Source: Cryptosporidium bovis (Eukaryota; Apicomplexa; Conoidasida; Eucoccidiorida; Cryptosporidiidae). From it: 64,000 bases of DNA. The position numbers and the translations under genes were made by a program. The notes under the pieces were generated by a model. It worked only from the letters and a program-made list of their open reading frames with translations, did not search any database and was not told where the DNA came from. Location of the stretch: the NCBI GenBank assembly GCA_009768925.2, contig VHIT02000014.1, positions 1 to 64,000 on the forward strand. Direction: 5' to 3'. Positions 1-64,000 of the stretch are shown here, piece after piece; within the stretch, counting starts at the first letter, position 1, and every line of letters begins with the position of its first letter.

Positions 1-249
1 CAGCCACAGCAACTCCCACAACTACCACCAGTTGACTATGATCCGAATGATGATGGACCACCACCACCACCACCACCACCGCCACCACCACCACCGCCAC
101 TACCACCAAATGATTATGAGGATGGACCAAAGGGAATTCTTGTTGTTGGAAGGCGTGATTCGTCGAAAAAGAAAGATGGTGACAGTTCAGGTGGGGGAGG
201 TGAGACTCCTAAGACTACAAGAAAGTCGGTGAGATTTGCCCAAGAATAG
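1..249 (+). CDS. C-terminal part of a proline-rich protein (cut by window edge)
   Basis: The frame is open from base 1 to TAG at 247-249 and has no start in the window, so only the last 82 residues are present. It holds a run of about 14 prolines (bases 58-99) flanked by two short acidic segments, then a Lys/Ser/Gly-rich stretch and a C-terminus KSVRFAQE. KSVRF fits the RVxF docking consensus for protein phosphatase 1 (R/K, x, V/I, x, F/W), and the polyproline run could bind profilin, SH3 or WW modules; both are inferences from short motifs. A different frame encoding a poly-His protein spans the same bases, but it starts inside this ORF and is a shadow of the CCA repeats. The full identity cannot be known from this piece. 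Confidence 0.6.
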   Translation, partial: QPQQLPQLPPVDYDPNDDGPPPPPPPPPPPPPPLPPNDYEDGPKGILVVGRRDSSKKKDGDSSGGGGETPKTTRKSVRFAQE

Positions 250-1477
250 CAGAGGGAGACGAAGATGAATCTGGCTGAAGGTGATAGGGTTGTTTTTCTG
301 AATTAATTAATGTTGGGATGTTTATAGTACTATTTTGACATGATAATTATATCTAATTTTAATTTTCATATATGTAGTAAAATTGTATTTTTTTTCATGT
401 TAACACTGAAGTATCACCAATGTAATTTAAAATGAGACTTGCTCGCGACAACCAACATGCTTCCGTCTAATTTATTCAAGGAACGTTGGGCGAAAAATGT
501 GCGTTAATTTTCCTATTTTGTTGTCTTTATTTAGTGTTTGTATATTATGAGTGCATTATCTTATCTTTCAATATTTAAACTAGTAATCTAAGAAATGAAA
601 ATATGAGGAAGTATGAAAAGAGTTGCAATAAGAGATAGAACATGTATGAGAATAAGTAATATATTCATTTAAACGGTTGTATTTATGTGTTTGTATAATA
701 TTAATAAAACTAAATGTAGTTTAGATCTATTATTTAACTGGGAGGAGTGAGATGGCAAAATTATTATAATTTAAATGATCATTCTTTTTTTTAGCGGCAT
801 AAATAATAACATTTGTGATCATGTTTATTTAAATATTTATTAATTGTAGTGATATTAACGGGTTCTAATTAACTATTTTTGTGGGTAAATTATTTTGTTC
901 ACGATAATATTTGAAAGCAGGTTATGAGTGTTTTCACACTAATGAGTGAAGATATTTAAATACAAAAAATATGTGAGCATATTGTATAAAATGTCACTCA
1001 TACATTACACCAATAATTACAATAATAAATTCACTCTTGATTTTTTTTTCATTTCATTCTTGATTATTTTAATTATTTATTATTAATAAAATTCTTAAAG
1101 CAACAGTATAAACAATAAGAATATTTACTCAAACTATAATAGTTTCTTTAGTATAATAATTTCTAATTAATTACTGTGGTAATATTTTTCCGATTTTTTT
1201 GTGAAAAAACTTGCATAAATATATAATACATATAAACAAATACGCTAGTAAAATACACTAAAACAATATACTTATTGCCATTGGTTTGACAATTTATTCG
1301 TTAAATCAAGGATAAAACTATAACATTATAGTTTTAATTTGAAGATAGTTAATAGTAATTAAGAGAAATAAAAACAATATACAAGGTTCCGACTATATTA
1401 ATAACATTTATACGATAATTAATACCATTAAAAAATACATGTGTTTGTAATGAAATAAATTGAATTTTAATTTAAAA
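250..1477. other. AT-rich intergenic stretch, 1.2 kb
   Basis: This lies between the end of the proline-rich gene and the start of the secreted repeat gene. It is very AT-rich with many homopolymer runs. I see no ORF with an ATG, no tRNA-like sequence and no GGCGCC site. It should hold the 3' UTR of the left gene and the promoter of the right one. Confidence 0.6.
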
Positions 1478-3244
1478 ATGACTAAAACAAATGACTATTT
1501 TATTCTTATTAGCTTATTTTGTATAACTATCTTAATAAATAGCAGAAGTTTGAACAATGATTTCAAGTCACTGTCTTTTGTTAGGTTGAAGGCTTCACCC
1601 CACAAATTTGGTGACCCCGATTCCAATAAAGATGGTAAAGGTGGAAAAAAGGGAAAGGCTGCTAGTATTATTGGTGCTGCACTTTCTGGAAGCAGTGGTT
1701 TTCAGCAGTTTTCTTTAAGCCGTAGTCAAGGTCATGGTCATGGTCCTGCTCATGGTCATGGTCCTGCTCCTGCTCCTGGTCCTGCTCATGGTCATGGTCA
1801 TGGTCATGGTCCTGCTCCTGCTCCTGGTCCTGCTCATGGTCATGGTCATGCTCATGGTCATGCTCATGGTCAAGGTCATGGTCATGGTCAAGGTCCTGCT
1901 CCTGGTCCTGCTCCTGGTCCTGCTCATGGTTATGGTTATGGTTATGGTCATGGTCATGGTTATGGTCATGGTCATGGTCCTGCTCCTGGTCCTGCTCCTG
2001 GTCATGGTCATGGTCATGGTCATGGTCATGGTCATGGTCATGGTCATGGTCATGGTCAAGGTCCTGGTCCTGCTCCTGGTCCTGCTCCTGGTCCTGCTCC
2101 TGGTCCTGCTCCTGGTCAAGGTCCTGCTCCTGAACCAAATCCTCAAGAAAGAGAATCACCAAAGAAAAAAGAAAAGGGTAAACATGGACTACGGCTCCAA
2201 ATACCAACTTCTGAACAATCATCAAGCAACGAATCTGATAGTGAGTCGTCAAGTTCAGATTCAAATCCATCAACACCTAAATTCGAACTTCAATTAGGTT
2301 CACCTGGTTATGCTTATAAAAGTGCCCCTGAAGTAAAATTAGACCTTGAGTCAATATTGAGTTCATCTTCTAAGGCTTTGACACCTGATACAGAAAAAAA
2401 TATCGAAAAACCTATAGATGTAAAAGGATTTTCAAGTAGTGATATAAGAAAGAGAAAACTCTCCGATTTAACCCTTGCTTTTTTTATTGATTTACTATTT
2501 GGATTACTTGATGACTACTCAGGTGGGCTTGGATTATTAATAACTCGAGAACAAATGAAAGATTTATTAAGCAAAGTAGACCAAAATCAACCAAAAACTC
2601 GCAAAAAATATAGTGTCCTTAACCTATTTTCTGAACTAAAAAACTCATTATTTACTGCTTATCATCAAAAATATAATGTTTATTGTTCAATTATTTTAGT
2701 TAAGGACCTTTCAGTCAAATACTTGAGCAGTTTTGCACTACAACTAAAAGCTAAAGAAGCGTTAGAACGTTCACTTAATCCAAGAAAACCGTACAGTCAG
2801 AGTATGAGGGAGGTTAAAGTTAAAAAATGTTATGATGATGTAGCAAGGAGAAACTCAGAAGCTAAAAGAACTTTAGTTAAAATGCTTGATTGTCTTTTAT
2901 TACTGGCTATAGGAAAAGTAATTCAACAAGGAGTTGGTGATCAATTTATTCAATGTTCTCTTGAAGATTTATTATTGCTAGCATTATTACTTGCTATTTT
3001 CAAGGCACTAAAAAGATCATTTGAATATATTATTGAAAGTTCATCAAAAACGCTATCAAACTACATTGAACTTAAAAAATTAGGGAGTAATGCTACTAAA
3101 GAAGAAAAAAAAGAGAGAAGAAGACTATACAAGGCATTAGTTGGTATTTCAGAAATAAAATTCGAATCAGAAGTTGTTGCAGATATTTTATCTGTTTTGG
3201 AAGTAAAATTGGGTGGTTGTGTTAGTTATTTGGACTTAAATTAA
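1478..3244 (+). CDS. Secreted histidine/glycine/proline/alanine repeat protein
   Basis: The long frame begins at TTG 1460; the first ATG is 1478, giving MTKTNDYF followed by a hydrophobic stretch (ILISLFCITILI), a clear signal peptide. Length is 588 residues. After a short Lys/Gly-rich linker, residues about 85-218 are tandem GH, GHGPAP and PGPA units, then a Ser/acidic linker and a C-terminal half of about 250 residues that is mainly helical, Leu- and Lys-rich with two short hydrophobic stretches (FFIDLLFGLLDD; DLLLLALLLAIFKAL). I recognise no domain. The His-rich array could bind divalent metals and the Pro-rich part should be extended; both are inferences. It resembles the fast-evolving secreted repeat proteins of Cryptosporidium, but I cannot place it in a named family. 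Its repeat is purely hexanucleotide-based, so copy number probably varies between strains. Confidence 0.8.
   Translation: MTKTNDYFILISLFCITILINSRSLNNDFKSLSFVRLKASPHKFGDPDSNKDGKGGKKGKAASIIGAALSGSSGFQQFSLSRSQGHGHGPAHGHGPAPAPGPAHGHGHGHGPAPAPGPAHGHGHAHGHAHGQGHGHGQGPAPGPAPGPAHGYGYGYGHGHGYGHGHGPAPGPAPGHGHGHGHGHGHGHGHGHGQGPGPAPGPAPGPAPGPAPGQGPAPEPNPQERESPKKKEKGKHGLRLQIPTSEQSSSNESDSESSSSDSNPSTPKFELQLGSPGYAYKSAPEVKLDLESILSSSSKALTPDTEKNIEKPIDVKGFSSSDIRKRKLSDLTLAFFIDLLFGLLDDYSGGLGLLITREQMKDLLSKVDQNQPKTRKKYSVLNLFSELKNSLFTAYHQKYNVYCSIILVKDLSVKYLSSFALQLKAKEALERSLNPRKPYSQSMREVKVKKCYDDVARRNSEAKRTLVKMLDCLLLLAIGKVIQQGVGDQFIQCSLEDLLLLALLLAIFKALKRSFEYIIESSSKTLSNYIELKKLGSNATKEEKKERRRLYKALVGISEIKFESEVVADILSVLEVKLGGCVSYLDLN
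1730..2132 (+). repeat. GGTCAT / CCTGCT hexanucleotide repeat array
   Basis: About 400 bases consist almost only of the units GGTCAT, GGTCCT, GCTCCT, GCTCAT, GGTTAT and GGTCAA. They encode GH, GP, AP, AH, GY and GQ pairs. Because of the regular composition several other frames on both strands also stay open here; these are artefacts of the repeat. The array is a likely minisatellite. Confidence 0.9.
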
Positions 3245-3931
3245 GTTACAGGTAATCGATTTCAAAAATTAATATATATAGAATAAATAAGCTCAATGTA
3301 TAATGAGTGGTTTATTTATACTATACAATAATATCAATTAGCATAATCATAAAATTAAAAACTCTGATATCATCCTAAATTTAATATTATTACATTCAAA
3401 AATAATGATAACTTAAATGCATTTATTTTAATTAAATTCAGCAACAAATTATGTAAAAAAGTGTTCTGAAACATTAAACAAGAATTAAAAAGTTTAAAAT
3501 AAACTACAATAGATAGTTATGTACGTAAAAAAAGACAAGTTAATTTATTCTTTGTTTATGTTGATTTTTTGTTGTTTTGTTTTGTTGTCTTATTCAAGTT
3601 TTTAAGTGATTCGTCGTTAAAGGTTTGCCAGTACTATTTCTTATGGTTTTTTTCACGTTTATATTAGATAATAACGAAATTGTACCAGTGAATCTCTAAA
3701 TTAATTGACTATTTCAATCAATTTAGAGTACCAAAAGGCCCTTCCATTCATTAAATTCTAACGATTTAAATAACAATCGTTTACCGAAATAGTAGTGGAA
3801 ATAGTTATAAGATGAAAAATGTCATGCATAACAGAAAATCAAATTCCTATATGAAATAAATAAATAAAATAACATATTAAAAAAATAGACTAAGAAACTA
3901 ATAGTGCAATTTGAATGGAAAAGGAAATTAA
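3245..3931. other. Convergent intergenic stretch
   Basis: This is shared 3' flank of the secreted repeat gene and the importin-like gene. It is AT-rich with no ATG-initiated ORF of note and no recognisable RNA gene. Confidence 0.6.
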
Positions 3932-6900
3932 TTATTGCTTCAAAATGTTAATAAAGCTTTGGATGTTCTGATTTCCGTCACAACGTTGACTTAACTCATT
4001 TAAATATGGTTGAAAAGTGAGCTTAATTAGTCTAATATAGTCACTATGATAAATACACTTGAGAAAATTGAATAACTGCGGAGAATTTCCATAACTGTCT
4101 CCATAACCACCCTTTTCAAATTCCTCAATTGTAATACCCTTGAAATTTAAGATATCAAAAATCTCTTTGCAACTAGGGTAAGAACAAGTGTTGACTGAAG
4201 CAATCAAAAGCCTGTGGTAATTAATTTCATATTCATCTTGAACAAAATCATTTTGATCAAGAATTGAATTTGACGAGTCAATGACTTGATTACTTTTATC
4301 TTCAGAACCATTAATCAGTGAAGAATTAGATGAAGTATTCTTTCTTTGAAGATTAAATTCATCTAAAGAGCTGCCGTTGATTGAATTATATATAAAATAA
4401 ACAGTTTTGAATGCTTCAAACATAAAATTACTATTACTTAATTTTGCTGGCTGCTCAATCTGAGTCTCGTATATAAGTTTTAACAATGAAATAAAAATAA
4501 CATATCTTGTTTGAGGAGAAAGAGTGGCTTTTTGTAAATTGGGGAATACAACCTTTTCAAAAAATAATATAGAAAGTCCACTTTGTAACGTGTCCAATGT
4601 ATTAATCAAATTATGTTCGCTAAGCTCGTTAAATGGTTTTTTTATTATTATTATAGATAAAGATCCGACAACTTGAACAATCATCACATTGTCACCTATT
4701 CTATTCCATTCTTGGGACTTCGTTAATAGTATGTTACACAATGCTGTTAGATACTGTGAGTACCAGTTAAAAGGGAGATATCTAACTATATCCCTCAGAA
4801 AGTCAAATGAAACACTTGATTGCAGTCTCCTATGACACAAACAAAACTGAAATCTCTCAAACACTTGTTTGAGATTATTTAATATTGTATTCTGAAAGGT
4901 ATATTGTCTAAAAAACGAAGTACAGAGTCTAGTTATTCCAGGAATAATTGAAATAGGTCCATGCCATATTTTGGCATCTATTAGATGCACAAATAACTTG
5001 TCATACAAATCATTTTGAGAAGGTCTTGTATCTAATCTAAGAGCCAATAGTTGGAGCGAATATGGAATGAAATCAGTTAAATTCTTTTCCAAAATACCTA
5101 TTAGTAAAGGCAGAATAAATTGATCTAAATCCTCACAATTACTTGAGTTTCTAATGCAAACACCAAGCAGTTCAAAAAGATAGTGATTAAATGACGGATT
5201 TTTTGGATTTCCAATAGCCAATTTCATACAATCTACTATTGTCGGAGTAATAATATTCACATATTCTGAGCCAAATTTGTTTAAATAAACCAGTAATTTA
5301 ACAATGCATCTCGGGATGAATTCGCTCTCTGTTAAATAGGACCTTTTCTCGTTACCAATACATGCTCTCTTCAACATTGGATGAAGATAATTATTTAGTA
5401 TCTGCAAACAAAAATTTTGGGTATTAACTGGATTTAATTTGAATACAAGATCGTTATTTACACTGCTACTATTACCAGCATTATTAGAGCTTATTTGTAA
5501 TGTTAAGTTACCACTATTATTATTATTATTATTTATACTATTAGTTGATATTTTTTGAGTTAGTATCTTCTCAAAAGCAAGTAATATCATCATCTCCTCA
5601 ATACTTGAAGTTCTATTTAATAACCAATTATACGATTGATTCAATATATCCATTGAAACTTTATCGCTAAAGTGATTTCTAAATACAATCAAATACTTTA
5701 ATGCACAACAACGCATTAGAGGGGTATTTGTATAATCTCTAATGTACCTTTCGTAGAACCCGACTAAATCTATGTCGTGCTCCAACTGAGTAACCCCACT
5801 TGTTCTAGAAAAGGACCTAACTGAAAGACAAATAAACAAAAAAACTGATGCTTCTCTGGTTATATCCGAATTGTTTATTTTGTATGTACAGTATTGATTC
5901 ATTTTTTCATTGTACTCTTCCCACTCATAAAAAGTTGAATTGTCATTGGTAATATTATTTAGTAAATTTATAACCAATGTACTCAATAATTCGTTTAGTC
6001 TCGTAAAATAAAACTTTCCTAGATTCTTAATACACTCCAAAGCAGCAGAGCGTTTTGATGCAGAATCACATACATCATTTATATCCCAGATATATTTATA
6101 TATAAAGTCTTTTGGTACTTCTTCAATTAGAGACAAGTCATTCAAATCCAAAAACGTACACGGAATTAATATCTTCTCAACTAGATGGTCCAAAACTCCT
6201 GCATCCAAAAAGGCATTCTCTGACCACTGTGTCGTTGCTAAAGATCCAATAAACCTCAGACTATCGTCTATTAAAGTAGATATAGAATTTAAAAGTTCTT
6301 GACTACTGTTTTCCAAGTTTTTCTTATCTTGGGAAACTATTTTTGTTAAAAGAATGGCAACAGTAGATAATGACTTTCTTGAATACATATCAAAAGGTTC
6401 CTGATATCTGTCAGAATATATTCTCAAATTCTCACATATCTGACCTTTTAAACTGAGAAAATTAACTAATTGTTCTTCATTTCCCAATATACACGGAATT
6501 GCATCTAATTCTAAAATAGCATGAAAAGATTCCATGAAAACACTTATTCTGTCCTCAAAAAACTCTGGAATATCACAACAATGAAGAATATAAAACAATT
6601 GACAACTTAAAAGGCATATTTTCAATACTAGCAATCTTGAATTGGAGTCTTGTGTTATAACTGGAAGTTGTCTTACTAAGCAATGTGATGAATAAATAAA
6701 CATTTTGTACATTGGTTCGCATACTGTTTTTAAAATCTCTTTTAACTCAAGTAATATTTTATTTGAAGACTCAGCATACCTATATTTGTCTAATATCAAC
6801 TTCATTATCGATAATGCGCATTCGTACTGCCTTAATTTATTCACCAAGAGTCCAATATCTTCATTTGTAAAAACTCCATTTCCAGAGCTACCCATTATAT

Positions 6901-7309
6901 CTACACCATTATCTGGAAGAAATTTAACTATATCTGATAATAAAGTATTCCAATATGATGGAAAGTCCCTGACTGATATATATAATAACATTTCCCCTAT
7001 TTGAGACTGAATAATTGCTGGGGAGTTCATGTAAATATTAACAATATTGCCCTTGATTACGTCTCTATCTGGCTTATTTATCCCTCCTTGTTCCCAATCC
7101 AAATCCCATTTCCTTTTAATCAAGTTCTTTATGTATATACATCCTACCTGTCTTATATGTATCTCCAAATCTGCCTTCGATACTATCGTCAAAAGGGTCT
7201 CTACAAAACCGGGTAAACTTTCCTTCACGTTCAAAGAATTCTCAGCTGCTTTAACTTCATTTGGATTCGTACTTGCACTTAAACTTAAAAGACTTACTAT
7301 TTCCTCCAT
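3932..7309 (-). CDS. Importin-beta family nuclear transport receptor (importin-7/8 type)
   Basis: A single exon of 1125 residues with ATG at 7309 and TAA at 3932. The N-terminus has the importin-beta N-terminal domain: NPNEVKAAENSLN, PGFVETLLTIV and IRQVGCIYIKNLIKRKW (residues about 15-68), which line up well with the start of importin-7/8 and yeast Sxm1/Nmd5. The rest is a long helical, HEAT-like solenoid with a poly-Asn insertion encoded by an ATT/TTA repeat near 5510-5530, and an acidic/Ser-rich segment near the C-terminus (about residues 1000-1030) where importin-7 also has an acidic loop. Known family members carry ribosomal proteins, histones and other cargoes with RanGTP release. Assignment to importin-7/8 rather than CSE1 or another karyopherin rests on the N-terminal match and on length, so the subtype is less sure than the family. 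Confidence 0.82.
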   Translation of the reverse strand: MEEIVSLLSLSASTNPNEVKAAENSLNVKESLPGFVETLLTIVSKADLEIHIRQVGCIYIKNLIKRKWDLDWEQGGINKPDRDVIKGNIVNIYMNSPAIIQSQIGEMLLYISVRDFPSYWNTLLSDIVKFLPDNGVDIMGSSGNGVFTNEDIGLLVNKLRQYECALSIMKLILDKYRYAESSNKILLELKEILKTVCEPMYKMFIYSSHCLVRQLPVITQDSNSRLLVLKICLLSCQLFYILHCCDIPEFFEDRISVFMESFHAILELDAIPCILGNEEQLVNFLSLKGQICENLRIYSDRYQEPFDMYSRKSLSTVAILLTKIVSQDKKNLENSSQELLNSISTLIDDSLRFIGSLATTQWSENAFLDAGVLDHLVEKILIPCTFLDLNDLSLIEEVPKDFIYKYIWDINDVCDSASKRSAALECIKNLGKFYFTRLNELLSTLVINLLNNITNDNSTFYEWEEYNEKMNQYCTYKINNSDITREASVFLFICLSVRSFSRTSGVTQLEHDIDLVGFYERYIRDYTNTPLMRCCALKYLIVFRNHFSDKVSMDILNQSYNWLLNRTSSIEEMMILLAFEKILTQKISTNSINNNNNNSGNLTLQISSNNAGNSSSVNNDLVFKLNPVNTQNFCLQILNNYLHPMLKRACIGNEKRSYLTESEFIPRCIVKLLVYLNKFGSEYVNIITPTIVDCMKLAIGNPKNPSFNHYLFELLGVCIRNSSNCEDLDQFILPLLIGILEKNLTDFIPYSLQLLALRLDTRPSQNDLYDKLFVHLIDAKIWHGPISIIPGITRLCTSFFRQYTFQNTILNNLKQVFERFQFCLCHRRLQSSVSFDFLRDIVRYLPFNWYSQYLTALCNILLTKSQEWNRIGDNVMIVQVVGSLSIIIIKKPFNELSEHNLINTLDTLQSGLSILFFEKVVFPNLQKATLSPQTRYVIFISLLKLIYETQIEQPAKLSNSNFMFEAFKTVYFIYNSINGSSLDEFNLQRKNTSSNSSLINGSEDKSNQVIDSSNSILDQNDFVQDEYEINYHRLLIASVNTCSYPSCKEIFDILNFKGITIEEFEKGGYGDSYGNSPQLFNFLKCIYHSDYIRLIKLTFQPYLNELSQRCDGNQNIQSFINILKQ

Positions 7310-7719
7310 TTTTCACAAAGTTACTATTTCAGATAACCACCGCCTTTAAACCCAAAAATAATCAAACGCTCTTCCTCGACTCAAAAAGTAGACCTTGTAT
7401 TTAAATACTATATTTCTCCAGAACCTAATTAAAAAAGGAAATAATGTATATATATATGCTTACTTTCTTATTTTACCTCTAAAATTATTCCACTCTTTCC
7501 CGTTGCTTTTAACATCTTAAACCAATGAGAAAAAAGAGGCTATATGTGGGGGTCCCGCCTAAATGCAACTTTATTTGCCAAAATAGCTAAAAGGTTAAAA
7601 AATACGACTATTATTTACCTAGTTTAAACATACAAGTCAGTTATATATCTAGTTTGTAACCTACTTTTACTGATAATGTTTCTCTTTTGATACCTAATTG
7701 TTTCCTATCAGTTTCTTTC
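7310..7719. promoter_or_regulatory. Upstream region of the importin-like gene
   Basis: This short gap between two minus-strand genes contains TCCCGCC at 7553-7559, about 245 bases upstream of the importin-like ATG, and a run of TATATA at 7449-7457. The CCCGCC element resembles an E2F half-site. No gene is seen. Confidence 0.35.
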
Positions 7720-9468
7720 TCAGAATGTATACAAACTATATTCGCGATTAATTAAACGATTTTCAGTGTCAACAACTTCTTTGTAAATAGGAAGAAGTTC
7801 CAAAGAGTGAGTGCTACTATTTTCCTCGTATTCAATGTTAAAACGACTCCTGCTTAAATGTCTGTTCATGAGTAACCCGGTGAAAAATAGACCAAAAACC
7901 ACAATTGAAGTGATTATTAAAAACTTGTGTGAAATATTAACGGTTCCAGTGTGATTATTAAGGTATATATCAAAAAATGGAGCAGTTAAAATTGATATTT
8001 GAATTAAAGACAAAACTGAAGACCTCATTTTTGATAAAACTGAGTCAATTGTAAGAAACAATATAGTTATTGATGGAACCACACAACACAAATGAAAAAT
8101 TCCATGGCAAAGCAAGAATGCAGAGGCGAAATCTGAAAATGTTTTTATTGGAATTTCACGAATCATGTATGTGCAAATAGTCAATCCAGAAGATACAGTT
8201 GATATTAACACAAAACAACATACTTGAATTATGGCTGGTGACAATAGCAAAGAAAAAGTTGACAGCCCTAAAGAAATTACCAACATTATTATTGACTCAA
8301 ATAATAAAAGATAAAGCCCCCACCATTCAATATTATTCAAGTTTTCTCCAAGAGAAATCCATTGATTAAAATTATTTCCCGTTTGAATAAAGTGCAATAC
8401 CCACCAAGGTATCAATATAAATACAAATAATCTATCTTTTTTGTCAAATATAAAACTAACTAAACGACTAACACAAATATTTATTTCTGAATTATCCACA
8501 TCACTAATATACATAACTTCTTTAAAACAATTTAACTTATTATTTATTATATAATTTCCGTAAAATGCTAATGCTATTAATATAATAATATTGATTGAGA
8601 ATATGTATGAATATGACTTGTTTATAGCATTATTTTTGTTACTAAGGTCTTCATTTCCCAAAAAGAGTATCATTAGCGAAAGGAAAATCGCTCTAACTAT
8701 GAAAATACCCAAAAATCTACAATTGTTATAAGAACATATCTTCATCCAACACAAGTTATATTTATCAACGTAATCCTCCGTATCTTTCATCTCTAACTCA
8801 TATATAAAAATATTTGTTGTGTAATAAACATTTATTGAACTTGATCTTAACATTCCTAAAAGTATAAGAAGTATCAGTGTAAATACGGCAGCGTTAAATC
8901 CTTCATTCTTATTTGACTTTAAGTATTTACTTGAGAAATATTTGTCCTTCATATTTTTTCCGTCTAAAAATCTAACACTCATATTTCCTTCTTCCTCTTC
9001 ATTAAAATATTCTTCAGTATTGACTTTACCTAGAACACTCAAATTATCATCGTATATCAATATATTATCGTAATTCACAACTGCTTTTAAATCCTTTATT
9101 CCAACATTATTCCCTTTTAAATATACTAAATCAAATTTTAACATATCGGAGCCAACTAACAAATTTCCCAGAACCAACAAAAGTGAAAATAATCCTGAGG
9201 TTAGAATTACTATAAATGAGTATTTAATTGAAACCCTTCTACTTTTAGTATCTGAAATTAAACCTAAAATTAATGAAACCAATACCTCAACCAAAGACAA
9301 AAGTATTTGAAATGGGATTCTTAATGGCATACCTATTGTTATTAATGACCACAACATTGTTATACAGTAATTTATAAAGGAAGATATTCCCATAATAAAC
9401 ATTATTTGTAGATCAAATTTGTCGTTTTTTGGTTCTTCATTCCCCACTTTGTTTATTAAACACTCCAT
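7720..9468 (-). CDS. Twelve-helix membrane transporter, MFS-like
   Basis: 582 residues, ATG 9468 to TGA 7720. I count about twelve hydrophobic segments, with a large soluble loop after the third (about residues 115-190) that contains acidic and Lys-rich stretches, and another hydrophilic loop in the middle. The loop between helices 2 and 3 reads GLISDTKSRRVSIKYS, which fits the major facilitator motif A pattern (G-x3-D-x2-[GS]-R-[RK]). The C-terminus is hydrophilic with a Tyr-rich end. Substrate cannot be told. Apicomplexan genomes contain divergent MFS and folate/biopterin-type carriers with similar layouts, so another polytopic transporter family remains possible. It is transcribed away from casein kinase 1 with a 1.4 kb shared upstream region. 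Confidence 0.65.
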   Translation of the reverse strand: MECLINKVGNEEPKNDKFDLQIMFIMGISSFINYCITMLWSLITIGMPLRIPFQILLSLVEVLVSLILGLISDTKSRRVSIKYSFIVILTSGLFSLLLVLGNLLVGSDMLKFDLVYLKGNNVGIKDLKAVVNYDNILIYDDNLSVLGKVNTEEYFNEEEEGNMSVRFLDGKNMKDKYFSSKYLKSNKNEGFNAAVFTLILLILLGMLRSSSINVYYTTNIFIYELEMKDTEDYVDKYNLCWMKICSYNNCRFLGIFIVRAIFLSLMILFLGNEDLSNKNNAINKSYSYIFSINIIILIALAFYGNYIINNKLNCFKEVMYISDVDNSEINICVSRLVSFIFDKKDRLFVFILIPWWVLHFIQTGNNFNQWISLGENLNNIEWWGLYLLLFESIIMLVISLGLSTFSLLLSPAIIQVCCFVLISTVSSGLTICTYMIREIPIKTFSDFASAFLLCHGIFHLCCVVPSITILFLTIDSVLSKMRSSVLSLIQISILTAPFFDIYLNNHTGTVNISHKFLIITSIVVFGLFFTGLLMNRHLSRSRFNIEYEENSSTHSLELLPIYKEVVDTENRLINREYSLYTF

Positions 9469-10869
9469 TTTTTTTCATTCATTATTGTATATTCGTAGTT
9501 ACTAGCTTTACTATTCACACTTAAAGTTTTATATCTAATTTTTGAGTACATCCACCTTTTATCTAGTTTCCACCTTAGAATATCAGTTTAAATTTTATTT
9601 TGCTGAAATACACCGTATTCCATAAATCCACACAATCCTCTATTTAAAATATTAAAATTTAAAATGGTATGTTTTGTCTGTTATTTTCCTTTATGCATTA
9701 ACTTAAGCCCATACATGAAATAATTCATACTCTATTCTTTCATTGGTTCTATAAACATCTCACAATTCATTTATGAACCCTAAAACCAGTCAAAAAATAC
9801 ATTTTTACTCTTTTGCGAGATATAAAAATTCTTTACAATGCCGCCATGTGTTACATTACGCGGCCTAGTTATGATTAAACATTAAAATTATTTTTCAGTT
9901 AAAACTAGCCGCCTCGTCAAAAACGTCTTTCAATATAGATTATACACTTTTACCCTATCACTCTATGACTTTTTATAAATTTGTTAACTTTTTATACATG
10001 ATCCTTTAATAGCCTGTGTGTATTCCAACAAAATAACATTTGCGCAATTTCTATTTAAACTGACAGAATAACGAACACCTGATGATAAATGGCACAAACC
10101 CGCATGATTGGCTATTTTACGGTGTGTAATTATGTAAATGTTAAATTTCACCTCTATGATTCACCAGAAATAACTTTTCATCAAAAAACTATCTTTACAT
10201 GTCCTAACATTTAATTCCTACCTTATTTCGCCTCTTTTTATTACTCTCGAAATATTTATTTCTAGTACATATGGCTCTTTGGGAGCAATATTTTTATTAT
10301 TCAAAAATCAAAAATGTGTTGCCGCCTGTTTTCCCGCCCAGAGGGTTTAGCTTTTCTTAGTTTAGGAATATTAAAGACCCCATTTAATTGAAAAAAAATT
10401 TAATAGTGTAATTTCCCAGGAAGAAATAGCCGAAAAACAAAAAATAAATAGTATTATTAAAATATCTGTAATAATTAAAGTTATAAGAGGGTTGTTGATG
10501 TGCTTTTAAGAGAAATTTAGAGTTTGTCTGTCTGTCCGACGCGTAAAGTTAAGAACTGTAGAGATAACAACCTTGTTTTTGGGTTTGATAATAAAGAAAT
10601 AAGAATTCAAGTGGAGATAATTGATAAAAATTTCGGACGAGAGACTGTGAGCGTTATTTGTGAAGGTACTCCAAGTGTGAATGGTTGTCTGGGGTATTTT
10701 GGAAACATTTGAAAAAATATAGTGGGTCGACAGAAGTATGACATGAATTTATATTTTCCCCTGAGCAAGTCTAGTGGTTTATATATAAAATCAATAATTA
10801 AAAATTTCAATAGGGTTTGAATTTATAAATAGGTATATAGTGGTGAGTGGAAAGTATTAAAGGCTTCCA
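9469..10869. promoter_or_regulatory. Divergent promoter region between MFS-like gene and CK1
   Basis: This 1.4 kb region feeds two divergent genes. It contains several GC-rich islands in an AT background: CCGCC at 9841, GCCGCC at 9908-9913, GCCGCC at 10321-10326 and TTCCCGCCC at 10331-10339. These look like E2F-type or other GC-box elements. Open frames here lack an ATG (for example one starting with TTG at 10524) and I treat them as non-coding. Confidence 0.4.
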
Positions 10870-12102
10870 ATGGAGGTTAGAGTAGGAGGAAAGTATAGGC
10901 TTGGTAGAAAAATAGGGAGTGGTTCTTTCGGGGACATATACCTGGGTACTAATGTGACTAATAGTGAGGAGGTTGCCATTAAGCTGGAAAGTGTTAAATC
11001 GCGTCATCCCCAGCTTCTTTACGAGTCTAAGTTATATAAGATCCTAGCGGGTGGAATAGGAGTTCCGACTGTTCACTGGTATGGAATAGAAGGTGATTAC
11101 AATGTTATGATTTTGGATTTGCTTGGCCCTTCTTTGGAGGATTTGTTTACAATTTGTAACAGAAAGTTTTCCCTTAAGACTGTTTTAATGCTAGCAGATC
11201 AAATGCTCAACAGAATTGAGTTTGTCCATTCAAAAAATTTTATACACAGGGATATAAAACCAGACAATTTTCTGATAGGACGGGGCAAAAAGCTCAATGT
11301 TGTTTATATAATTGATTTTGGTTTGGCAAAAAAATATCGAGATCCCAAGTCTCAGGCTCACATTCCTTATAGAGAAGGCAAAAACTTAACTGGAACAGCT
11401 CGTTATGCTTCTATTAATACTCATCTCGGCATAGAACAGAGTAGAAGGGACGACCTAGAGGCCCTTGGTTACGTTTTAATGTACTTCAACAGAGGAACTC
11501 TCCCTTGGCAGGGATTAAAGGCCACTTCAAAGAAAGACAAATATGACAAGATTATGGAACGAAAAATTTCTACTCCAATTGAAACATTATGCAAACATCA
11601 TCCATTCGAGTTCATTACCTTTCTGAATTATTGCAGAGCACTTAGGTTTGAGGACAGGCCGGATTATGCATACTTAAGGAGGTTATTTAAGGATCTTTTC
11701 TTTAGAGAAGGTTATCAATACGACTTTATATTTGATTGGAGTTTTCTACAGCCTGAGAAAGATAGAAGAAGAACCGGAAACCCCCCCAATGCTATTGGTA
11801 TGGGGGTAGGTCTGGGTTTAACACCCCCAAATGCGATCGCTCCAGGGAATATCCAAAATCAGACACCCAGTCCAAATGTAAACATCCCTGTTGTTCTTAA
11901 TAATTCAGGGACTGCAAACCAACATGGAGTGTCTCAAGTCTCAACTGTTGGAATGCAGGCAGGTGCTGTCAACATCGCCGGTATTTCTAATCCAAATAAC
12001 TGTGTACAATCGAACGTGAATTGCATCGTTACAGAAGACTCCAATCAGGGAGTCCGCCAAGATCAGCAACAGGATGAACAATGGGGTACCGCCGTGAAAT
12101 GA
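10870..12102 (+). CDS. CK1: Casein kinase 1
   Basis: 410 residues, ATG 10870. It is a serine/threonine kinase of the CK1 family that phosphorylates primed and acidic sites in many pathways. Visible landmarks are the Gly loop [12 protein letters not shown] (15-26), catalytic Lys38, HRDIKPDN (Asp128), DFG (149-151), the CK1-specific [10 protein letters not shown] substitution for the APE segment, and [12 protein letters not shown]. The kinase core matches human CK1 delta closely up to about residue 298. The gatekeeper position 82 is Leu where human CK1 delta has Met. The tail (about 300-410) is low complexity, rich in Asn, Gln, Gly and Val, and unrelated to mammalian tails; it may regulate activity or location, by analogy with other CK1s. 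The upstream TTG-initiated frame at 10524-10712 is not considered part of the gene. Confidence 0.97.
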
Positions 12103-12733
12103 GCAACACTCACACCCCGATTTCCCGTTACCTTGAACTGAAACAAGATCCTATTGCCATACTGACGACGGTACTAAAACAATAAAGTGCCAAACTTTTT
12201 CATCCTACTAATTTAGACTTCGTTTGGATTTATAACAAAAACACTTGAGGAATTAGCAAGAATAGTTGGCAGAGGATTACATGGAAGCCATGCTAGTGAA
12301 AACATATGCCATGTCTGGATTGGTGGCATGCACTCCTTGTTACATTTTATTGCTTTTTTGCTCCCCCATATTCGTGATCTTATTACCATTTTCCCTAGGG
12401 CAAAGAATATAATCTAAATGTTGTTTTAGTCTAAAACTACATATTTGGCACGAGATGTGTAATACCCACCGGCTTTTAGAACCTTTCCAGGGTGGTGCAT
12501 ATTTTTAGGGGAGCCGTGCCGGTGGAGGAATATTTAACGGATAAAATGAATCAGACATTAGTTATTGACGCTTTTCAAGGGTTTCAATTCAAATTTCCCT
12601 CTTAGTGTTCAAGTCTTTCTCGTTTAGCGTAATTTCTTTTTGTTCCCATCCCTTTTCATCTTCTTATCTTGACTTGCCGCCTGTTTTTATCTCCACGTCA
12701 CTCCAGTGTTGGTTGGGTGAAAGCCCCCAGAAA

Positions 12734-12745
12734 ATAGGCGCCTAT
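12734..12745. promoter_or_regulatory. E2F-like palindrome ATAGGCGCCTAT
   Basis: A perfect 12-base palindrome centred on GGCGCC, about 530 bases upstream of the Sec23 ATG. The same core recurs upstream of many genes in this window. E2F/DP-like motifs of this form are known to be over-represented in Cryptosporidium promoters. Confidence 0.5.
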
Positions 12746-13171
12746 GTCACAAATTGTTTGGCCTGAATTTTTTCACCCCCAAAATCGTAATGTGAATTTT
12801 TTTGTTCGCCCTTAGGTAAGAACCTCCCCACTTACCGCCTAAATAATCTATGAAACCCTCTTATAATAGTTGGGAATAAGAGGTATAAAGTTTGAGTTTT
12901 GATCATTGTTTTTCTTCTCATTCTTTTTCCTCATTTAGGAAAGAGATTAAGTATTCATTTTTTGAAGTGAGAAATAGTAGTGGGGCGAAAACCAAACAGA
13001 TCAGGTAATTCAAGTTGCGGGAGTTAAGAGAGCGTAAATTTGGAAAGCAGCCATAAAAGAGGTTTAGTAGAGAGAATATAGAGAAATAACAGATATAAAT
13101 TTACCTATTGTATAAATAATTAGGTTTCTCTTTAATTCAAGTAGGCCACCAACTCTAGGAGATAAAAGTAT

Positions 13172-13189
13172 ATATATATGCATATATAT
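13172..13189. repeat. 18-base AT palindrome with GCATAT core
   Basis: A perfect inverted repeat of alternating AT around a central GC, 87 bases upstream of the Sec23 ATG. It could melt or form a small cruciform, or be a chance product of alternating AT sequence. Confidence 0.5.
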
Positions 13190-13275
13190 TCGAGTAGCAA
13201 GATATTAGTAAACAATTTAAGTTTGTAGAATAAGATATATTAGTTTTATAGTATTTGGAAATAATTCAGATTGCA

Positions 13276-15555
13276 ATGGACTGCCAAGAGCAAGAAAACC
13301 AAACAGGGGTTAGGTTTAACTGGAACATTTGGCCATCAACGAAGCTCGAAGCAACACGAGTTGAAATCCCTTTGGGATGCCTTTTCACACCTCTCAAAGA
13401 GAGTAGTAAATTGCAACTTGTTGAATACGAACCCATTAGATGCAGAGCATCAGGTTGCATTTTAAATCCATATTGCCCAGTTGACTTCAGATCTAAAGTA
13501 TGGACATGCCCATTCTCTTTGCAGAGAAATCCCTTCCCTCCTCACTATGCCGAGCACATAAGTGAGACTGTGCTTCCTGCAGAGCTTATGTATCCTTCAA
13601 TTGAATATATACTTCCAAGTGTCCCCGCTAACAATGTTAATCCTCCTGTGTTCATCTTCGTAATTGATACTTGTTTGATTGAAGCGGAACTAACGGAACT
13701 GAGGGATTCCATCCAACAAGCCGTATCTCTAATGCCATCTGATGCTTTGGTTGGACTTATTACATTTGGAACTGTTTGTTGCGTTCACGAAATTGGATTC
13801 ACCGAATGCCCAAAATCTTATGTATTTAGGGGAGGCAAAGACGTGACTGCTCAACAAATTCAACTTCAACTCGGACTAACCTCCAGAGGTGACCCTAGAA
13901 CTGCAGGAACAGCGTCCCAAGAATCTTCAAGGAGATTTCTTCTTCCAGTATCTGAATGTGAGTTCTCTCTAATGGGAATCCTAGATGATCTTCGTCCTGA
14001 CTCTTGGGCTATACCAGCTGATACGCGTCCTCAGAGATGTACGGGAGTTGCTCTAGCCGTTGCTACAGGAATAATGGAGGCATGTTGTGTACAACAAAGT
14101 GGAAGAATCATGCTCTTTGTTGGCGGGGTGTGTACTGTAGGGCCCGGAACTATTGTTGCTCTTCCACTTGCTGAGTCCATTAGGCATCATTTGGATCTAC
14201 AAAAGAACTCTAACTCAGCGAGACACGTTCACAAGGCTATTAAATTTTACTCCTCCCTTGCTCAAAGAGCCGTTCAGAACGGGCATGCCGTGGATATTAT
14301 GGCTTGTTCCCTAGATCAAGTTGGTCTCCATGAAATGCGTGTGCTTTGTGACAGAAGTGGTGGGTATATGGTAATGAGCGATTCATTTAGTATGAATATA
14401 TTTAGGGATTCATTTAAAAAGATGTTCGAACCAGATTCATCCGGTTACATCAAACAGGCTTTCAATGGTCGTGTTGAAATTCTTTGTTCAAAAGACGTTA
14501 AGGTTAGTGGGGCGATTGGAGCTTGTACAAGCACTGGCAAGAAAGGTGCACAAGTTGGTGACACCATGATTGGTGAAAGTAATACATGTGAATGGACATT
14601 AGGTGCCCTTGATAAGAACACAACTATTGCTTTTTATTTTGAAGTCGTGGCGCAGGGCCCAAATCAAGTTCCACCAGGTAAACAATCGTACATACAATTT
14701 CAAACCTTATATAATCATCCTTCCGGGAGAAAAAGACTTAGGGTTACAACTGTGTCATATAGGTATTCGGAGCCAAACATTCTGGACCTGGCTCCTGGTT
14801 TCGACCAAGAATCCGCAGCCGTGTTAATGGCAAGACTTGCAGTTATTAGAACCGAGAATGAGGATGGGCTTGATGTTTTGAGATGGCTTGACAGAAAACT
14901 TATTAGACTCGTGTCAAGATTCGCGGATTATCAAAAAGATGACCCTAACTCGTTCCACTTGTCATCGGAGTTTAGTATTTACCCACAGTTTATGTATCAT
15001 CTTAGAAGAAGTCATTTCCTTCAAACATTTAACGCATCACCAGACGAAACTGCGTATTACAGAACTGTTCTTCTAAGGGAAAATGTAATGAACTCCCTGG
15101 TTATGATTCAACCTGCTCTTTTACAATATTCATTCGATGAAGGTCCTCCTCAACCAGTTCTGTTGGATGTACAGTCGCTAAAGCCAAATGTTATTCTTCT
15201 CCTTGACTCCTTCTTCCATATTGTTGTGTGGTATGGTGAAATGATCCATCAATGGAAAGAGCAAGGATATCATGAAAGTCCTGAATACGAAAACTTTAAG
15301 AATCTACTCCTTGCACCCGCTGAAGACGCTCGTTCTATTCTTCAGGACAGATTTCCAGTTCCTAAATTTGTTCTTTGTCATGCCGGTGGCTCCCAAGCTC
15401 GCTTCCTACTTGCTAAGGTCAACCCCTCTGCCACTCATAATACACTTTCTGGTGCGACTTTTGATTCAGTTTCTGATGGTTCTATAGTCATTACCGATGA
15501 TGTGTCTCTTAAGGTGTTTATGGAACATCTCATTAAACTTGCAGTGCAATCATAA
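13276..15555 (+). CDS. SEC23: Sec23, inner COPII coat subunit and Sar1 GAP
   Basis: The frame opens with TTG at 13255; the first ATG is 13276, giving 759 residues, a normal Sec23 length. Sec23 pairs with Sec24 on ER membranes, activates Sar1 GTPase and forms the inner COPII coat. The order of domains is standard: zinc-ribbon region with [15 protein letters not shown] (62-76), the vWA-like trunk ([29 protein letters not shown]), beta-sandwich, helical domain and C-terminal gelsolin domain ([18 protein letters not shown]). The zinc finger keeps Cys56, Cys61 and Cys78, but the fourth ligand is Ser81 (WTCPFS instead of the usual WxCxFC). The gene ends inside the coding end of the convergent secreted-protein gene (23-base overlap). 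Expression is probably constitutive. Confidence 0.96.
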
Positions 15556-18500
15556 CTGCGAGTGAAGCCAGAATCAATATTTTGGTATATCCGGTAAAAA
15601 TAGCAGAAGAATCTGATGTTATTAGTCTTTGCTTTATACAAGTGCCAGGTATATTTGGTGTAACTGAATAGTTATATGACGTTATTACTCTATCAAAATA
15701 CTTGAATCTAAATAGCAGTGGATGGTTTTGGATTTTTTCATTTGATAGCAACGGAACTTCTGGAGGGCAAATCTTTACTGCATTTATGCTTGAGGGGACA
15801 GTATATAGGTTGAAATACTGATTATAAATTATTAATTTATTAAATTGGCTATAATTATCATAGTACTTTGGATCCGGGTCTAAATTTAATCTGGAAGTCA
15901 ATACTTGAATATCTTCTTTCTTAATAATAAAATTGTAATTTATTCTTTCACTAGGACTTGTTTCTCTTGATAAGAATATATTTTTATCCAACTGTTCGAC
16001 GTTACTTTTTTCAATAATTAATGTAAACAAATTCATCACATATTTTTCTTTAGAAGCTAATGTATTCTTTATTATCTTAATTATAATATTAATATCAGCT
16101 TTATCCGGTTTATATTCGTTGTTTGAATTACTATTATCTATTCTGGTGTATCTCACTTTCCTGCAATTTAGTTGTTTAAAATATCCGTTTCCTATTACGA
16201 GAAATAAAAGGCAGTCTGAATTCCCAATATTCTTGTCCCTAACCTCCATTCTACTCAAGTTTATCTCCTTACCATTCAACGAGTAATCGTCGATAATGTA
16301 TATATATCTAAAGTTCTCTTTATATGTTAACTTTGTGATTAAATAATCCGGTGAATTTGTTTCCAGTTTTATAACCTGATTCTTTAGAAGCGGAAACGGA
16401 TGATAAGAACTATGATTTTGCTGAACAGAGACCAATTGAAAAAAGTGGTTTCTTTTACTGTAATCTAATAATTTATTTACCCTTGGTTCCAAATAAGGAC
16501 CAATATAGTTCTCATTTACACTCAAAAACAATAACGAAGTAAAGTATGGATTGTCTATGGTAGATTCTGACGTTGAAATTGTGAATTCAACGTAAGCATT
16601 ATTTTCTATTGATTTTACTATACTTGGTTTTGTTATTTGAACTGCCAAACCCCACCATCCTTCCATAAATCCATTTTGTGATTCCAGTAAAATTGTTAAA
16701 ACTCTTTTTTTTTTAATATATTTCAATATGTTCAATCTTCTATCGCTTATTTTCGGTGGATATACTCCAACATTTAGTTCTTGACTCAATTCTTCTATGA
16801 ATGTATCTGGTATTTTCAAATTTATTGCCATAAACTTATTATTCTGTTGTTTTAGAATATAAAAATATATTACCATTGAATAATTATCATTAGAGTCTAC
16901 AAACACAAAAGGCCCACCCACTTCACTTACACTCGTTTCTTTGCTATCATAAACCTCACCTTTTACTATTTTTTTTGTAATTAATCTCGAAACACTGTCT
17001 GCTTTATCATGTATTGAAGTCGAGTACAATTCAACCTCCCATTCCTCTTGCACCCTTTCTGAACTAAAACCATTTTCAGAAATTACTCTTGAATTTAAAT
17101 TGTTCCCACTAACTAGTAATATACACTCAAATTGATAATTTGGATTTATATCAAATAACATTATTGAATTAGTTTTTTCATCATATTCCATCTTTACATT
17201 TACCTGGTGTGGTGACTTATCATAAATAAGTGGCCTCAATAATACATATGAATACGCTATTTCATTGTCAAATCCCTCTTTAATAAAGTAAACGTTTTTC
17301 AACAATGGCCTGACCTTTAAATTATACTTTTTCTTTATTCTACCATCCGTTTTTCCTATTCTAACCAGTATTGGATACAATTCTGACTCTGTTATTCTAT
17401 ATCTTATTTTGATATTTATATCCTTTATTTTTGGGAAACTGTAACTCCCTATCGAAATAGGAGAGTAATTGGCATCATAGTTTGTATTTTCCCCATTATT
17501 TTGATCCCCCACAATAGTTAAACCCCTATTCTCAAACAAATACCTTATCCACTCACCTATACACTCATTTTTTGCAGTTATTTCATCTATAACAGTCGCA
17601 TTTAGGTTCAGAAATTCAGGTTTAGATGATGGAACGGAGCCAACCAAGATTTCTATTTTAATTTTTTTTCCAGAATCTAGTTCTTTTGGAACTTCTAGGT
17701 TCTTTATTTCAATTCTCATGGGAAAAATATTATCTACTTTTCCATTTGTGCTTTCTGAAAGACCTAGTATTAGTATTAGTTGCGGACTTTTACTTTGAAT
17801 GTAACATTCGTAGTTATGATTCATTATTTCGCAGAAACTATGTTCAGGTGTATTTGTATCTATTTTAAAGCATTCATTTCTATTCTCACACTCTGGAAAG
17901 GTTAACCTTACTCTTATTGGTTCGGGCCCCACTAAAAACTTGTTTGGGAGTTCCGTTTTTACCGTCTGCTCCAATGTGAAACCCAATTTAGACATTTGGC
18001 TACCTTTATAAAATGACTCAAACGTTGCATTCTTGATGTTCAAAACATTCATTAGTGGTCCCAATGTGTTTGTAACAGACTCCTGATTTATCGTTGTTAA
18101 ACAGAAAGGTATTGTTGGCATGTTGTTCTTTGTACTTGTAATGCTCAAGTTCCAATTACCAGTTAATTCATTTATTTCAGGATTTTGAAGATCAAACCTC
18201 AGTATATAACTTCCATTATTCAGATTTCCCATCAATTTTAAAGCTTCATTGCCTTTTGCCACATAATCAGGCAAATCCAAACACTCACTCGTATTTTGTG
18301 ACACGACCTCCCAACTTTGAAATCCCAAAGATGTCAATATATCAAAGAATTCGATTTCAGTTTCTTTACTTAATTCACATGTCGGTGTTTTTACGTCATT
18401 TTCTTTCGAATATTCGCTTAATCTATAACTTAAACCTTTTTCATTGGAATTAACAATTCCTTTACTTACTTTGTAATCAATATATTGATTTCTATTTTCA

Positions 18501-18796
18501 CATTTTGCGTCCGTATCTTGAAATTTTCCTGCTTTTGTTCCAGGTAACAATTTTAAAGAATTTATCTTAAATCCATTAGGAACAGAAACCGTAATCATTG
18601 GACTGTAAAATGTGCATGGAATCTCAAATTCAAAATCAACATAGTGACTTTTTGATCCCAGTATATGAGTATTTAAATCTGAGGCAACTGCATGATATAT
18701 GCATGCATTACATGCAACTTTTGCTGCATACACATAATTATTGGTCTGAATATTTAAAAATGTTAAAAATAAAACTAACAATTCTATATTTCTCAT
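15533..18796 (-). CDS. Large secreted protein with possible GPI-anchor signal
   Basis: The first in-frame ATG is 18796 (a TTG precedes it), giving 1087 residues. [17 protein letters not shown] forms a clear signal peptide. The mature part is beta-rich with many Asn-X-Ser/Thr sites, scattered Cys pairs in the first 400 residues and long Asn/Lys-rich stretches; I recognise no domain. The last 27 residues contain small residues (SDSSA) followed by a spacer and a hydrophobic end [15 protein letters not shown], a layout typical of a GPI-attachment signal or tail anchor. This suggests a surface or wall-associated protein of the parasite. Its stop lies 23 bases inside the Sec23 coding end on the opposite strand, and the hydrophobic tail argues that the overlapping end is genuine. 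Function is unknown. Confidence 0.8.
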
Positions 18797-19272
18797 CAAA
18801 TTCCTGTTTACCCTAGGATAATATTTTTTTGCGATTATTTTTGAGTAAATTTGCGATGTAGGTGTTTCAATGCAATTGAATCAAAGTTTTACAAGTAAAC
18901 TGTTACCCTTAAAAATATTAAAAAGAAAATATGCTTATGTTCTAAGGTCGTGATGCCAAACCCTACAACTTTTTCTCTGCATTCTTCCTGACAAAGAACT
19001 AAATGTCTCTGTCAATTAATATCAATTAAAACTATATTTTCTGCGGATTAAGGTATAAACAAGAACCTAATACATTACATAAAGACTATTCCTCAAGTAA
19101 CTAACACAATAATTTACCTTTTAATGGTTTAATTTCAGTATGATTTTTTGAAGGTGTGGGGAAAAAATTAGTATAATTAACAGTAGAAAAAAAACAAGGC
19201 ATAGTCACGTCAAAATGACCTAAAAAATTAATTAATCAATTAATGAGCGTTTGTATCAACCAAGACTATAAA
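18797..19272. promoter_or_regulatory. Upstream region of the secreted-protein gene
   Basis: A 476-base AT-rich gap between two minus-strand genes. I see no ORF, RNA gene or GGCGCC site; it should hold the promoter of the secreted protein and the 3' UTR of the Nup155-like gene. Confidence 0.4.
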
Positions 19273-22200
19273 TTACAATTTTGAAAGTATACCCTCGGAT
19301 ATGTTAGTAATACGTTTCTCGTTTTGTTTATCGTGCTTCTTAATTATTGGAACCGAAGCATTCATAAAGTCTTTGATCAAGGAGGTGTAATTTGAGTCAA
19401 TTTCTTGATTAACTGAGTTATTTATCCAACTCTGTGCTACACCAATAATACATTTCCTAATATGCAAAGTAAATGAGTTATTATCAAGTGACAATGACTC
19501 AAAATTGTTGATTGGAGATTCCAAGTCGGCAATTCTATTTATAATTAAGCTATATGGACTCGAAGATAATGATGACGTTGAGCAAGAATCCAAAAGTGAC
19601 ATGTATATATCAAAAATCAGGTCGTGCGGGATTGAAAAGTATTTGTTCCATAGTTTCAGTGAAACTGAAGTGGGAATAAAACAGTCTATATCCAAGTTTT
19701 TTGTGTTTTTTATAAGGTAAAAGTTCCCAAATTCCAATACCGCAGAAATTGAATAAAGTTGTTGAAATAGGTCGTACTTTTTAATGATTTCTTGGTCTGA
19801 AAGCCCAACACATTGGAATATATTTGGTACAAATGACAAGGCGCCTAACAATGAAGATCCCGAAATATTTAATAATGGTGTTTGAACAAACTCAAATAGC
19901 TTTTGAATTGACTCGTGATAATTGAGATACCCATTAAACCCAAAGAAATAGCTCAGAAGTGGAAATATCGGAGTGTTTGTGTCGTCGTTGAGATTAACAC
20001 GATTTATTGTGTGGCCAATTGGTGGAAACAATGTTTGAAGAAGCAAATCTGAAATTAGACTGCATATTTCCTCCAACTCAGCATCATCCCCTGACTTCCT
20101 TTTATTTGCATTAAATAGTACCGAAATAATTGAAAAGGGTTGTAAATCAGGTACAGTGTTTATAATAGAGATGATTTCAGAAAAAGAGCAAATTCTAGAT
20201 GAAAGAGTTTTGACTGTTTTTAATAATTGACCGTTTTCATTTAATGCTAAATACTTTTCCAAGTAACTCGATAGTGGAATCTGCAAATAGTTTGAAGAAG
20301 AAATTAGTCCATCTGCATTTGAAATTGCATTTTCTATAGAAAAGTCCATTTGATATTTATCTTTTCCGGTAATCTTCTCGTCAAACAAATGTGGAAAGTA
20401 ATTTGAAACATTAATCTCAACTTGAGTAACTGAACGACCACCTAAAAAGTAAACCTTTCTCAGCATTTTGAGAGAATCAATGCGTGTTCTGACATTTCTG
20501 CACTCTTCTCCGCAGCAAATGTCTGCATCTAATGCTATAAATGAAAGTACACTTGCAGACTTTATGCTACCAAAAGACTTGTCATCACCTGTCAAATATA
20601 TACAGGAGAGAACATAGTAGAATGGAGAATAATTTCCAGAAGTAATCAAATCATTCAACACCGAAATAAATTGATCTTTTGAGTAAATACACCTTTCTCT
20701 GATATTGCTATATTGAAGGATACTGTTTAACTCATCAGATATAAGAGTTAAAAATGGTTTATTATAATCACGAGAATTACCATTTTCAAATTTTAGTGAA
20801 ACTTGAAAGTCCTTCAAAAGTTGTTGGCATATACAATGAAAAGAATTACTTCCATTTGATAAGTAGTATTCTTTAATAATAAGAGCCAATATATCTCTCA
20901 AAAGATATTTTAGGCACATATTTATTAATTTAGTATTGGAACTGTAGGAAAGTAAGGTCTTAATTGGCTGAATAAATAAACTCAAGCATTTATTCCTAAT
21001 AATTTTTTTTTTATCCCTTTCATGAGACAACAAATCATAAAAAGAGTCTGAAAGTGACTTAGTCCATGCCTCAATGATACCTTCGATGTGGGTATTAAAT
21101 GAGTTCAAGTCAACATTTATGTTATTTGATTTATTTGTTTCAAAATACCCTATTTTCTGTCTGGACTCTATTTGTTCCGTCAAAAATAACTCAAAGTACG
21201 ATATTGTTTGAAGTAACAAAAGAGTCGAGTCGGCGATTCTGTTCCAAGGTTTGAGAGTAAGTGAGGAGAATATCTCCTTAAGAAAGTCACTTTGAGTTTG
21301 GTCAAGCAGAAAAGACTCCCAATATTTATACGGTGGACTTGTAAAACTTCCAATTAGTTTATTTCTAGACGTTATTTTCTTTAAAATTGAATTAATGTCT
21401 GGATCTTCCGACAAGTCCTGAAACAAAGCAAGTCTCTTCATAATTCGGTTAGCCTTGTCACTTAAAATCCAACCAATTTTAGAGTGAACACACTTTAGTT
21501 GGTTTAGTAAATTGGAATCATAGTTTCTTGAATGAGAAGTTGAGCCAATTACGGCCATTGAAAAGGATTCAACTAAGAACCTAATTCGGCAAATTCCTTT
21601 GTTTGAAACTAATAAAAATATTAATGGCATTTCAGTAAGTATATTAGTGTTTTCATATCTTCCCAAATACATAAGAGTTATTTTTCTGATATTTTCAGGA
21701 GAAGAAATGAAAATCATCAGGAATTGAATTAACTGAGATAATAAATTCACAATAAAAGCTATAGATTTTATTATAAAAGTTGTAGATCTCTTTAGTTGTA
21801 TATTACAATCCGTTCCTAATTCCTCAATAATAATTTCGTGAATAGATCTTTCCTGATTAAGTTTGTTGTTTGGTAAAGATGTAAAATTAAATAATTCATT
21901 TCCTATAATGTTTCTGGATCTGGAAAGGATTTTCGATACTTTTTGCAATCTTAGGAAGCACAATTCAAGGATATGTGGTGTCAATATAAAATTTAAATCT
22001 TGGCCAGACCTGTAGAAAAGAGGGAGCTCCAAAATGCACCTAAGATCAAAAGCAATTGCCCCAGACAGTGCCTCAATCCAAGGGGATGTTAAAGAAAGAT
22101 AATTGGAGGTTAAAAATGAATCCTCTGGATGAACAAGCCTCCTGAAGTTCGTATTTGAGTTGTCTACATTGCTATTCATCTGTGAATTTCGCATAATTTG

Positions 22201-24656
22201 CATAAAAAGTCCACTTGCACCAATAATGTGTTGAACACCATTCCACCTTAAAGTTAATAAAAAGTAACGAGTTTCTCCTACTAGAATAATGTGACGATCA
22301 TGTATCCAACCGAGTAAGTCATAGTTATTTTTTTTTCCAAATTGGTTACCACCGTACTCCAGATTTACATCTGGATAAATCAAACTCTTAGAATTATTCA
22401 ATATTGGAAATTCCTCTAAGGTACCAATACTGTTATCAGAATTTATTTTAACTTCATAAATCGATTTTATCTGTTCATCTAATTCAAAAAATATTGGTTC
22501 ACCACCATTATTCTTTAAATTACTGGAAAAAGATGTATTATTATTATATCTAAGACTTGAGGACATTGGACTAGAAAAATTCCGGCCAAATAAAGAGTTA
22601 TCAATAAATTTATTCGAATCCAAATTTATATCTGCTGGAAGTGAATTAAAAAGTCTTAGCTCCACTTTGCAGATATTCCTGGAAGGAGTCTTTGAAAAAT
22701 CGGTATTTGCATTAACATTTTTAACCGTTTTGCAAGTTGTACTTCTGGTAATTATAGTTAGACCGTTCCTACAAAATGAATTTGTCATTCTGCTCTCTTC
22801 CCCAATAGACACTGAATGAGGGATAAAATTGGTTAACCAAAACCCAAAAACAGTTACATCACAATTATTACTGAAAGTACCAGGCTTAAGTTCAAAAATG
22901 TTATTTATTTCTGAAATGTGTAACTTCTTAAGGGGAGATCTCATGCTATGATTCTCCACTCCTGAACAATTGCTTGAAATTGAGCTCAAAGGTGGAATAT
23001 ATTCACTGTTTCTTTTAGAACACTGAAATTGTAAAATAGAACCATTCTCCATGAATAAAGAAATTGTTAGGTTGTATTCAAATGTGAATGAAAGACATAT
23101 ATCCTCTACTACAAAATTTCTGAAGTCTTCGTTCTTTCCTTCATTATTTAAAAATTTCCCAGATAATTGGGAAAGAATTTTATTTAATTCGGTTCTTTTG
23201 AAAGTATAAATTATTTTTATTGAACTTGGTGAGGAGAACCTTCCTTGGTAGTTTTTTTGGCAAGTTTGAGACATACAACTATCTATTTCATCTGTTAAAT
23301 CATAATTATTATTAACATTGTAGTTATTTTCATCTGTACAAACATAGTCGTCCCAATCTGATGGTAGCAGGTGTGGCTTTAAATTAACGTTAGAAACCCA
23401 ACTTTCAATTGAGTTTACAATCCTTCCCCAAGGAGCTATCAAAGGCAAGATTGTACTTGAATCTGAATCATTCAAATATTTAGCAATATGAATATTCTGA
23501 GAAGAGTCTAAAATTGCCATGTATCCACAAGGAGCAACAGAAACCTTACTGATGAATGTTCTCTGGAAAATCCTCAAAAACGTGTATTTAAATAAAAAAC
23601 TATTTGATAGAGTGTAGTTCACTTTATGAGAATGAATATAACAATATGGTGTGATCCAACCTTCTTTTGAATGGTAAACGAATTCATAAATATTTGAACT
23701 CTCCTCTTCAAAGAAGAAAAATCTGCCATCCAAAGTGCCTTGTAACGAATGCAATTTTGAAGCGTACATATTTGGAAGAGAACACTGAAACATATTTATC
23801 TCTTTACCATTTATCTTCATTATGGACACATTAATTAGTCCTGCACCCTTAACCACAGAGCCTTCACTATTCAAAACACTATTGTAATCCACACCATACT
23901 CATTAATTTCCTCACCATCTTGAGGCAAATTCCATTTTTTTAACCTTCTCAAGTTATACGAATTACATTTATCAAGTTTCAAAGCTAATAAGTTGCCGGA
24001 TTTCTCGGTAATTACACACAGAATATACTCAACATCTTTTGAGAATATATTTGCTCGTGGAAACGACCCGGTAACCATTTTTACTGGAAATGGAAGTGAT
24101 AACGTCAATATGGTATTATCAATTAAACCATTGTTCACCCTTTTACAATAAGAATCATTCGAAGTTTCAGAAATGTAACCAGAAGTTGATTCAGCACCAT
24201 TTTCAAATAAATCACCTATTGAAAATATATAAAGAATGTTTTCTAGTCCCACATATCCATAATTTATATGAGGTAAAAACCCATATGTAAGTGATGGTGG
24301 TCTCCCAACCAATAGTTGAATTCTCTTTATATGCTGAATAATAGAACTATGTAGTGGAAATGGGCCTTTCCATTCTAAACCTATATATCCTATACCCTCC
24401 CCATTGTGCACGGAGTCACCATATTCTTGCAATATGCTTGAAAGTGTGTTTGGGGTGTTTCTGGGCTCTTTGCTTTGATCCGAAAAATTTAATTTTATTA
24501 CCGGATTATTTCCACCGCATATCTCATTTAACTGGTTCACAATGGCCTGAAAATTTAAAAAACGGGAAATAATTTTCAATTACATACTTTATCAAATTGT
24601 TCACTTACCTCTGCTCCCCTCCGAAACTGTGATATATTTATGTTTTCCTCCAACAT
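19273..24656 (-). CDS. NUP155: Nup155/Nup170-like scaffold nucleoporin, two exons
   Basis: The long frame starts at a TTG (24579) inside an intron. The supported model has exon 1 24656-24609 (16 codons, MLEENINISQFRRGAE), a 62-base intron 24608-24547 with GTAAGT donor and TTTTCAG acceptor, and exon 2 24546-19273; phase 0, 1773 residues in total. Nup155/Nup170 is a scaffold subunit of the nuclear pore inner ring, with an N-terminal beta-propeller and a C-terminal alpha-solenoid. Signature similarity is clearest around LHSLQGTLDGRFFFFEE...NIYEFVYHSKEGW (roughly residues 290-325), matching the family's conserved GRIFLAG...YEVxYQxxxGWF block, followed by SVAPCGYMAILDSSQNIHIA. It is longer than human Nup155 (about 1391), through Asn/Ser-rich insertions in the propeller region. 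The helical second half is weakly conserved. Confidence 0.8.
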
Positions 24657-25429
24657 ACCTACAGATAGATGCACAATTTGTCGTTGGAGTAAACAAATAT
24701 GATGATCCCCATCAATTTATTGTCTGAAAATCGGTAAACAATGCGTTTTATTCCTTATATAAGTTTTTTATATTATCACTAACTTGTCTTTAGACTAGTT
24801 TCAAATATAAAATTTAAATTATATAAATGTATTTTAAAATCCCGCCCAAAAGTTTTCCCAAGCCTACATTTGGCCCATATAAATTTGTTAAGCAATAAGT
24901 CAAAATCTAACATTAAAATTTAGATAATAAGTTGAAGAATATCAATATTGAATCAATAACATATTTTAACTATGAATATATTAGAACTATTGAGAATAAA
25001 CATTTTTTAGGCGAAATTCTTATGTTTTCTCAAAAGTAAACTGTGAATATAATTTGGAGGAATAAATATTACAAAGGGGTACCCAAATTTCACCTTATAA
25101 TCACATCTACTCAAACTCGATTTCAATGGAAGCATTCAGACTTATACTGAAATACACTAATACTTAATGGCTGAATGTTTATTATACCGTCAAAAGTTTA
25201 ATTGACTCTTCCCCTTTTCAATACATTTTTAGTGGCCTAACATATTCTAGTAAACAGTAACATGCAAAAAAAAGTATTTGGCGCCAGAGGGAAATGGGAG
25301 CAGAAGGGATATTTTGGAACAAAACAAAAGACTATAAAAGTAAAAAAAATCTATTAATTCAAAAGGGAATTAGATATATTCCTACATTTTTACTTTATTT
25401 TGCTTTGTAAGGCGTAACATGTGATTCAA
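24657..25429. promoter_or_regulatory. Divergent promoter region, Nup155-like and CK2 beta
   Basis: A 773-base region between divergent genes. It contains CCCGCCC (24841-24847) about 185 bases from the nucleoporin ATG and a TGGCGCCA site near CK2 beta. An ATG-TGA start-stop element lies just before the CK2 beta start. Confidence 0.45.
25279..25286. promoter_or_regulatory. E2F-like site TGGCGCCA
   Basis: An 8-base palindrome in the context TATTTGGCGCCAGAGG, about 145 bases upstream of the CK2 beta ATG. Confidence 0.55.
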
Positions 25430-26458
25430 ATGATAGGTTTGATAAATGAAGGTGAACCAGGGATTACTCAATGGAGTAGTATGATGGGTGCAAACAGCGA
25501 AAGTGAAGAAACTGAGAATGGTTGGGTTCATTGGTACTGTGGCTTGAGAGAACACTACTTTTTCATAGTGATTCCCAATGAATATACTAGAGATCCATTC
25601 AATCTCTATGGCTTAAGGCAATATTTTCCAAAGAATTATGATAACCTTATTGAATTAATATTATCTTCTAACATACCAGACGAAGATGACTTAGCAGATC
25701 CCACACTTCAGGATTTACATAGAGAAGCAGGAGAATTATATGGTTTAATACACGCCAGATATATTACAACTCCAAGAGGTTTGCATATGATGAAGCAGAA
25801 GTTTGAAAGAGGTTGTTTTGGAAAGTGTCCAAGGGTTTTATGTAATGGTCAAAAAGTACTTCCTGTTGGAATTACAAACGAATTAAGAAGTAGAAGGGTT
25901 AGAGTCTACTGCCCAAATTGTCAGGAGGCTTATGATCCAAGAAATGTCAATTTAATTGACATAGATGGTGCATTTTTTGGAACTTCTTTTCCCCATATAT
26001 TCTTACAAGTCTATCCGGAATATATATCAACGACTTGTCCTGAGCCGTTTTATCCTAAAATATTTGGGTTTAAAGTTTCTGATAAATTGAGTATAGTTGA
26101 AAGAAAGGGAATTAATGGTGAATATGGGAAAAGAATACAGGCGGAAATACTAAAAATGAGACCTTCCTCGAGGAAACACATTGAAAATCATCAAGTAAAT
26201 GATTCCAGTTTAAATAAAGGGAAAACTATGCCACAAACAGGTGTTAATGTAGACTCGAATAATTACTACACAAACAAGGATAATAGTTCGAAAAACGCAG
26301 GACATAATTCGACAACATCATCTAAAACTATGAGATCTTCAACAACTAATAATTATTTCGGAGTAAATTATCATCATCCGGAGGATATTGTTATGAATCA
26401 AATTAACCACAGTAATATGAGTTCCAGAAATAACAACTCCTGTAGCAGTAGGTACTAA
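25430..26458 (+). CDS. CK2B: Casein kinase 2 regulatory (beta) subunit
   Basis: The frame opens with GTG at 25421; the first in-frame ATG is 25430, giving 342 residues. CK2 beta dimerises through a zinc finger and tunes the activity and substrate choice of CK2 alpha. Visible landmarks are GWVHWYCGLREHYFF (31-45, the WIxWFCxLxGxEFF block), DPFNLYGL, the acidic loop IPDEDDLADP (82-91), ELYGLIHARYI, and the zinc ligands Cys133, Cys138, Cys161 and Cys164 with spacing identical to the human protein, then DGAFFGTSFPHIF and FYPKIFGFKV. Beyond about residue 225 there is an Asn/Ser-rich tail of over 110 residues absent from the human protein. A minimal ATG-TGA uORF ends 7 bases before the start codon. 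Confidence 0.95.
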   Translation: MIGLINEGEPGITQWSSMMGANSESEETENGWVHWYCGLREHYFFIVIPNEYTRDPFNLYGLRQYFPKNYDNLIELILSSNIPDEDDLADPTLQDLHREAGELYGLIHARYITTPRGLHMMKQKFERGCFGKCPRVLCNGQKVLPVGITNELRSRRVRVYCPNCQEAYDPRNVNLIDIDGAFFGTSFPHIFLQVYPEYISTTCPEPFYPKIFGFKVSDKLSIVERKGINGEYGKRIQAEILKMRPSSRKHIENHQVNDSSLNKGKTMPQTGVNVDSNNYYTNKDNSSKNAGHNSTTSSKTMRSSTTNNYFGVNYHHPEDIVMNQINHSNMSSRNNNSCSSRY

Positions 26459-26816
26459 ATATTTCGTCTGTTTAATTTATAAATAGTTCATTTTCATATT
26501 CTCCCCCAAGAATTATTGATTCAATATTTACCATGACTAAACTACTTTCGTGTAATTTCATTTTTGATAAATTCCGTATATTTTTTTTTAAATGCATGCA
26601 TGCAGATTAGTCAATGCATGTGAAACAGCATTCGGAGTTTAATAAAATTGAAGATTAAAAAAAAGTCATAATATTTAGAAAAATCTAAATAAACAAAGAA
26701 ACTTAGTAGTATATAGATATTTGGGGATGTCCATATTAAAATAGTTTGTAGAATAACGAGGAAAAGGACAAGTTATAAAGTTAGTCAAGTAAAAATTATT
26801 TTTAGTTAAGTTAGAA
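26459..26816. promoter_or_regulatory. Upstream region of the EGF-repeat gene
   Basis: A 358-base AT-rich gap holding the 3' flank of CK2 beta and the promoter of the EGF-repeat gene. Its outstanding element is a TGCATGCATGCA block with a further TGCATG nearby. Confidence 0.5.
26593..26604. promoter_or_regulatory. TGCATGCATGCA, candidate ApiAP2 binding element
   Basis: A 12-base self-complementary block made of overlapping GCATGC units, 213 bases upstream of the EGF-repeat ATG, with another TGCATG at 26615-26620. TGCATGCA is an established target of several apicomplexan AP2 factors. Confidence 0.5.
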
Positions 26817-28535
26817 ATGTATATGAAGTTGTTTGATATAATTCTAATACTAATTTATTTGTGGGGGACTAATTGTTCATTTCTTGAAGGTGGGATTGAA
26901 AATAGGAGCATAAATAATGACTCAAATATTCTCAATGTAAATAAAAATTTAGGTGGAAATAACACAGGTAAAAATTCAAATCCAAATGTGAACAGTCTAG
27001 AAACCCTTTTAATGACAGCAAAAATAATATCAACCGCAGGAAATATACAAAAAACATTACAAAATGATGGAAGCGAGAATGTGCATGGAACTAGTCGTAC
27101 GGACACAACAGAATATGTCAGTTTCAAAGCCTCAAACAATACAAGAGATAGAAATAATATCGGTGTAACTCAATGTAATGTAGATAAGGCAGGTCTTTGC
27201 TGTGTAATGCCAAATTATTGTTCAAAAGAAGCAATATGTAAATCGGAAATAGTTGGACAGCAAACATATATTGATTACCTAAATGCCTTTCCAAGATGTC
27301 AGTGCCTTCCAGGATACACCGGGGATGGTAGAACGAAAGGAACTGGTTGTCAAAACATAAACGAGTGTCTCACAGGAGAAGCAAAATGTGAACAACTTTG
27401 CACAGATTATTCACCAGGATATGCATGTAGCTGTAACACTGGATTTAGATTAAACCTGAGAGATATGAAAAGTTGTATAGATATCGATGAATGTTCTGAA
27501 GGAACTCACAACTGTAGTCACAAGTGTGTGAATACACGCGGAAGTTTTGTTTGTGAATGTCCAAAAGGATATGTTTTAGATAAAGGTAATCAAGATTGTA
27601 TAGATATTGATGAGTGCAAAGACAATAGAGGTTTAGGACCCTGTGAATATGGGTGTAGAAACCTCCCAGGTAGTTTCGAGTGTATCTGCCCAAAAGGATA
27701 TAGACTAAATAAAAGTAGCCAAAAGTGCGTTGATATTGATGAGTGTAGAGAAAATAGTGGAATATGTACTGGTTTTGGTGAAGTATGTATAAATACAATT
27801 GGGGGATACAGTTGTAAATGTGGCCCAGGGTTTCGTTATAGTAAAAAAGAAGATGTTTGCATTGATATAGATGAATGTTTGGAGAAAACAGATAATTGTA
27901 CTGCAGATACTGTATGTGAGAATAGAATAGGTGGATTTACATGTAACTGCCTGAATTCGGGACTTAAATTTAACCCCGTAAGCAGAATATGTGAGGATAT
28001 AGATGAGTGTTCAAATGGGGAGTCAAAATGTGATCAAAAATGTGTAAACACATTCGGTGGATATAAATGCGAGTGTTATAAAGGTTTCAGACTAAATATT
28101 AGTGGGGTAAAGAGTAAAAACGAGAATGATACTTACAATAGTGGAGTTTGCGTTGATATTGACGAATGTTCTGAGATGCCACACTTAACTGGATGTTCCC
28201 ATGGATGCATAAATACTCGTGGTGGGTTTCAATGTACGTGTCCAAGAGGACTTCAGTTGAATCATGACGGAAAAACCTGTGACGACGTAAACGAATGTAG
28301 GATGGCGGAAAATCCCTGTAAAGATAACAAACAATTTCCTTGCTGCAAGAACACCATTGGTGGGTTTACATGCGTTGAGCAAATAAGAACGGGTGAACTT
28401 TTTAGGAGGTTCGAATGCCCAACTGAAAATAACAATACAGGCCCAGTGAATGCAGATAATAATAACAATATCAGTGGTATTTCACATAAATGGCAAATCA
28501 AATATAATCAATTACATACAAAACTTTCACAATAA
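26817..28535 (+). CDS. Secreted multi-EGF-domain protein (calcium-binding EGF type)
   Basis: 572 residues, ATG 26817. The N-terminus MYMKLFDIILILIYLWGTNCS is a signal peptide. A low-complexity Asn/Ser linker (about 25-120) leads into a first Cys-rich EGF-like unit (CCVMPNYC...CQCLPGYTGDG) and then eight units each opened by NINEC, DIDEC or DVNEC, the calcium-binding EGF signature, with the consensus Asn/Cys/Gly spacing (for example NTRGSFVCECPKGY, NTIGGYSCKCGPGF). There is no transmembrane helix or GPI signal at the C-terminus, so the protein is probably secreted and soluble. Tandem cbEGF rods in animals are extracellular adhesion and matrix modules; in apicomplexans EGF modules occur in surface and micronemal or oocyst-wall-related proteins. 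Here the role is unknown. An upstream TGCATGCATGCA element suggests stage-specific AP2 control. Confidence 0.92.
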   Translation: MYMKLFDIILILIYLWGTNCSFLEGGIENRSINNDSNILNVNKNLGGNNTGKNSNPNVNSLETLLMTAKIISTAGNIQKTLQNDGSENVHGTSRTDTTEYVSFKASNNTRDRNNIGVTQCNVDKAGLCCVMPNYCSKEAICKSEIVGQQTYIDYLNAFPRCQCLPGYTGDGRTKGTGCQNINECLTGEAKCEQLCTDYSPGYACSCNTGFRLNLRDMKSCIDIDECSEGTHNCSHKCVNTRGSFVCECPKGYVLDKGNQDCIDIDECKDNRGLGPCEYGCRNLPGSFECICPKGYRLNKSSQKCVDIDECRENSGICTGFGEVCINTIGGYSCKCGPGFRYSKKEDVCIDIDECLEKTDNCTADTVCENRIGGFTCNCLNSGLKFNPVSRICEDIDECSNGESKCDQKCVNTFGGYKCECYKGFRLNISGVKSKNENDTYNSGVCVDIDECSEMPHLTGCSHGCINTRGGFQCTCPRGLQLNHDGKTCDDVNECRMAENPCKDNKQFPCCKNTIGGFTCVEQIRTGELFRRFECPTENNNTGPVNADNNNNISGISHKWQIKYNQLHTKLSQ

Positions 28536-28589
28536 AAAAAAGAAGCGATTTTAATATTTAAATAAATTTCAAAACTATAAATATATCGG

Positions 28590-29108
28590 CTAAAAATCTT
28601 CCATGATTTCATCTTTTTCCTTAATAATATCATTATTTTCAATTTCACTCTTAGGTTGGAAAGAATTTTCATCAAAGATAAAATATGGATGAGAAATTGA
28701 AGCTGGATCATCATAGTATTCATCATCTTCATCTTTTGCATCGTTTTTATCTTCTTTTACCCACTCTCCACAACTTACACAAACAAAGACGAGTGTCATT
28801 GCATCTGAGCAAACTCTTTCAGGCAACTGGAAAAATACAGCAACATTATGGCCACAGCCGCGGCATACCCAGTCGTGAGTTCTACCAAGCGCAGGGTCTT
28901 GGTGCATATCTTTATTTACGAGAACATCCTCTTTACCCACGTAATCAAAGGCTATAGAATTAACGATATTTTCCTCTGGTACGGTTGGATTTGAATAATT
29001 ATAGTAGTCGCAATTTCTGCAGGCAAAAAGGAGCTTTTTTCGTTCAATATCCTCCCTTGGACACAATATATTGTTACATTCTGGGCAAAATCTCAAATCC
29101 TTCTCCAT
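28590..29108 (-). CDS. RPB9: RNA polymerase II subunit RPB9
   Basis: 172 residues, ATG 29108. RPB9 is a small two-zinc-ribbon subunit of Pol II that acts in start-site selection, fidelity and TFIIS-linked cleavage. The first ribbon has Cys8, Cys11, Cys30 and Cys33 (RFCPECNN...FACRNCDY). The linker MHQDPALGRTHDW matches the family DPTLPRT block. The second ribbon has Cys82, Cys85, Cys110 and Cys113 (VCRGCGHNVAVFFQ...CVSCGEW). In most RPB9s the last pair is separated by four or more residues (for example CTxxxC); here it is C-x2-C. The protein continues for about 55 acidic residues (DKNDAKDEDDEYYDD...) beyond the normal RPB9 end of about 120 residues. It is divergent from the SART3/Prp24-like gene with a 557-base shared promoter. 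Confidence 0.93.
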   Translation of the reverse strand: MEKDLRFCPECNNILCPREDIERKKLLFACRNCDYYNYSNPTVPEENIVNSIAFDYVGKEDVLVNKDMHQDPALGRTHDWVCRGCGHNVAVFFQLPERVCSDAMTLVFVCVSCGEWVKEDKNDAKDEDDEYYDDPASISHPYFIFDENSFQPKSEIENNDIIKEKDEIMEDF

Positions 29109-29665
29109 GCTATTTTAATTTACACCCTATTCTAATTCCAGTAAAAAAATAGAAGTGTATAATTATAAATTCTAGCAAATAAATACTTTAAAAAGTATTA
29201 AAACCGACAATGCGTTTGCAGAATGTTTATTTTTTTGATACATTTAATAAGAAAAACAAAGAAGAAATCAAAGTCCCATCCTTGCAATTTCAACAAAGCA
29301 AAATGTATGGCGCCACATTCCAGGTGTTTATTGGCGCCGATTGTTTTTTTTCAATTTGGAAATGAAGAGTGCGATTTTTAAAGTAGTGGTGATGAGGAAA
29401 GAATTGAAAAGTGGGATATAAAAAGAATAAATCACTTATTTGACACTAAATGTATATTTAAGACTAAAACAGATTTACTGGGGTTATTCTTAGATTTCGC
29501 ACAGATATTGATGTACCTCGTGCATTTTTCCAAAAGATTTAGAGTGGGATTTCTCCACTGAATTGTGCTTTTGATGTAATAGTTGGTTTAAATCAAGTTA
29601 AAATTGTTACAACTCCCAACATACTAATAGGAATCATTAATGACTACTTAATAGAAAATATAAAT
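29109..29665. promoter_or_regulatory. Divergent promoter region, RPB9 and SART3/Prp24-like
   Basis: A 557-base region with two GGCGCC palindromes placed 25 bases apart, closer to RPB9. No other gene is seen. Confidence 0.45.
29308..29338. promoter_or_regulatory. Pair of E2F-like sites (TGGCGCCA and TTGGCGCCGA)
   Basis: TGGCGCCA at 29308-29315 and GGCGCC at 29333-29338, 200-230 bases upstream of the RPB9 ATG and about 330 bases upstream of the SART3-like ATG. Confidence 0.55.
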
Positions 29666-32600
29666 ATGAAAAATTTGATAAGAAATATAGAACTAAATCC
29701 AACTACGGCAGACAATCACTTAAGATTAATAGAGGAGTACAGAAAGAATAATGGAGATTCTTTGGCTGTAGAACAGCTTTATGAAGGAGCATTATCGGAA
29801 TGTGGTTTACATCCGTCGGAGGGTCCCATAATTTGGAGCGGCTATCGTAGTTATTTAAATAAATTGGATGAATTGTGTTCAGAAACTAGAGTGAAAAGAA
29901 TAAGATATTTATTTTACAGACAAATGTCGTTGCCTTTGAGTGGTCTTCCAGATTTATTTGATGAATACAGACTTTGGGAAGAGGAACTATTTGAAAAGAG
30001 TATAGACTCTCTTAATATGGCAGAAGAACATTTTATCAAGGGTCAGCAAGAGTGGAATTTAAGAAAACCATATGAAATGAGAATTCACACAGATAATGTC
30101 TCTAATATTCAGGAATTATTTGATGCATGGATGCTTTATATAAATTTTGAGAAGGATAAAATGATTTCAATTGAATATTCAAGTAATATTGACCACGATA
30201 TGAATGGTGATTCGTACTCATCAACTTGTGTTTGTAACAAAGAAGGTTCTTTGACTGAGTACAAATATGACCCAAAGGACTCCGTTATAATGGCTTATAG
30301 AAGGGCTTTAGATGATCTCGGATCTCTGAGAATAGATTTGTGGTTTGAATTTGCAAATTTTATATCGACAACATATAATTGTCCACATTTGCTTTTAAAT
30401 GTTTATTATTCATCATTAAAGCATTTTGAAAGAAATCCGAAGTTGTGGATTCTATATTTAAGGACTATTGTGGAAGCTGCGAAGGACAGAATATCTCATT
30501 ATAATTCACTTGGCCATCATTATACTCCAAGTTGTAAAATTCGCTCCAGTAGTGTTTGGTATCCTCTAAATGAGGAAATTTTATGTTTGTCTGATGAGAT
30601 GGAGATTAAAGAATTTTATATGAACAAAATATTAACTGAATTTGGTATTATTAAAGAATTGTTTAAGTCGATGAAAAATGAGATGATTGAGATGTATACC
30701 ATAATTGCAGATTCTATTTTTGATTTAGTCAAGTTCAAGAGCTTTGGAACAAATGAAAGTAATAGTTTATCCGAAAAAAACATGGATAGAGATTGTATAG
30801 GTAATATTGGAAATAATGAGGTTATAAAGGACCATAAGCACGATTTAGAATATTCGGATAAATATAAATTATTTAAGGAAAAAGCTTTTGAAGTTTTAAA
30901 AAATATATATATAGAAGGAGATGGAGTGATCATTGAGTTATTTAAAGAAAGTGAACAAATTATCGAGGGGGAAAATTTTTTTCTTATGGAAGAGTCAGTT
31001 TTAATGTTTTATTCCCAATGGATGAATTTTGAATCAATGAATCCTGATGGAATTTTGACATTAATTTCTATCATTAAGAAAATTATTGATAATTTTGAAT
31101 CAAAGTTGAAAATGTTGCTTCCCTTGATATTTTCTATTGCCAAGGAAAAGTTTGGGGATTGTAATGATTTTAGGAAGAAAATAGAGGATTTAATTTCTAA
31201 AAAACCAGAAGAAATACATTCAAAAGTTGTTGATGAGTGGGATAAGGCTGTTGCAATATCAACTTTGATTGAAAATTTTGAGAAAAGAAAGTCAAGACTA
31301 CTAAGTTCAAATGCGTTATCTCCAATTATAAACCATATTTCATCGAGTACTTCTATTTCAAAAAAGAATGACACTTATCAAGATCAAGTTTTCTCTTCAA
31401 CTTCTCTCGTTAATAAGTTGCAATACTTTAATGGTAATCAAAAAATACAAATTTTATCTGAAAGTGCAAGGTCAAGAGACAGTAATGAGGGTGATTTTGT
31501 TTGTTTAAGTGAGATAAGATTTAGACGTGATAAAAGAAGATTTAGAAGAAACCTCCCAGAAAGCGATTACGATTCTTCGAGTGAATGTTCTTCTGAAAGC
31601 AACAGTATAAAGTCTGCATTTATTCAAAATTCGAGTAATATTGTAAACAAGATAGCAAGAAATTTTACTCCGCCAAGTACTCCAAACAATATAAGTCTTC
31701 AAAAGATGGTTTCAAGTGCTTCAGTAAATAATTTTCCACAAAATTTATTTCTTGTATCTCCCTGCTCTCCTGGATATAACACTAACAACTATAATAATGT
31801 TAATGGTTTGCAACATAATGCAATGCAGACAAATGAAATAATGGACACAAGCACTACTGGTGGTGGCTTGAGTTTTCACCAAAGATCTCCTTTTGGAGGG
31901 GGGAGTCTTTGCGATTTGGAGTTGAGAACTCAATGTACTTGGGATGGAAGAGAGGCAATAGAACCTTCAATAGCTCCCCCAATTCCACCAATTCCAGCAT
32001 TATCATCTATTTCTTCATCATCTTCTCACTCTTCTTATAGAAAACGAAATTCAAGATTTTCTGTCCAACCAATAAGTCTTCTAGAGGCAAATTCAACAGA
32101 GAGATCTTGCGATGAGTCATCAATGCCTCCTCCTTCATATACTCCAAAAAAAGGCAGGATTGAGAGAAAATCTGAAGCAAACTGTTTATTTCAATCTTCG
32201 GAGGACTCTGATATCAATATTATTCAAGAAAGTATAGATCATTCTAAGAAAGAAGAGACTTATTTAGATAAAAATGTCGTATCATCATCAAATTTAGATA
32301 CTGAAATCAAAGGAACACTATTTCTGAGGTTTCCTTTAGATTTGGAAATAAGCGAAGACCTTGTTTTGACAAAGTACTTTGAAAAGTATTCGAAAAACAT
32401 TAAGGAAATAAGGATCGTAAAGAATTCAAGTGGAGAAAACAGAGGATTTGCCTATATTGATTTGGAATCTGAAAGAATCGCTAGTGAAATTGTAAATGAC
32501 TCAGATTTTATTAAATTATTATCAAACTACAAAATATTGGTTTCTTTGTCAGATGCTCCGAAGCAATTTTGTGTTAATGAAAAAGTTTTAAAGGATGCCA

Positions 32601-33127
32601 ATTCCGAAAAAAGTAGATATAGATTTAGAAGAAGAAAAAAAAGACAAATAGAGAAAAAGAAAAACAGTTGCGATTCTACTATACTTGTTAAAAACATAGA
32701 TAAATCTTTGGACGAAAAGTCTATTGTAGATCACTTTCAGAATTGTCTTGATTTGAAAGTTAAAAATATTTCATTGTCAAAAGACGAAAAGGGAAATTCA
32801 AGAGGGTTTGCTTTCATCGAGTTCTTAAATTCAGATGATGCATTAACTGCTCACATGCTCAATGAATCAAAACTTGGCAAAAACTCAATAACAATAAATT
32901 CCTCAACTAGACCATTAACGATTCCTAGGAACAACCAAGTGTGTGGGAAAGGCGACTTTATTAACGCTAGGTTTATTCCTAGAACGAAAAGCAGACAGAA
33001 ACTACCTCCAAATAGACGAAGTAACAGCAATTCTGACCAGATTAGTACTGAAAAAGGAGTAGAAACAGACAGTAAAAGTCATTCACTCACTAATGAAGAC
33101 TTTAGAAAAATGTTCTCACTTGGATAG
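29666..33127 (+). CDS. SART3/Prp24-like U4/U6 snRNP recycling factor
   Basis: 1153 residues, ATG 29666. SART3 (human) and Prp24 (yeast) re-anneal U4 and U6 snRNAs after splicing. The first 550 residues are helical repeats of HAT type (for example ELFDAWMLYINFEKD, RIDLWFEFANF, NPKLWILYLRTI). A long Ser/Asn/Pro-rich linker follows (about 600-870). Two RRMs lie at about 880-965 (TLFLRF...NRGFAYIDL) and 1003-1085 (TILVKNI...SRGFAFIEF). The extreme C-terminus, TNEDFRKMFSLG, is a near copy of the SNDDFRKMFL box by which Prp24 and SART3 bind the LSm2-8 ring on U6; this makes the call strong. The HAT plus two-RRM architecture is that of SART3 rather than yeast Prp24 (four RRMs). Confidence 0.9.
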   Translation: MKNLIRNIELNPTTADNHLRLIEEYRKNNGDSLAVEQLYEGALSECGLHPSEGPIIWSGYRSYLNKLDELCSETRVKRIRYLFYRQMSLPLSGLPDLFDEYRLWEEELFEKSIDSLNMAEEHFIKGQQEWNLRKPYEMRIHTDNVSNIQELFDAWMLYINFEKDKMISIEYSSNIDHDMNGDSYSSTCVCNKEGSLTEYKYDPKDSVIMAYRRALDDLGSLRIDLWFEFANFISTTYNCPHLLLNVYYSSLKHFERNPKLWILYLRTIVEAAKDRISHYNSLGHHYTPSCKIRSSSVWYPLNEEILCLSDEMEIKEFYMNKILTEFGIIKELFKSMKNEMIEMYTIIADSIFDLVKFKSFGTNESNSLSEKNMDRDCIGNIGNNEVIKDHKHDLEYSDKYKLFKEKAFEVLKNIYIEGDGVIIELFKESEQIIEGENFFLMEESVLMFYSQWMNFESMNPDGILTLISIIKKIIDNFESKLKMLLPLIFSIAKEKFGDCNDFRKKIEDLISKKPEEIHSKVVDEWDKAVAISTLIENFEKRKSRLLSSNALSPIINHISSSTSISKKNDTYQDQVFSSTSLVNKLQYFNGNQKIQILSESARSRDSNEGDFVCLSEIRFRRDKRRFRRNLPESDYDSSSECSSESNSIKSAFIQNSSNIVNKIARNFTPPSTPNNISLQKMVSSASVNNFPQNLFLVSPCSPGYNTNNYNNVNGLQHNAMQTNEIMDTSTTGGGLSFHQRSPFGGGSLCDLELRTQCTWDGREAIEPSIAPPIPPIPALSSISSSSSHSSYRKRNSRFSVQPISLLEANSTERSCDESSMPPPSYTPKKGRIERKSEANCLFQSSEDSDINIIQESIDHSKKEETYLDKNVVSSSNLDTEIKGTLFLRFPLDLEISEDLVLTKYFEKYSKNIKEIRIVKNSSGENRGFAYIDLESERIASEIVNDSDFIKLLSNYKILVSLSDAPKQFCVNEKVLKDANSEKSRYRFRRRKKRQIEKKKNSCDSTILVKNIDKSLDEKSIVDHFQNCLDLKVKNISLSKDEKGNSRGFAFIEFLNSDDALTAHMLNESKLGKNSITINSSTRPLTIPRNNQVCGKGDFINARFIPRTKSRQKLPPNRRSNSNSDQISTEKGVETDSKSHSLTNEDFRKMFSLG

Positions 33128-33390
33128 CAGTTAGGAGGTGGAAATTGAAGAAGTGCCCGTATTTACAACGATAATTAGATATACATCAATGATCATTTTC
33201 AAATAATAAATTACAGGAAAGAACACATACAGAATCGTGTTGTTTTTGAAAGAGTTTAAGTGTTACAAACTTCAAAAACAAACAAAGTTTTATAAGCATT
33301 TATTCTTTAGGTACCGTAATAACAGTCTGTTTCTGTTAGTTTAAATTCTGAATACGACTCGAGATTTTGTTTTATTATAATAAAGGATTT

Positions 33391-35706
33391 TTAGTAGTAC
33401 TGGAAAGTAATCTTTGTTCTAGCATTAGTGAATCTCGGGGATCTAATATCAATTTCTCTATTGTTTAATTGAATGGTGATGTAGCAGTCTCTAATAATCC
33501 AACTACATGATTTTTCCTCCCATTCTACGTAAAATGTCCACACATTTGAATCCCCTGTTGTATGAAGAAGTGCGGGATGTAGCCAAATATGAGCGAGAGG
33601 CACTCCAAATCTGCGTGTAACCTGCCCAACTGCTCCCCACTCCCTCATTTTTTTGATGGGATATCCAACAATATCTCTGTAAGGAGAATTTAGAGCAGTA
33701 ATAGTATCTTTATTTAAGTACCTTCTGCTTTCTGGATTTGATATATCTATAAGAGAGACGCTTCTAAGTAAGTGAGAGGACTCGTGTGAATCAAGAGAGG
33801 TATTACTCTCCCTAAATGTCTCGTTTAAGGATTGACTTATCTTTCTTCGAACTTTTTGAATCCTATTTTCACTGTAATTATGGCTAATACGATTTAATTC
33901 ACTTAAATCGGATTCGTTTGAATCTAAACGGGAGTAATAAATGGGAGGCCTGTTTGCCTCTCCATCAGATATAAAATTGTTACTCAAAAAACTAAGAGAT
34001 TTATCCGACTCATGGCTTCCAAATATTTTAATAGCAAATTCTCTGTCTAGCCAAACCTGAGATTCACCATAAAAATCGTCATATCTTGAAATGATACCAT
34101 TTTCAAATGGTTGAGTTTTCAGGTCTATAAGCAAGGATTCAATTCTTGACTTTAATGATGTGATTATATTTTCTTTCTGGCCATTAAAGTGTTCTATAAG
34201 CGAATTACAGTTCTCAGAAGAGGCATTGGACAATACGTAAACTGAGTACTCTTCCTCTTTGATATTAAATTCAGAATTAATATTGTTGTAAATGTAAGAT
34301 GCCTTAAGTGAAAAATCAGTGTTCGAGGAGGTATTTCTGATTAAATAATCCCCATTTTGGTTGTATTCTGAATGTAAATATATTCTCCACTCGTATTGTT
34401 GTGGTTCAATATTAAAATCTGAACCCTGAGAGTTATCTTCAATTTCAATAGAAATAGGCTTAATTTTAGCAGACTTAATTAAACAAGGAGGTATGTACAA
34501 ACAGCGGTCTTTAATTAGGTCAAGAACCTTCCAATTTCTCTTTTCTCCTTTCCTGTTGGTCCTCCTCAATCCCGAAATACTGACATTCCATGAATAACCT
34601 GACTTAAAACCCCTTTGAAGATCCTCCAAAAAAAAATCAGAACCCAATTTATCTACTGAAGAAGGGAAGGAATTCTTCATTAGGAAGAAGAAATATTGCA
34701 TAAACCTAATTTGAGACGGATTCTTTATTGTCTTAACTCTCCCTGGAATTGAGAAATCTGTTCTTCTGTGCGAATAATAAACCAAAGCTTCTTCTAGTGT
34801 TGTGCAAAGTCTGGAATAGAGCAGCCAAGCCACCACAACCATTCCAGTTCTTCCTTTCCCACCTTTGCAATGTATTGCAACAACGTTGTCCTTTTTGCTT
34901 ACAAGGTAGTTCAAGATAATGAAACAGACGATAAATAAAGAACCTATTGTTGGGACTTGGTGATCTGGGAATGGACAAGATATGATATTGTGAAAGTAAT
35001 CAAGGGGGTAAAGCTCCCTCTCGTTGCAAAGATTTATGATCATGTGCTTTTTCGGATACTTTGTAGAGAAAAAAGCCGAAACCTCGCTTATGGGGTTTCT
35101 ATATATTGCCTCTATGTTAAATGCAGGAAGGCCCATTGCTATTATTCTATCTGTAATGTAAACCAAATCTAAACAATATTCACCTGAGGTGTAAAATCGT
35201 TTATTTTGTCCAACTTGCTTTCTCAATATTATGGTTAACCTCCTTAGGTTAACCATATAACCTATTAATTTTCCAATTCCAATAATATAGTTGAATCTGC
35301 TAGTTATGGTTGTAATACCTACAAATATATTTATGCACAGTTCAGTAACATTTCTCAAAATTGTGTACCTGTAGTTACTAAAATCACTTTTATAATTCGT
35401 CCTGACCAACTTAAAAACATACGTAAAAATAACAGCCGAGTCATATAAACAGTAAACAGATAGTATTCTATTAATTAACATAGTGGCATAATTTTCATAA
35501 TAGTGCACAAATTTTCCCATTTCTCTAGTTATTATTATTAATGTTGACAACACTATGTGGATTACACATAGTGTTATTATCATTGAGTGAACTAGGGGAG
35601 AACTCGCCGTTCTTACAACCTTGTTTAGTGCCAATTTTGCATTTGTATTTCCACCACTCTCAAATATTTTCTTTTGTTTGAGAGAGATAAGCAAATTCAC
35701 AGACAT
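33391..35706 (-). CDS. Voltage-sensor domain plus PTEN-type phosphatase (VSP/TPTE-like)
   Basis: The frame opens with TTG at 35745; the first ATG is 35706, giving 771 residues. Four hydrophobic segments fill residues about 30-175: HSMIITLCVIHIVLSTLIII, LSVYCLYDSAVIFTYVF, NVTELCINIFVGITT and the S4-like IGKLIGYMVNLRRLTIILRK. Then comes a PTEN-type catalytic domain: DLVYITDRIIAMGLPA, YRNPISEV, INLCNEREL, PFPDHQVP and the P-loop HCKGGKGRTGM with Cys280. The second Gly of CKGG is the VSP form (PTEN has CKAG), and YITDRIIAM resembles voltage-sensing phosphatases. A long region (about 350-700) includes a C2-like start (KIKPISIEI...WRIYLHSEY) with a large Asn/Ser-rich insertion; the end returns to beta-rich sequence. 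Expected activity is phosphoinositide 3- or 5-dephosphorylation at a membrane. S4 has few regularly spaced Args, so voltage gating is uncertain. Confidence 0.8.
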   Translation of the reverse strand: MSVNLLISLKQKKIFESGGNTNAKLALNKVVRTASSPLVHSMIITLCVIHIVLSTLIIITREMGKFVHYYENYATMLINRILSVYCLYDSAVIFTYVFKLVRTNYKSDFSNYRYTILRNVTELCINIFVGITTITSRFNYIIGIGKLIGYMVNLRRLTIILRKQVGQNKRFYTSGEYCLDLVYITDRIIAMGLPAFNIEAIYRNPISEVSAFFSTKYPKKHMIINLCNERELYPLDYFHNIISCPFPDHQVPTIGSLFIVCFIILNYLVSKKDNVVAIHCKGGKGRTGMVVVAWLLYSRLCTTLEEALVYYSHRRTDFSIPGRVKTIKNPSQIRFMQYFFFLMKNSFPSSVDKLGSDFFLEDLQRGFKSGYSWNVSISGLRRTNRKGEKRNWKVLDLIKDRCLYIPPCLIKSAKIKPISIEIEDNSQGSDFNIEPQQYEWRIYLHSEYNQNGDYLIRNTSSNTDFSLKASYIYNNINSEFNIKEEEYSVYVLSNASSENCNSLIEHFNGQKENIITSLKSRIESLLIDLKTQPFENGIISRYDDFYGESQVWLDREFAIKIFGSHESDKSLSFLSNNFISDGEANRPPIYYSRLDSNESDLSELNRISHNYSENRIQKVRRKISQSLNETFRESNTSLDSHESSHLLRSVSLIDISNPESRRYLNKDTITALNSPYRDIVGYPIKKMREWGAVGQVTRRFGVPLAHIWLHPALLHTTGDSNVWTFYVEWEEKSCSWIIRDCYITIQLNNREIDIRSPRFTNARTKITFQYY

Positions 35707-36584
35707 TTTGCCAAGAAAAAAACTTACGTAACCTTCAAATAACAAAACACCTTTATTCTAATAGTCTCGGGTTTCATCATATGTTTTTAATATACTTAAC
35801 TAGTACTCCTATACACATAAATATAAGAAGTATGTGCCATATTCAGACTCCTGTATTTTATTTAAAATTATTCCCTCAAAGTATATATTTTGTAGGGAAA
35901 TAATTCCGGCCTAGAAAGTTACTTGATTTTTATGACAAAGAATTATGTGGCGCCACTTCATCATCTTGGAACAATGGCAAGGGTGAAGATAGCATCAGAA
36001 AAATAGTTGTGGGGTTGCATATATTTCAGTTAAGATGTTCTATTTGAGATGAGTGACTCGTACAAACAGGATATGCAATCGTTAGAGCGTAGCTGGAGTT
36101 AATGATTGTCGTATAGTACAGATTACTTAGCCTTCATATTGGAAATTGCACCTCTTTGGGTCATAATGGCACACCAAACCGGAAAGAAATCTAGGAAAGT
36201 TTTAGCGTCGAGTTTCGTTTTACATAATAGTTGTGGTGAAAAGAGAGTTACTGTATTTCAATTTCACGAATGCCTTTTCACCAGAAAAAAATAGTCACTA
36301 TTAAAGGCGGTGAATCCACGTAAACTAAAATTATTTGATATTTGGTAAAGAAGTAAATTGTGTCCTCATGGGCCCTAAAAGGCTTCTGTTGGCGGTAAAA
36401 ATGAGAAGCGTATGTAATATAAAACATACAAGATAAATTGAGTAAATGAGTATAAAATTAAAATATCACCGAAGGTAATTTTGTCATTGTGGTCTAGTGT
36501 TCCAGAGAAATAACAGGGTAGTTCGTAAATAGGACAAATTAATTTTGTGTAAGGCAGAGTGTTCTTCCCCTTTTTTTGCAACAG
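35707..36584. promoter_or_regulatory. Divergent promoter region, VSP-like and acetyltransferase genes
   Basis: An 878-base region containing one TGGCGCCA. A 43-codon ATG frame at 36163-36294 has no recognisable features and I do not call it. The bases just before the acetyltransferase ATG (pyrimidine run then GCAACAG) look like a splice acceptor, but I found no matching donor exon that keeps the frame. Confidence 0.4.
35948..35955. promoter_or_regulatory. E2F-like site TGGCGCCA
   Basis: An 8-base palindrome, 242 bases upstream of the VSP-like ATG, in the context TATGTGGCGCCACTTC. Confidence 0.5.
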
Positions 36585-37457
36585 ATGAGTGGCACAAATC
36601 CTTATGGAGGTTACGAATTGGTAATAAGAGATTTTGAACCCTCAGATAGCGATGGGGTGAGACGGGTGTGTTTCAAACACTTCAGATCTCTGACATTTCC
36701 CTCTGTTTTTTTTTATCTGAGTCAACACATAGCAGATGCTATTGCGCTGTTGATAATTGGTAAGATATTCTTGGACCTTAAACAACTTATTTCCATGTTA
36801 GTTCTTTTTGGAGTTTATTTAACTGGAAGGTCAATTTGGGAAGTTGAGTCATATATTAGGAATTGTTGCACTGATTTGAGAAATGTTCACGAGTTATATA
36901 TGATTTCACCAGGTTACCATTTTTGGGTTGCAGAAATGGTTAAAAGGAAAAACTCTCTAAGAAGGAGAAGAAGCATTAGACTAAACAATGGTGGAACTGT
37001 TGAGATAGAAAACAGCGAATTAAACGAAAATAATTCTAAGAGTTTTGAAAACGAGGAAAATTCCAATAATTCCAATAAATCAGAGAACGATTCAATATTG
37101 GTAGGATGTGTCGGTCTCGCTCCTTATAGAGACGACCCAAAAATAGGTCGTCTAGTTAGACTTGTCGTTGGGGTTGAAAGCAGAAGAATGAGGATAGGAA
37201 CAAGACTTTTGGCTCATATGGAGAATTTTGCCAAGGATTTTGGTTATAAAGAAATACATCTATACACCAACAATTTAAGTACTTCTCCAATTAAATTTAT
37301 AAGTCAACACGGATATCAATTGGTGCAAGTAATTAGCAGAGGTTTAATGCGAGGAGACCTATTGTTGTGGAGAAAATGTTTTGAAAAGGAGAGTATTGAC
37401 ATGCTTTATTTGAACAATGAAAGAACTAGTATTGGAGAGAGGGTCATTCTAGACTAG
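36585..37457 (+). CDS. Membrane-anchored GNAT acetyltransferase (NAT8-like)
   Basis: The first in-frame ATG is 36585 (TTG precedes it); 290 residues. The layout is that of NAT8/camello-like enzymes: a short N-terminal strand region (YELVIRDFEPSDSDGVRRVCF), a hydrophobic hairpin at about 45-90 (DAIALLIIGKIFLDLKQLISMLVLFGVYLTG) for membrane insertion, then the GNAT core (ILVGCVGLAPY, LVRLVVGVESRRMRIGTRLL, IHLYTNNLSTSPIKFISQHGY). An Asn/Ser-rich insertion lies between the membrane part and the core. The acetyl-CoA loop reads R200-R-M-R203-I-G205, so the first glycine of the usual Q/R-x-x-G-x-G is Arg. Family members acetylate lysine or cysteine conjugates in the ER lumen or cytosolic substrates; the substrate here is unknown. 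Confidence 0.8.
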   Translation: MSGTNPYGGYELVIRDFEPSDSDGVRRVCFKHFRSLTFPSVFFYLSQHIADAIALLIIGKIFLDLKQLISMLVLFGVYLTGRSIWEVESYIRNCCTDLRNVHELYMISPGYHFWVAEMVKRKNSLRRRRSIRLNNGGTVEIENSELNENNSKSFENEENSNNSNKSENDSILVGCVGLAPYRDDPKIGRLVRLVVGVESRRMRIGTRLLAHMENFAKDFGYKEIHLYTNNLSTSPIKFISQHGYQLVQVISRGLMRGDLLLWRKCFEKESIDMLYLNNERTSIGERVILD

Positions 37458-37528
37458 CGTTCTATTTTTTTATTTCTGTGTGTTGGCAAATTGCTAATGG
37501 TGCATGTACATATACTGGATTATCATAA

Positions 37529-38899
37529 TTAAAACGAGTTTACAAGCGTCTCAATATCCAGGTTCGAAAAGGAGGTATTATTATGCATTTTGGTACTTTC
37601 TGTATTGTTGATAAATTCAATACAATGAAAAATTATATAGTCTATGTTGTCGGATTTGCAACGCATTTTGTTTTTTGCGGAAATGTTGGAAATGTCAAAT
37701 AGATTTTTGTTCAGAGTCTCGCTAGCATTTATATTAAAATCATTATAGTTATTAGAGGTAAAATTCTCGAGTAAATTTAATATATTAATTGTTTTAAATT
37801 TAACGTCTACAATTAGATATCCACTTTCATCTAACTTCACTCTTTGATCGGTCTCCAGTGATAATGCTTCATTTATATTTTCAGGTTTATTAATATCTAC
37901 CTGCCCTATTAAGGCTTTATTACTAGAATATAATAAATTTTCGTGCAGTTCCAGTCGAAATGATAAGTTTAAATCGCATGTATTTGATTCATACCGCTTT
38001 TTCATGTTAGAATCTCTCCAGATGTATCTTGTTTGTGTGCAATCTTGCAATTTCAAATAGGTGTAATCCTCTTTTTCAGATAGGTATAACGAATTCTTGT
38101 TTACAAAGATAAGATGAGTGTAATCAAAAGCCTCATTTCCAATAACAACACCTCTGTACAACTCCATAATGTTGTTTTTTGTAAGAGGATAATAACTACT
38201 TAATTTTAGATTAATATTTGGAACGGACTTTTTTATTTTAGAAACACCGCAAATAGCCATATTTATATCTTTTATTTGTTTATTTATATTACATACATTT
38301 TCCTCAATTCTTGATTTAAGTATATATAAACGGCACTCTGTAGAGGAGTTACACATATTGAGGTTATTCCAAACTATAATATCGTTACAATGAAATGTAT
38401 TCGTGTTTTTATCATAAATACCATCAATTATAGTCAGACCTAAATGCTTAAATGGAGAATTTTCAACTACAACAATTCTCCATCCTTCCTCATCCCTCAG
38501 TTCGCAGTAGCCGTTTCCATGAATAACCATGCATCTAATTCCTTTTGCTAGTGGAAGAATAAACCAGTCGTGGGGGGATTCTTTAATTATGTCCAGTCTA
38601 GAGCAAAAATTTAGCCAATTATACTCTATTAATTCCTTTGACCACATCGATGCAAGCTTCCATTCCTTGTAAAATTTAGAATGCCTTAGTTTGTCTTTGT
38701 TCTTGACACCTTTGTTTTTTTTGTCCTCGACGTGGCCCTCCTTGTTACCTCTGTGATAATTTATCAGGTCTTCTCTTCTTTCCTTCCTAAAATCCTCCAA
38801 CATCTTTTTAAGCCTTTTGTCCAGTGAAGAAATACCTGATAGTTTGCTTTTAACAAACCCATCGTTATACTTGTATATTTCCACATATTTTGAAGACAT
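37529..38899 (-). CDS. SNUPN: Snurportin-1, m3G-cap import adaptor for snRNPs
   Basis: First in-frame ATG 38899 (TTG precedes it), 456 residues. Snurportin binds the trimethylguanosine cap of spliceosomal snRNAs and links them to importin-beta. The N-terminal region SSLDKRLKKMLEDFRKERREDLINYHR (about 24-51) is a basic helix resembling the snurportin importin-beta-binding domain. The cap-binding core follows: DWFILPLAKGIRCMVIHGNG, TIIDGIYDKNTNTFHCNDIIVWN, CRLYILKSRIEE and YRGVVIGNEAFDYTHLIFVNK, matching the human order of DYTILDCIYNEV, YYVLDVMCW, FRFYWMHSKL and VDGLLFYHK. The C-terminal part is extended and Asn-rich. Presence of this adaptor implies snRNP re-import through the cap, in a genome with few introns. 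Confidence 0.87.
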   Translation of the reverse strand: MSSKYVEIYKYNDGFVKSKLSGISSLDKRLKKMLEDFRKERREDLINYHRGNKEGHVEDKKNKGVKNKDKLRHSKFYKEWKLASMWSKELIEYNWLNFCSRLDIIKESPHDWFILPLAKGIRCMVIHGNGYCELRDEEGWRIVVVENSPFKHLGLTIIDGIYDKNTNTFHCNDIIVWNNLNMCNSSTECRLYILKSRIEENVCNINKQIKDINMAICGVSKIKKSVPNINLKLSSYYPLTKNNIMELYRGVVIGNEAFDYTHLIFVNKNSLYLSEKEDYTYLKLQDCTQTRYIWRDSNMKKRYESNTCDLNLSFRLELHENLLYSSNKALIGQVDINKPENINEALSLETDQRVKLDESGYLIVDVKFKTINILNLLENFTSNNYNDFNINASETLNKNLFDISNISAKNKMRCKSDNIDYIIFHCIEFINNTESTKMHNNTSFSNLDIETLVNSF

Positions 38900-39272
38900 C
38901 TTTGACAAAACACAGCATTAAGACTATTTTCTTTTTATTTGAATTTTCAGATTTAATGACTCAAATAGTATATAAATATTTTAGTATTATGTTTCAAAAA
39001 TTCTAGCCTAAGGTATTTGCGAGCTTTTTTCTGTCAGAATCTTCAGTGTAATAGCATAATGATAGAACTTACAAGTGAATTAAATCACTACAAAAAATAG
39101 CAGCATTGGCGCCCTTGTAATTTGTGCATGCTGACATTTCGGAGAAGAAAACATAATAAATCAATGAGAAGCATACGATGGAAAGGGAGTTGTATAAACA
39201 ACTAAGTATAAAATAAATTAACCATAATACTAAAAAATGAGAAATAACAGCTATAGTGGTAGTTGACACTAC
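38900..39272. promoter_or_regulatory. Upstream region of snurportin
   Basis: A 373-base gap between two minus-strand genes with one GGCGCC core. Nothing coding is seen. Confidence 0.4.
39106..39114. promoter_or_regulatory. E2F-like site TTGGCGCCC
   Basis: GGCGCC core at 39108-39113, about 210 bases upstream of the snurportin ATG. Confidence 0.5.
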
Positions 39273-40025
39273 TTACTTAAGAGGTTTCAGTCCCAACTTT
39301 TTTCTGTATATATTCCATTGCTCAACGGACAAATTAACATCTTTTCCATTGAAATATGTGGGTATTCTGTTGGGATTCACTATGGGATCTTCAGCTAAAT
39401 GCTTCGATTCTGAGGAAGTTGGGGACGGCGATCTGGATGATAATTTACTTTTCTCATCATCCGATTCACTGGAATTGTCAGAGGGGTGGTATTGAAGTTC
39501 TGAGCTCCTCGGGAATGTGAGTAAACCCTTTTCAACCAACACTGATCTTTTGTGTATGAATGGGAGATCAAGATCAAGAAATTTTCTTTCACATAAACAA
39601 ATTTCAACAAATTCATCAAGATAAATAACTCCAAATGATCCATCCAAATTACGAATTTTGAGTTTTCTAAAATCCTGATAAAGATGCTCGACCAAGTTAT
39701 AAACATTAATTGATGAAGAAGTGAGCCGCAAATATATAATGCCTAATGCAGTCAAATATTTAAATTTTGGGTTATTTATGTATTCTCTTAGTATTTCAAT
39801 TGAGGGTTTAATTTGTAGCAACTTAACAATGAGACAGAGAAAAGGAGTTGCTTTTCTTTCCCCACCATATGTCGTTCCAACATAATCTAAAACAACTGCT
39901 TTATCCATAATCGTGACACTGTCTAATCCAAAACATTCACTTTTCCAATAAAAACAGGAGAAAACCTTATCCCTCATAATGGAACTCACTGAAAATAGAG
40001 CATGGTTATTATCATCATGTGTCAT
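39273..40025 (-). CDS. PRP38: Pre-mRNA-splicing factor Prp38
   Basis: 250 residues, ATG 40025. Prp38 belongs to the U4/U6.U5 tri-snRNP/B complex and is needed to activate the spliceosome. The globular Prp38 domain fills residues 15-180: VFSCFYWKSECFGLDSVTIMDKAV, YVGTTYGGERKATPFLCLIVKLLQI, YLTALGIIYLRLT, and VYNLVEHLYQDFRKLK, all closely matching PRPF38A. The C-terminus has a short Ser/Arg/Asp stretch (SDDEKSKLSSRSPSP) in place of the long RS domain of animals. The codons around the stop read AAG TAA GTAG, so the stop lies inside a perfect GTAAGT donor-like string; no downstream exon was found, so I take the stop as real. Confidence 0.95.
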   Translation of the reverse strand: MTHDDNNHALFSVSSIMRDKVFSCFYWKSECFGLDSVTIMDKAVVLDYVGTTYGGERKATPFLCLIVKLLQIKPSIEILREYINNPKFKYLTALGIIYLRLTSSSINVYNLVEHLYQDFRKLKIRNLDGSFGVIYLDEFVEICLCERKFLDLDLPFIHKRSVLVEKGLLTFPRSSELQYHPSDNSSESDDEKSKLSSRSPSPTSSESKHLAEDPIVNPNRIPTYFNGKDVNLSVEQWNIYRKKLGLKPLK

Positions 40026-40486
40026 ATTTATCTAAACATAAATGACAACTTTAAGCAAGCCTTTTTTTTGATGTTAAGCTTTATCCTAACTTTTTTTCTT
40101 GTCTTATTTTGTTCGAGGTAGGCATTATTAATAAATAGCATGTTCCCGCCATTTCATCTATTGCCATTTTAATTAGATCCCGAATAAAATGAGTGTTGCC
40201 TGAACATTTGTTTCAATCTCAGATCAAATGCAAATTCCAGACAAAATGTGAAAGTGTGTGTTAGAAATACAAATTTTACAAATATTAAAGATTACTCTTA
40301 ATATTCCTAGCGTGTTTCTTGACTATTTTGAGTGAGTTATTATTTGTTTTATTTTACCTAATGGTCAGATTAGACATATAATATGCACACGTCTATGGAG
40401 AAAGAATGTATGAATTTTAGTAGTAATATATAAATTATGATCATATTAAAAGCAGGAGGTAGTTTTAAAGGAACGTATGTCGGATA
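40026..40486. promoter_or_regulatory. Divergent promoter region, Prp38 and four-helix membrane protein
   Basis: A 461-base AT-rich region. I see no GGCGCC here. CCCGCC appears at 40145-40150. A six-codon uORF at 40477 overlaps the start of the plus-strand gene. Confidence 0.35.
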
Positions 40487-41419
40487 ATGTCCATTAGAAG
40501 GCGTGATGAGATTTTAGTTATATATATTAAATTAAGTTTACAACTTTTATGTATTTTGGGTATATTTGCGTTATTAATAAAAAAGGAATGGATAATTGGG
40601 AACAAGGAAAATACAGAAATAATAATATATGGAGATTTGGATGAATTTTGCATTAGAGGTGGCGTTAAGTTACTGCCAAGCAACTCTTTAGTTGACTTTG
40701 GGAAACAAGGTATACAGAAAAAAACTAATGTAGGTAAAGTGAGTGATAACATAGATAATAGTTTGTTTGTATTGGAAAACTCTGGTGGAGATCTAGATTT
40801 AGATGGTTTGTATTCATCTGTTTATAGTCATAAAAAGAATGGCAAATCTAGGAAAATGACCTCAGAACTGGAGGCATTGAATGCATATAGTGAAAATAAC
40901 GAATTAAAAAAACAAAAGAAAATAACATTTAAACAGAATCAAATAGATTTATCTTTTAACTCTGTTCAGTACTGCACGAACTACTTAAAATCCAATATGT
41001 TAAAGGGATGGTATATCCATCCAAATTACCTTTATTATGTTAATTTGCTATTTGTTTTTGTTTCAATGGTAATGAGTTTAAATTTGACCAGACTTAAAAA
41101 TAAGTGGTCTACATTTGAGTTAATGATACCTGGATTAGATTTTGCTTCGTTTACGGTAAGCCTACTTAATGTAGTTCAAGTAATTGGCGTACTTACACCT
41201 TTGATAGACCATTTTGAAAGGACAAAATATCACGCTTATTTTTCAACAAACTTTGTTTTCGCTTGTGTCTCAATAGGTATATCATTTGTGGTGTTTTCTC
41301 TTTGTGTTGGAATAATCCACTACAGATACGAGGCATTCATAAGGTTCAAAAGATTCGAAGATCATATCGAAAATATTCAGAGCTCCAGTTCATTTATACA
41401 CATTATTTCAAACAAATAA
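40487..41419 (+). CDS. Four-helix membrane protein of unknown function
   Basis: 310 residues, ATG 40487. A basic N-terminus (MSIRRR) precedes a hydrophobic helix (IYIKLSLQLLCILGIFALLI), a 120-residue hydrophilic loop, and three more helices in the C-terminal half (YLYYVNLLFVFVSMVMSL; FASFTVSLLNVVQVIGVLTPLI; FVFACVSIGISFVVFSLCVGII). This hairpin-with-large-first-loop layout resembles small tetraspan proteins, but I find no family signature. The start is preceded by an overlapping short uORF. I do not recognise the gene. Confidence 0.75.
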   Translation: MSIRRRDEILVIYIKLSLQLLCILGIFALLIKKEWIIGNKENTEIIIYGDLDEFCIRGGVKLLPSNSLVDFGKQGIQKKTNVGKVSDNIDNSLFVLENSGGDLDLDGLYSSVYSHKKNGKSRKMTSELEALNAYSENNELKKQKKITFKQNQIDLSFNSVQYCTNYLKSNMLKGWYIHPNYLYYVNLLFVFVSMVMSLNLTRLKNKWSTFELMIPGLDFASFTVSLLNVVQVIGVLTPLIDHFERTKYHAYFSTNFVFACVSIGISFVVFSLCVGIIHYRYEAFIRFKRFEDHIENIQSSSSFIHIISNK

Positions 41420-41637
41420 AACACAGATCACCCCATTCTGACTCAAAATCAGACAATGGCCTATAACCACCCATGTGGGGGCAAGTGTACGTAGGTAGAA
41501 TGTGTTAGAATACGAAGTTGAATGGGAATCAGCTTCAAAAATGTAATTCTAACGCAATAAATCCTAAATAAGAGGGAAAATAGTCGTGAAAGCTTTTCTT
41601 AATTATTAACTAAGTATGAGTAAAAAGAAAAATAGTT

Positions 41638-42156
41638 CTAGTATCTCTCTTCGTTCAAAGCATCTTTAAAGTAAATGAATCTTGGTGCAAGATCACCATC
41701 TTCATAGTAGGCATAAACAATAATACCATCACAATCTAATGATGGGCCTAAATAGAATTCTAAATCATCAAATCTTTCCAATAAATACTTGACAAATGCT
41801 TGAGCATTCTTCATAAATGAGTCGACTCTGTCCGGATTTTTTTGTTCCAAATTCTCCTTAATTCTTGCTAAATAGGACTTTATATAAGCCATGTATTCCT
41901 TCTTTGTGAATGGAGTTGACTCTAGTTTGAATGCATCAATGATATCATTGACTGTTTCTACATCCGTATCAACAACCTCAGCTTCTCCTTCTTCCGTGTT
42001 ATGGGCAATTCCAAAATCTTCCGCTGCCTTTTGGATTCTCTTGCTTGGAACCTCGAAGGCGATATCTCCGAATTCAGGCTTTCCGAAAGGTGCATTTTGT
42101 TTATATGAGTCAGACATGACCTCATCTCCTGTAAAAATACACTTGTATACCTTCAT
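41638..42156 (-). CDS. TCTP: Translationally controlled tumour protein (TCTP)
   Basis: 172 residues, ATG 42156, the normal TCTP length. TCTP is an abundant, calcium- and microtubule-associated cytosolic protein, also secreted by some parasites. Visible landmarks are MKVYKCIFTGDEVMSDSY, the loop with VDTDVETVNDIIDAF, the helical hairpin (FTKKEYMAYIKSYLARIKENL...NAQAFVKYLLERFDDLEFYLG) and the end DGIIVYAYYEDGDLAPRFIYFKDAL. Animal homologues have the same order. It shares a 400-base divergent promoter region with the Nudix hydrolase, which contains two inverted repeats. Confidence 0.97.
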   Translation of the reverse strand: MKVYKCIFTGDEVMSDSYKQNAPFGKPEFGDIAFEVPSKRIQKAAEDFGIAHNTEEGEAEVVDTDVETVNDIIDAFKLESTPFTKKEYMAYIKSYLARIKENLEQKNPDRVDSFMKNAQAFVKYLLERFDDLEFYLGPSLDCDGIIVYAYYEDGDLAPRFIYFKDALNEERY

Positions 42157-42297
42157 TTTTAATATTTAAGCCTCAAGGAAAGACAATAATTTCAAACTAT
42201 TAAAAAAATGGTAGAACTGACCCAACCTGTATTTCGTCAATTTGTTCAAGAAAAACAGTGAAAAGAAGAAAATATTACTACGTATACTTTTAACTTG

Positions 42298-42355
42298 TAA
42301 TATATTATCTATCCAATATGTATATATATACATATACTAGATAAATAATATATTA
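42298..42355. repeat. Long AT-rich inverted repeat
   Basis: Outer arms 42298-42313 and 42340-42355 pair with one or two mismatches; inside them ATATGTATATATATACATAT (42316-42335) is a perfect 20-base palindrome. The whole can fold into a two-step hairpin. Confidence 0.65.
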
Positions 42356-42439
42356 CCCTCGTACTAGTGTTTATTATAACCCCTACTAATATTTGATTGT
42401 AGGTAATAATTCGTTGTAAATTAAAGCTTTTAAAATATC

Positions 42440-42458
42440 CCGCCTAATGTACAGGCGG
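42440..42458. promoter_or_regulatory. GC inverted repeat CCGCCT-N7-AGGCGG
   Basis: CCGCCT at 42440-42445 and AGGCGG at 42453-42458 form a perfect 6-base stem. TCCCGCC overlaps the left arm. It lies 100 bases upstream of the Nudix ATG. Both arms resemble E2F half-sites. Confidence 0.45.
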
Positions 42459-42557
42459 CGTGGGCTCCCTGCAAGTTCCAAGGAAGAACAGTGAATAAGA
42501 GGCAATTAGATCATTAATGTTATAAGTTGTTCATTGTGACATTTGTTTTGTATCTAA

Positions 42558-43290
42558 ATGTGTAGCACCGTAGAGGAAAATTTGGGGATAACTGCTGCAG
42601 GAATAATATTGTTCTCCAATAGGTGTAAAAGCAATCTGAGCAATGACTTTGATCCATGCTTTTTACTACTTAAGTGTTCGAAAAACGGTCACTGGAGTCC
42701 ACCTAAAGGTGAGTTTATCGCACAATTTAGTGCCTAACATTGACATCCATGACAAAATAATTAAATAATTGATAGGAATGGCAGAGGAAGACGAAGCCGA
42801 TAATCTCATAAAGACCGCATACAGGTATGGGCATAAACGGAAAGGAGAACATTTATTGTTCTGTACCAAATCTATTGCAATTATTATCCAAACTCATTTT
42901 TAAAATAAATAAACTGAGAATCTTCAGAGAAACAATGGAAGAGTCAGGCATTCATCCTGAAAAAATCAAAATATACAACAATTTTTTAAAGGTACTGTTT
43001 AACATTAACTTCGGTTAAGCGGGAATTAACCACTAGAATTGTGAAATTTATTACTATTTTAGGAAATACACTATAAGGCCTGGAACAGAAGGAAAAGAGT
43101 TGTATATTACCTTGGCGAGTGTGAGGAGATTCCAGAGGTTACTATTTCAGATGAGCATAGTGAATACAAATGGGCCGGGATCGATGAGGTAAGAAAATTA
43201 GTGGAGTTTGAATCCCTGCTCCAAATACTTGAGAGCGCGTATGAGTGGATTGTAAACGAAAAGGGTAAATGGTATAAACAAAGCAAATAG
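42558..43290 (+). CDS. NUDT2: Nudix hydrolase, Ap4A-hydrolase (NUDT2) type, four exons
   Basis: Reconstructed by eye: exons 42558-42708, 42776-42824, 42928-42991 and 43063-43290; introns of 67, 103 and 71 bases, all GT-AG (GTGAGT, GTATGG, GTACTG donors), phases 1, 2 and 0; 163 residues in total. It reads MCSTVEENLGITAAGIIL...GHWSPPKG, then the Nudix box, then VVYYLGECEE, DEHSEYKWAG. These match the ITAAG, HWTPPKG, RETQEEAGI, VIYWLAEV and SHEHQAYRWL blocks of NUDT2. The enzyme should cleave Ap4A asymmetrically to AMP and ATP. The box keeps Gly51, Glu57, Arg67-Glu68 and Glu71-Glu72, but the loop between Glu57 and Arg67 has two more residues than the standard seven. It is convergent with the SAP30-like gene, 76 bases apart. 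Confidence 0.85.
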
Positions 43291-43366
43291 GGAAGATATT
43301 TAAAAAATATTAGCTATGATAAAAATTGTTGAAACGAAACAAACACCTTGTGGTATGTAAAATGTA

Positions 43367-44206
43367 TTATTTCTTTCCACGACCTGGTATCCTACCTTTC
43401 CTACTATTTCTAGTTGATACTCCAATTTCTGAATTGCTTTCGATAGTTGCAGAGTTTTCTGTTTTATAATCGTTTTTGTAAGAATGAATTCCATTCCCGT
43501 CATTTATAGACGGATCAATATCGTTGATTCCGGAATTGACGTCTTTGTTTGCGCATCTTCTAGACCTTCCGTTCCCCTCTGTAGGTAATAAGTTTGGATC
43601 AGGAGATTGGGCCGGAGACATAACAAAGTGCCCGTGAGAATTCTCTGAATTTTTTCTTAAAACTAGGAAGGTGCGTATAACATCAACGGGATTTATCTCA
43701 AAGTTGCTAAAATGTTCATTTATCATTTTAGAAACCGTATTTTTGTCTTGAGATAAATCGATCTTAGAAACCTCATTGTCATTGCTGAAAAAAGATTTGT
43801 ATCTCCTATAAAAACTTTCCTCAAATACAGTAAAATCTATCTTTGAAAAACGTTTAGCAGTAGTTTTTTCGCATTTAGTACCAATTTCATTGGGTACCTT
43901 ATCATTCGATGCTTGCTTTTTTATATCATTTACATCAACATTCTCATGAGTCACACTACCAGCATCATTATTATTTATAATTAAATTACAAGAAACAGTA
44001 TCAGCGTTTTGAAACTCATTTAAGGGAGCAGGTTGCATTTTTACATCATTTGTTGATATTTTTTGATCGGATATCTCATTCTCAATTACTTGGCTCTTAA
44101 CTAATTCCTCCTCACTCTTGCAGGCTATCGCCTCACTTGTCTTATCCATAAGGACATCATTATTCCCTGGGTCTATCGTATTGGAAAATCCAGAACCTTC
44201 TTCCAT
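43367..44206 (-). CDS. SAP30-like Sin3-binding domain protein
   Basis: 279 residues, ATG 44206. The first 115 residues are acidic and Asn-rich without features. Residues 121-188 look like the SAP30 Sin3-binding domain: KIDFTVFEESFYRRYKSFF, then a loop, then VSKMINEHFSNFEINPVDVI and RTFLVLRKN, lining up with VDLYQLQVNTLRRYKRHF, LVEIVGCHF and YFIYSVKND of human SAP30. SAP30 holds histone deacetylase to the Sin3 scaffold, so this may be a subunit of a Sin3/HDAC corepressor. The C-terminus is basic (RSRR and RKGRIPGRGKK), suggesting nuclear location or DNA contact. The zinc-binding N-terminus of animal SAP30 is absent. The assignment depends on one short domain. Confidence 0.65.
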   Translation of the reverse strand: MEEGSGFSNTIDPGNNDVLMDKTSEAIACKSEEELVKSQVIENEISDQKISTNDVKMQPAPLNEFQNADTVSCNLIINNNDAGSVTHENVDVNDIKKQASNDKVPNEIGTKCEKTTAKRFSKIDFTVFEESFYRRYKSFFSNDNEVSKIDLSQDKNTVSKMINEHFSNFEINPVDVIRTFLVLRKNSENSHGHFVMSPAQSPDPNLLPTEGNGRSRRCANKDVNSGINDIDPSINDGNGIHSYKNDYKTENSATIESNSEIGVSTRNSRKGRIPGRGKK

Positions 44207-44543
44207 TTATTTTGTTCTAATTTGATAAATTACCTTAAATTTAATCTTTTTTAGGGTTCTTATCCCATTACTTGTACTGTGATCAAATAATTAGCACTAA
44301 TGGGCGCCAATAATTGCCGCAATGTAATGGCTACAATAGTAATGACTATCTAACCAAATTCCAGGTACATAATGAGTAATTTGAGGTGATAGCAGAGTTA
44401 TTTTTTCTTTTAATAGGTTAGTTGATTTAGTCTATATTAAATCAAATATACAGGAGCTGACTTGTTCATTTTATTAATAATACCGAAAAGCACAGTATGT
44501 ACAGTATTGTTTAGGTGAAGGTGTGAAACAAAAATTATCTCAA
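44207..44543. promoter_or_regulatory. Divergent promoter region, SAP30-like and coiled-coil genes
   Basis: A 337-base region with a GGCGCC core about 97 bases from the SAP30-like ATG and no other recognised element. Confidence 0.4.
44303..44310. promoter_or_regulatory. E2F-like site GGCGCCAA
   Basis: GGCGCC core at 44303-44308 in the context AATGGGCGCCAATAATT, also resembling an inverted CCAAT next to the core (ATTGGCGCCC on the minus strand). Confidence 0.5.
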
Positions 44544-44897
44544 ATGGGAAAAATAAGCCTACATGACATAAATAAAATAGAGAATGAACGAATTAGACAG
44601 CTTGCAACTGCATTGATAGCCGAGAACTTCAATAATTCAGAGGACTCTAAGTACATTGGTGAAATAATTAATTCAACTGAAGAGCAGTTGAATCAAAAAG
44701 CACAACACCTTACTCAAAGTATTAAGGACAAGGAGAAGAAATGGAATGAAATGATAGATGAATTGCAATTTTTGAATGTCACACTACAGCAGCAAAAGAT
44801 ACCAAAGGCACTTAAGTCCATGACCCTGAGGGAATTGAAGCGGCACTGCTCGGAACTAAGGTCCATTATGGGCAGCTACATGAGTTCCAACACCTAG
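44544..44897 (+). CDS. Small coiled-coil protein of unknown function
   Basis: The frame opens with GTG at 44523; the first ATG is 44544, giving 117 residues. It is nearly all helical with heptad-like spacing (EQLNQKAQHLTQSIKDKEKKWNEMIDEL) and ends with ALKSMTLRELKRHCSELRSIMG. It has no signal peptide or zinc motif. Size and helix content would fit a subunit of a larger complex such as a kinetochore, Mediator or dynactin-type assembly, but no signature allows a call. An upstream exon is possible, because the frame stays open without an ATG back to 44481. Confidence 0.65.
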   Translation: MGKISLHDINKIENERIRQLATALIAENFNNSEDSKYIGEIINSTEEQLNQKAQHLTQSIKDKEKKWNEMIDELQFLNVTLQQQKIPKALKSMTLRELKRHCSELRSIMGSYMSSNT

Positions 44898-47533
44898 TGC
44901 AACTTAACCCTCCTCTCTCTGAGCCCACATGGAAGGAAACAAAGCACACAGATCGCACCCACATGCCTCACAAGACCGATAGAGCTCACTGCGACCTGGA
45001 TACCTGTCCCCACTCAGAAGACCACAAACCTCCAGTGCAGATCACGCTGGCATTACAACTACTTACAAAATAACGTTTCGTGGGGAATCACATAGAAGGT
45101 GCGGTCACAAGGTAGAAAATGGGAAAGATGTATATGTACACCTACGCATGGAGAGTGTGTATCGTGTGTGGGACCGTCGGTATAGATATTCACACCAAAA
45201 TATAAACCTGCTTTCGATTAATGGTGTTGGATCACATCGAAATGTACAAATACACAACCTTCCTGGCTGTGGGGGTGCCTGCACTAACTTAATAAGCACA
45301 GAACATAATGTATTTCATTTCATTACCTTCCTTTTAGTATCGCCGACGCATACTTGTAGAGATTGACTTAGTGGTAGTTCTAAAATAATAAATTTATTCG
45401 TCTTATTAAGCCGGTGATCGTTGTGTTAGAATGCTGCGTAGAAGTATCTGGTCCCACCAACCAAACAACAGCTACCTATGTGTGTATTCGAAATGAGAAG
45501 TTAATATAGCTAGTTATTGAATCAAACGTGCCTTATAGTACTTCGTTTAGGAGTCAGTCTAAGTACTAATAGAGTCAATGTGAAATAGTTTTAATACAGA
45601 ACACTTACATATTCATTCATTTCATCGAATTCATACTCGTACTTAACACAAATATTTGTCAAATACCTGCTCAATTCTACAAAAAATCAACTTTACATGG
45701 AAAAGTGAATATAGTCTGCGGGTTTGTGGTATTGGTTCTATTTGTAAAGGAATATTATATTATCCCTACAGTTGGAATTTATAAAAAAAATTATTTTAAA
45801 AAATAACGATCCTCGATTATTAAATAATAGAGGAATAAAAACAACATAAGTTAATAGTTTAATTGACAATATTTATGAATTAATTTGATATTTAATCCCT
45901 CAGTAGTAATTATTACCCTCTTCCGTGGTTCTTATTTCACTAAGGCGCTCCAAAAATAAATAGCAAGAGCTTGTACCGTTTCACAAAGAGGGGCTACCGC
46001 CCAACAAAAAGATCACTGTGTTACTCTTTATAATGATAAAGTAAATAATGGGAACAAATATCAAGTAAAATTCTATTTTAGTTATTATATCAGTGAATTT
46101 AATTAAAAGCCGATCACTTAATTAAATGAATTATTGTATTTAATTATGCTTGTCTTTTTTTAATTGTATTTAAGAAAAATAATAAAATTTTAGCTTATAG
46201 GAACGTCTCGTCTCCACAATAGTTACTCCAAACGACAAATTACCGGTCAAAAGTGTTTAATAATGTACGAAATGAGGGTCAAATCATTAGACAGTACGAA
46301 AGAAGTAAATAAATAACAAAGTGGATACGGTATCCCCACGCGGATAAGCGGAAAGGCCTTATTGGAGTGTATATAATGGAATAGTAATGGATAATAAAAT
46401 ACTAATCATACGTAACAGTCTATGGATATTTGACTAGTATAGTATCTGTTTCTTCCTCTTGTTACAATTGACCCCTCCAATAACTGGTATTAAGTTTAAA
46501 GGATCCGAGGGGGAGAATTTATGACGATCGACTTTTTGACAGGATGACTGATTAATTCATAGTAAAGGGGTAAATAATCAAATAATACTTGAAGTTACAT
46601 ATTACAATGTTTTAATTGGATTTAAAAAAATCGTCAAATAATTATCGAAATAACAATTGTTCAAATATTGCATTTTTGACTATTATATTAATTGAATGTT
46701 TAGGAACTTACTATTCCTCAAAATATAACTTTAATACTGGAATTATACTTTTATTCTCATCGAGTTAGATGTAATTTGAGCCTCTTTAAAATTAATTGTA
46801 TCATCCAGGTAGGTTTCATTTCCAATGTAATGCGTGAATACGTTTCGCAGGAATTACTAAATCGGGAGTTAGTTGAGATCATTACTGGATATTAGTTGGC
46901 GTTACTTAAGATAGGATACTGTTAATGTGGAATTGATGAGAGTTGCAATGGAAGTCTAGAGTGAGCCTCTCATTATTTCGAAGTTATCAATCAACAGTTT
47001 CTAACTCTTACACTTTTTGATTCAGCTTCCTTATTATAATTTTAAATGTCTGCGAAAAAGTATTAGTTCAAACGCATTTACAGTGTATATCACATATATA
47101 ACTTTTTAATTACCAGATTTCAATTGAGATAACACTATTTATCGCTCAAAATTAGTTATTGTTTCAAAGAGGAAAGGCAGTGAGACACTGAACATTTTGT
47201 TTGTTTTTGTGATCGTAGCTGAAAGTTTGCCGATTAATCATCAACCACAGTCTATTGCTTCAGAAAATAAATATTACAGAATCACAAGGTATCAATATTT
47301 CATCAACGTAAAAAAAAGTTATTGTATTGCTAATTATTCACTAGAATATAATTCACACTCATAGACTTTCATTTTGCACGGAAAAAGGAAGTTTATTATT
47401 GAAGAAAAGTTATAAATATAAGGTCTTGTTAATATTAATATAACAATATCCCAAAACATAAATTAGAGAGGATCGAGTCTTTTAGAGTGGGTATTACAAT
47501 ATATCTATATTTCGCACCAGTTCCATTTCATAT
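44898..47533. other. Gene-free 2.6 kb upstream of the ApiAP2 gene
   Basis: This is the longest gap in the window. About 44900-45400 is visibly richer in G and C than normal intergenic DNA here and contains one 72-codon ATG frame (45148-45366) with no recognisable features; it may be a long 3' UTR or a non-coding RNA. From about 45400 to 47530 the sequence is AT-rich with no ATG frame of 60 codons or more. I see no tRNA, snRNA or rRNA signature. A long upstream region is common for regulatory genes and may contain ApiAP2 control elements or a long 5' UTR. Confidence 0.5.
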
Positions 47534-50272
47534 ATGGTGACAGATTCTCATCACAAAGAAAGAGAGGGAGTTGAATCTCCAGTTTCGCTAGAGGAGGGAG
47601 AAAAGGAGACACATGCTCAAGGACACAAATTAGAATTGGATCCAGAGGTAGTTTCCGGATCGCAGAGTCAGGCAGATGGTGGTCAAGGAGGCGTTGTAAT
47701 TACACCAACAGGTGTTAACAAGAGTAGTTCTATAGATGACATGACAACATGCACAACGAGTAGTGATTTGTCTACTCCAGTGGAAGGTTGTATCACCACA
47801 AAGAGACCGATTGCAGAGATATCAGGCGGAAGCATAGATTCCTCTGAACCAATTATTAAAGCTCAAAGTGTAGAGGCAGAGGGGAATACCAAAGAGGAAT
47901 TTGCGGATGGAACATCGGGCATGGATTCTTCCTTTCTTCGTGGGTCTGAAAATAGCATTGTATTTAAGAGAATCGAGACTAAGGACGCAAATCAGGCAGT
48001 AAATACCCGTACAGAGACAACCTCTACAGAAGTCTTATCTAGTGTTGACACGTCAAAATCTACAACAGCATCTACGTCACCGGTTAATCAACATCAAAAC
48101 AATACAGAAGATGTCAATGGGATGCCGTGCCCCACGAACAAATCTGCTATTTCTTCCAAACAAATTCTTGACGAACTTGTCCAGTTGGCAGCCGCCTCTG
48201 CTGGAACAGGCGCTAACATGGGACTTCTTGGGTCACAGCAGCTTGCCTCTGTAGATAATGGAGTCCTCCAACAATCGCTGTTACTTTTAGGTGGTTATGG
48301 ACATCCTACTCTAACTCCCACCTGCACAGGAACTCCAATTAAAGCACAATCTCCCTCGTCTTCGTGCCAAGGAGTTCCCCCTTCTGGATCTAGACCAGGG
48401 TCCGCCACTGACGTTCATGTGTCCGCAATGCCTTCTGCGACAGCATCAGGAAGCTCAATATTCCCCCAGCTGCTATCAAATTCTATTTTTCAACATCAAA
48501 GTTTAGGGAGACCTCTATCTGGTGCATTCGGAATAGGATCTCATCCATTTGCCTGGCAAACAGCAAACTCTTCACCCACAGCGAGTCCTGGTTTCTGTTC
48601 CGCCATCCCACAGCCTAATGCACAGCAAAATGTAGCGAATATAGCAGCATTCCTTGCAGCAGCTAACTCACAGATTAATGGAAGGCCCATTGCAACTGTT
48701 CCTTTTCCTACCCCGGTTAACAGGGCAGTGGGTACTGCTGCACCCGGCCATTCGGTACTCATGCACATGCATTCTGCGACGCCGTCTGATGCGTCGTCTA
48801 CATGTGACGGAACTCAATTATCAACTGTAAGTACCGCAGCTCCCAGTGGTGCAACTACACCAATTCCTGGTACTAATGGGATCACACAAGACACAAATAA
48901 CGAAGCTCTTTTCAGGTTTGCGAGCGGCTTCGCTGCACCTGGAACTGGTGGCGCCAACAGTCTTCCTGCTTATTGGCATGCAAATCCAAACCTACTGGCA
49001 AGTGCTGCCGCAGCTTCCTCGTTACTAGGAGCTCCAAATGATCTTTCTTCCACAATGGCACTTCTAAATAGCAGTTCATTAGGCTTACAACAACTTCTCC
49101 AAACTGGCCAATTGGTTCCCCATGCCTCTGCAGCATCTACACTATCCGAGGATGGGTCTTTAACGAGGGGAACCAGAGATACTTTAAGTGGTACTTACAA
49201 TCAGCAGAATTGCCTCCCATTTCTAGCGGGCTTGCAACAGCAAAATTTGGACCTTTCTACATTGACAAGTGGTTCAGGACCTGGTACAGTTTCTCTTGGA
49301 ACGTTGGCAAACGTAGCAGCTTGTGTTGGTTTTTCAAAAAACGGTGGCATAGATACAGATAATGATAACAGATCAACGAAAAGCAGCGGGAATAATAACG
49401 GTAATAGTGGTGGAAATAGCAATGTTGCTATAGATACTGGTAGCAACAATAGTAATTGTGGCGTTTCGGGTGTGGGGAGAACATCTCATGGAGGTGGATC
49501 ACGTTCCCTCAATTCGAATTCTTCCGTTTCCGCTGCAGCGGCGGCTTTGGATCACTTAGACGTTGATTGGGATAGTGTTGGACTCAGGGAGGCTGAATTG
49601 GCTGCGATGGAAATATGTAAGACCGCCAGCAGTCTGTTCGACACCACTGACGGAACAACTCCGGTGCCGAGTTCCCCAACTGCCGTGGGTGAGGCTGTCC
49701 TCACAGCTGCTCAACTAACCATATCTGCAAGAGCTATGCTCAAATTTGTTAAGGGTTTAACCCCAACTCAGCTTGGGATAAATTGGCATGCTTGTACACA
49801 AAGATTTTGTGTTACATACACTACCAGAGACGAGCATAATCCGAAAAGTTGGACTTTGGGTGCTTATTCGAATGGGAAGCTTCATTATAAGTATTTTGGA
49901 CCGAGATCATGGACGATTATGGGGCTAAAGGAAGCCCTTAGAAAAGCCTTCAAGGCCAGGACTTCGCTCTTGCTTGGACAGGGGATAATTGAGGAACCGG
50001 AAGACACGGGATTGAGTAAGGAGGAGCTTACTTATCATGCAAGGCAGCTTTTACAGCAGCTGAGAGACTCGCTGGGTGTTAAGAAAGGCAACGTACACAA
50101 GGGACTTTACATTTCATGGCATCCGAAGACAAGGAGATTTGTAGTCGCCCTAAAGTCATGTGAGAGCGGGAAGACCATATACAAGTACTTCTCACCAAAA
50201 GAAAGGTCGATAAAGGGGATTAAGACGGCTCTTTTAGATGCACATCAGATGGTCGTAGCTGCTTGTCAATAG
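47534..50272 (+). CDS. ApiAP2-type transcription factor with two C-terminal AP2-like domains
   Basis: 912 residues, ATG 47534. About 700 residues are low-complexity Ser, Thr, Gly, Ala and Asn-rich sequence without domains, apart from a poly-Ala segment near 675-683. The C-terminus holds two related modules of about 75-80 residues, at 724-805 and 828-912. Each has a helix (ISARAMLKFVKGL; YHARQLLQQLRDSL) followed by beta-strands and a helix typical of AP2: INWHACTQRFCVTY...YKYFGPRSWTIMGLKEALRKAFK and LYISWHPKTRRFVVAL...YKYFSPKERSIKGIKTALLDAHQ. ApiAP2 proteins are the main sequence-specific regulators of stage conversion in apicomplexans. Tandem modules joined by a short linker suggest a bipartite DNA site. 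Codon use is more GC-rich than neighbours in the N-terminal part. Confidence 0.82.
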   Translation: MVTDSHHKEREGVESPVSLEEGEKETHAQGHKLELDPEVVSGSQSQADGGQGGVVITPTGVNKSSSIDDMTTCTTSSDLSTPVEGCITTKRPIAEISGGSIDSSEPIIKAQSVEAEGNTKEEFADGTSGMDSSFLRGSENSIVFKRIETKDANQAVNTRTETTSTEVLSSVDTSKSTTASTSPVNQHQNNTEDVNGMPCPTNKSAISSKQILDELVQLAAASAGTGANMGLLGSQQLASVDNGVLQQSLLLLGGYGHPTLTPTCTGTPIKAQSPSSSCQGVPPSGSRPGSATDVHVSAMPSATASGSSIFPQLLSNSIFQHQSLGRPLSGAFGIGSHPFAWQTANSSPTASPGFCSAIPQPNAQQNVANIAAFLAAANSQINGRPIATVPFPTPVNRAVGTAAPGHSVLMHMHSATPSDASSTCDGTQLSTVSTAAPSGATTPIPGTNGITQDTNNEALFRFASGFAAPGTGGANSLPAYWHANPNLLASAAAASSLLGAPNDLSSTMALLNSSSLGLQQLLQTGQLVPHASAASTLSEDGSLTRGTRDTLSGTYNQQNCLPFLAGLQQQNLDLSTLTSGSGPGTVSLGTLANVAACVGFSKNGGIDTDNDNRSTKSSGNNNGNSGGNSNVAIDTGSNNSNCGVSGVGRTSHGGGSRSLNSNSSVSAAAAALDHLDVDWDSVGLREAELAAMEICKTASSLFDTTDGTTPVPSSPTAVGEAVLTAAQLTISARAMLKFVKGLTPTQLGINWHACTQRFCVTYTTRDEHNPKSWTLGAYSNGKLHYKYFGPRSWTIMGLKEALRKAFKARTSLLLGQGIIEEPEDTGLSKEELTYHARQLLQQLRDSLGVKKGNVHKGLYISWHPKTRRFVVALKSCESGKTIYKYFSPKERSIKGIKTALLDAHQMVVAACQ

Positions 50273-51161
50273 TAATCTAAAGAAAAACTAGGGTACGCAT
50301 GTATATTTGGATATTTTGTGCCTATTATGTACAGTAACTTCGAAATGAAAATTTTTGGCCCTTGAAGTGACTTATAGGTGATGGTTTCTCTTTTTCGGAG
50401 CCACTATTTTTATCTTGTGGAACGACGTTATTTTTAGATATCACATTTGTTCACTTTCCGATCTTCAGTAGGGATCGAGACACAAACATAGGAGGTTTTA
50501 TTTTGTCCAATGACTAGTTTTGTACTTAGGACATTAAACTGGCATACTTGTCTAATGATCTCTAGATAATAGTCGTTACTTTTCTTTCCATGACTAGTCG
50601 TTGATGAATTTAGAAGGCGTAGACACCGTTATTACCACTCATGTCTAGATCTCTCACTTACTTCCTTGGAGAGACGAGGGGCAAAAACAAGGAGAGGGCT
50701 TGTACTGGAGGGGCTGAGAAGGGGGTTTTGTGGGTTTGCTCTGTAAGAAAACCCAGGAGTAGTACAGAGTTGAATAGTATTTGTTGGTGTACCTGCATCA
50801 AGATTCATGTTATAGGCACAAGGGATGGTTGTGTTCACGTAGATGATGTTGTCGCTTTGTTCGGGCCGCACCCGTCCCCTTTTTGTTATGGAATGGTATA
50901 ATATTGAAAGGCCTAGACTTATTGGAAGGTTCAGCGTTGGACCCAAAACGGTTTTTTCAAGTAATGATTTTGTGCAAGGCTTATAAACAACTAATTTTGA
51001 GCTCTTAAGTTATAATTCAAAGAAAGAAACATAATACTATAATTAATGTAAATGCCGATCCGATTTGTTAAAAATTATTTTTCGTTTATCTGCTTTGCAT
51101 ACAGAAACAACATATGGGAAAAGAATACGGCTTTGAAGTTTAATTCGATTTTCTCCTCTAC
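50273..51161. other. Convergent 0.9 kb stretch downstream of ApiAP2
   Basis: Shared 3' flank of the ApiAP2 and ubinuclein-like genes. Bases 50640-50900 are more GC-rich than usual and contain an 86-codon ATG frame (50641-50901, seven Cys) and a small hairpin (GGGTTT at 50729 region with AAACCC). I recognise no protein or RNA family and do not call a gene. Confidence 0.45.
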
Positions 51162-53834
51162 TTAGTTATATATGTTCCCTGAATCAGCATCTATTTTTGC
51201 TGAATTTTGAGAGGGAGAGGCTTTTGGAGAGCAGCATGGCTTTATCTCGTTCAAGTCACCAATATTATGATTGGTAGTTTCGAGATCGTCCTTTTTTTTA
51301 TCGCTACTTGTTCCCTTCGTATTAATTTCAAGATCAACTCCCGTTGAGTCTTTTCTTCTCCTCTTTTTGGTTGTACTACCAATTGAGGTTTTAGAGTCGA
51401 TTTCGACCTTAGGTCTTCTAATTGTAATGCTCGTGAGGCTTCTATATTTGTATTTTAATTGAAGAAGCTTGATTTGATTTAAAAAATATCTATGGGGAAT
51501 GTCCTTTATCTTCTGACCCTCGAATGCAATGTTAGAGAATCGTTTTAAAATATAACCTTTAATCATTTGTTCAAGTCCCCTTGTTCCGTTCACAGGTAAG
51601 CCATCTTGCTCCTTTTGAACCGTTTTTACCATCAAATTTGCAGATGATATGTCCTTATAAACAAGTCTTAGCCTGTTAATGCCGTGAATATATTCCAAAA
51701 GAGAAATACCAAAATCGAATACTAAATCACAGTCAATTGCTTTCATACTCTGTAGTGTAAATTCATTTGTTTTAGAAGATGATTTTGATTTCTCCTGTGA
51801 CACATTATTTTCGTTCTGAGAGGAATTTGCTGTTGGGTTGTTTTGCGTACTCGAATTGTTATCGGTTAACTGAGAAGCACTAATTTCCTCGTTTTCCTCC
51901 TGAGAATTCTGATCCTCGCTCTTTAAATCAATTAAGGTTAATGTAGATCCAAGTTTCCGTGTATCGGAGTCATTTACAATTGTATCTTGAGATGTCTCTA
52001 TTGCAATTGTATTTGAATTTAACACCGTTTCTGTTTTATTTATTGCAGAATCATCTCTTTCTTTTAGTGAATTATTACTAGAACTTATTTGGGAATTATA
52101 TTGAGAAATTGAATTCAGTATTTGTTTTACGTATTCAGGGGACTTGTTTTTTATGCTTGGATAGTTTATTATTGATTCATAAGCATTTAGGTCAAGTTGA
52201 TACAAAACTTCCTGATTGTGATTTAATACAAGCCTTAGCCATTTAATTCTAAAATTATCATATTTAGTCAGTAAATTAGCTATTGCAGAAGAATCCCCTT
52301 GAGATAGATTAATCTGCTTCTTTTTGTTATGCATTGGAACAGTTGCATTTAATGCTTGCCATATCACTTGGATTAACTTAGAGTCAAAAGGTACTACCTC
52401 GTAACTAGGATATATTGTTGTAAATAAAGACGGTATTTTGCAAAGTATTGGGTCTTTCTCAATTGTGTTAATTAATATATCTATAGAATCTTGGATTTCT
52501 GGATCAATTGAGTCTTTCTCGATCTTAAAATTGCCATTCTTATTATAATAACTCTTGCATTTAGTATATGCCTCAGATATTCGCTTCAGTTTTTCATTTA
52601 AAGACTTAAACCAATGTGAAACTACTTTTGGAGTGCGTTGAGGAAACAGATACTTTGAACTCGAATTTATTTCTTTAGCAACAGGAGTTGATAAATCAAC
52701 TGTTTCCTGGGAAAATGAAAGTGTGTCACCATAATTTAAATCAACAATAGGTGTTTGTGCAATATTTGCCGACTGATCAGAGGATAAATCCCTATTAATT
52801 GTTGTATTCTTTGGAGAATAATATGTCCAACAGTCAGTTCTAAGTTGAATAAGTAGCTTTAATATTTGATTATTAAGTATTTCACGCATTGAAACACTCT
52901 TTTTTGACTCTTCACCGGAAGAAATATCTGAATCTTTGTTGGTATCATCTAATTCATTAGATGTATTTGAATCGGACTCATAGTAGAAATCAATAAGGTC
53001 TCCTTGTGGATTATTATCGCAGCAAAAGGCATTTGGATCATTATAGTCCGCATATATTAACTCAGACGTTTGAATTGAATTTGAACCAAATGAATCATCG
53101 TTTCCATTGTCATTTCTATTATAAAGATCGTCTAGTGATAAACCTAAGTCACCAACCATCTCAGAATCGTCGATAAAATCATCGAAAACATCATAATAGT
53201 CCTCTTTACTCCTGTTTCCACCATTTCCACCTGTCATTGTCATAGGATTGAAGTAATACTCCCTAGGGTCACATAAGAGGCCCTGTTTTGAGAGTCTCGT
53301 TGACATTTCATGAACTCTTTTTCTAAGTACATTCTCACTCACAGCAATTGATTCGTTTTTAGTACTCGATTTAATAGTATCCAAAAAGCTTGTTATATCT
53401 TTGTATGTCCTTTCGTTATCTTCATTTTCATAATTCTCAATTTCACAATCCTCTGTTTTCTCCTTTATTATTTTGTTCCAAATCTTCTTGCCATCAGAAA
53501 TTTTTTTCTCCACTACATTATCCTCGCCATACACATCAATACATATGTCTCTGAAAGATATTAGTGTTGGTAACTGAATATGCTTATCTAGTATTTCATT
53601 GTATATATACTTTATTGTTTCCTTTGGAACTTCGAGCACCAACTTTAAGCCCCTCTCAAATCTAAAAGAATCAACAATGGACTGATAATCACTCTCGTCA
53701 TCTTCATCATCTCCAACTACACTTGTGTCATCTTCCATTATTTTTTCTTCTAAACAATTTGTATTCTCAATTTCTCCCAATACATTATTATTGTCGAGCA
53801 ATTTATCATCATTTAGAGTAGAATTTATTAACAT
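51162..53834 (-). CDS. Ubinuclein/Hpc2-like subunit of the HIRA histone chaperone complex
   Basis: The frame opens with TTG at 53879; the first ATG is 53834, giving 890 residues. The diagnostic part is RSKEDYYDVFDDFIDDSEMV (about residues 201-220), a close fit to the Hpc2-related domain (YDxxDxFIDDSE) by which ubinuclein and yeast Hpc2 contact HIRA and histone H3.3-H4. It is preceded by a long acidic N-terminus with a short positively charged region and followed by acidic and Ser/Asn-rich segments. A helical region (about 380-600) may be the ubinuclein middle domain. The C-terminus is basic (KKRRRK) and likely nuclear. The HIRA complex deposits histones outside S phase. The call rests mainly on the FIDDSE block. 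Confidence 0.72.
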   Translation of the reverse strand: MLINSTLNDDKLLDNNNVLGEIENTNCLEEKIMEDDTSVVGDDEDDESDYQSIVDSFRFERGLKLVLEVPKETIKYIYNEILDKHIQLPTLISFRDICIDVYGEDNVVEKKISDGKKIWNKIIKEKTEDCEIENYENEDNERTYKDITSFLDTIKSSTKNESIAVSENVLRKRVHEMSTRLSKQGLLCDPREYYFNPMTMTGGNGGNRSKEDYYDVFDDFIDDSEMVGDLGLSLDDLYNRNDNGNDDSFGSNSIQTSELIYADYNDPNAFCCDNNPQGDLIDFYYESDSNTSNELDDTNKDSDISSGEESKKSVSMREILNNQILKLLIQLRTDCWTYYSPKNTTINRDLSSDQSANIAQTPIVDLNYGDTLSFSQETVDLSTPVAKEINSSSKYLFPQRTPKVVSHWFKSLNEKLKRISEAYTKCKSYYNKNGNFKIEKDSIDPEIQDSIDILINTIEKDPILCKIPSLFTTIYPSYEVVPFDSKLIQVIWQALNATVPMHNKKKQINLSQGDSSAIANLLTKYDNFRIKWLRLVLNHNQEVLYQLDLNAYESIINYPSIKNKSPEYVKQILNSISQYNSQISSSNNSLKERDDSAINKTETVLNSNTIAIETSQDTIVNDSDTRKLGSTLTLIDLKSEDQNSQEENEEISASQLTDNNSSTQNNPTANSSQNENNVSQEKSKSSSKTNEFTLQSMKAIDCDLVFDFGISLLEYIHGINRLRLVYKDISSANLMVKTVQKEQDGLPVNGTRGLEQMIKGYILKRFSNIAFEGQKIKDIPHRYFLNQIKLLQLKYKYRSLTSITIRRPKVEIDSKTSIGSTTKKRRRKDSTGVDLEINTKGTSSDKKKDDLETTNHNIGDLNEIKPCCSPKASPSQNSAKIDADSGNIYN

Positions 53835-54341
53835 CACTGATGTGTGTATCGTATCATCTATAATTGTGAGAGAGATCAAAACTAGAACAGGGTGTTTACT
53901 ATTTTACCTTATTTACTTCAAGTTTGCTGCAACGAAATTGGGACTGGCGCCAGTACAACGACCTTCAAGAACGTGGAGCATGCCTCTAAACATTTTCAAG
54001 TCGACATAAGAAAACACCGCATAAGTAGCTAGTCAGTTGAATAAACCGATCAAAATAACAAAACAAGACTAAATATAAATTAATTGAGCTTATAGATTAC
54101 CTATTTTAGAGGGCTTAGTAAAAACAAATCCAGAAATACAACCAGCTTAACCTGGACTTGTTTTGGAATAAGACAATCAAATATTAATTTAGCTTGATTG
54201 GCTTACAATTTTAAACCTTAGAATGGATAATTCAAGTGCCATTACTACTGCAAAAGAACTAAAACGGCTTAATGTTTACAAGATAGCAACAGAATCTAAA
54301 ATAGCCACAAATCATTTGATCGTTTGAGAAGGAAAAACAAT
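53835..54341. promoter_or_regulatory. Upstream region of the ubinuclein-like gene
   Basis: A 507-base gap between two minus-strand genes with a perfect 12-base GGCGCC palindrome and otherwise featureless AT-rich sequence. Confidence 0.45.
53943..53954. promoter_or_regulatory. E2F-like palindrome ACTGGCGCCAGT
   Basis: A perfect 12-base palindrome with TGGCGCCA core, about 110 bases upstream of the ubinuclein-like ATG. Confidence 0.6.
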
Positions 54342-56729
54342 CTAATTTGTAGGTGAAAGCTCAGCGGAACTATTGTTTGTGGTGCTTGCCTCTATATTTT
54401 TCTTGGCACGAACCCAGCTATCCAATCTCCGCTGTTTAAATCCCTTATTCTCCTCCTCAGAAGAGTATTCATTAACTCTATCATACATACACTTATCTGA
54501 AAATGCATCCTGGCATTTGGTTATGTCTCTTGAATTAGAATTAGTAGTTACCTTGTCATAATCTCGTATTTCAGTGAAAATCTCGATTGAATTTAAACTT
54601 GGACTTCCGTTGACTTCCTCATTTGACTGAGAAAGAGGGATGTGAATTATTTTCCTAGACGTATTATCTTTTGAGGAATCAGTATACTCATCATAGACAT
54701 TGTTCTTTTCACTTTTAATAGAATTAGTGTTGTCAAATGATTTTGGTGTCATTAAACTTTCCTGCGACTGACTTATATAGCCACATTGTCCTCTATGTGG
54801 AGCAGGATACCCAACACTGTCTTGAGAAGAACCTGAGAATGGAATACTCCTCCTAAAGGGCGTTTTTTCAACATGTTCACCTATTAGACCTGAACTACCC
54901 TTTAAGCCGTCAGAATTAGAAATAGGTTCTTTCTCAGATAAACTAAGGTTACCTAACGTTAAAAACCCCGTTTTATTTTCCTTCAGTGAATTCGAGGAGT
55001 CATTATTAGTTGAATTTGTAATTTCAGCATCATCGTTTGCAACCTTTTTGACTCCAACTTCCGCCCCGGTAATACTCCCTCTGGTGGGTTTTGGTATCGG
55101 AACTGAGAGAGAAGATGACAAAGAAAGTTGATTTAATGCCTCTGAATCACCTTCAAAAGAACCACTAAAAGACAGAGATTCACCCGATACCCACTGAGAT
55201 TTTAATTTTTCACCATTCTTATTGCATTTCATACCACAATCCATGGGTAGAGGTCCCTTTTGGGATAAATCAGAAAAGTCCGGCATAGCAGATTTTCTGA
55301 AGTTAACTTGAAAATCTTTATTATCAAAAACTTTTAAATACCCCGATTTTGTCCCAACCAAAAAATTTGAGCAGTATTCTTTCCCCACATCAAAAACTTT
55401 CCCCAATTGCTTTTTGAGACCTTTGAGCGGGAAAATGTGTGACAAACTTGAAATATTATATATTTTCTTCCATTCAATACATTGAAATTCGGGAAATTCG
55501 TCGGCATTCCCACTTTTATGTATAAAATAAGGTTCTAACTTCTTACTTAAGTCTGAAATATCGAAAACACTGATAATGTTTCCTGAGTTTGATGGAGTTG
55601 CAATCCAATTTCCAAAACAAGAAATTGATGGTTTTTGACTTGAGTCAGCAAGTTCGCATTTTTCCTCTGGGAATAATTTGTTCATGTCAATAACAAGAGG
55701 CTTCACTCCCTTTTCTAATGAAAGAATGTCAGATATGTTGTAAACATAAATAGTTCCATCCCTTGTTCTCACACCTAATTTGTTGTAACTGTCGTCTACA
55801 TCCATCCATATTATTCCCCTTAATTCGCTATTATCTGTTTTATCGTCCTCCATTTGGGGGGAAAATTTGTGAATATAATTATCCTCCGAATTAGTGTTTG
55901 ACAGCTTTCTAATATCCCAAATTTTGATGTATCCGTCAGAACTGCCACATGTTGAAATGTAGTTTAATTGACTTAAAAAATTTACTGCACTAATAGATAA
56001 ATTTTTTTTGCCTATAAGTCTCTCACGGGATTGACTTTTTTTTATTAAATTTGTTTTTTTATTTGGTTCGTGAATACCAAATAATTCTATTTTCGGGACT
56101 AAATTTATCTTCTCAATATTTTTAAATGTGTTGGTATCAATTATATTATTTTTTCTAAGCATGTCAATTGAACAGTCTTTACTTTGACCTGAATTAAATT
56201 TACCACTTGAGCAAAGAGAAGCTTTTTTGTTGAAATATCTGTTATCAAATATGAAAAAATTACCATCATTTCCAACAGTAGCCAGTAATGATGCATTTTC
56301 CGAAGAAAGAGAGAATTTTTTAACCCACTCTTTGTGAGCTCTTATTTTGCAACTCTCATTTTCCTGTTCTAAGTCAAACTTCACGATAAAACTATCTGTT
56401 GAAGATGTATATATATATCTTTCTATTGCGTCTGATTCAAAGTCTAATTTTTGAAATTTTACTTCAGTTATTGAATTGTTGTGTAATCTTCTAGAAAAAA
56501 GCCTTGTGTGCCTTTTTTCAGCGTCCTCAGCTAGAGAGTTTTCCATGTGAAATATTTTGTACAAAGTCAAGAAACCTCCAGTGTCACCAACAGATATTAA
56601 GTTTCCTTCAAGTAGATTTCGTGAATAATTAATTGTTAATGGAATTCCCAACTCGTGATATATTAGACTACTATTGTATTGATGTGCATGTCCGCCTTCT
56701 AAATGAAATTCCAATTCAAAAGCATCCAT
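54342..56729 (-). CDS. Cdt2/DTL-like WD40 protein with C-terminal PIP-like box
   Basis: 795 residues, ATG 56729. The first 480 residues form a WD40 propeller; readable blades include LISVGDTGGFLTLYKI, IRAHKEWVKKFSLS followed by LLATVGNDGNFFIFDNRYF, LNYISTCGSSDGYIKIWDIRKL and LGVRTRDGTIYVYNISD. The order (EEGFVRLY, HxxxVF, GDxxxxFWD, GAVDGIIKVWDLRK) is that of Cdt2. WDIR fits the WDxR motif by which Cdt2-type receptors bind DDB1 in CRL4 ubiquitin ligases. The second half is a Ser/Asn-rich tail. Near the end, QRRLDSWVRAKK (Q766 onward) is a PIP-box-like motif for PCNA, a feature that vertebrate Cdt2 also has at its C-terminus. A role in replication-coupled degradation is inferred. Confidence 0.65.
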   Translation of the reverse strand: MDAFELEFHLEGGHAHQYNSSLIYHELGIPLTINYSRNLLEGNLISVGDTGGFLTLYKIFHMENSLAEDAEKRHTRLFSRRLHNNSITEVKFQKLDFESDAIERYIYTSSTDSFIVKFDLEQENESCKIRAHKEWVKKFSLSSENASLLATVGNDGNFFIFDNRYFNKKASLCSSGKFNSGQSKDCSIDMLRKNNIIDTNTFKNIEKINLVPKIELFGIHEPNKKTNLIKKSQSRERLIGKKNLSISAVNFLSQLNYISTCGSSDGYIKIWDIRKLSNTNSEDNYIHKFSPQMEDDKTDNSELRGIIWMDVDDSYNKLGVRTRDGTIYVYNISDILSLEKGVKPLVIDMNKLFPEEKCELADSSQKPSISCFGNWIATPSNSGNIISVFDISDLSKKLEPYFIHKSGNADEFPEFQCIEWKKIYNISSLSHIFPLKGLKKQLGKVFDVGKEYCSNFLVGTKSGYLKVFDNKDFQVNFRKSAMPDFSDLSQKGPLPMDCGMKCNKNGEKLKSQWVSGESLSFSGSFEGDSEALNQLSLSSSLSVPIPKPTRGSITGAEVGVKKVANDDAEITNSTNNDSSNSLKENKTGFLTLGNLSLSEKEPISNSDGLKGSSGLIGEHVEKTPFRRSIPFSGSSQDSVGYPAPHRGQCGYISQSQESLMTPKSFDNTNSIKSEKNNVYDEYTDSSKDNTSRKIIHIPLSQSNEEVNGSPSLNSIEIFTEIRDYDKVTTNSNSRDITKCQDAFSDKCMYDRVNEYSSEEENKGFKQRRLDSWVRAKKNIEASTTNNSSAELSPTN

Positions 56730-56845
56730 CTTTCAGCGAAAATAATATATTTCAAACTTAACTACATATTTCATTAATGCTTTCAAATTATTCGCTCAAA
56801 TATATTATTGTGGCCTTTACAAAATAGCATGTTGTTTGAACAAAA

Positions 56846-56853
56846 TGGCGCCG
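56846..56853. promoter_or_regulatory. E2F-like site TGGCGCCG
   Basis: GGCGCC core at 56847-56852, about 118 bases upstream of the Cdt2-like ATG. The intergenic gap is only 174 bases, so placement is tight. Confidence 0.5.
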
Positions 56854-56903
56854 ATGCTTATTTTCATGTTATTCAGGCATCTACAGAAAAAACTTAAAAC
56901 TAA

Positions 56904-59900
56904 CTATACTCTTTCTATAATCTCTTCCTCTAGTTCACTATGGCTATAAACATATTCTTCTATTTGAATTTTATCGGTATTTTTATGTTGCTCCTCTTTA
57001 ATACAATTCGAGTTTGAAATTATAGAACCCTTTTTATCGCTGTTACTATTTCTACTAAAGCTTGACAGTATAGAGCTTTTTTCGTTTAGAGGAACAAGTG
57101 TGCCTGATCTTAGCTGTGTCGAAGAAATACTACTTGGAATCCCGCTCTCTATAGTAACTAGCTTGTTTATGAAATCATTGACTTTAACAGAAAGTTGATA
57201 CTTGTTTTTTCTCTTTGAGTCTGATTTTTTTAAACTATTTACAGAGTGATACATGGAGGTGGGGTTTCTTCCTCCAGATAAGAAGATCATTGCATGCCTT
57301 ATTTGCCCGTTAGACCATCCCAATTTTAACTTTTTTACCATTGAGGTGAATGTGCTCAGATCTATTCCAGTTGATGAAGCTGTATTTACTCCAAAATTTG
57401 ATTCGAGATAGTTTAATATAATTGATACATCAAGTTCTCCCATAAAATGTTGTTGAATCGCGTGATAGCAAATAGAGAATTCTGATTCATTTAATATACC
57501 ATCATTATCAAAATCAAAAACAGTTAAAAGTTCTTTAGCGTGTTCAGATGAGTAATAGAGACCTTCAGAAATTAAAAAGTATTTAATTGTGTGCTCATCA
57601 ATACCTGATTTATTCACTATCGTCTATTAAGTTTAATATGGTTAGTTATTAATGTTAAAATAACTATTAATATTTAATAAAACTTACTTGTGTTTTTATG
57701 GGTGCATTGTTAATTAAAAAATTCATCGTGTTTCTGCATCTAACCTGAAGTTCCCAAGGTGCGGTTTTTGCAACAATACTATACTTTCTTCTTTGTAGTT
57801 CTTTGTCTTCTTCATTCCCTCTTGTGAACAGGTAAATAAAACTGTAAAATCTCAAAGATTCGGAAATTTGTGCAATTCTTTGAATATTTTGAGTCTTTTG
57901 TATTGATATTACTTGTTCAAGTACTAGTTTATCTGCCATTTGGCCTACGGAGGTACACAATAATATGGGATATAGTATAAAAGGAAGGCACATATTTTGT
58001 AGTATAAAAATACACCAAATGGATACGGTAACTAGTTGGAACTCCTTAAACCAAAGTTCTTTTTGAAGATAAGAGAGATGAATGACTATTGAAATGAGAA
58101 TGTGTTGGAGAAAATAAGAAGCTTGAAACCATCTCAACAATATATTCGGCCCATTCTTTTTAAAGAAAAATAAGTCATCATGAAGAGTTGGATTATTTGT
58201 TCCAAATAATTTATTATATATGTATCTATACAATCTTTTAAGGAACGAGGATGATTCTTTAATATCACAATCGCCTAAATAATTGGTTTCAAATGTGCCT
58301 TGTGCAATTAAATTACCAGGTTGAGTTGATAATTGAAAATAACCACCACTTCTTGACATTGATTCTTTTTTTTTAGATAATTTAGCGTTGCGTATTTTGT
58401 ACCTAGGCATTATTTTTTCATACTCTATTTCTTGTTGAGGTATTCCAATATCAAGACTGTATTTCATTTTAAGATACTCTAATACATCCTTTGGTTGGAG
58501 ATTTCTTTTTATTATCCATGATTCAAGCCATATAACCAATGAAAACCCAAATAATACAACAGAAATATAAAAACAAATCATAGGTTCGGAAAAATAATGT
58601 TTTGTATTGTTAAAAGCAACAATATTGTAATGATAATTATAAATACATAGCCAAGAGATTATATTAACAGTAAAAGCAAATACCAATGTCGTAATCGGAA
58701 TTCGAATTAGTGACACTGCCAAAATCAATAATTTTGCTCTTAAATATTCTGTAAAGTATACACCGGCTACTAATAAAACTGTTGGGTCTGCTAAAGAAAT
58801 TAACCATGAATTATTTTGACATTCTAACGATGAACAAGTGTCGCCGCTAACGTTTGAACTAAACGAGCCATAATTATCATAAGTTGCTATCTCGTCCATG
58901 AAATCATATCGTAAGGACACAAAATGAGCTTTCATATACGTCAGTAAAAATTGGTTGGGCCAATCCCGTATATTGTTAAAAAAAAGAGAAAATTTCTCTG
59001 AAATTTGTCCTCTCCATGTCAATGGAATATTACTTGCCTTTCTAATTTGCTTTTTCTTCCTTGATGAAACGCTATCTCTCTTTGACTTTGTATTACTGGT
59101 GTTATTTGGTTTGTTTCCCAACTCGATGCTATCATTAAATTGTGAAACCCTAATATCATCCTCAACAATGGAAATATCCCCTTCTTCTCTTTCAGAGCAC
59201 GAACTTAAACTACTATTAATATCCGTGCACTGTTCTATATCAACCTCGGATGAATAATTCATAACTTCATTCTTTTCAACATCAATTAGGCGATCAGTTT
59301 CAATTTGTCCCCTTTCACTTAAACTTCCGTTCTTACTTAAGGGTAACTTATAACTTGAAATACTTCCACAACCTTGTAGTACTGTAATGGGGATATTCTC
59401 TTGAATTGAACCTTTATTCTCACTCGCTGTTACATTAGAACCATTTTTTCCTAATTCACCCAACAATTTCTGAATGTCACTGTTGTTATTTCCGTTGCTA
59501 TAATAATCTCGGCAGTCTGATGTCTTTTTTTTCCTTATTTTTCCTAAACTAAACATATTTTTGAGAGTATATATTGACTTTATCAGTGATCCTACATCAG
59601 TACTATCTGCATATCTAATCCATTTCTCTAAAAACTTGACTGAAGCAGTAAATAATAACACGAAAACACAATACCAAGAAAATGTTAATATAACTATCGC
59701 CAATATATTATTAAATTCTTTTGTTAAATTTTCAGTCGTCCATACTTTTGAGTTATTTATTATAGCATCATCTATTTTAGTAGCAATGTTATTTATGATA
59801 GTCTTATTTGAATAATTTAACATTATTTTCTCACAGTATTCTCTTATAAGATCAATTAATCTTGAAGTAAGCAAGCAATAAGAGATAGCAAGAGACAAAA

Positions 59901-60324
59901 ATATACATGTTGCCTGACGAAATACTGTATCCATTACTGTTTGAAGAAAAAAATCATTTTTAAGCCTGATTCTTTCAACAACACAATCTCTTACTATAAA
60001 AGTTGAAAATATTGATATTATTATTAATATTCCAGCAAGTATGAAGTATATACTTCTTGACGAGTATCTATCATCTTTAACTATATGCGACTTATCGTAT
60101 TTTTTGTCTATTTCAGTATCATCAAAGTTTTCCACTGTATTCGAAGTTTCAGTTTTATTTTCTATAGTATAATCCTTCATATGTGTTGTTTTAACAATAT
60201 CTAGTGGTAAGCCTTCACCTCCATTCTCATATTTAAAAACTTCACTTGTTATCTCTGAGTTGGTGAAAGTATAATTAAATAATAGTATTAACACAAAAAA
60301 AAACGAAATATCAAATTTAAACAT
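56904..60324 (-). CDS. MLO-like polytopic membrane protein fused to an EF-hand domain, two exons
   Basis: Two neighbouring frames join: exon 1 60324-57688, a 64-base intron 57687-57624 (GTAAGT donor, TTAATAG acceptor, phase 0), exon 2 57623-56904; 1118 residues. The EF-hand frame has no ATG of its own at its start (GTG), while joining is seamless. A signal peptide (MFKFDISFFFVLILLF) precedes about eight hydrophobic segments and an acidic/Ser-rich loop (about 260-440). The part FLLTYMKAHFVSLRYDFM and the end DDLFFFKKNGPNILLRWFQ...NMCLPFILYPILLCTSVGQM resemble the MLO family blocks (YLTLRHGFI; DxFWFxRPxxxLxLIHF; CSYVTLPLYALVTQMG). Plant MLO proteins are calmodulin-regulated calcium channels. 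Exon 2 has a canonical EF-hand loop DFDNDGILNESE (916-927). MLO homology is my reading and needs a profile search. Confidence 0.6.
57624..57687 (-). other. Intron joining MLO-like and EF-hand exons
   Basis: Reads GTAAGTTTTATT...CTTAATAG on the minus strand. If retained, translation continues for six codons (VSFIKY) and stops at TAA, giving a product without the EF-hand domain. Confidence 0.7.
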
Positions 60325-60993
60325 TTTGTTATACTGAATTATTATCTGAGTATTCAAAATTTTAAGTTCATTTGTAATTTAAACCTGCTTCTGTTTTAAT
60401 TCAAGGTTTGTTTGAACAACTTCCTGATTGTTTTTAGCTTATCTCAAATACCAAATAACTTAGTCTTCATAAAAAGTGAAAAAAAGCTCAATACATGAAA
60501 TAACAATATACATAAGCAAGTTTAACCTAATTATTTTAGTCGAATGTTTTATATATGCAAATATTTAAAAAAATATGTATATATTTTTATTTTTATTATA
60601 CATTCACTGCATGGTATAATATGGGGGACTACAAAAAGTGTTCGTGTGCAATTTTTTTTCAACGAGTCACATATTTCATTTTTAACTAATAAAATAGGGA
60701 ACTTTTCACCAGAATTTTTGTGACTATTTTAAATATTTGGTATTATATACACCAATAAATTATCATCTTATTGTTTTCAAACATATTATGCACCTATTCT
60801 TTATTTTGCTCACAAGCCTATTTTTCTCTTTACATTTATATTTGTAGAAAATGAGTCACACCGAACTTTTAAAAAAAAGTTTGGCGCCAAACAAATGCCA
60901 TTCCATTAATGTTAAAACGGTCACCTAAGTAACTGGAATGATAATAAATATCATGAATAAAGGAAAGTAAATAGTATAGCATTAATATATGAG
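60325..60993. promoter_or_regulatory. Divergent promoter region, MLO-like and POP5
   Basis: A 669-base AT-rich region with a 14-base GGCGCC palindrome next to POP5 and a two-codon uORF touching its start. Confidence 0.45.
60879..60892. promoter_or_regulatory. E2F-like palindrome GTTTGGCGCCAAAC
   Basis: A perfect 14-base palindrome, the longest of the series and a near-ideal E2F site (TTTGGCGCCAAA), about 105 bases upstream of the POP5 ATG. Confidence 0.65.
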
Positions 60994-61525
60994 ATGAGAA
61001 AAAAGACCCGTTGGTTCTTGGTTTCAATACCAAAAGACCAGCAATTTAGTGAGTCTGAATTTAAGGAACTGTTAAGCAAAACAATGAAGGAAATGTTCGG
61101 TATTTTCTCGTATTTATACTCAATAAAAAGTAAGTTTAATGGTTGAGCTCTAAAAAAATCACAAGATAGTATCGATTATTGTGGTTTTAAATTGGCAAAT
61201 TCGCACTTAAGCTTCAGTGATTCGATAGTAATTTGAATTAATTGAAGATGCAACATCTACACAGCATCAACTCAATGTTCGTTTAACTAACAATATATTC
61301 TAACTTTTAACCTTAGTTGTGTACTTTAGTATAAAGCTTGGATATACTATAGTTAACTGTAACCGAGAAATAAGTAATTACCTAAGGTTATGCACTATTC
61401 TCGCACAAAACTCGGGAGAAATGAACATTCCGTGTAGTATTGTGCATACCAGTGGCACGTTGTGCTCAATACAAAAGAAATTAACAGACATCCTGGTAAA
61501 CGAAGAAATATTCTTTTATAGTTAG
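60994..61525 (+). CDS. POP5: POP5, RNase P/MRP protein subunit, two exons
   Basis: Exon 1 60994-61129 and exon 2 61317-61525 joined by a 187-base intron (GTAAGT donor, ACCTTAG acceptor, phase 1) give 114 residues. Pop5 binds the catalytic core of RNase P and RNase MRP RNAs in tRNA and rRNA processing. Exon 1 gives RWFLVSIPKDQQFSESEFKELL and FGIFSYLYSIKI, and exon 2 VYFSIKLGYTIVNCNREISNYL and IPCSIVHTSGTLCSIQKKL. These match the Pop5 order: RYxL, LxxAIREAxxxLxGDxGxxxxxxxLKVxYLNPxTxxxIxRCxR and CxxxxLHVSGTIRxCQK. The SIVHTSGTLCSIQKKL block is the clearest. Without splicing neither half is long enough to be noticed. The start is overlapped by an ATG-AGA-TGA uORF. Confidence 0.82.
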
Positions 61526-61758
61526 AAAACAAAGTATTATTAATATGTTTTTTAAACTATTTTCCCGTCTTTAGCCAGTCAGAAACAACTCTTCATGACT
61601 TATTGTAATTTTCTTAAAGTAAAACTCTCCTAATTTACTCAATTTCATAAATAAAATAAAACTAATAACGGCATTAACACTGCTATTGTTATTAATATTT
61701 CCTGGTATTTATAAAAAGGTCATATAAACGTCTTGTTTTTGACACTCAAAAAAAGATC

Positions 61759-63687
61759 TTAAAATCTGTTTTCAGGAACGTTGTCGAATCTTCCATCGTC
61801 AACACCAAATCCATAAAGAACGACATTGAAATCTTTCTTTGGAATCCATGGGACTTTCGGAAGAATTGTGTTATTTATAACAGCATCAGGAGATTTTTTG
61901 TTATTAGTGTCAGACAACGATTGATCGTCCTTGATATCCAAATCGTTATTTTGGTCTTTTGAATTTGCTTCAGAGGAATCGCTCGATTGCTTGGGTTGAA
62001 GTTTTTGATTATCAATTGCAACAGCTGTTGCCTGCAGTCTTTTTGCAACAGCAGACCCAATGTTTGGAGAGACAAGAGTGCTGGATGAATCACCACAAAC
62101 ACTTCTCGTTGATGGTCCCAACTGGACGATCATTAAAGTCATATTATCACATCCAATACCTTCGCTTTCGACTGGATTCGGAGCCAGACATTCGTCACAT
62201 ATTTCTTCGCAAATATCAGACAATTGAATGGAATTTAACGGTGGAATAGGAGAAGAGCCATCTAAATGTGACTCTGAGTATGGCTTCCCATTAGTAGTTG
62301 TGAAGTTTTCACCAGTGTTCACCTCCACTTCTTTACCACTACTATTACTTGTGTCTTCGGAGTTATTTATCTGTAACAACATCTTCCTTCTGACGATATC
62401 TACACATAACTGATTATCAACAACATCCCAAATACCATCACATGCAAGAATAATGAATTCGTCCTCACTAGTTAGAGGAATTATTCTAACATCTGGAAAT
62501 GCCGTTATTTTTTGTTCTCTTGGTGTAAGAGTCTCGTCACTCTTGTATTGTAAATCACCTAGGGTCCTAGACATATTTAGATTACCGTCCACGCGACCAT
62601 TCTCTACTGTACCATGCGCCTTTAAAATTCTTTCATTCTCTATTGGTAACTCAGGCTTGTGATCATGAGACAAAGCAATTGCTTGGCCTGAACGACTTAA
62701 AACAGCTCTTGAATCACCTGCATTAGCTACAATTAGGAACGGACTTTGATTTGAATTTCCCTGGACAATAACAGCAACAACAGCAGTCGTTCCACAATGG
62801 TCCGGACCACATGCTCCTGAGTCAGACAGGTCTTCCATGTAACTATCTTCCTCCAAACATTCATCTTCAGCTAAACTCTGGTCAGCAGATTCAAATGGAG
62901 ATTCATTGTTCATGCAATTTACATCGCTTTCAAAAGGAACAATTCCATTGGAATTTGTTTCTTCAGCTTCATGATAATCATGATTTTGAGTAACCTTTAC
63001 CGGATCAAGATTTTCTCCTGTTGTAACAGAAGTTGACTCCTCTACAGATTCCCTTTTTTCCTGTACTTCTTCAATTTTTTTTTCAGTATCTTCAAGCTCA
63101 GCATTTCCCGACTCCTCATCGCCATTGAAGGATACTATTTGAAGAAATTTATTTCCATTTTGCTCTACCATTCTTAATACCCTTTTTTGCCCATCTATTC
63201 CTCCTAATAACTCTTGGAGGAAAGTTTTCGGTTGATTGACTTCATTGGACGACTTTTTCTGGTCATATATGGCTCTTTGTTCCGGCCTAGAGGAAGGAGC
63301 AGCCATCTGCTCATCCAATTTAATATATGTCCTTTGAAGTGCCTCAGAAATAATCACAACTTTTGCTGGTAGCTTACTTTTCTCTTGGTCCAAAACCAAC
63401 TCATTTGAATTTAATTCAGAAGCAACCAAATCTAGTTCTTCCTCGAATATTGATTCTATGTGTTTTGATACCCACTCTGAAATCACCGAGCCACCATGGC
63501 CATCAAAAACACCAAAAAGAGACAGTTCAGAATGTTTACTGAGCTTCGGTAAAGCCAAATGGGCATCCTCCATAGATACTCTCCAACCTTGCATCCCACT
63601 AACTCCATATCTAACGCCGTAATTCTCGAAATCACCTCCTTGGTTCGAGTGTTTCTTAGTGGATGGTTTCGTCAAAAACATCCCCAT
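61759..63687 (-). CDS. PP2C-type phosphatase, PPM1G-like
   Basis: First in-frame ATG 63687 (TTG precedes it), 642 residues. PP2C enzymes are Mg/Mn-dependent Ser/Thr phosphatases; PPM1G acts in the nucleus on splicing and chromatin factors. MGMFLTKPSTKK resembles PPM1G's MGAYLSQPNT, with Gly2 allowing N-myristoylation. Catalytic motifs are GVSGMQGWRVSMEDAH, FGVFDGHGG, (after the insert) DHCGTTAVVAVI, IVANAGDSRAVLS, SHDHKP, LACDGIWDVV and GIGCDNMTLMI. A Glu/Ser-rich acidic insertion of about 200 residues separates DGHGG from the GTTAVV block, exactly where PPM1G has its acidic insertion. The C-terminal 130 residues are low complexity. Two GGCGCC cores lie about 220 bases upstream. Confidence 0.92.
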   Translation of the reverse strand: MGMFLTKPSTKKHSNQGGDFENYGVRYGVSGMQGWRVSMEDAHLALPKLSKHSELSLFGVFDGHGGSVISEWVSKHIESIFEEELDLVASELNSNELVLDQEKSKLPAKVVIISEALQRTYIKLDEQMAAPSSRPEQRAIYDQKKSSNEVNQPKTFLQELLGGIDGQKRVLRMVEQNGNKFLQIVSFNGDEESGNAELEDTEKKIEEVQEKRESVEESTSVTTGENLDPVKVTQNHDYHEAEETNSNGIVPFESDVNCMNNESPFESADQSLAEDECLEEDSYMEDLSDSGACGPDHCGTTAVVAVIVQGNSNQSPFLIVANAGDSRAVLSRSGQAIALSHDHKPELPIENERILKAHGTVENGRVDGNLNMSRTLGDLQYKSDETLTPREQKITAFPDVRIIPLTSEDEFIILACDGIWDVVDNQLCVDIVRRKMLLQINNSEDTSNSSGKEVEVNTGENFTTTNGKPYSESHLDGSSPIPPLNSIQLSDICEEICDECLAPNPVESEGIGCDNMTLMIVQLGPSTRSVCGDSSSTLVSPNIGSAVAKRLQATAVAIDNQKLQPKQSSDSSEANSKDQNNDLDIKDDQSLSDTNNKKSPDAVINNTILPKVPWIPKKDFNVVLYGFGVDDGRFDNVPENRF

Positions 63688-64000
63688 CTTTACCTCTTCT
63701 TCAATATCCAAACTGCTATGTAAAAACCAATGGAAATATCTATTCTAGTGAAATAGATATATTTATCCACCTTTTTATTATTCAATGTAATTGTTCTTTC
63801 AACATATAAAATCGTGCTTCTCAACTATTTTCCTCCCTGTTCACTCAGCATGACCTAAATTCATTACTAATCTCCCCTCAAATATGATAATACTAAAAAC
63901 CACGGCGCCGTACGGCGCCAAATATAGTGGGCATTTATTCTCATTAACAAGGAATAAAAGATTAAAAGAGATGCAGGAAAAGCACACAAACGGAATAATT
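63688..64000. promoter_or_regulatory. Upstream region of the PP2C gene (to window end)
   Basis: A 313-base stretch with a tandem GGCGCC pair. No gene is seen before the window ends. Confidence 0.45.
63903..63922. promoter_or_regulatory. Tandem E2F-like sites (two GGCGCC cores 10 bases apart)
   Basis: Cores at 63904-63909 and 63914-63919, one helical turn apart, about 220 bases upstream of the PP2C ATG; the second runs into AAA to give GGCGCCAAA. Confidence 0.6.

Follow-up and report, generated by a model that had tools for sequence, protein, structure and literature searches.

The closest described counterpart of the protein considered here is CpRON11 of Cryptosporidium parvum. Cgd3_2010 was given this name as a homolog of Toxoplasma RON11 (TgRON11) and is described as residing in the rhoptry neck membrane with seven transmembrane segments, located first in the rhoptry neck and later in the membrane of the feeder organelle (PMC13419397, a preprint of July 2026). 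A literature search with four gene tags of the orthologs retrieved this one paper. Plasmodium RON11 (PF3D7_1463900) is described as having a signal peptide, seven transmembrane domains, and one or more C-terminal EF-hands, and the published description of Toxoplasma RON11 likewise gives seven transmembrane domains and an EF-hand, which is predicted from the gene (PMC4026381). The P. falciparum protein is reported to be required for the formation of the second rhoptry (PMC11441699) and for invasion, and disruption of RON11 in T. gondii is reported to cause only a minor fitness defect (PMC11441699). The other family that bears on this locus is that of the plant MLO proteins (PF03094), which are described as having four conserved extracellular cysteines (PMC2844067) and among which MLO1, MLO5, MLO9, and MLO15 of Arabidopsis are reported to have calcium-permeable channel activity (PMC9810639).

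The gene lies on the minus strand of the window, by which we mean the whole stretch of Cryptosporidium bovis DNA that was analyzed (64 kb). Two exons (60324 to 57688 and 57623 to 56904, the latter including the stop codon) give one protein of 1,118 residues on joining. Exon 1, delimited by the reading frame and the relatives, is predicted to encode a signal-peptide-like N terminus, seven transmembrane segments, and long cytosolic loops; exon 2, characterized by its frame, by Pfam, and by a structure model, encodes an EF-hand domain and a low-complexity tail. This order of parts is the RON11 plan, and we are confident that the locus encodes the Cryptosporidium counterpart, by orthology, of RON11, which is embedded in the rhoptry neck membrane and combines a signal-peptide-like start, seven transmembrane segments, and a C-terminal EF-hand domain. 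Since the searches gave no protein of another named genus, the name RON11 rests on the homology statement of the preprint together with the architecture.

A homology search with the joined protein retrieved 10 proteins, including that of the window itself (P0001), and a profile search retrieved the same 10. The seven named relatives all belong to Cryptosporidium (C. ryanae, C. parvum, C. ubiquitum, C. canis, C. felis, C. sp. chipmunk genotype I, and C. andersoni). Neither search yielded a protein of any other named genus at E values up to 10, although RON11 is claimed to be conserved across Apicomplexa; both searches required shared five-residue words, so that distant relatives may escape them. 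The nearest relative found was that of C. ryanae (81% identity over 87% of the searched region). CPHLJ_3g2010 of C. parvum (P0003) is 59% identical over the searched region and continuous across the same junction, and it appears to be the same gene as Cgd3_2010, given the matching chromosome and gene number. CpRON11 would thus be an ortholog with the same architecture, although it comes from another species of the genus and the localization was reported for the C. parvum protein. The Plasmodium protein differs in its N-terminal PEXEL motif and in being needed to make the second of two rhoptries; Cryptosporidium possesses a single one. Both the membrane/EF-hand architecture and the genus-level ortholog are already in print and are therefore already known. 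The earlier note had proposed a calcium sensor built into an MLO-like membrane protein; the combination of a membrane part and an EF-hand is indeed present, but it is the known architecture of RON11, described with this same plan, and none of the results identifies the protein as a plant-type MLO channel.

Hydropathy places an N-terminal hydrophobic segment, likely a signal peptide, at residues 2 to 20 (60265 to 60321), followed by TM1 (residues 92 to 110; 59995 to 60051), TM2 (139 to 157; 59854 to 59910), TM3 (207 to 225; 59650 to 59706), TM4 (532 to 550; 58675 to 58731), TM5 (582 to 600; 58525 to 58581), TM6 (735 to 753; 58066 to 58122), and TM7 (771 to 789; 57958 to 58014), all on the minus strand. 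The N-terminal segment has an equivalent in all five proteins checked, the window's own included, and four of these five have seven further segments. The earlier count of about eight segments plus a signal peptide holds for the window's own protein if an additional weak segment (residues 507 to 525) is included, but not for the other four. Applied to four MLO proteins, the same hydropathy measure gave 6, 6, 7, and 6 segments and so undercounts there. Sequence searches of the PDB gave no match for exon 1 and none for the Cryptosporidium core alignment.

The EF-hand domain contains a canonical 12-residue loop, DFDNDGILNESE (exon 2 residues 37 to 48; 57480 to 57515, minus strand), recognized in the sequence and by Pfam EF-hand_8 (E = 1e-4, with a score too low for the curated cutoff). 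Across the 10 proteins, matches to the EF-hand families of Pfam were weak, the best having an E value of 0.009 and no family matching more than three of the 10 members. The best match of exon 2 in the PDB sequence search was Cdc31 (E = 0.015), with calmodulins next, and a structure model of exon 2, although weak, matched EF-hand proteins best. It is conceivable, but in our judgment rather unlikely, that the RON11 assignment is correct while the EF-hand domain has lost calcium sensing and persists as a structural relic. Such decay would agree with the Pfam scores below the cutoffs and with the presence of a single canonical loop, the next unit being degenerate in both the sequence and the alignment; moreover, calcium binding by RON11 is given as a possibility rather than as a measurement in the passages of PMC11441699 covered. 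The calcium-ligand positions D1, D3, D5, and E12 (D37, D39, D41, and E48), however, are invariant in all six exon 2 sequences compared, which argues against such decay.

The earlier note had also seen MLO-like blocks in the membrane part. The corresponding explanation, in which the protein is a divergent calcium channel of the MLO family whose calmodulin-binding tail has been replaced by a built-in EF-hand, RON11 being the apicomplexan branch of that family, is in our view very improbable. The test set beforehand for this kinship was a significant match to the Mlo profile (PF03094) or to the MLO fold. No such profile match was found: Pfam Mlo was unreported at E values up to 10 for exon 1 and for each of the 10 proteins, in a search whose filters drop most matches above ~0.1. 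A search of the C. bovis genome with PF03094 gave no match either, but since none was obtained in 14 control genomes, this result is uninformative. Apart from the EF-hand families, the Pfam rows obtained were set aside as chance or unrelated matches. They were DUF5513 and DUF7133 for exon 1 and, for the 10 proteins, nonsignificant hits that included FaeA (three of 10 members; best E value, 0.0012) and Amphi-Trp.

Profile-profile comparison was similarly negative. The MLO set used for hhalign consisted of seed plant sequences only (23 or 114, taken from the best 120 of 2,958 matches), and algal or protist MLO proteins might do better. Against the set of 23, the Cryptosporidium core alignment reached a probability of 3.8% (P = 0.011) and the full-length alignment one of 2.2%; the probability was 0.7% against the set of 114 and likewise did not exceed 3.8% against a single seed plant MLO. 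The best local match fell in the collinear TM6-TM7 region, the one flagged in the earlier note and including the block in TM7 that had been read as MLO-like. Among column-shuffled decoys, made with two shuffle widths, just 1 of 100 and 4 of 100 reached its score, which favors kinship, but decoys that also aligned at TM6-TM7 in both proteins numbered 16 of 100 and 14 of 100. Taken block by block, the real score was reached by 68 of 150 decoys for TM1 to TM3, 25 of 150 for TM4, 138 of 150 for TM5, and 14 of 150 for TM6-TM7, and in the 4 x 4 block test the collinear pairing ranked sixth of 24. MLO family membership is thus not supported: Pfam, hhalign, the column-shuffled decoys, and the block test gave no convincing result.

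Loop comparisons also weigh on this question. The loops after TM1 and TM2 (28 and 49 residues) match those of barley MLO (29 and 49 residues) in length, which together with the seven segments would speak for a relationship, but three other MLO proteins have 72 to 84 residues after TM2, so the barley match there is not typical. Four MLO proteins have three cysteines in the loop that follows TM2 and another between TM5 and TM7, whereas in the five proteins checked here the loop following TM2 has no more than one and the TM6-TM7 interval has none. A structure model of the full-length protein had a mean pLDDT of 34.7, and the MLO profile retrieved no MLO structure from the PDB, giving one chance match (E = 1.4). 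In sum, the protein shares with plant MLO the seven membrane segments, a long second cytosolic loop, and a cytosolic tail linked to calcium, and it differs from plant MLO in the lack of a profile match and of the conserved loop cysteines, in having an EF-hand in place of the calmodulin-binding tail, and in that the reported channel activity concerns MLO proteins. Membership of the MLO family, as suggested by the MLO-like blocks, is accordingly not supported.

The broader idea of a very remote kinship between RON11 and MLO, in which RON11 would be an apicomplexan calcium-permeable seven-helix channel of the rhoptry membrane that carries an EF-hand sensor of its own, is one to which we give very little credence. 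It is unsupported, the evidence being limited to the seven-helix topology, two barley-like loop lengths, and one weak similarity at TM6-TM7; if true, such kinship would give RON11 a biochemical activity. Literature searches, which mostly covered papers available without subscription, found nothing pairing RON11 with MLO, nothing on MLO proteins with Apicomplexa and calcium channels or on MLO with EF-hands, fusion, and protists, and, judged by title, nothing about this gene for MLO with Cryptosporidium. A term search of two papers on MLO phylogeny (PMC9229925 and PMC7291212) found alveolates and Apicomplexa unmentioned in the text covered. A link between RON11 and MLO would therefore be new, but it is not supported by the evidence, which does not carry it.

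The joining of the two frames, in contrast, was confirmed as proposed. The minus-strand frames are open from 60324 to 57667 and from 57623 to 56904, and between the exons lies a 64-base GT-AG intron in phase 0 (57687 to 57624), delimited by its sequence, by a pattern count, and by the junction in the relatives. It has a GTAAGT donor, the sequence AACTAAC with a branch-like CTAAC site, and a TTAATAG end. As claimed, the upstream frame ends six codons inside the intron and the EF-hand frame has no ATG at its start; its first methionine is residue 61 of exon 2, beyond the EF-hand loop. The 64-kb window contains a single occurrence of the pattern GTAAGT-N28..52-CTAAC-N5..20-TAG, located at the intron, compared with a mean of 0.12 in shuffled windows, 12 of 100 of which had at least one occurrence; by itself, this count is modest evidence for splicing. 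Each exon has a single match in the C. bovis genome (9.06 million bases in 43 contigs).

Stronger support for a joined gene than the pattern count comes, in our reading of the alignment, from the relatives. Five of the 10 proteins (P0003, P0004, P0005, P0006, and P0010; 1,084 to 1,115 residues) cross the junction without a break and extend into the EF-hand domain. The other five (P0001, P0002, P0007, P0008, and P0009) all turn to V-S at one and the same alignment column and end within 2 to 8 residues, which is the ending expected of a frame that runs into a GTAAGT-like donor, and the intron is therefore probably conserved among the relatives. The models P0002, P0007, P0008, and P0009 (from C. 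ryanae, chipmunk genotype I, and two others) very probably lack exon 2, and with it the EF-hand domain, because this intron was missed, and such truncated models in several species deserve checking. That five of the 10 models, the window's own included, end in the intron could suggest two adjacent separate genes, one for a membrane protein and one for an EF-hand protein, but the five annotated as one protein, the absence of an ATG in exon 2 ahead of the EF-hand loop, and intron signals placed where they are needed leave that arrangement with practically no credibility.

The gene is flanked on the same strand by a PP2C phosphatase upstream (61762 to 63687; E = 8.5e-63) and a WD40-repeat protein downstream (54345 to 56729). 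Elsewhere in the window, a plus-strand frame of 912 residues (47534 to 50272) showed no Pfam match at 1e-3 and overlaps the most GC-rich 2-kb step (48001 to 50000; GC content, 0.474). Its C terminus carries two similar repeats, which may resemble the AP2 domains of apicomplexan ApiAP2 factors. A tandem array of the hexamer GTCATG (66.5 copies; 1725 to 2123) lies within a 588-residue frame (1478 to 3244), and neither this frame nor two minus-strand frames of 1,601 and 1,087 residues (19276 to 24078 and 15536 to 18796, respectively) had a Pfam match at 1e-3. The 572-residue frame at 26817 to 28532 on the plus strand contains seven calcium-binding EGF stretches (Pfam EGF_CA; E = 2.1e-59) and its product is probably secreted or located at the surface.

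A working scheme for the C. bovis RON11 can be proposed on the basis of its topology and of published work. The signal peptide would direct the protein into the secretory pathway, and the N terminus, like the loops that follow TM2, TM4, and TM6, would then face the rhoptry lumen. If the signal peptide is cleaved and the chain crosses the membrane seven times, the EF-hand tail would be cytosolic. In the parasite cytosol, this tail could sense the calcium signals of invasion, and the reading could be passed on to rhoptry assembly or to the timing of discharge. The membrane part may act as a channel, receptor, scaffold, or scramblase. As for C. parvum, this membrane would go on to form the apical compartment and the feeder organelle.

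The identification as RON11 links an anonymous frame to a conserved component of the machinery of invasion and disposes of an MLO label that was misleading. RON11 of P. falciparum is needed for the second rhoptry, yet Cryptosporidium, with its single rhoptry, keeps RON11, suggesting that the role shared by these proteins may concern invasion or the rhoptry membrane as such, and not how many rhoptries are made.
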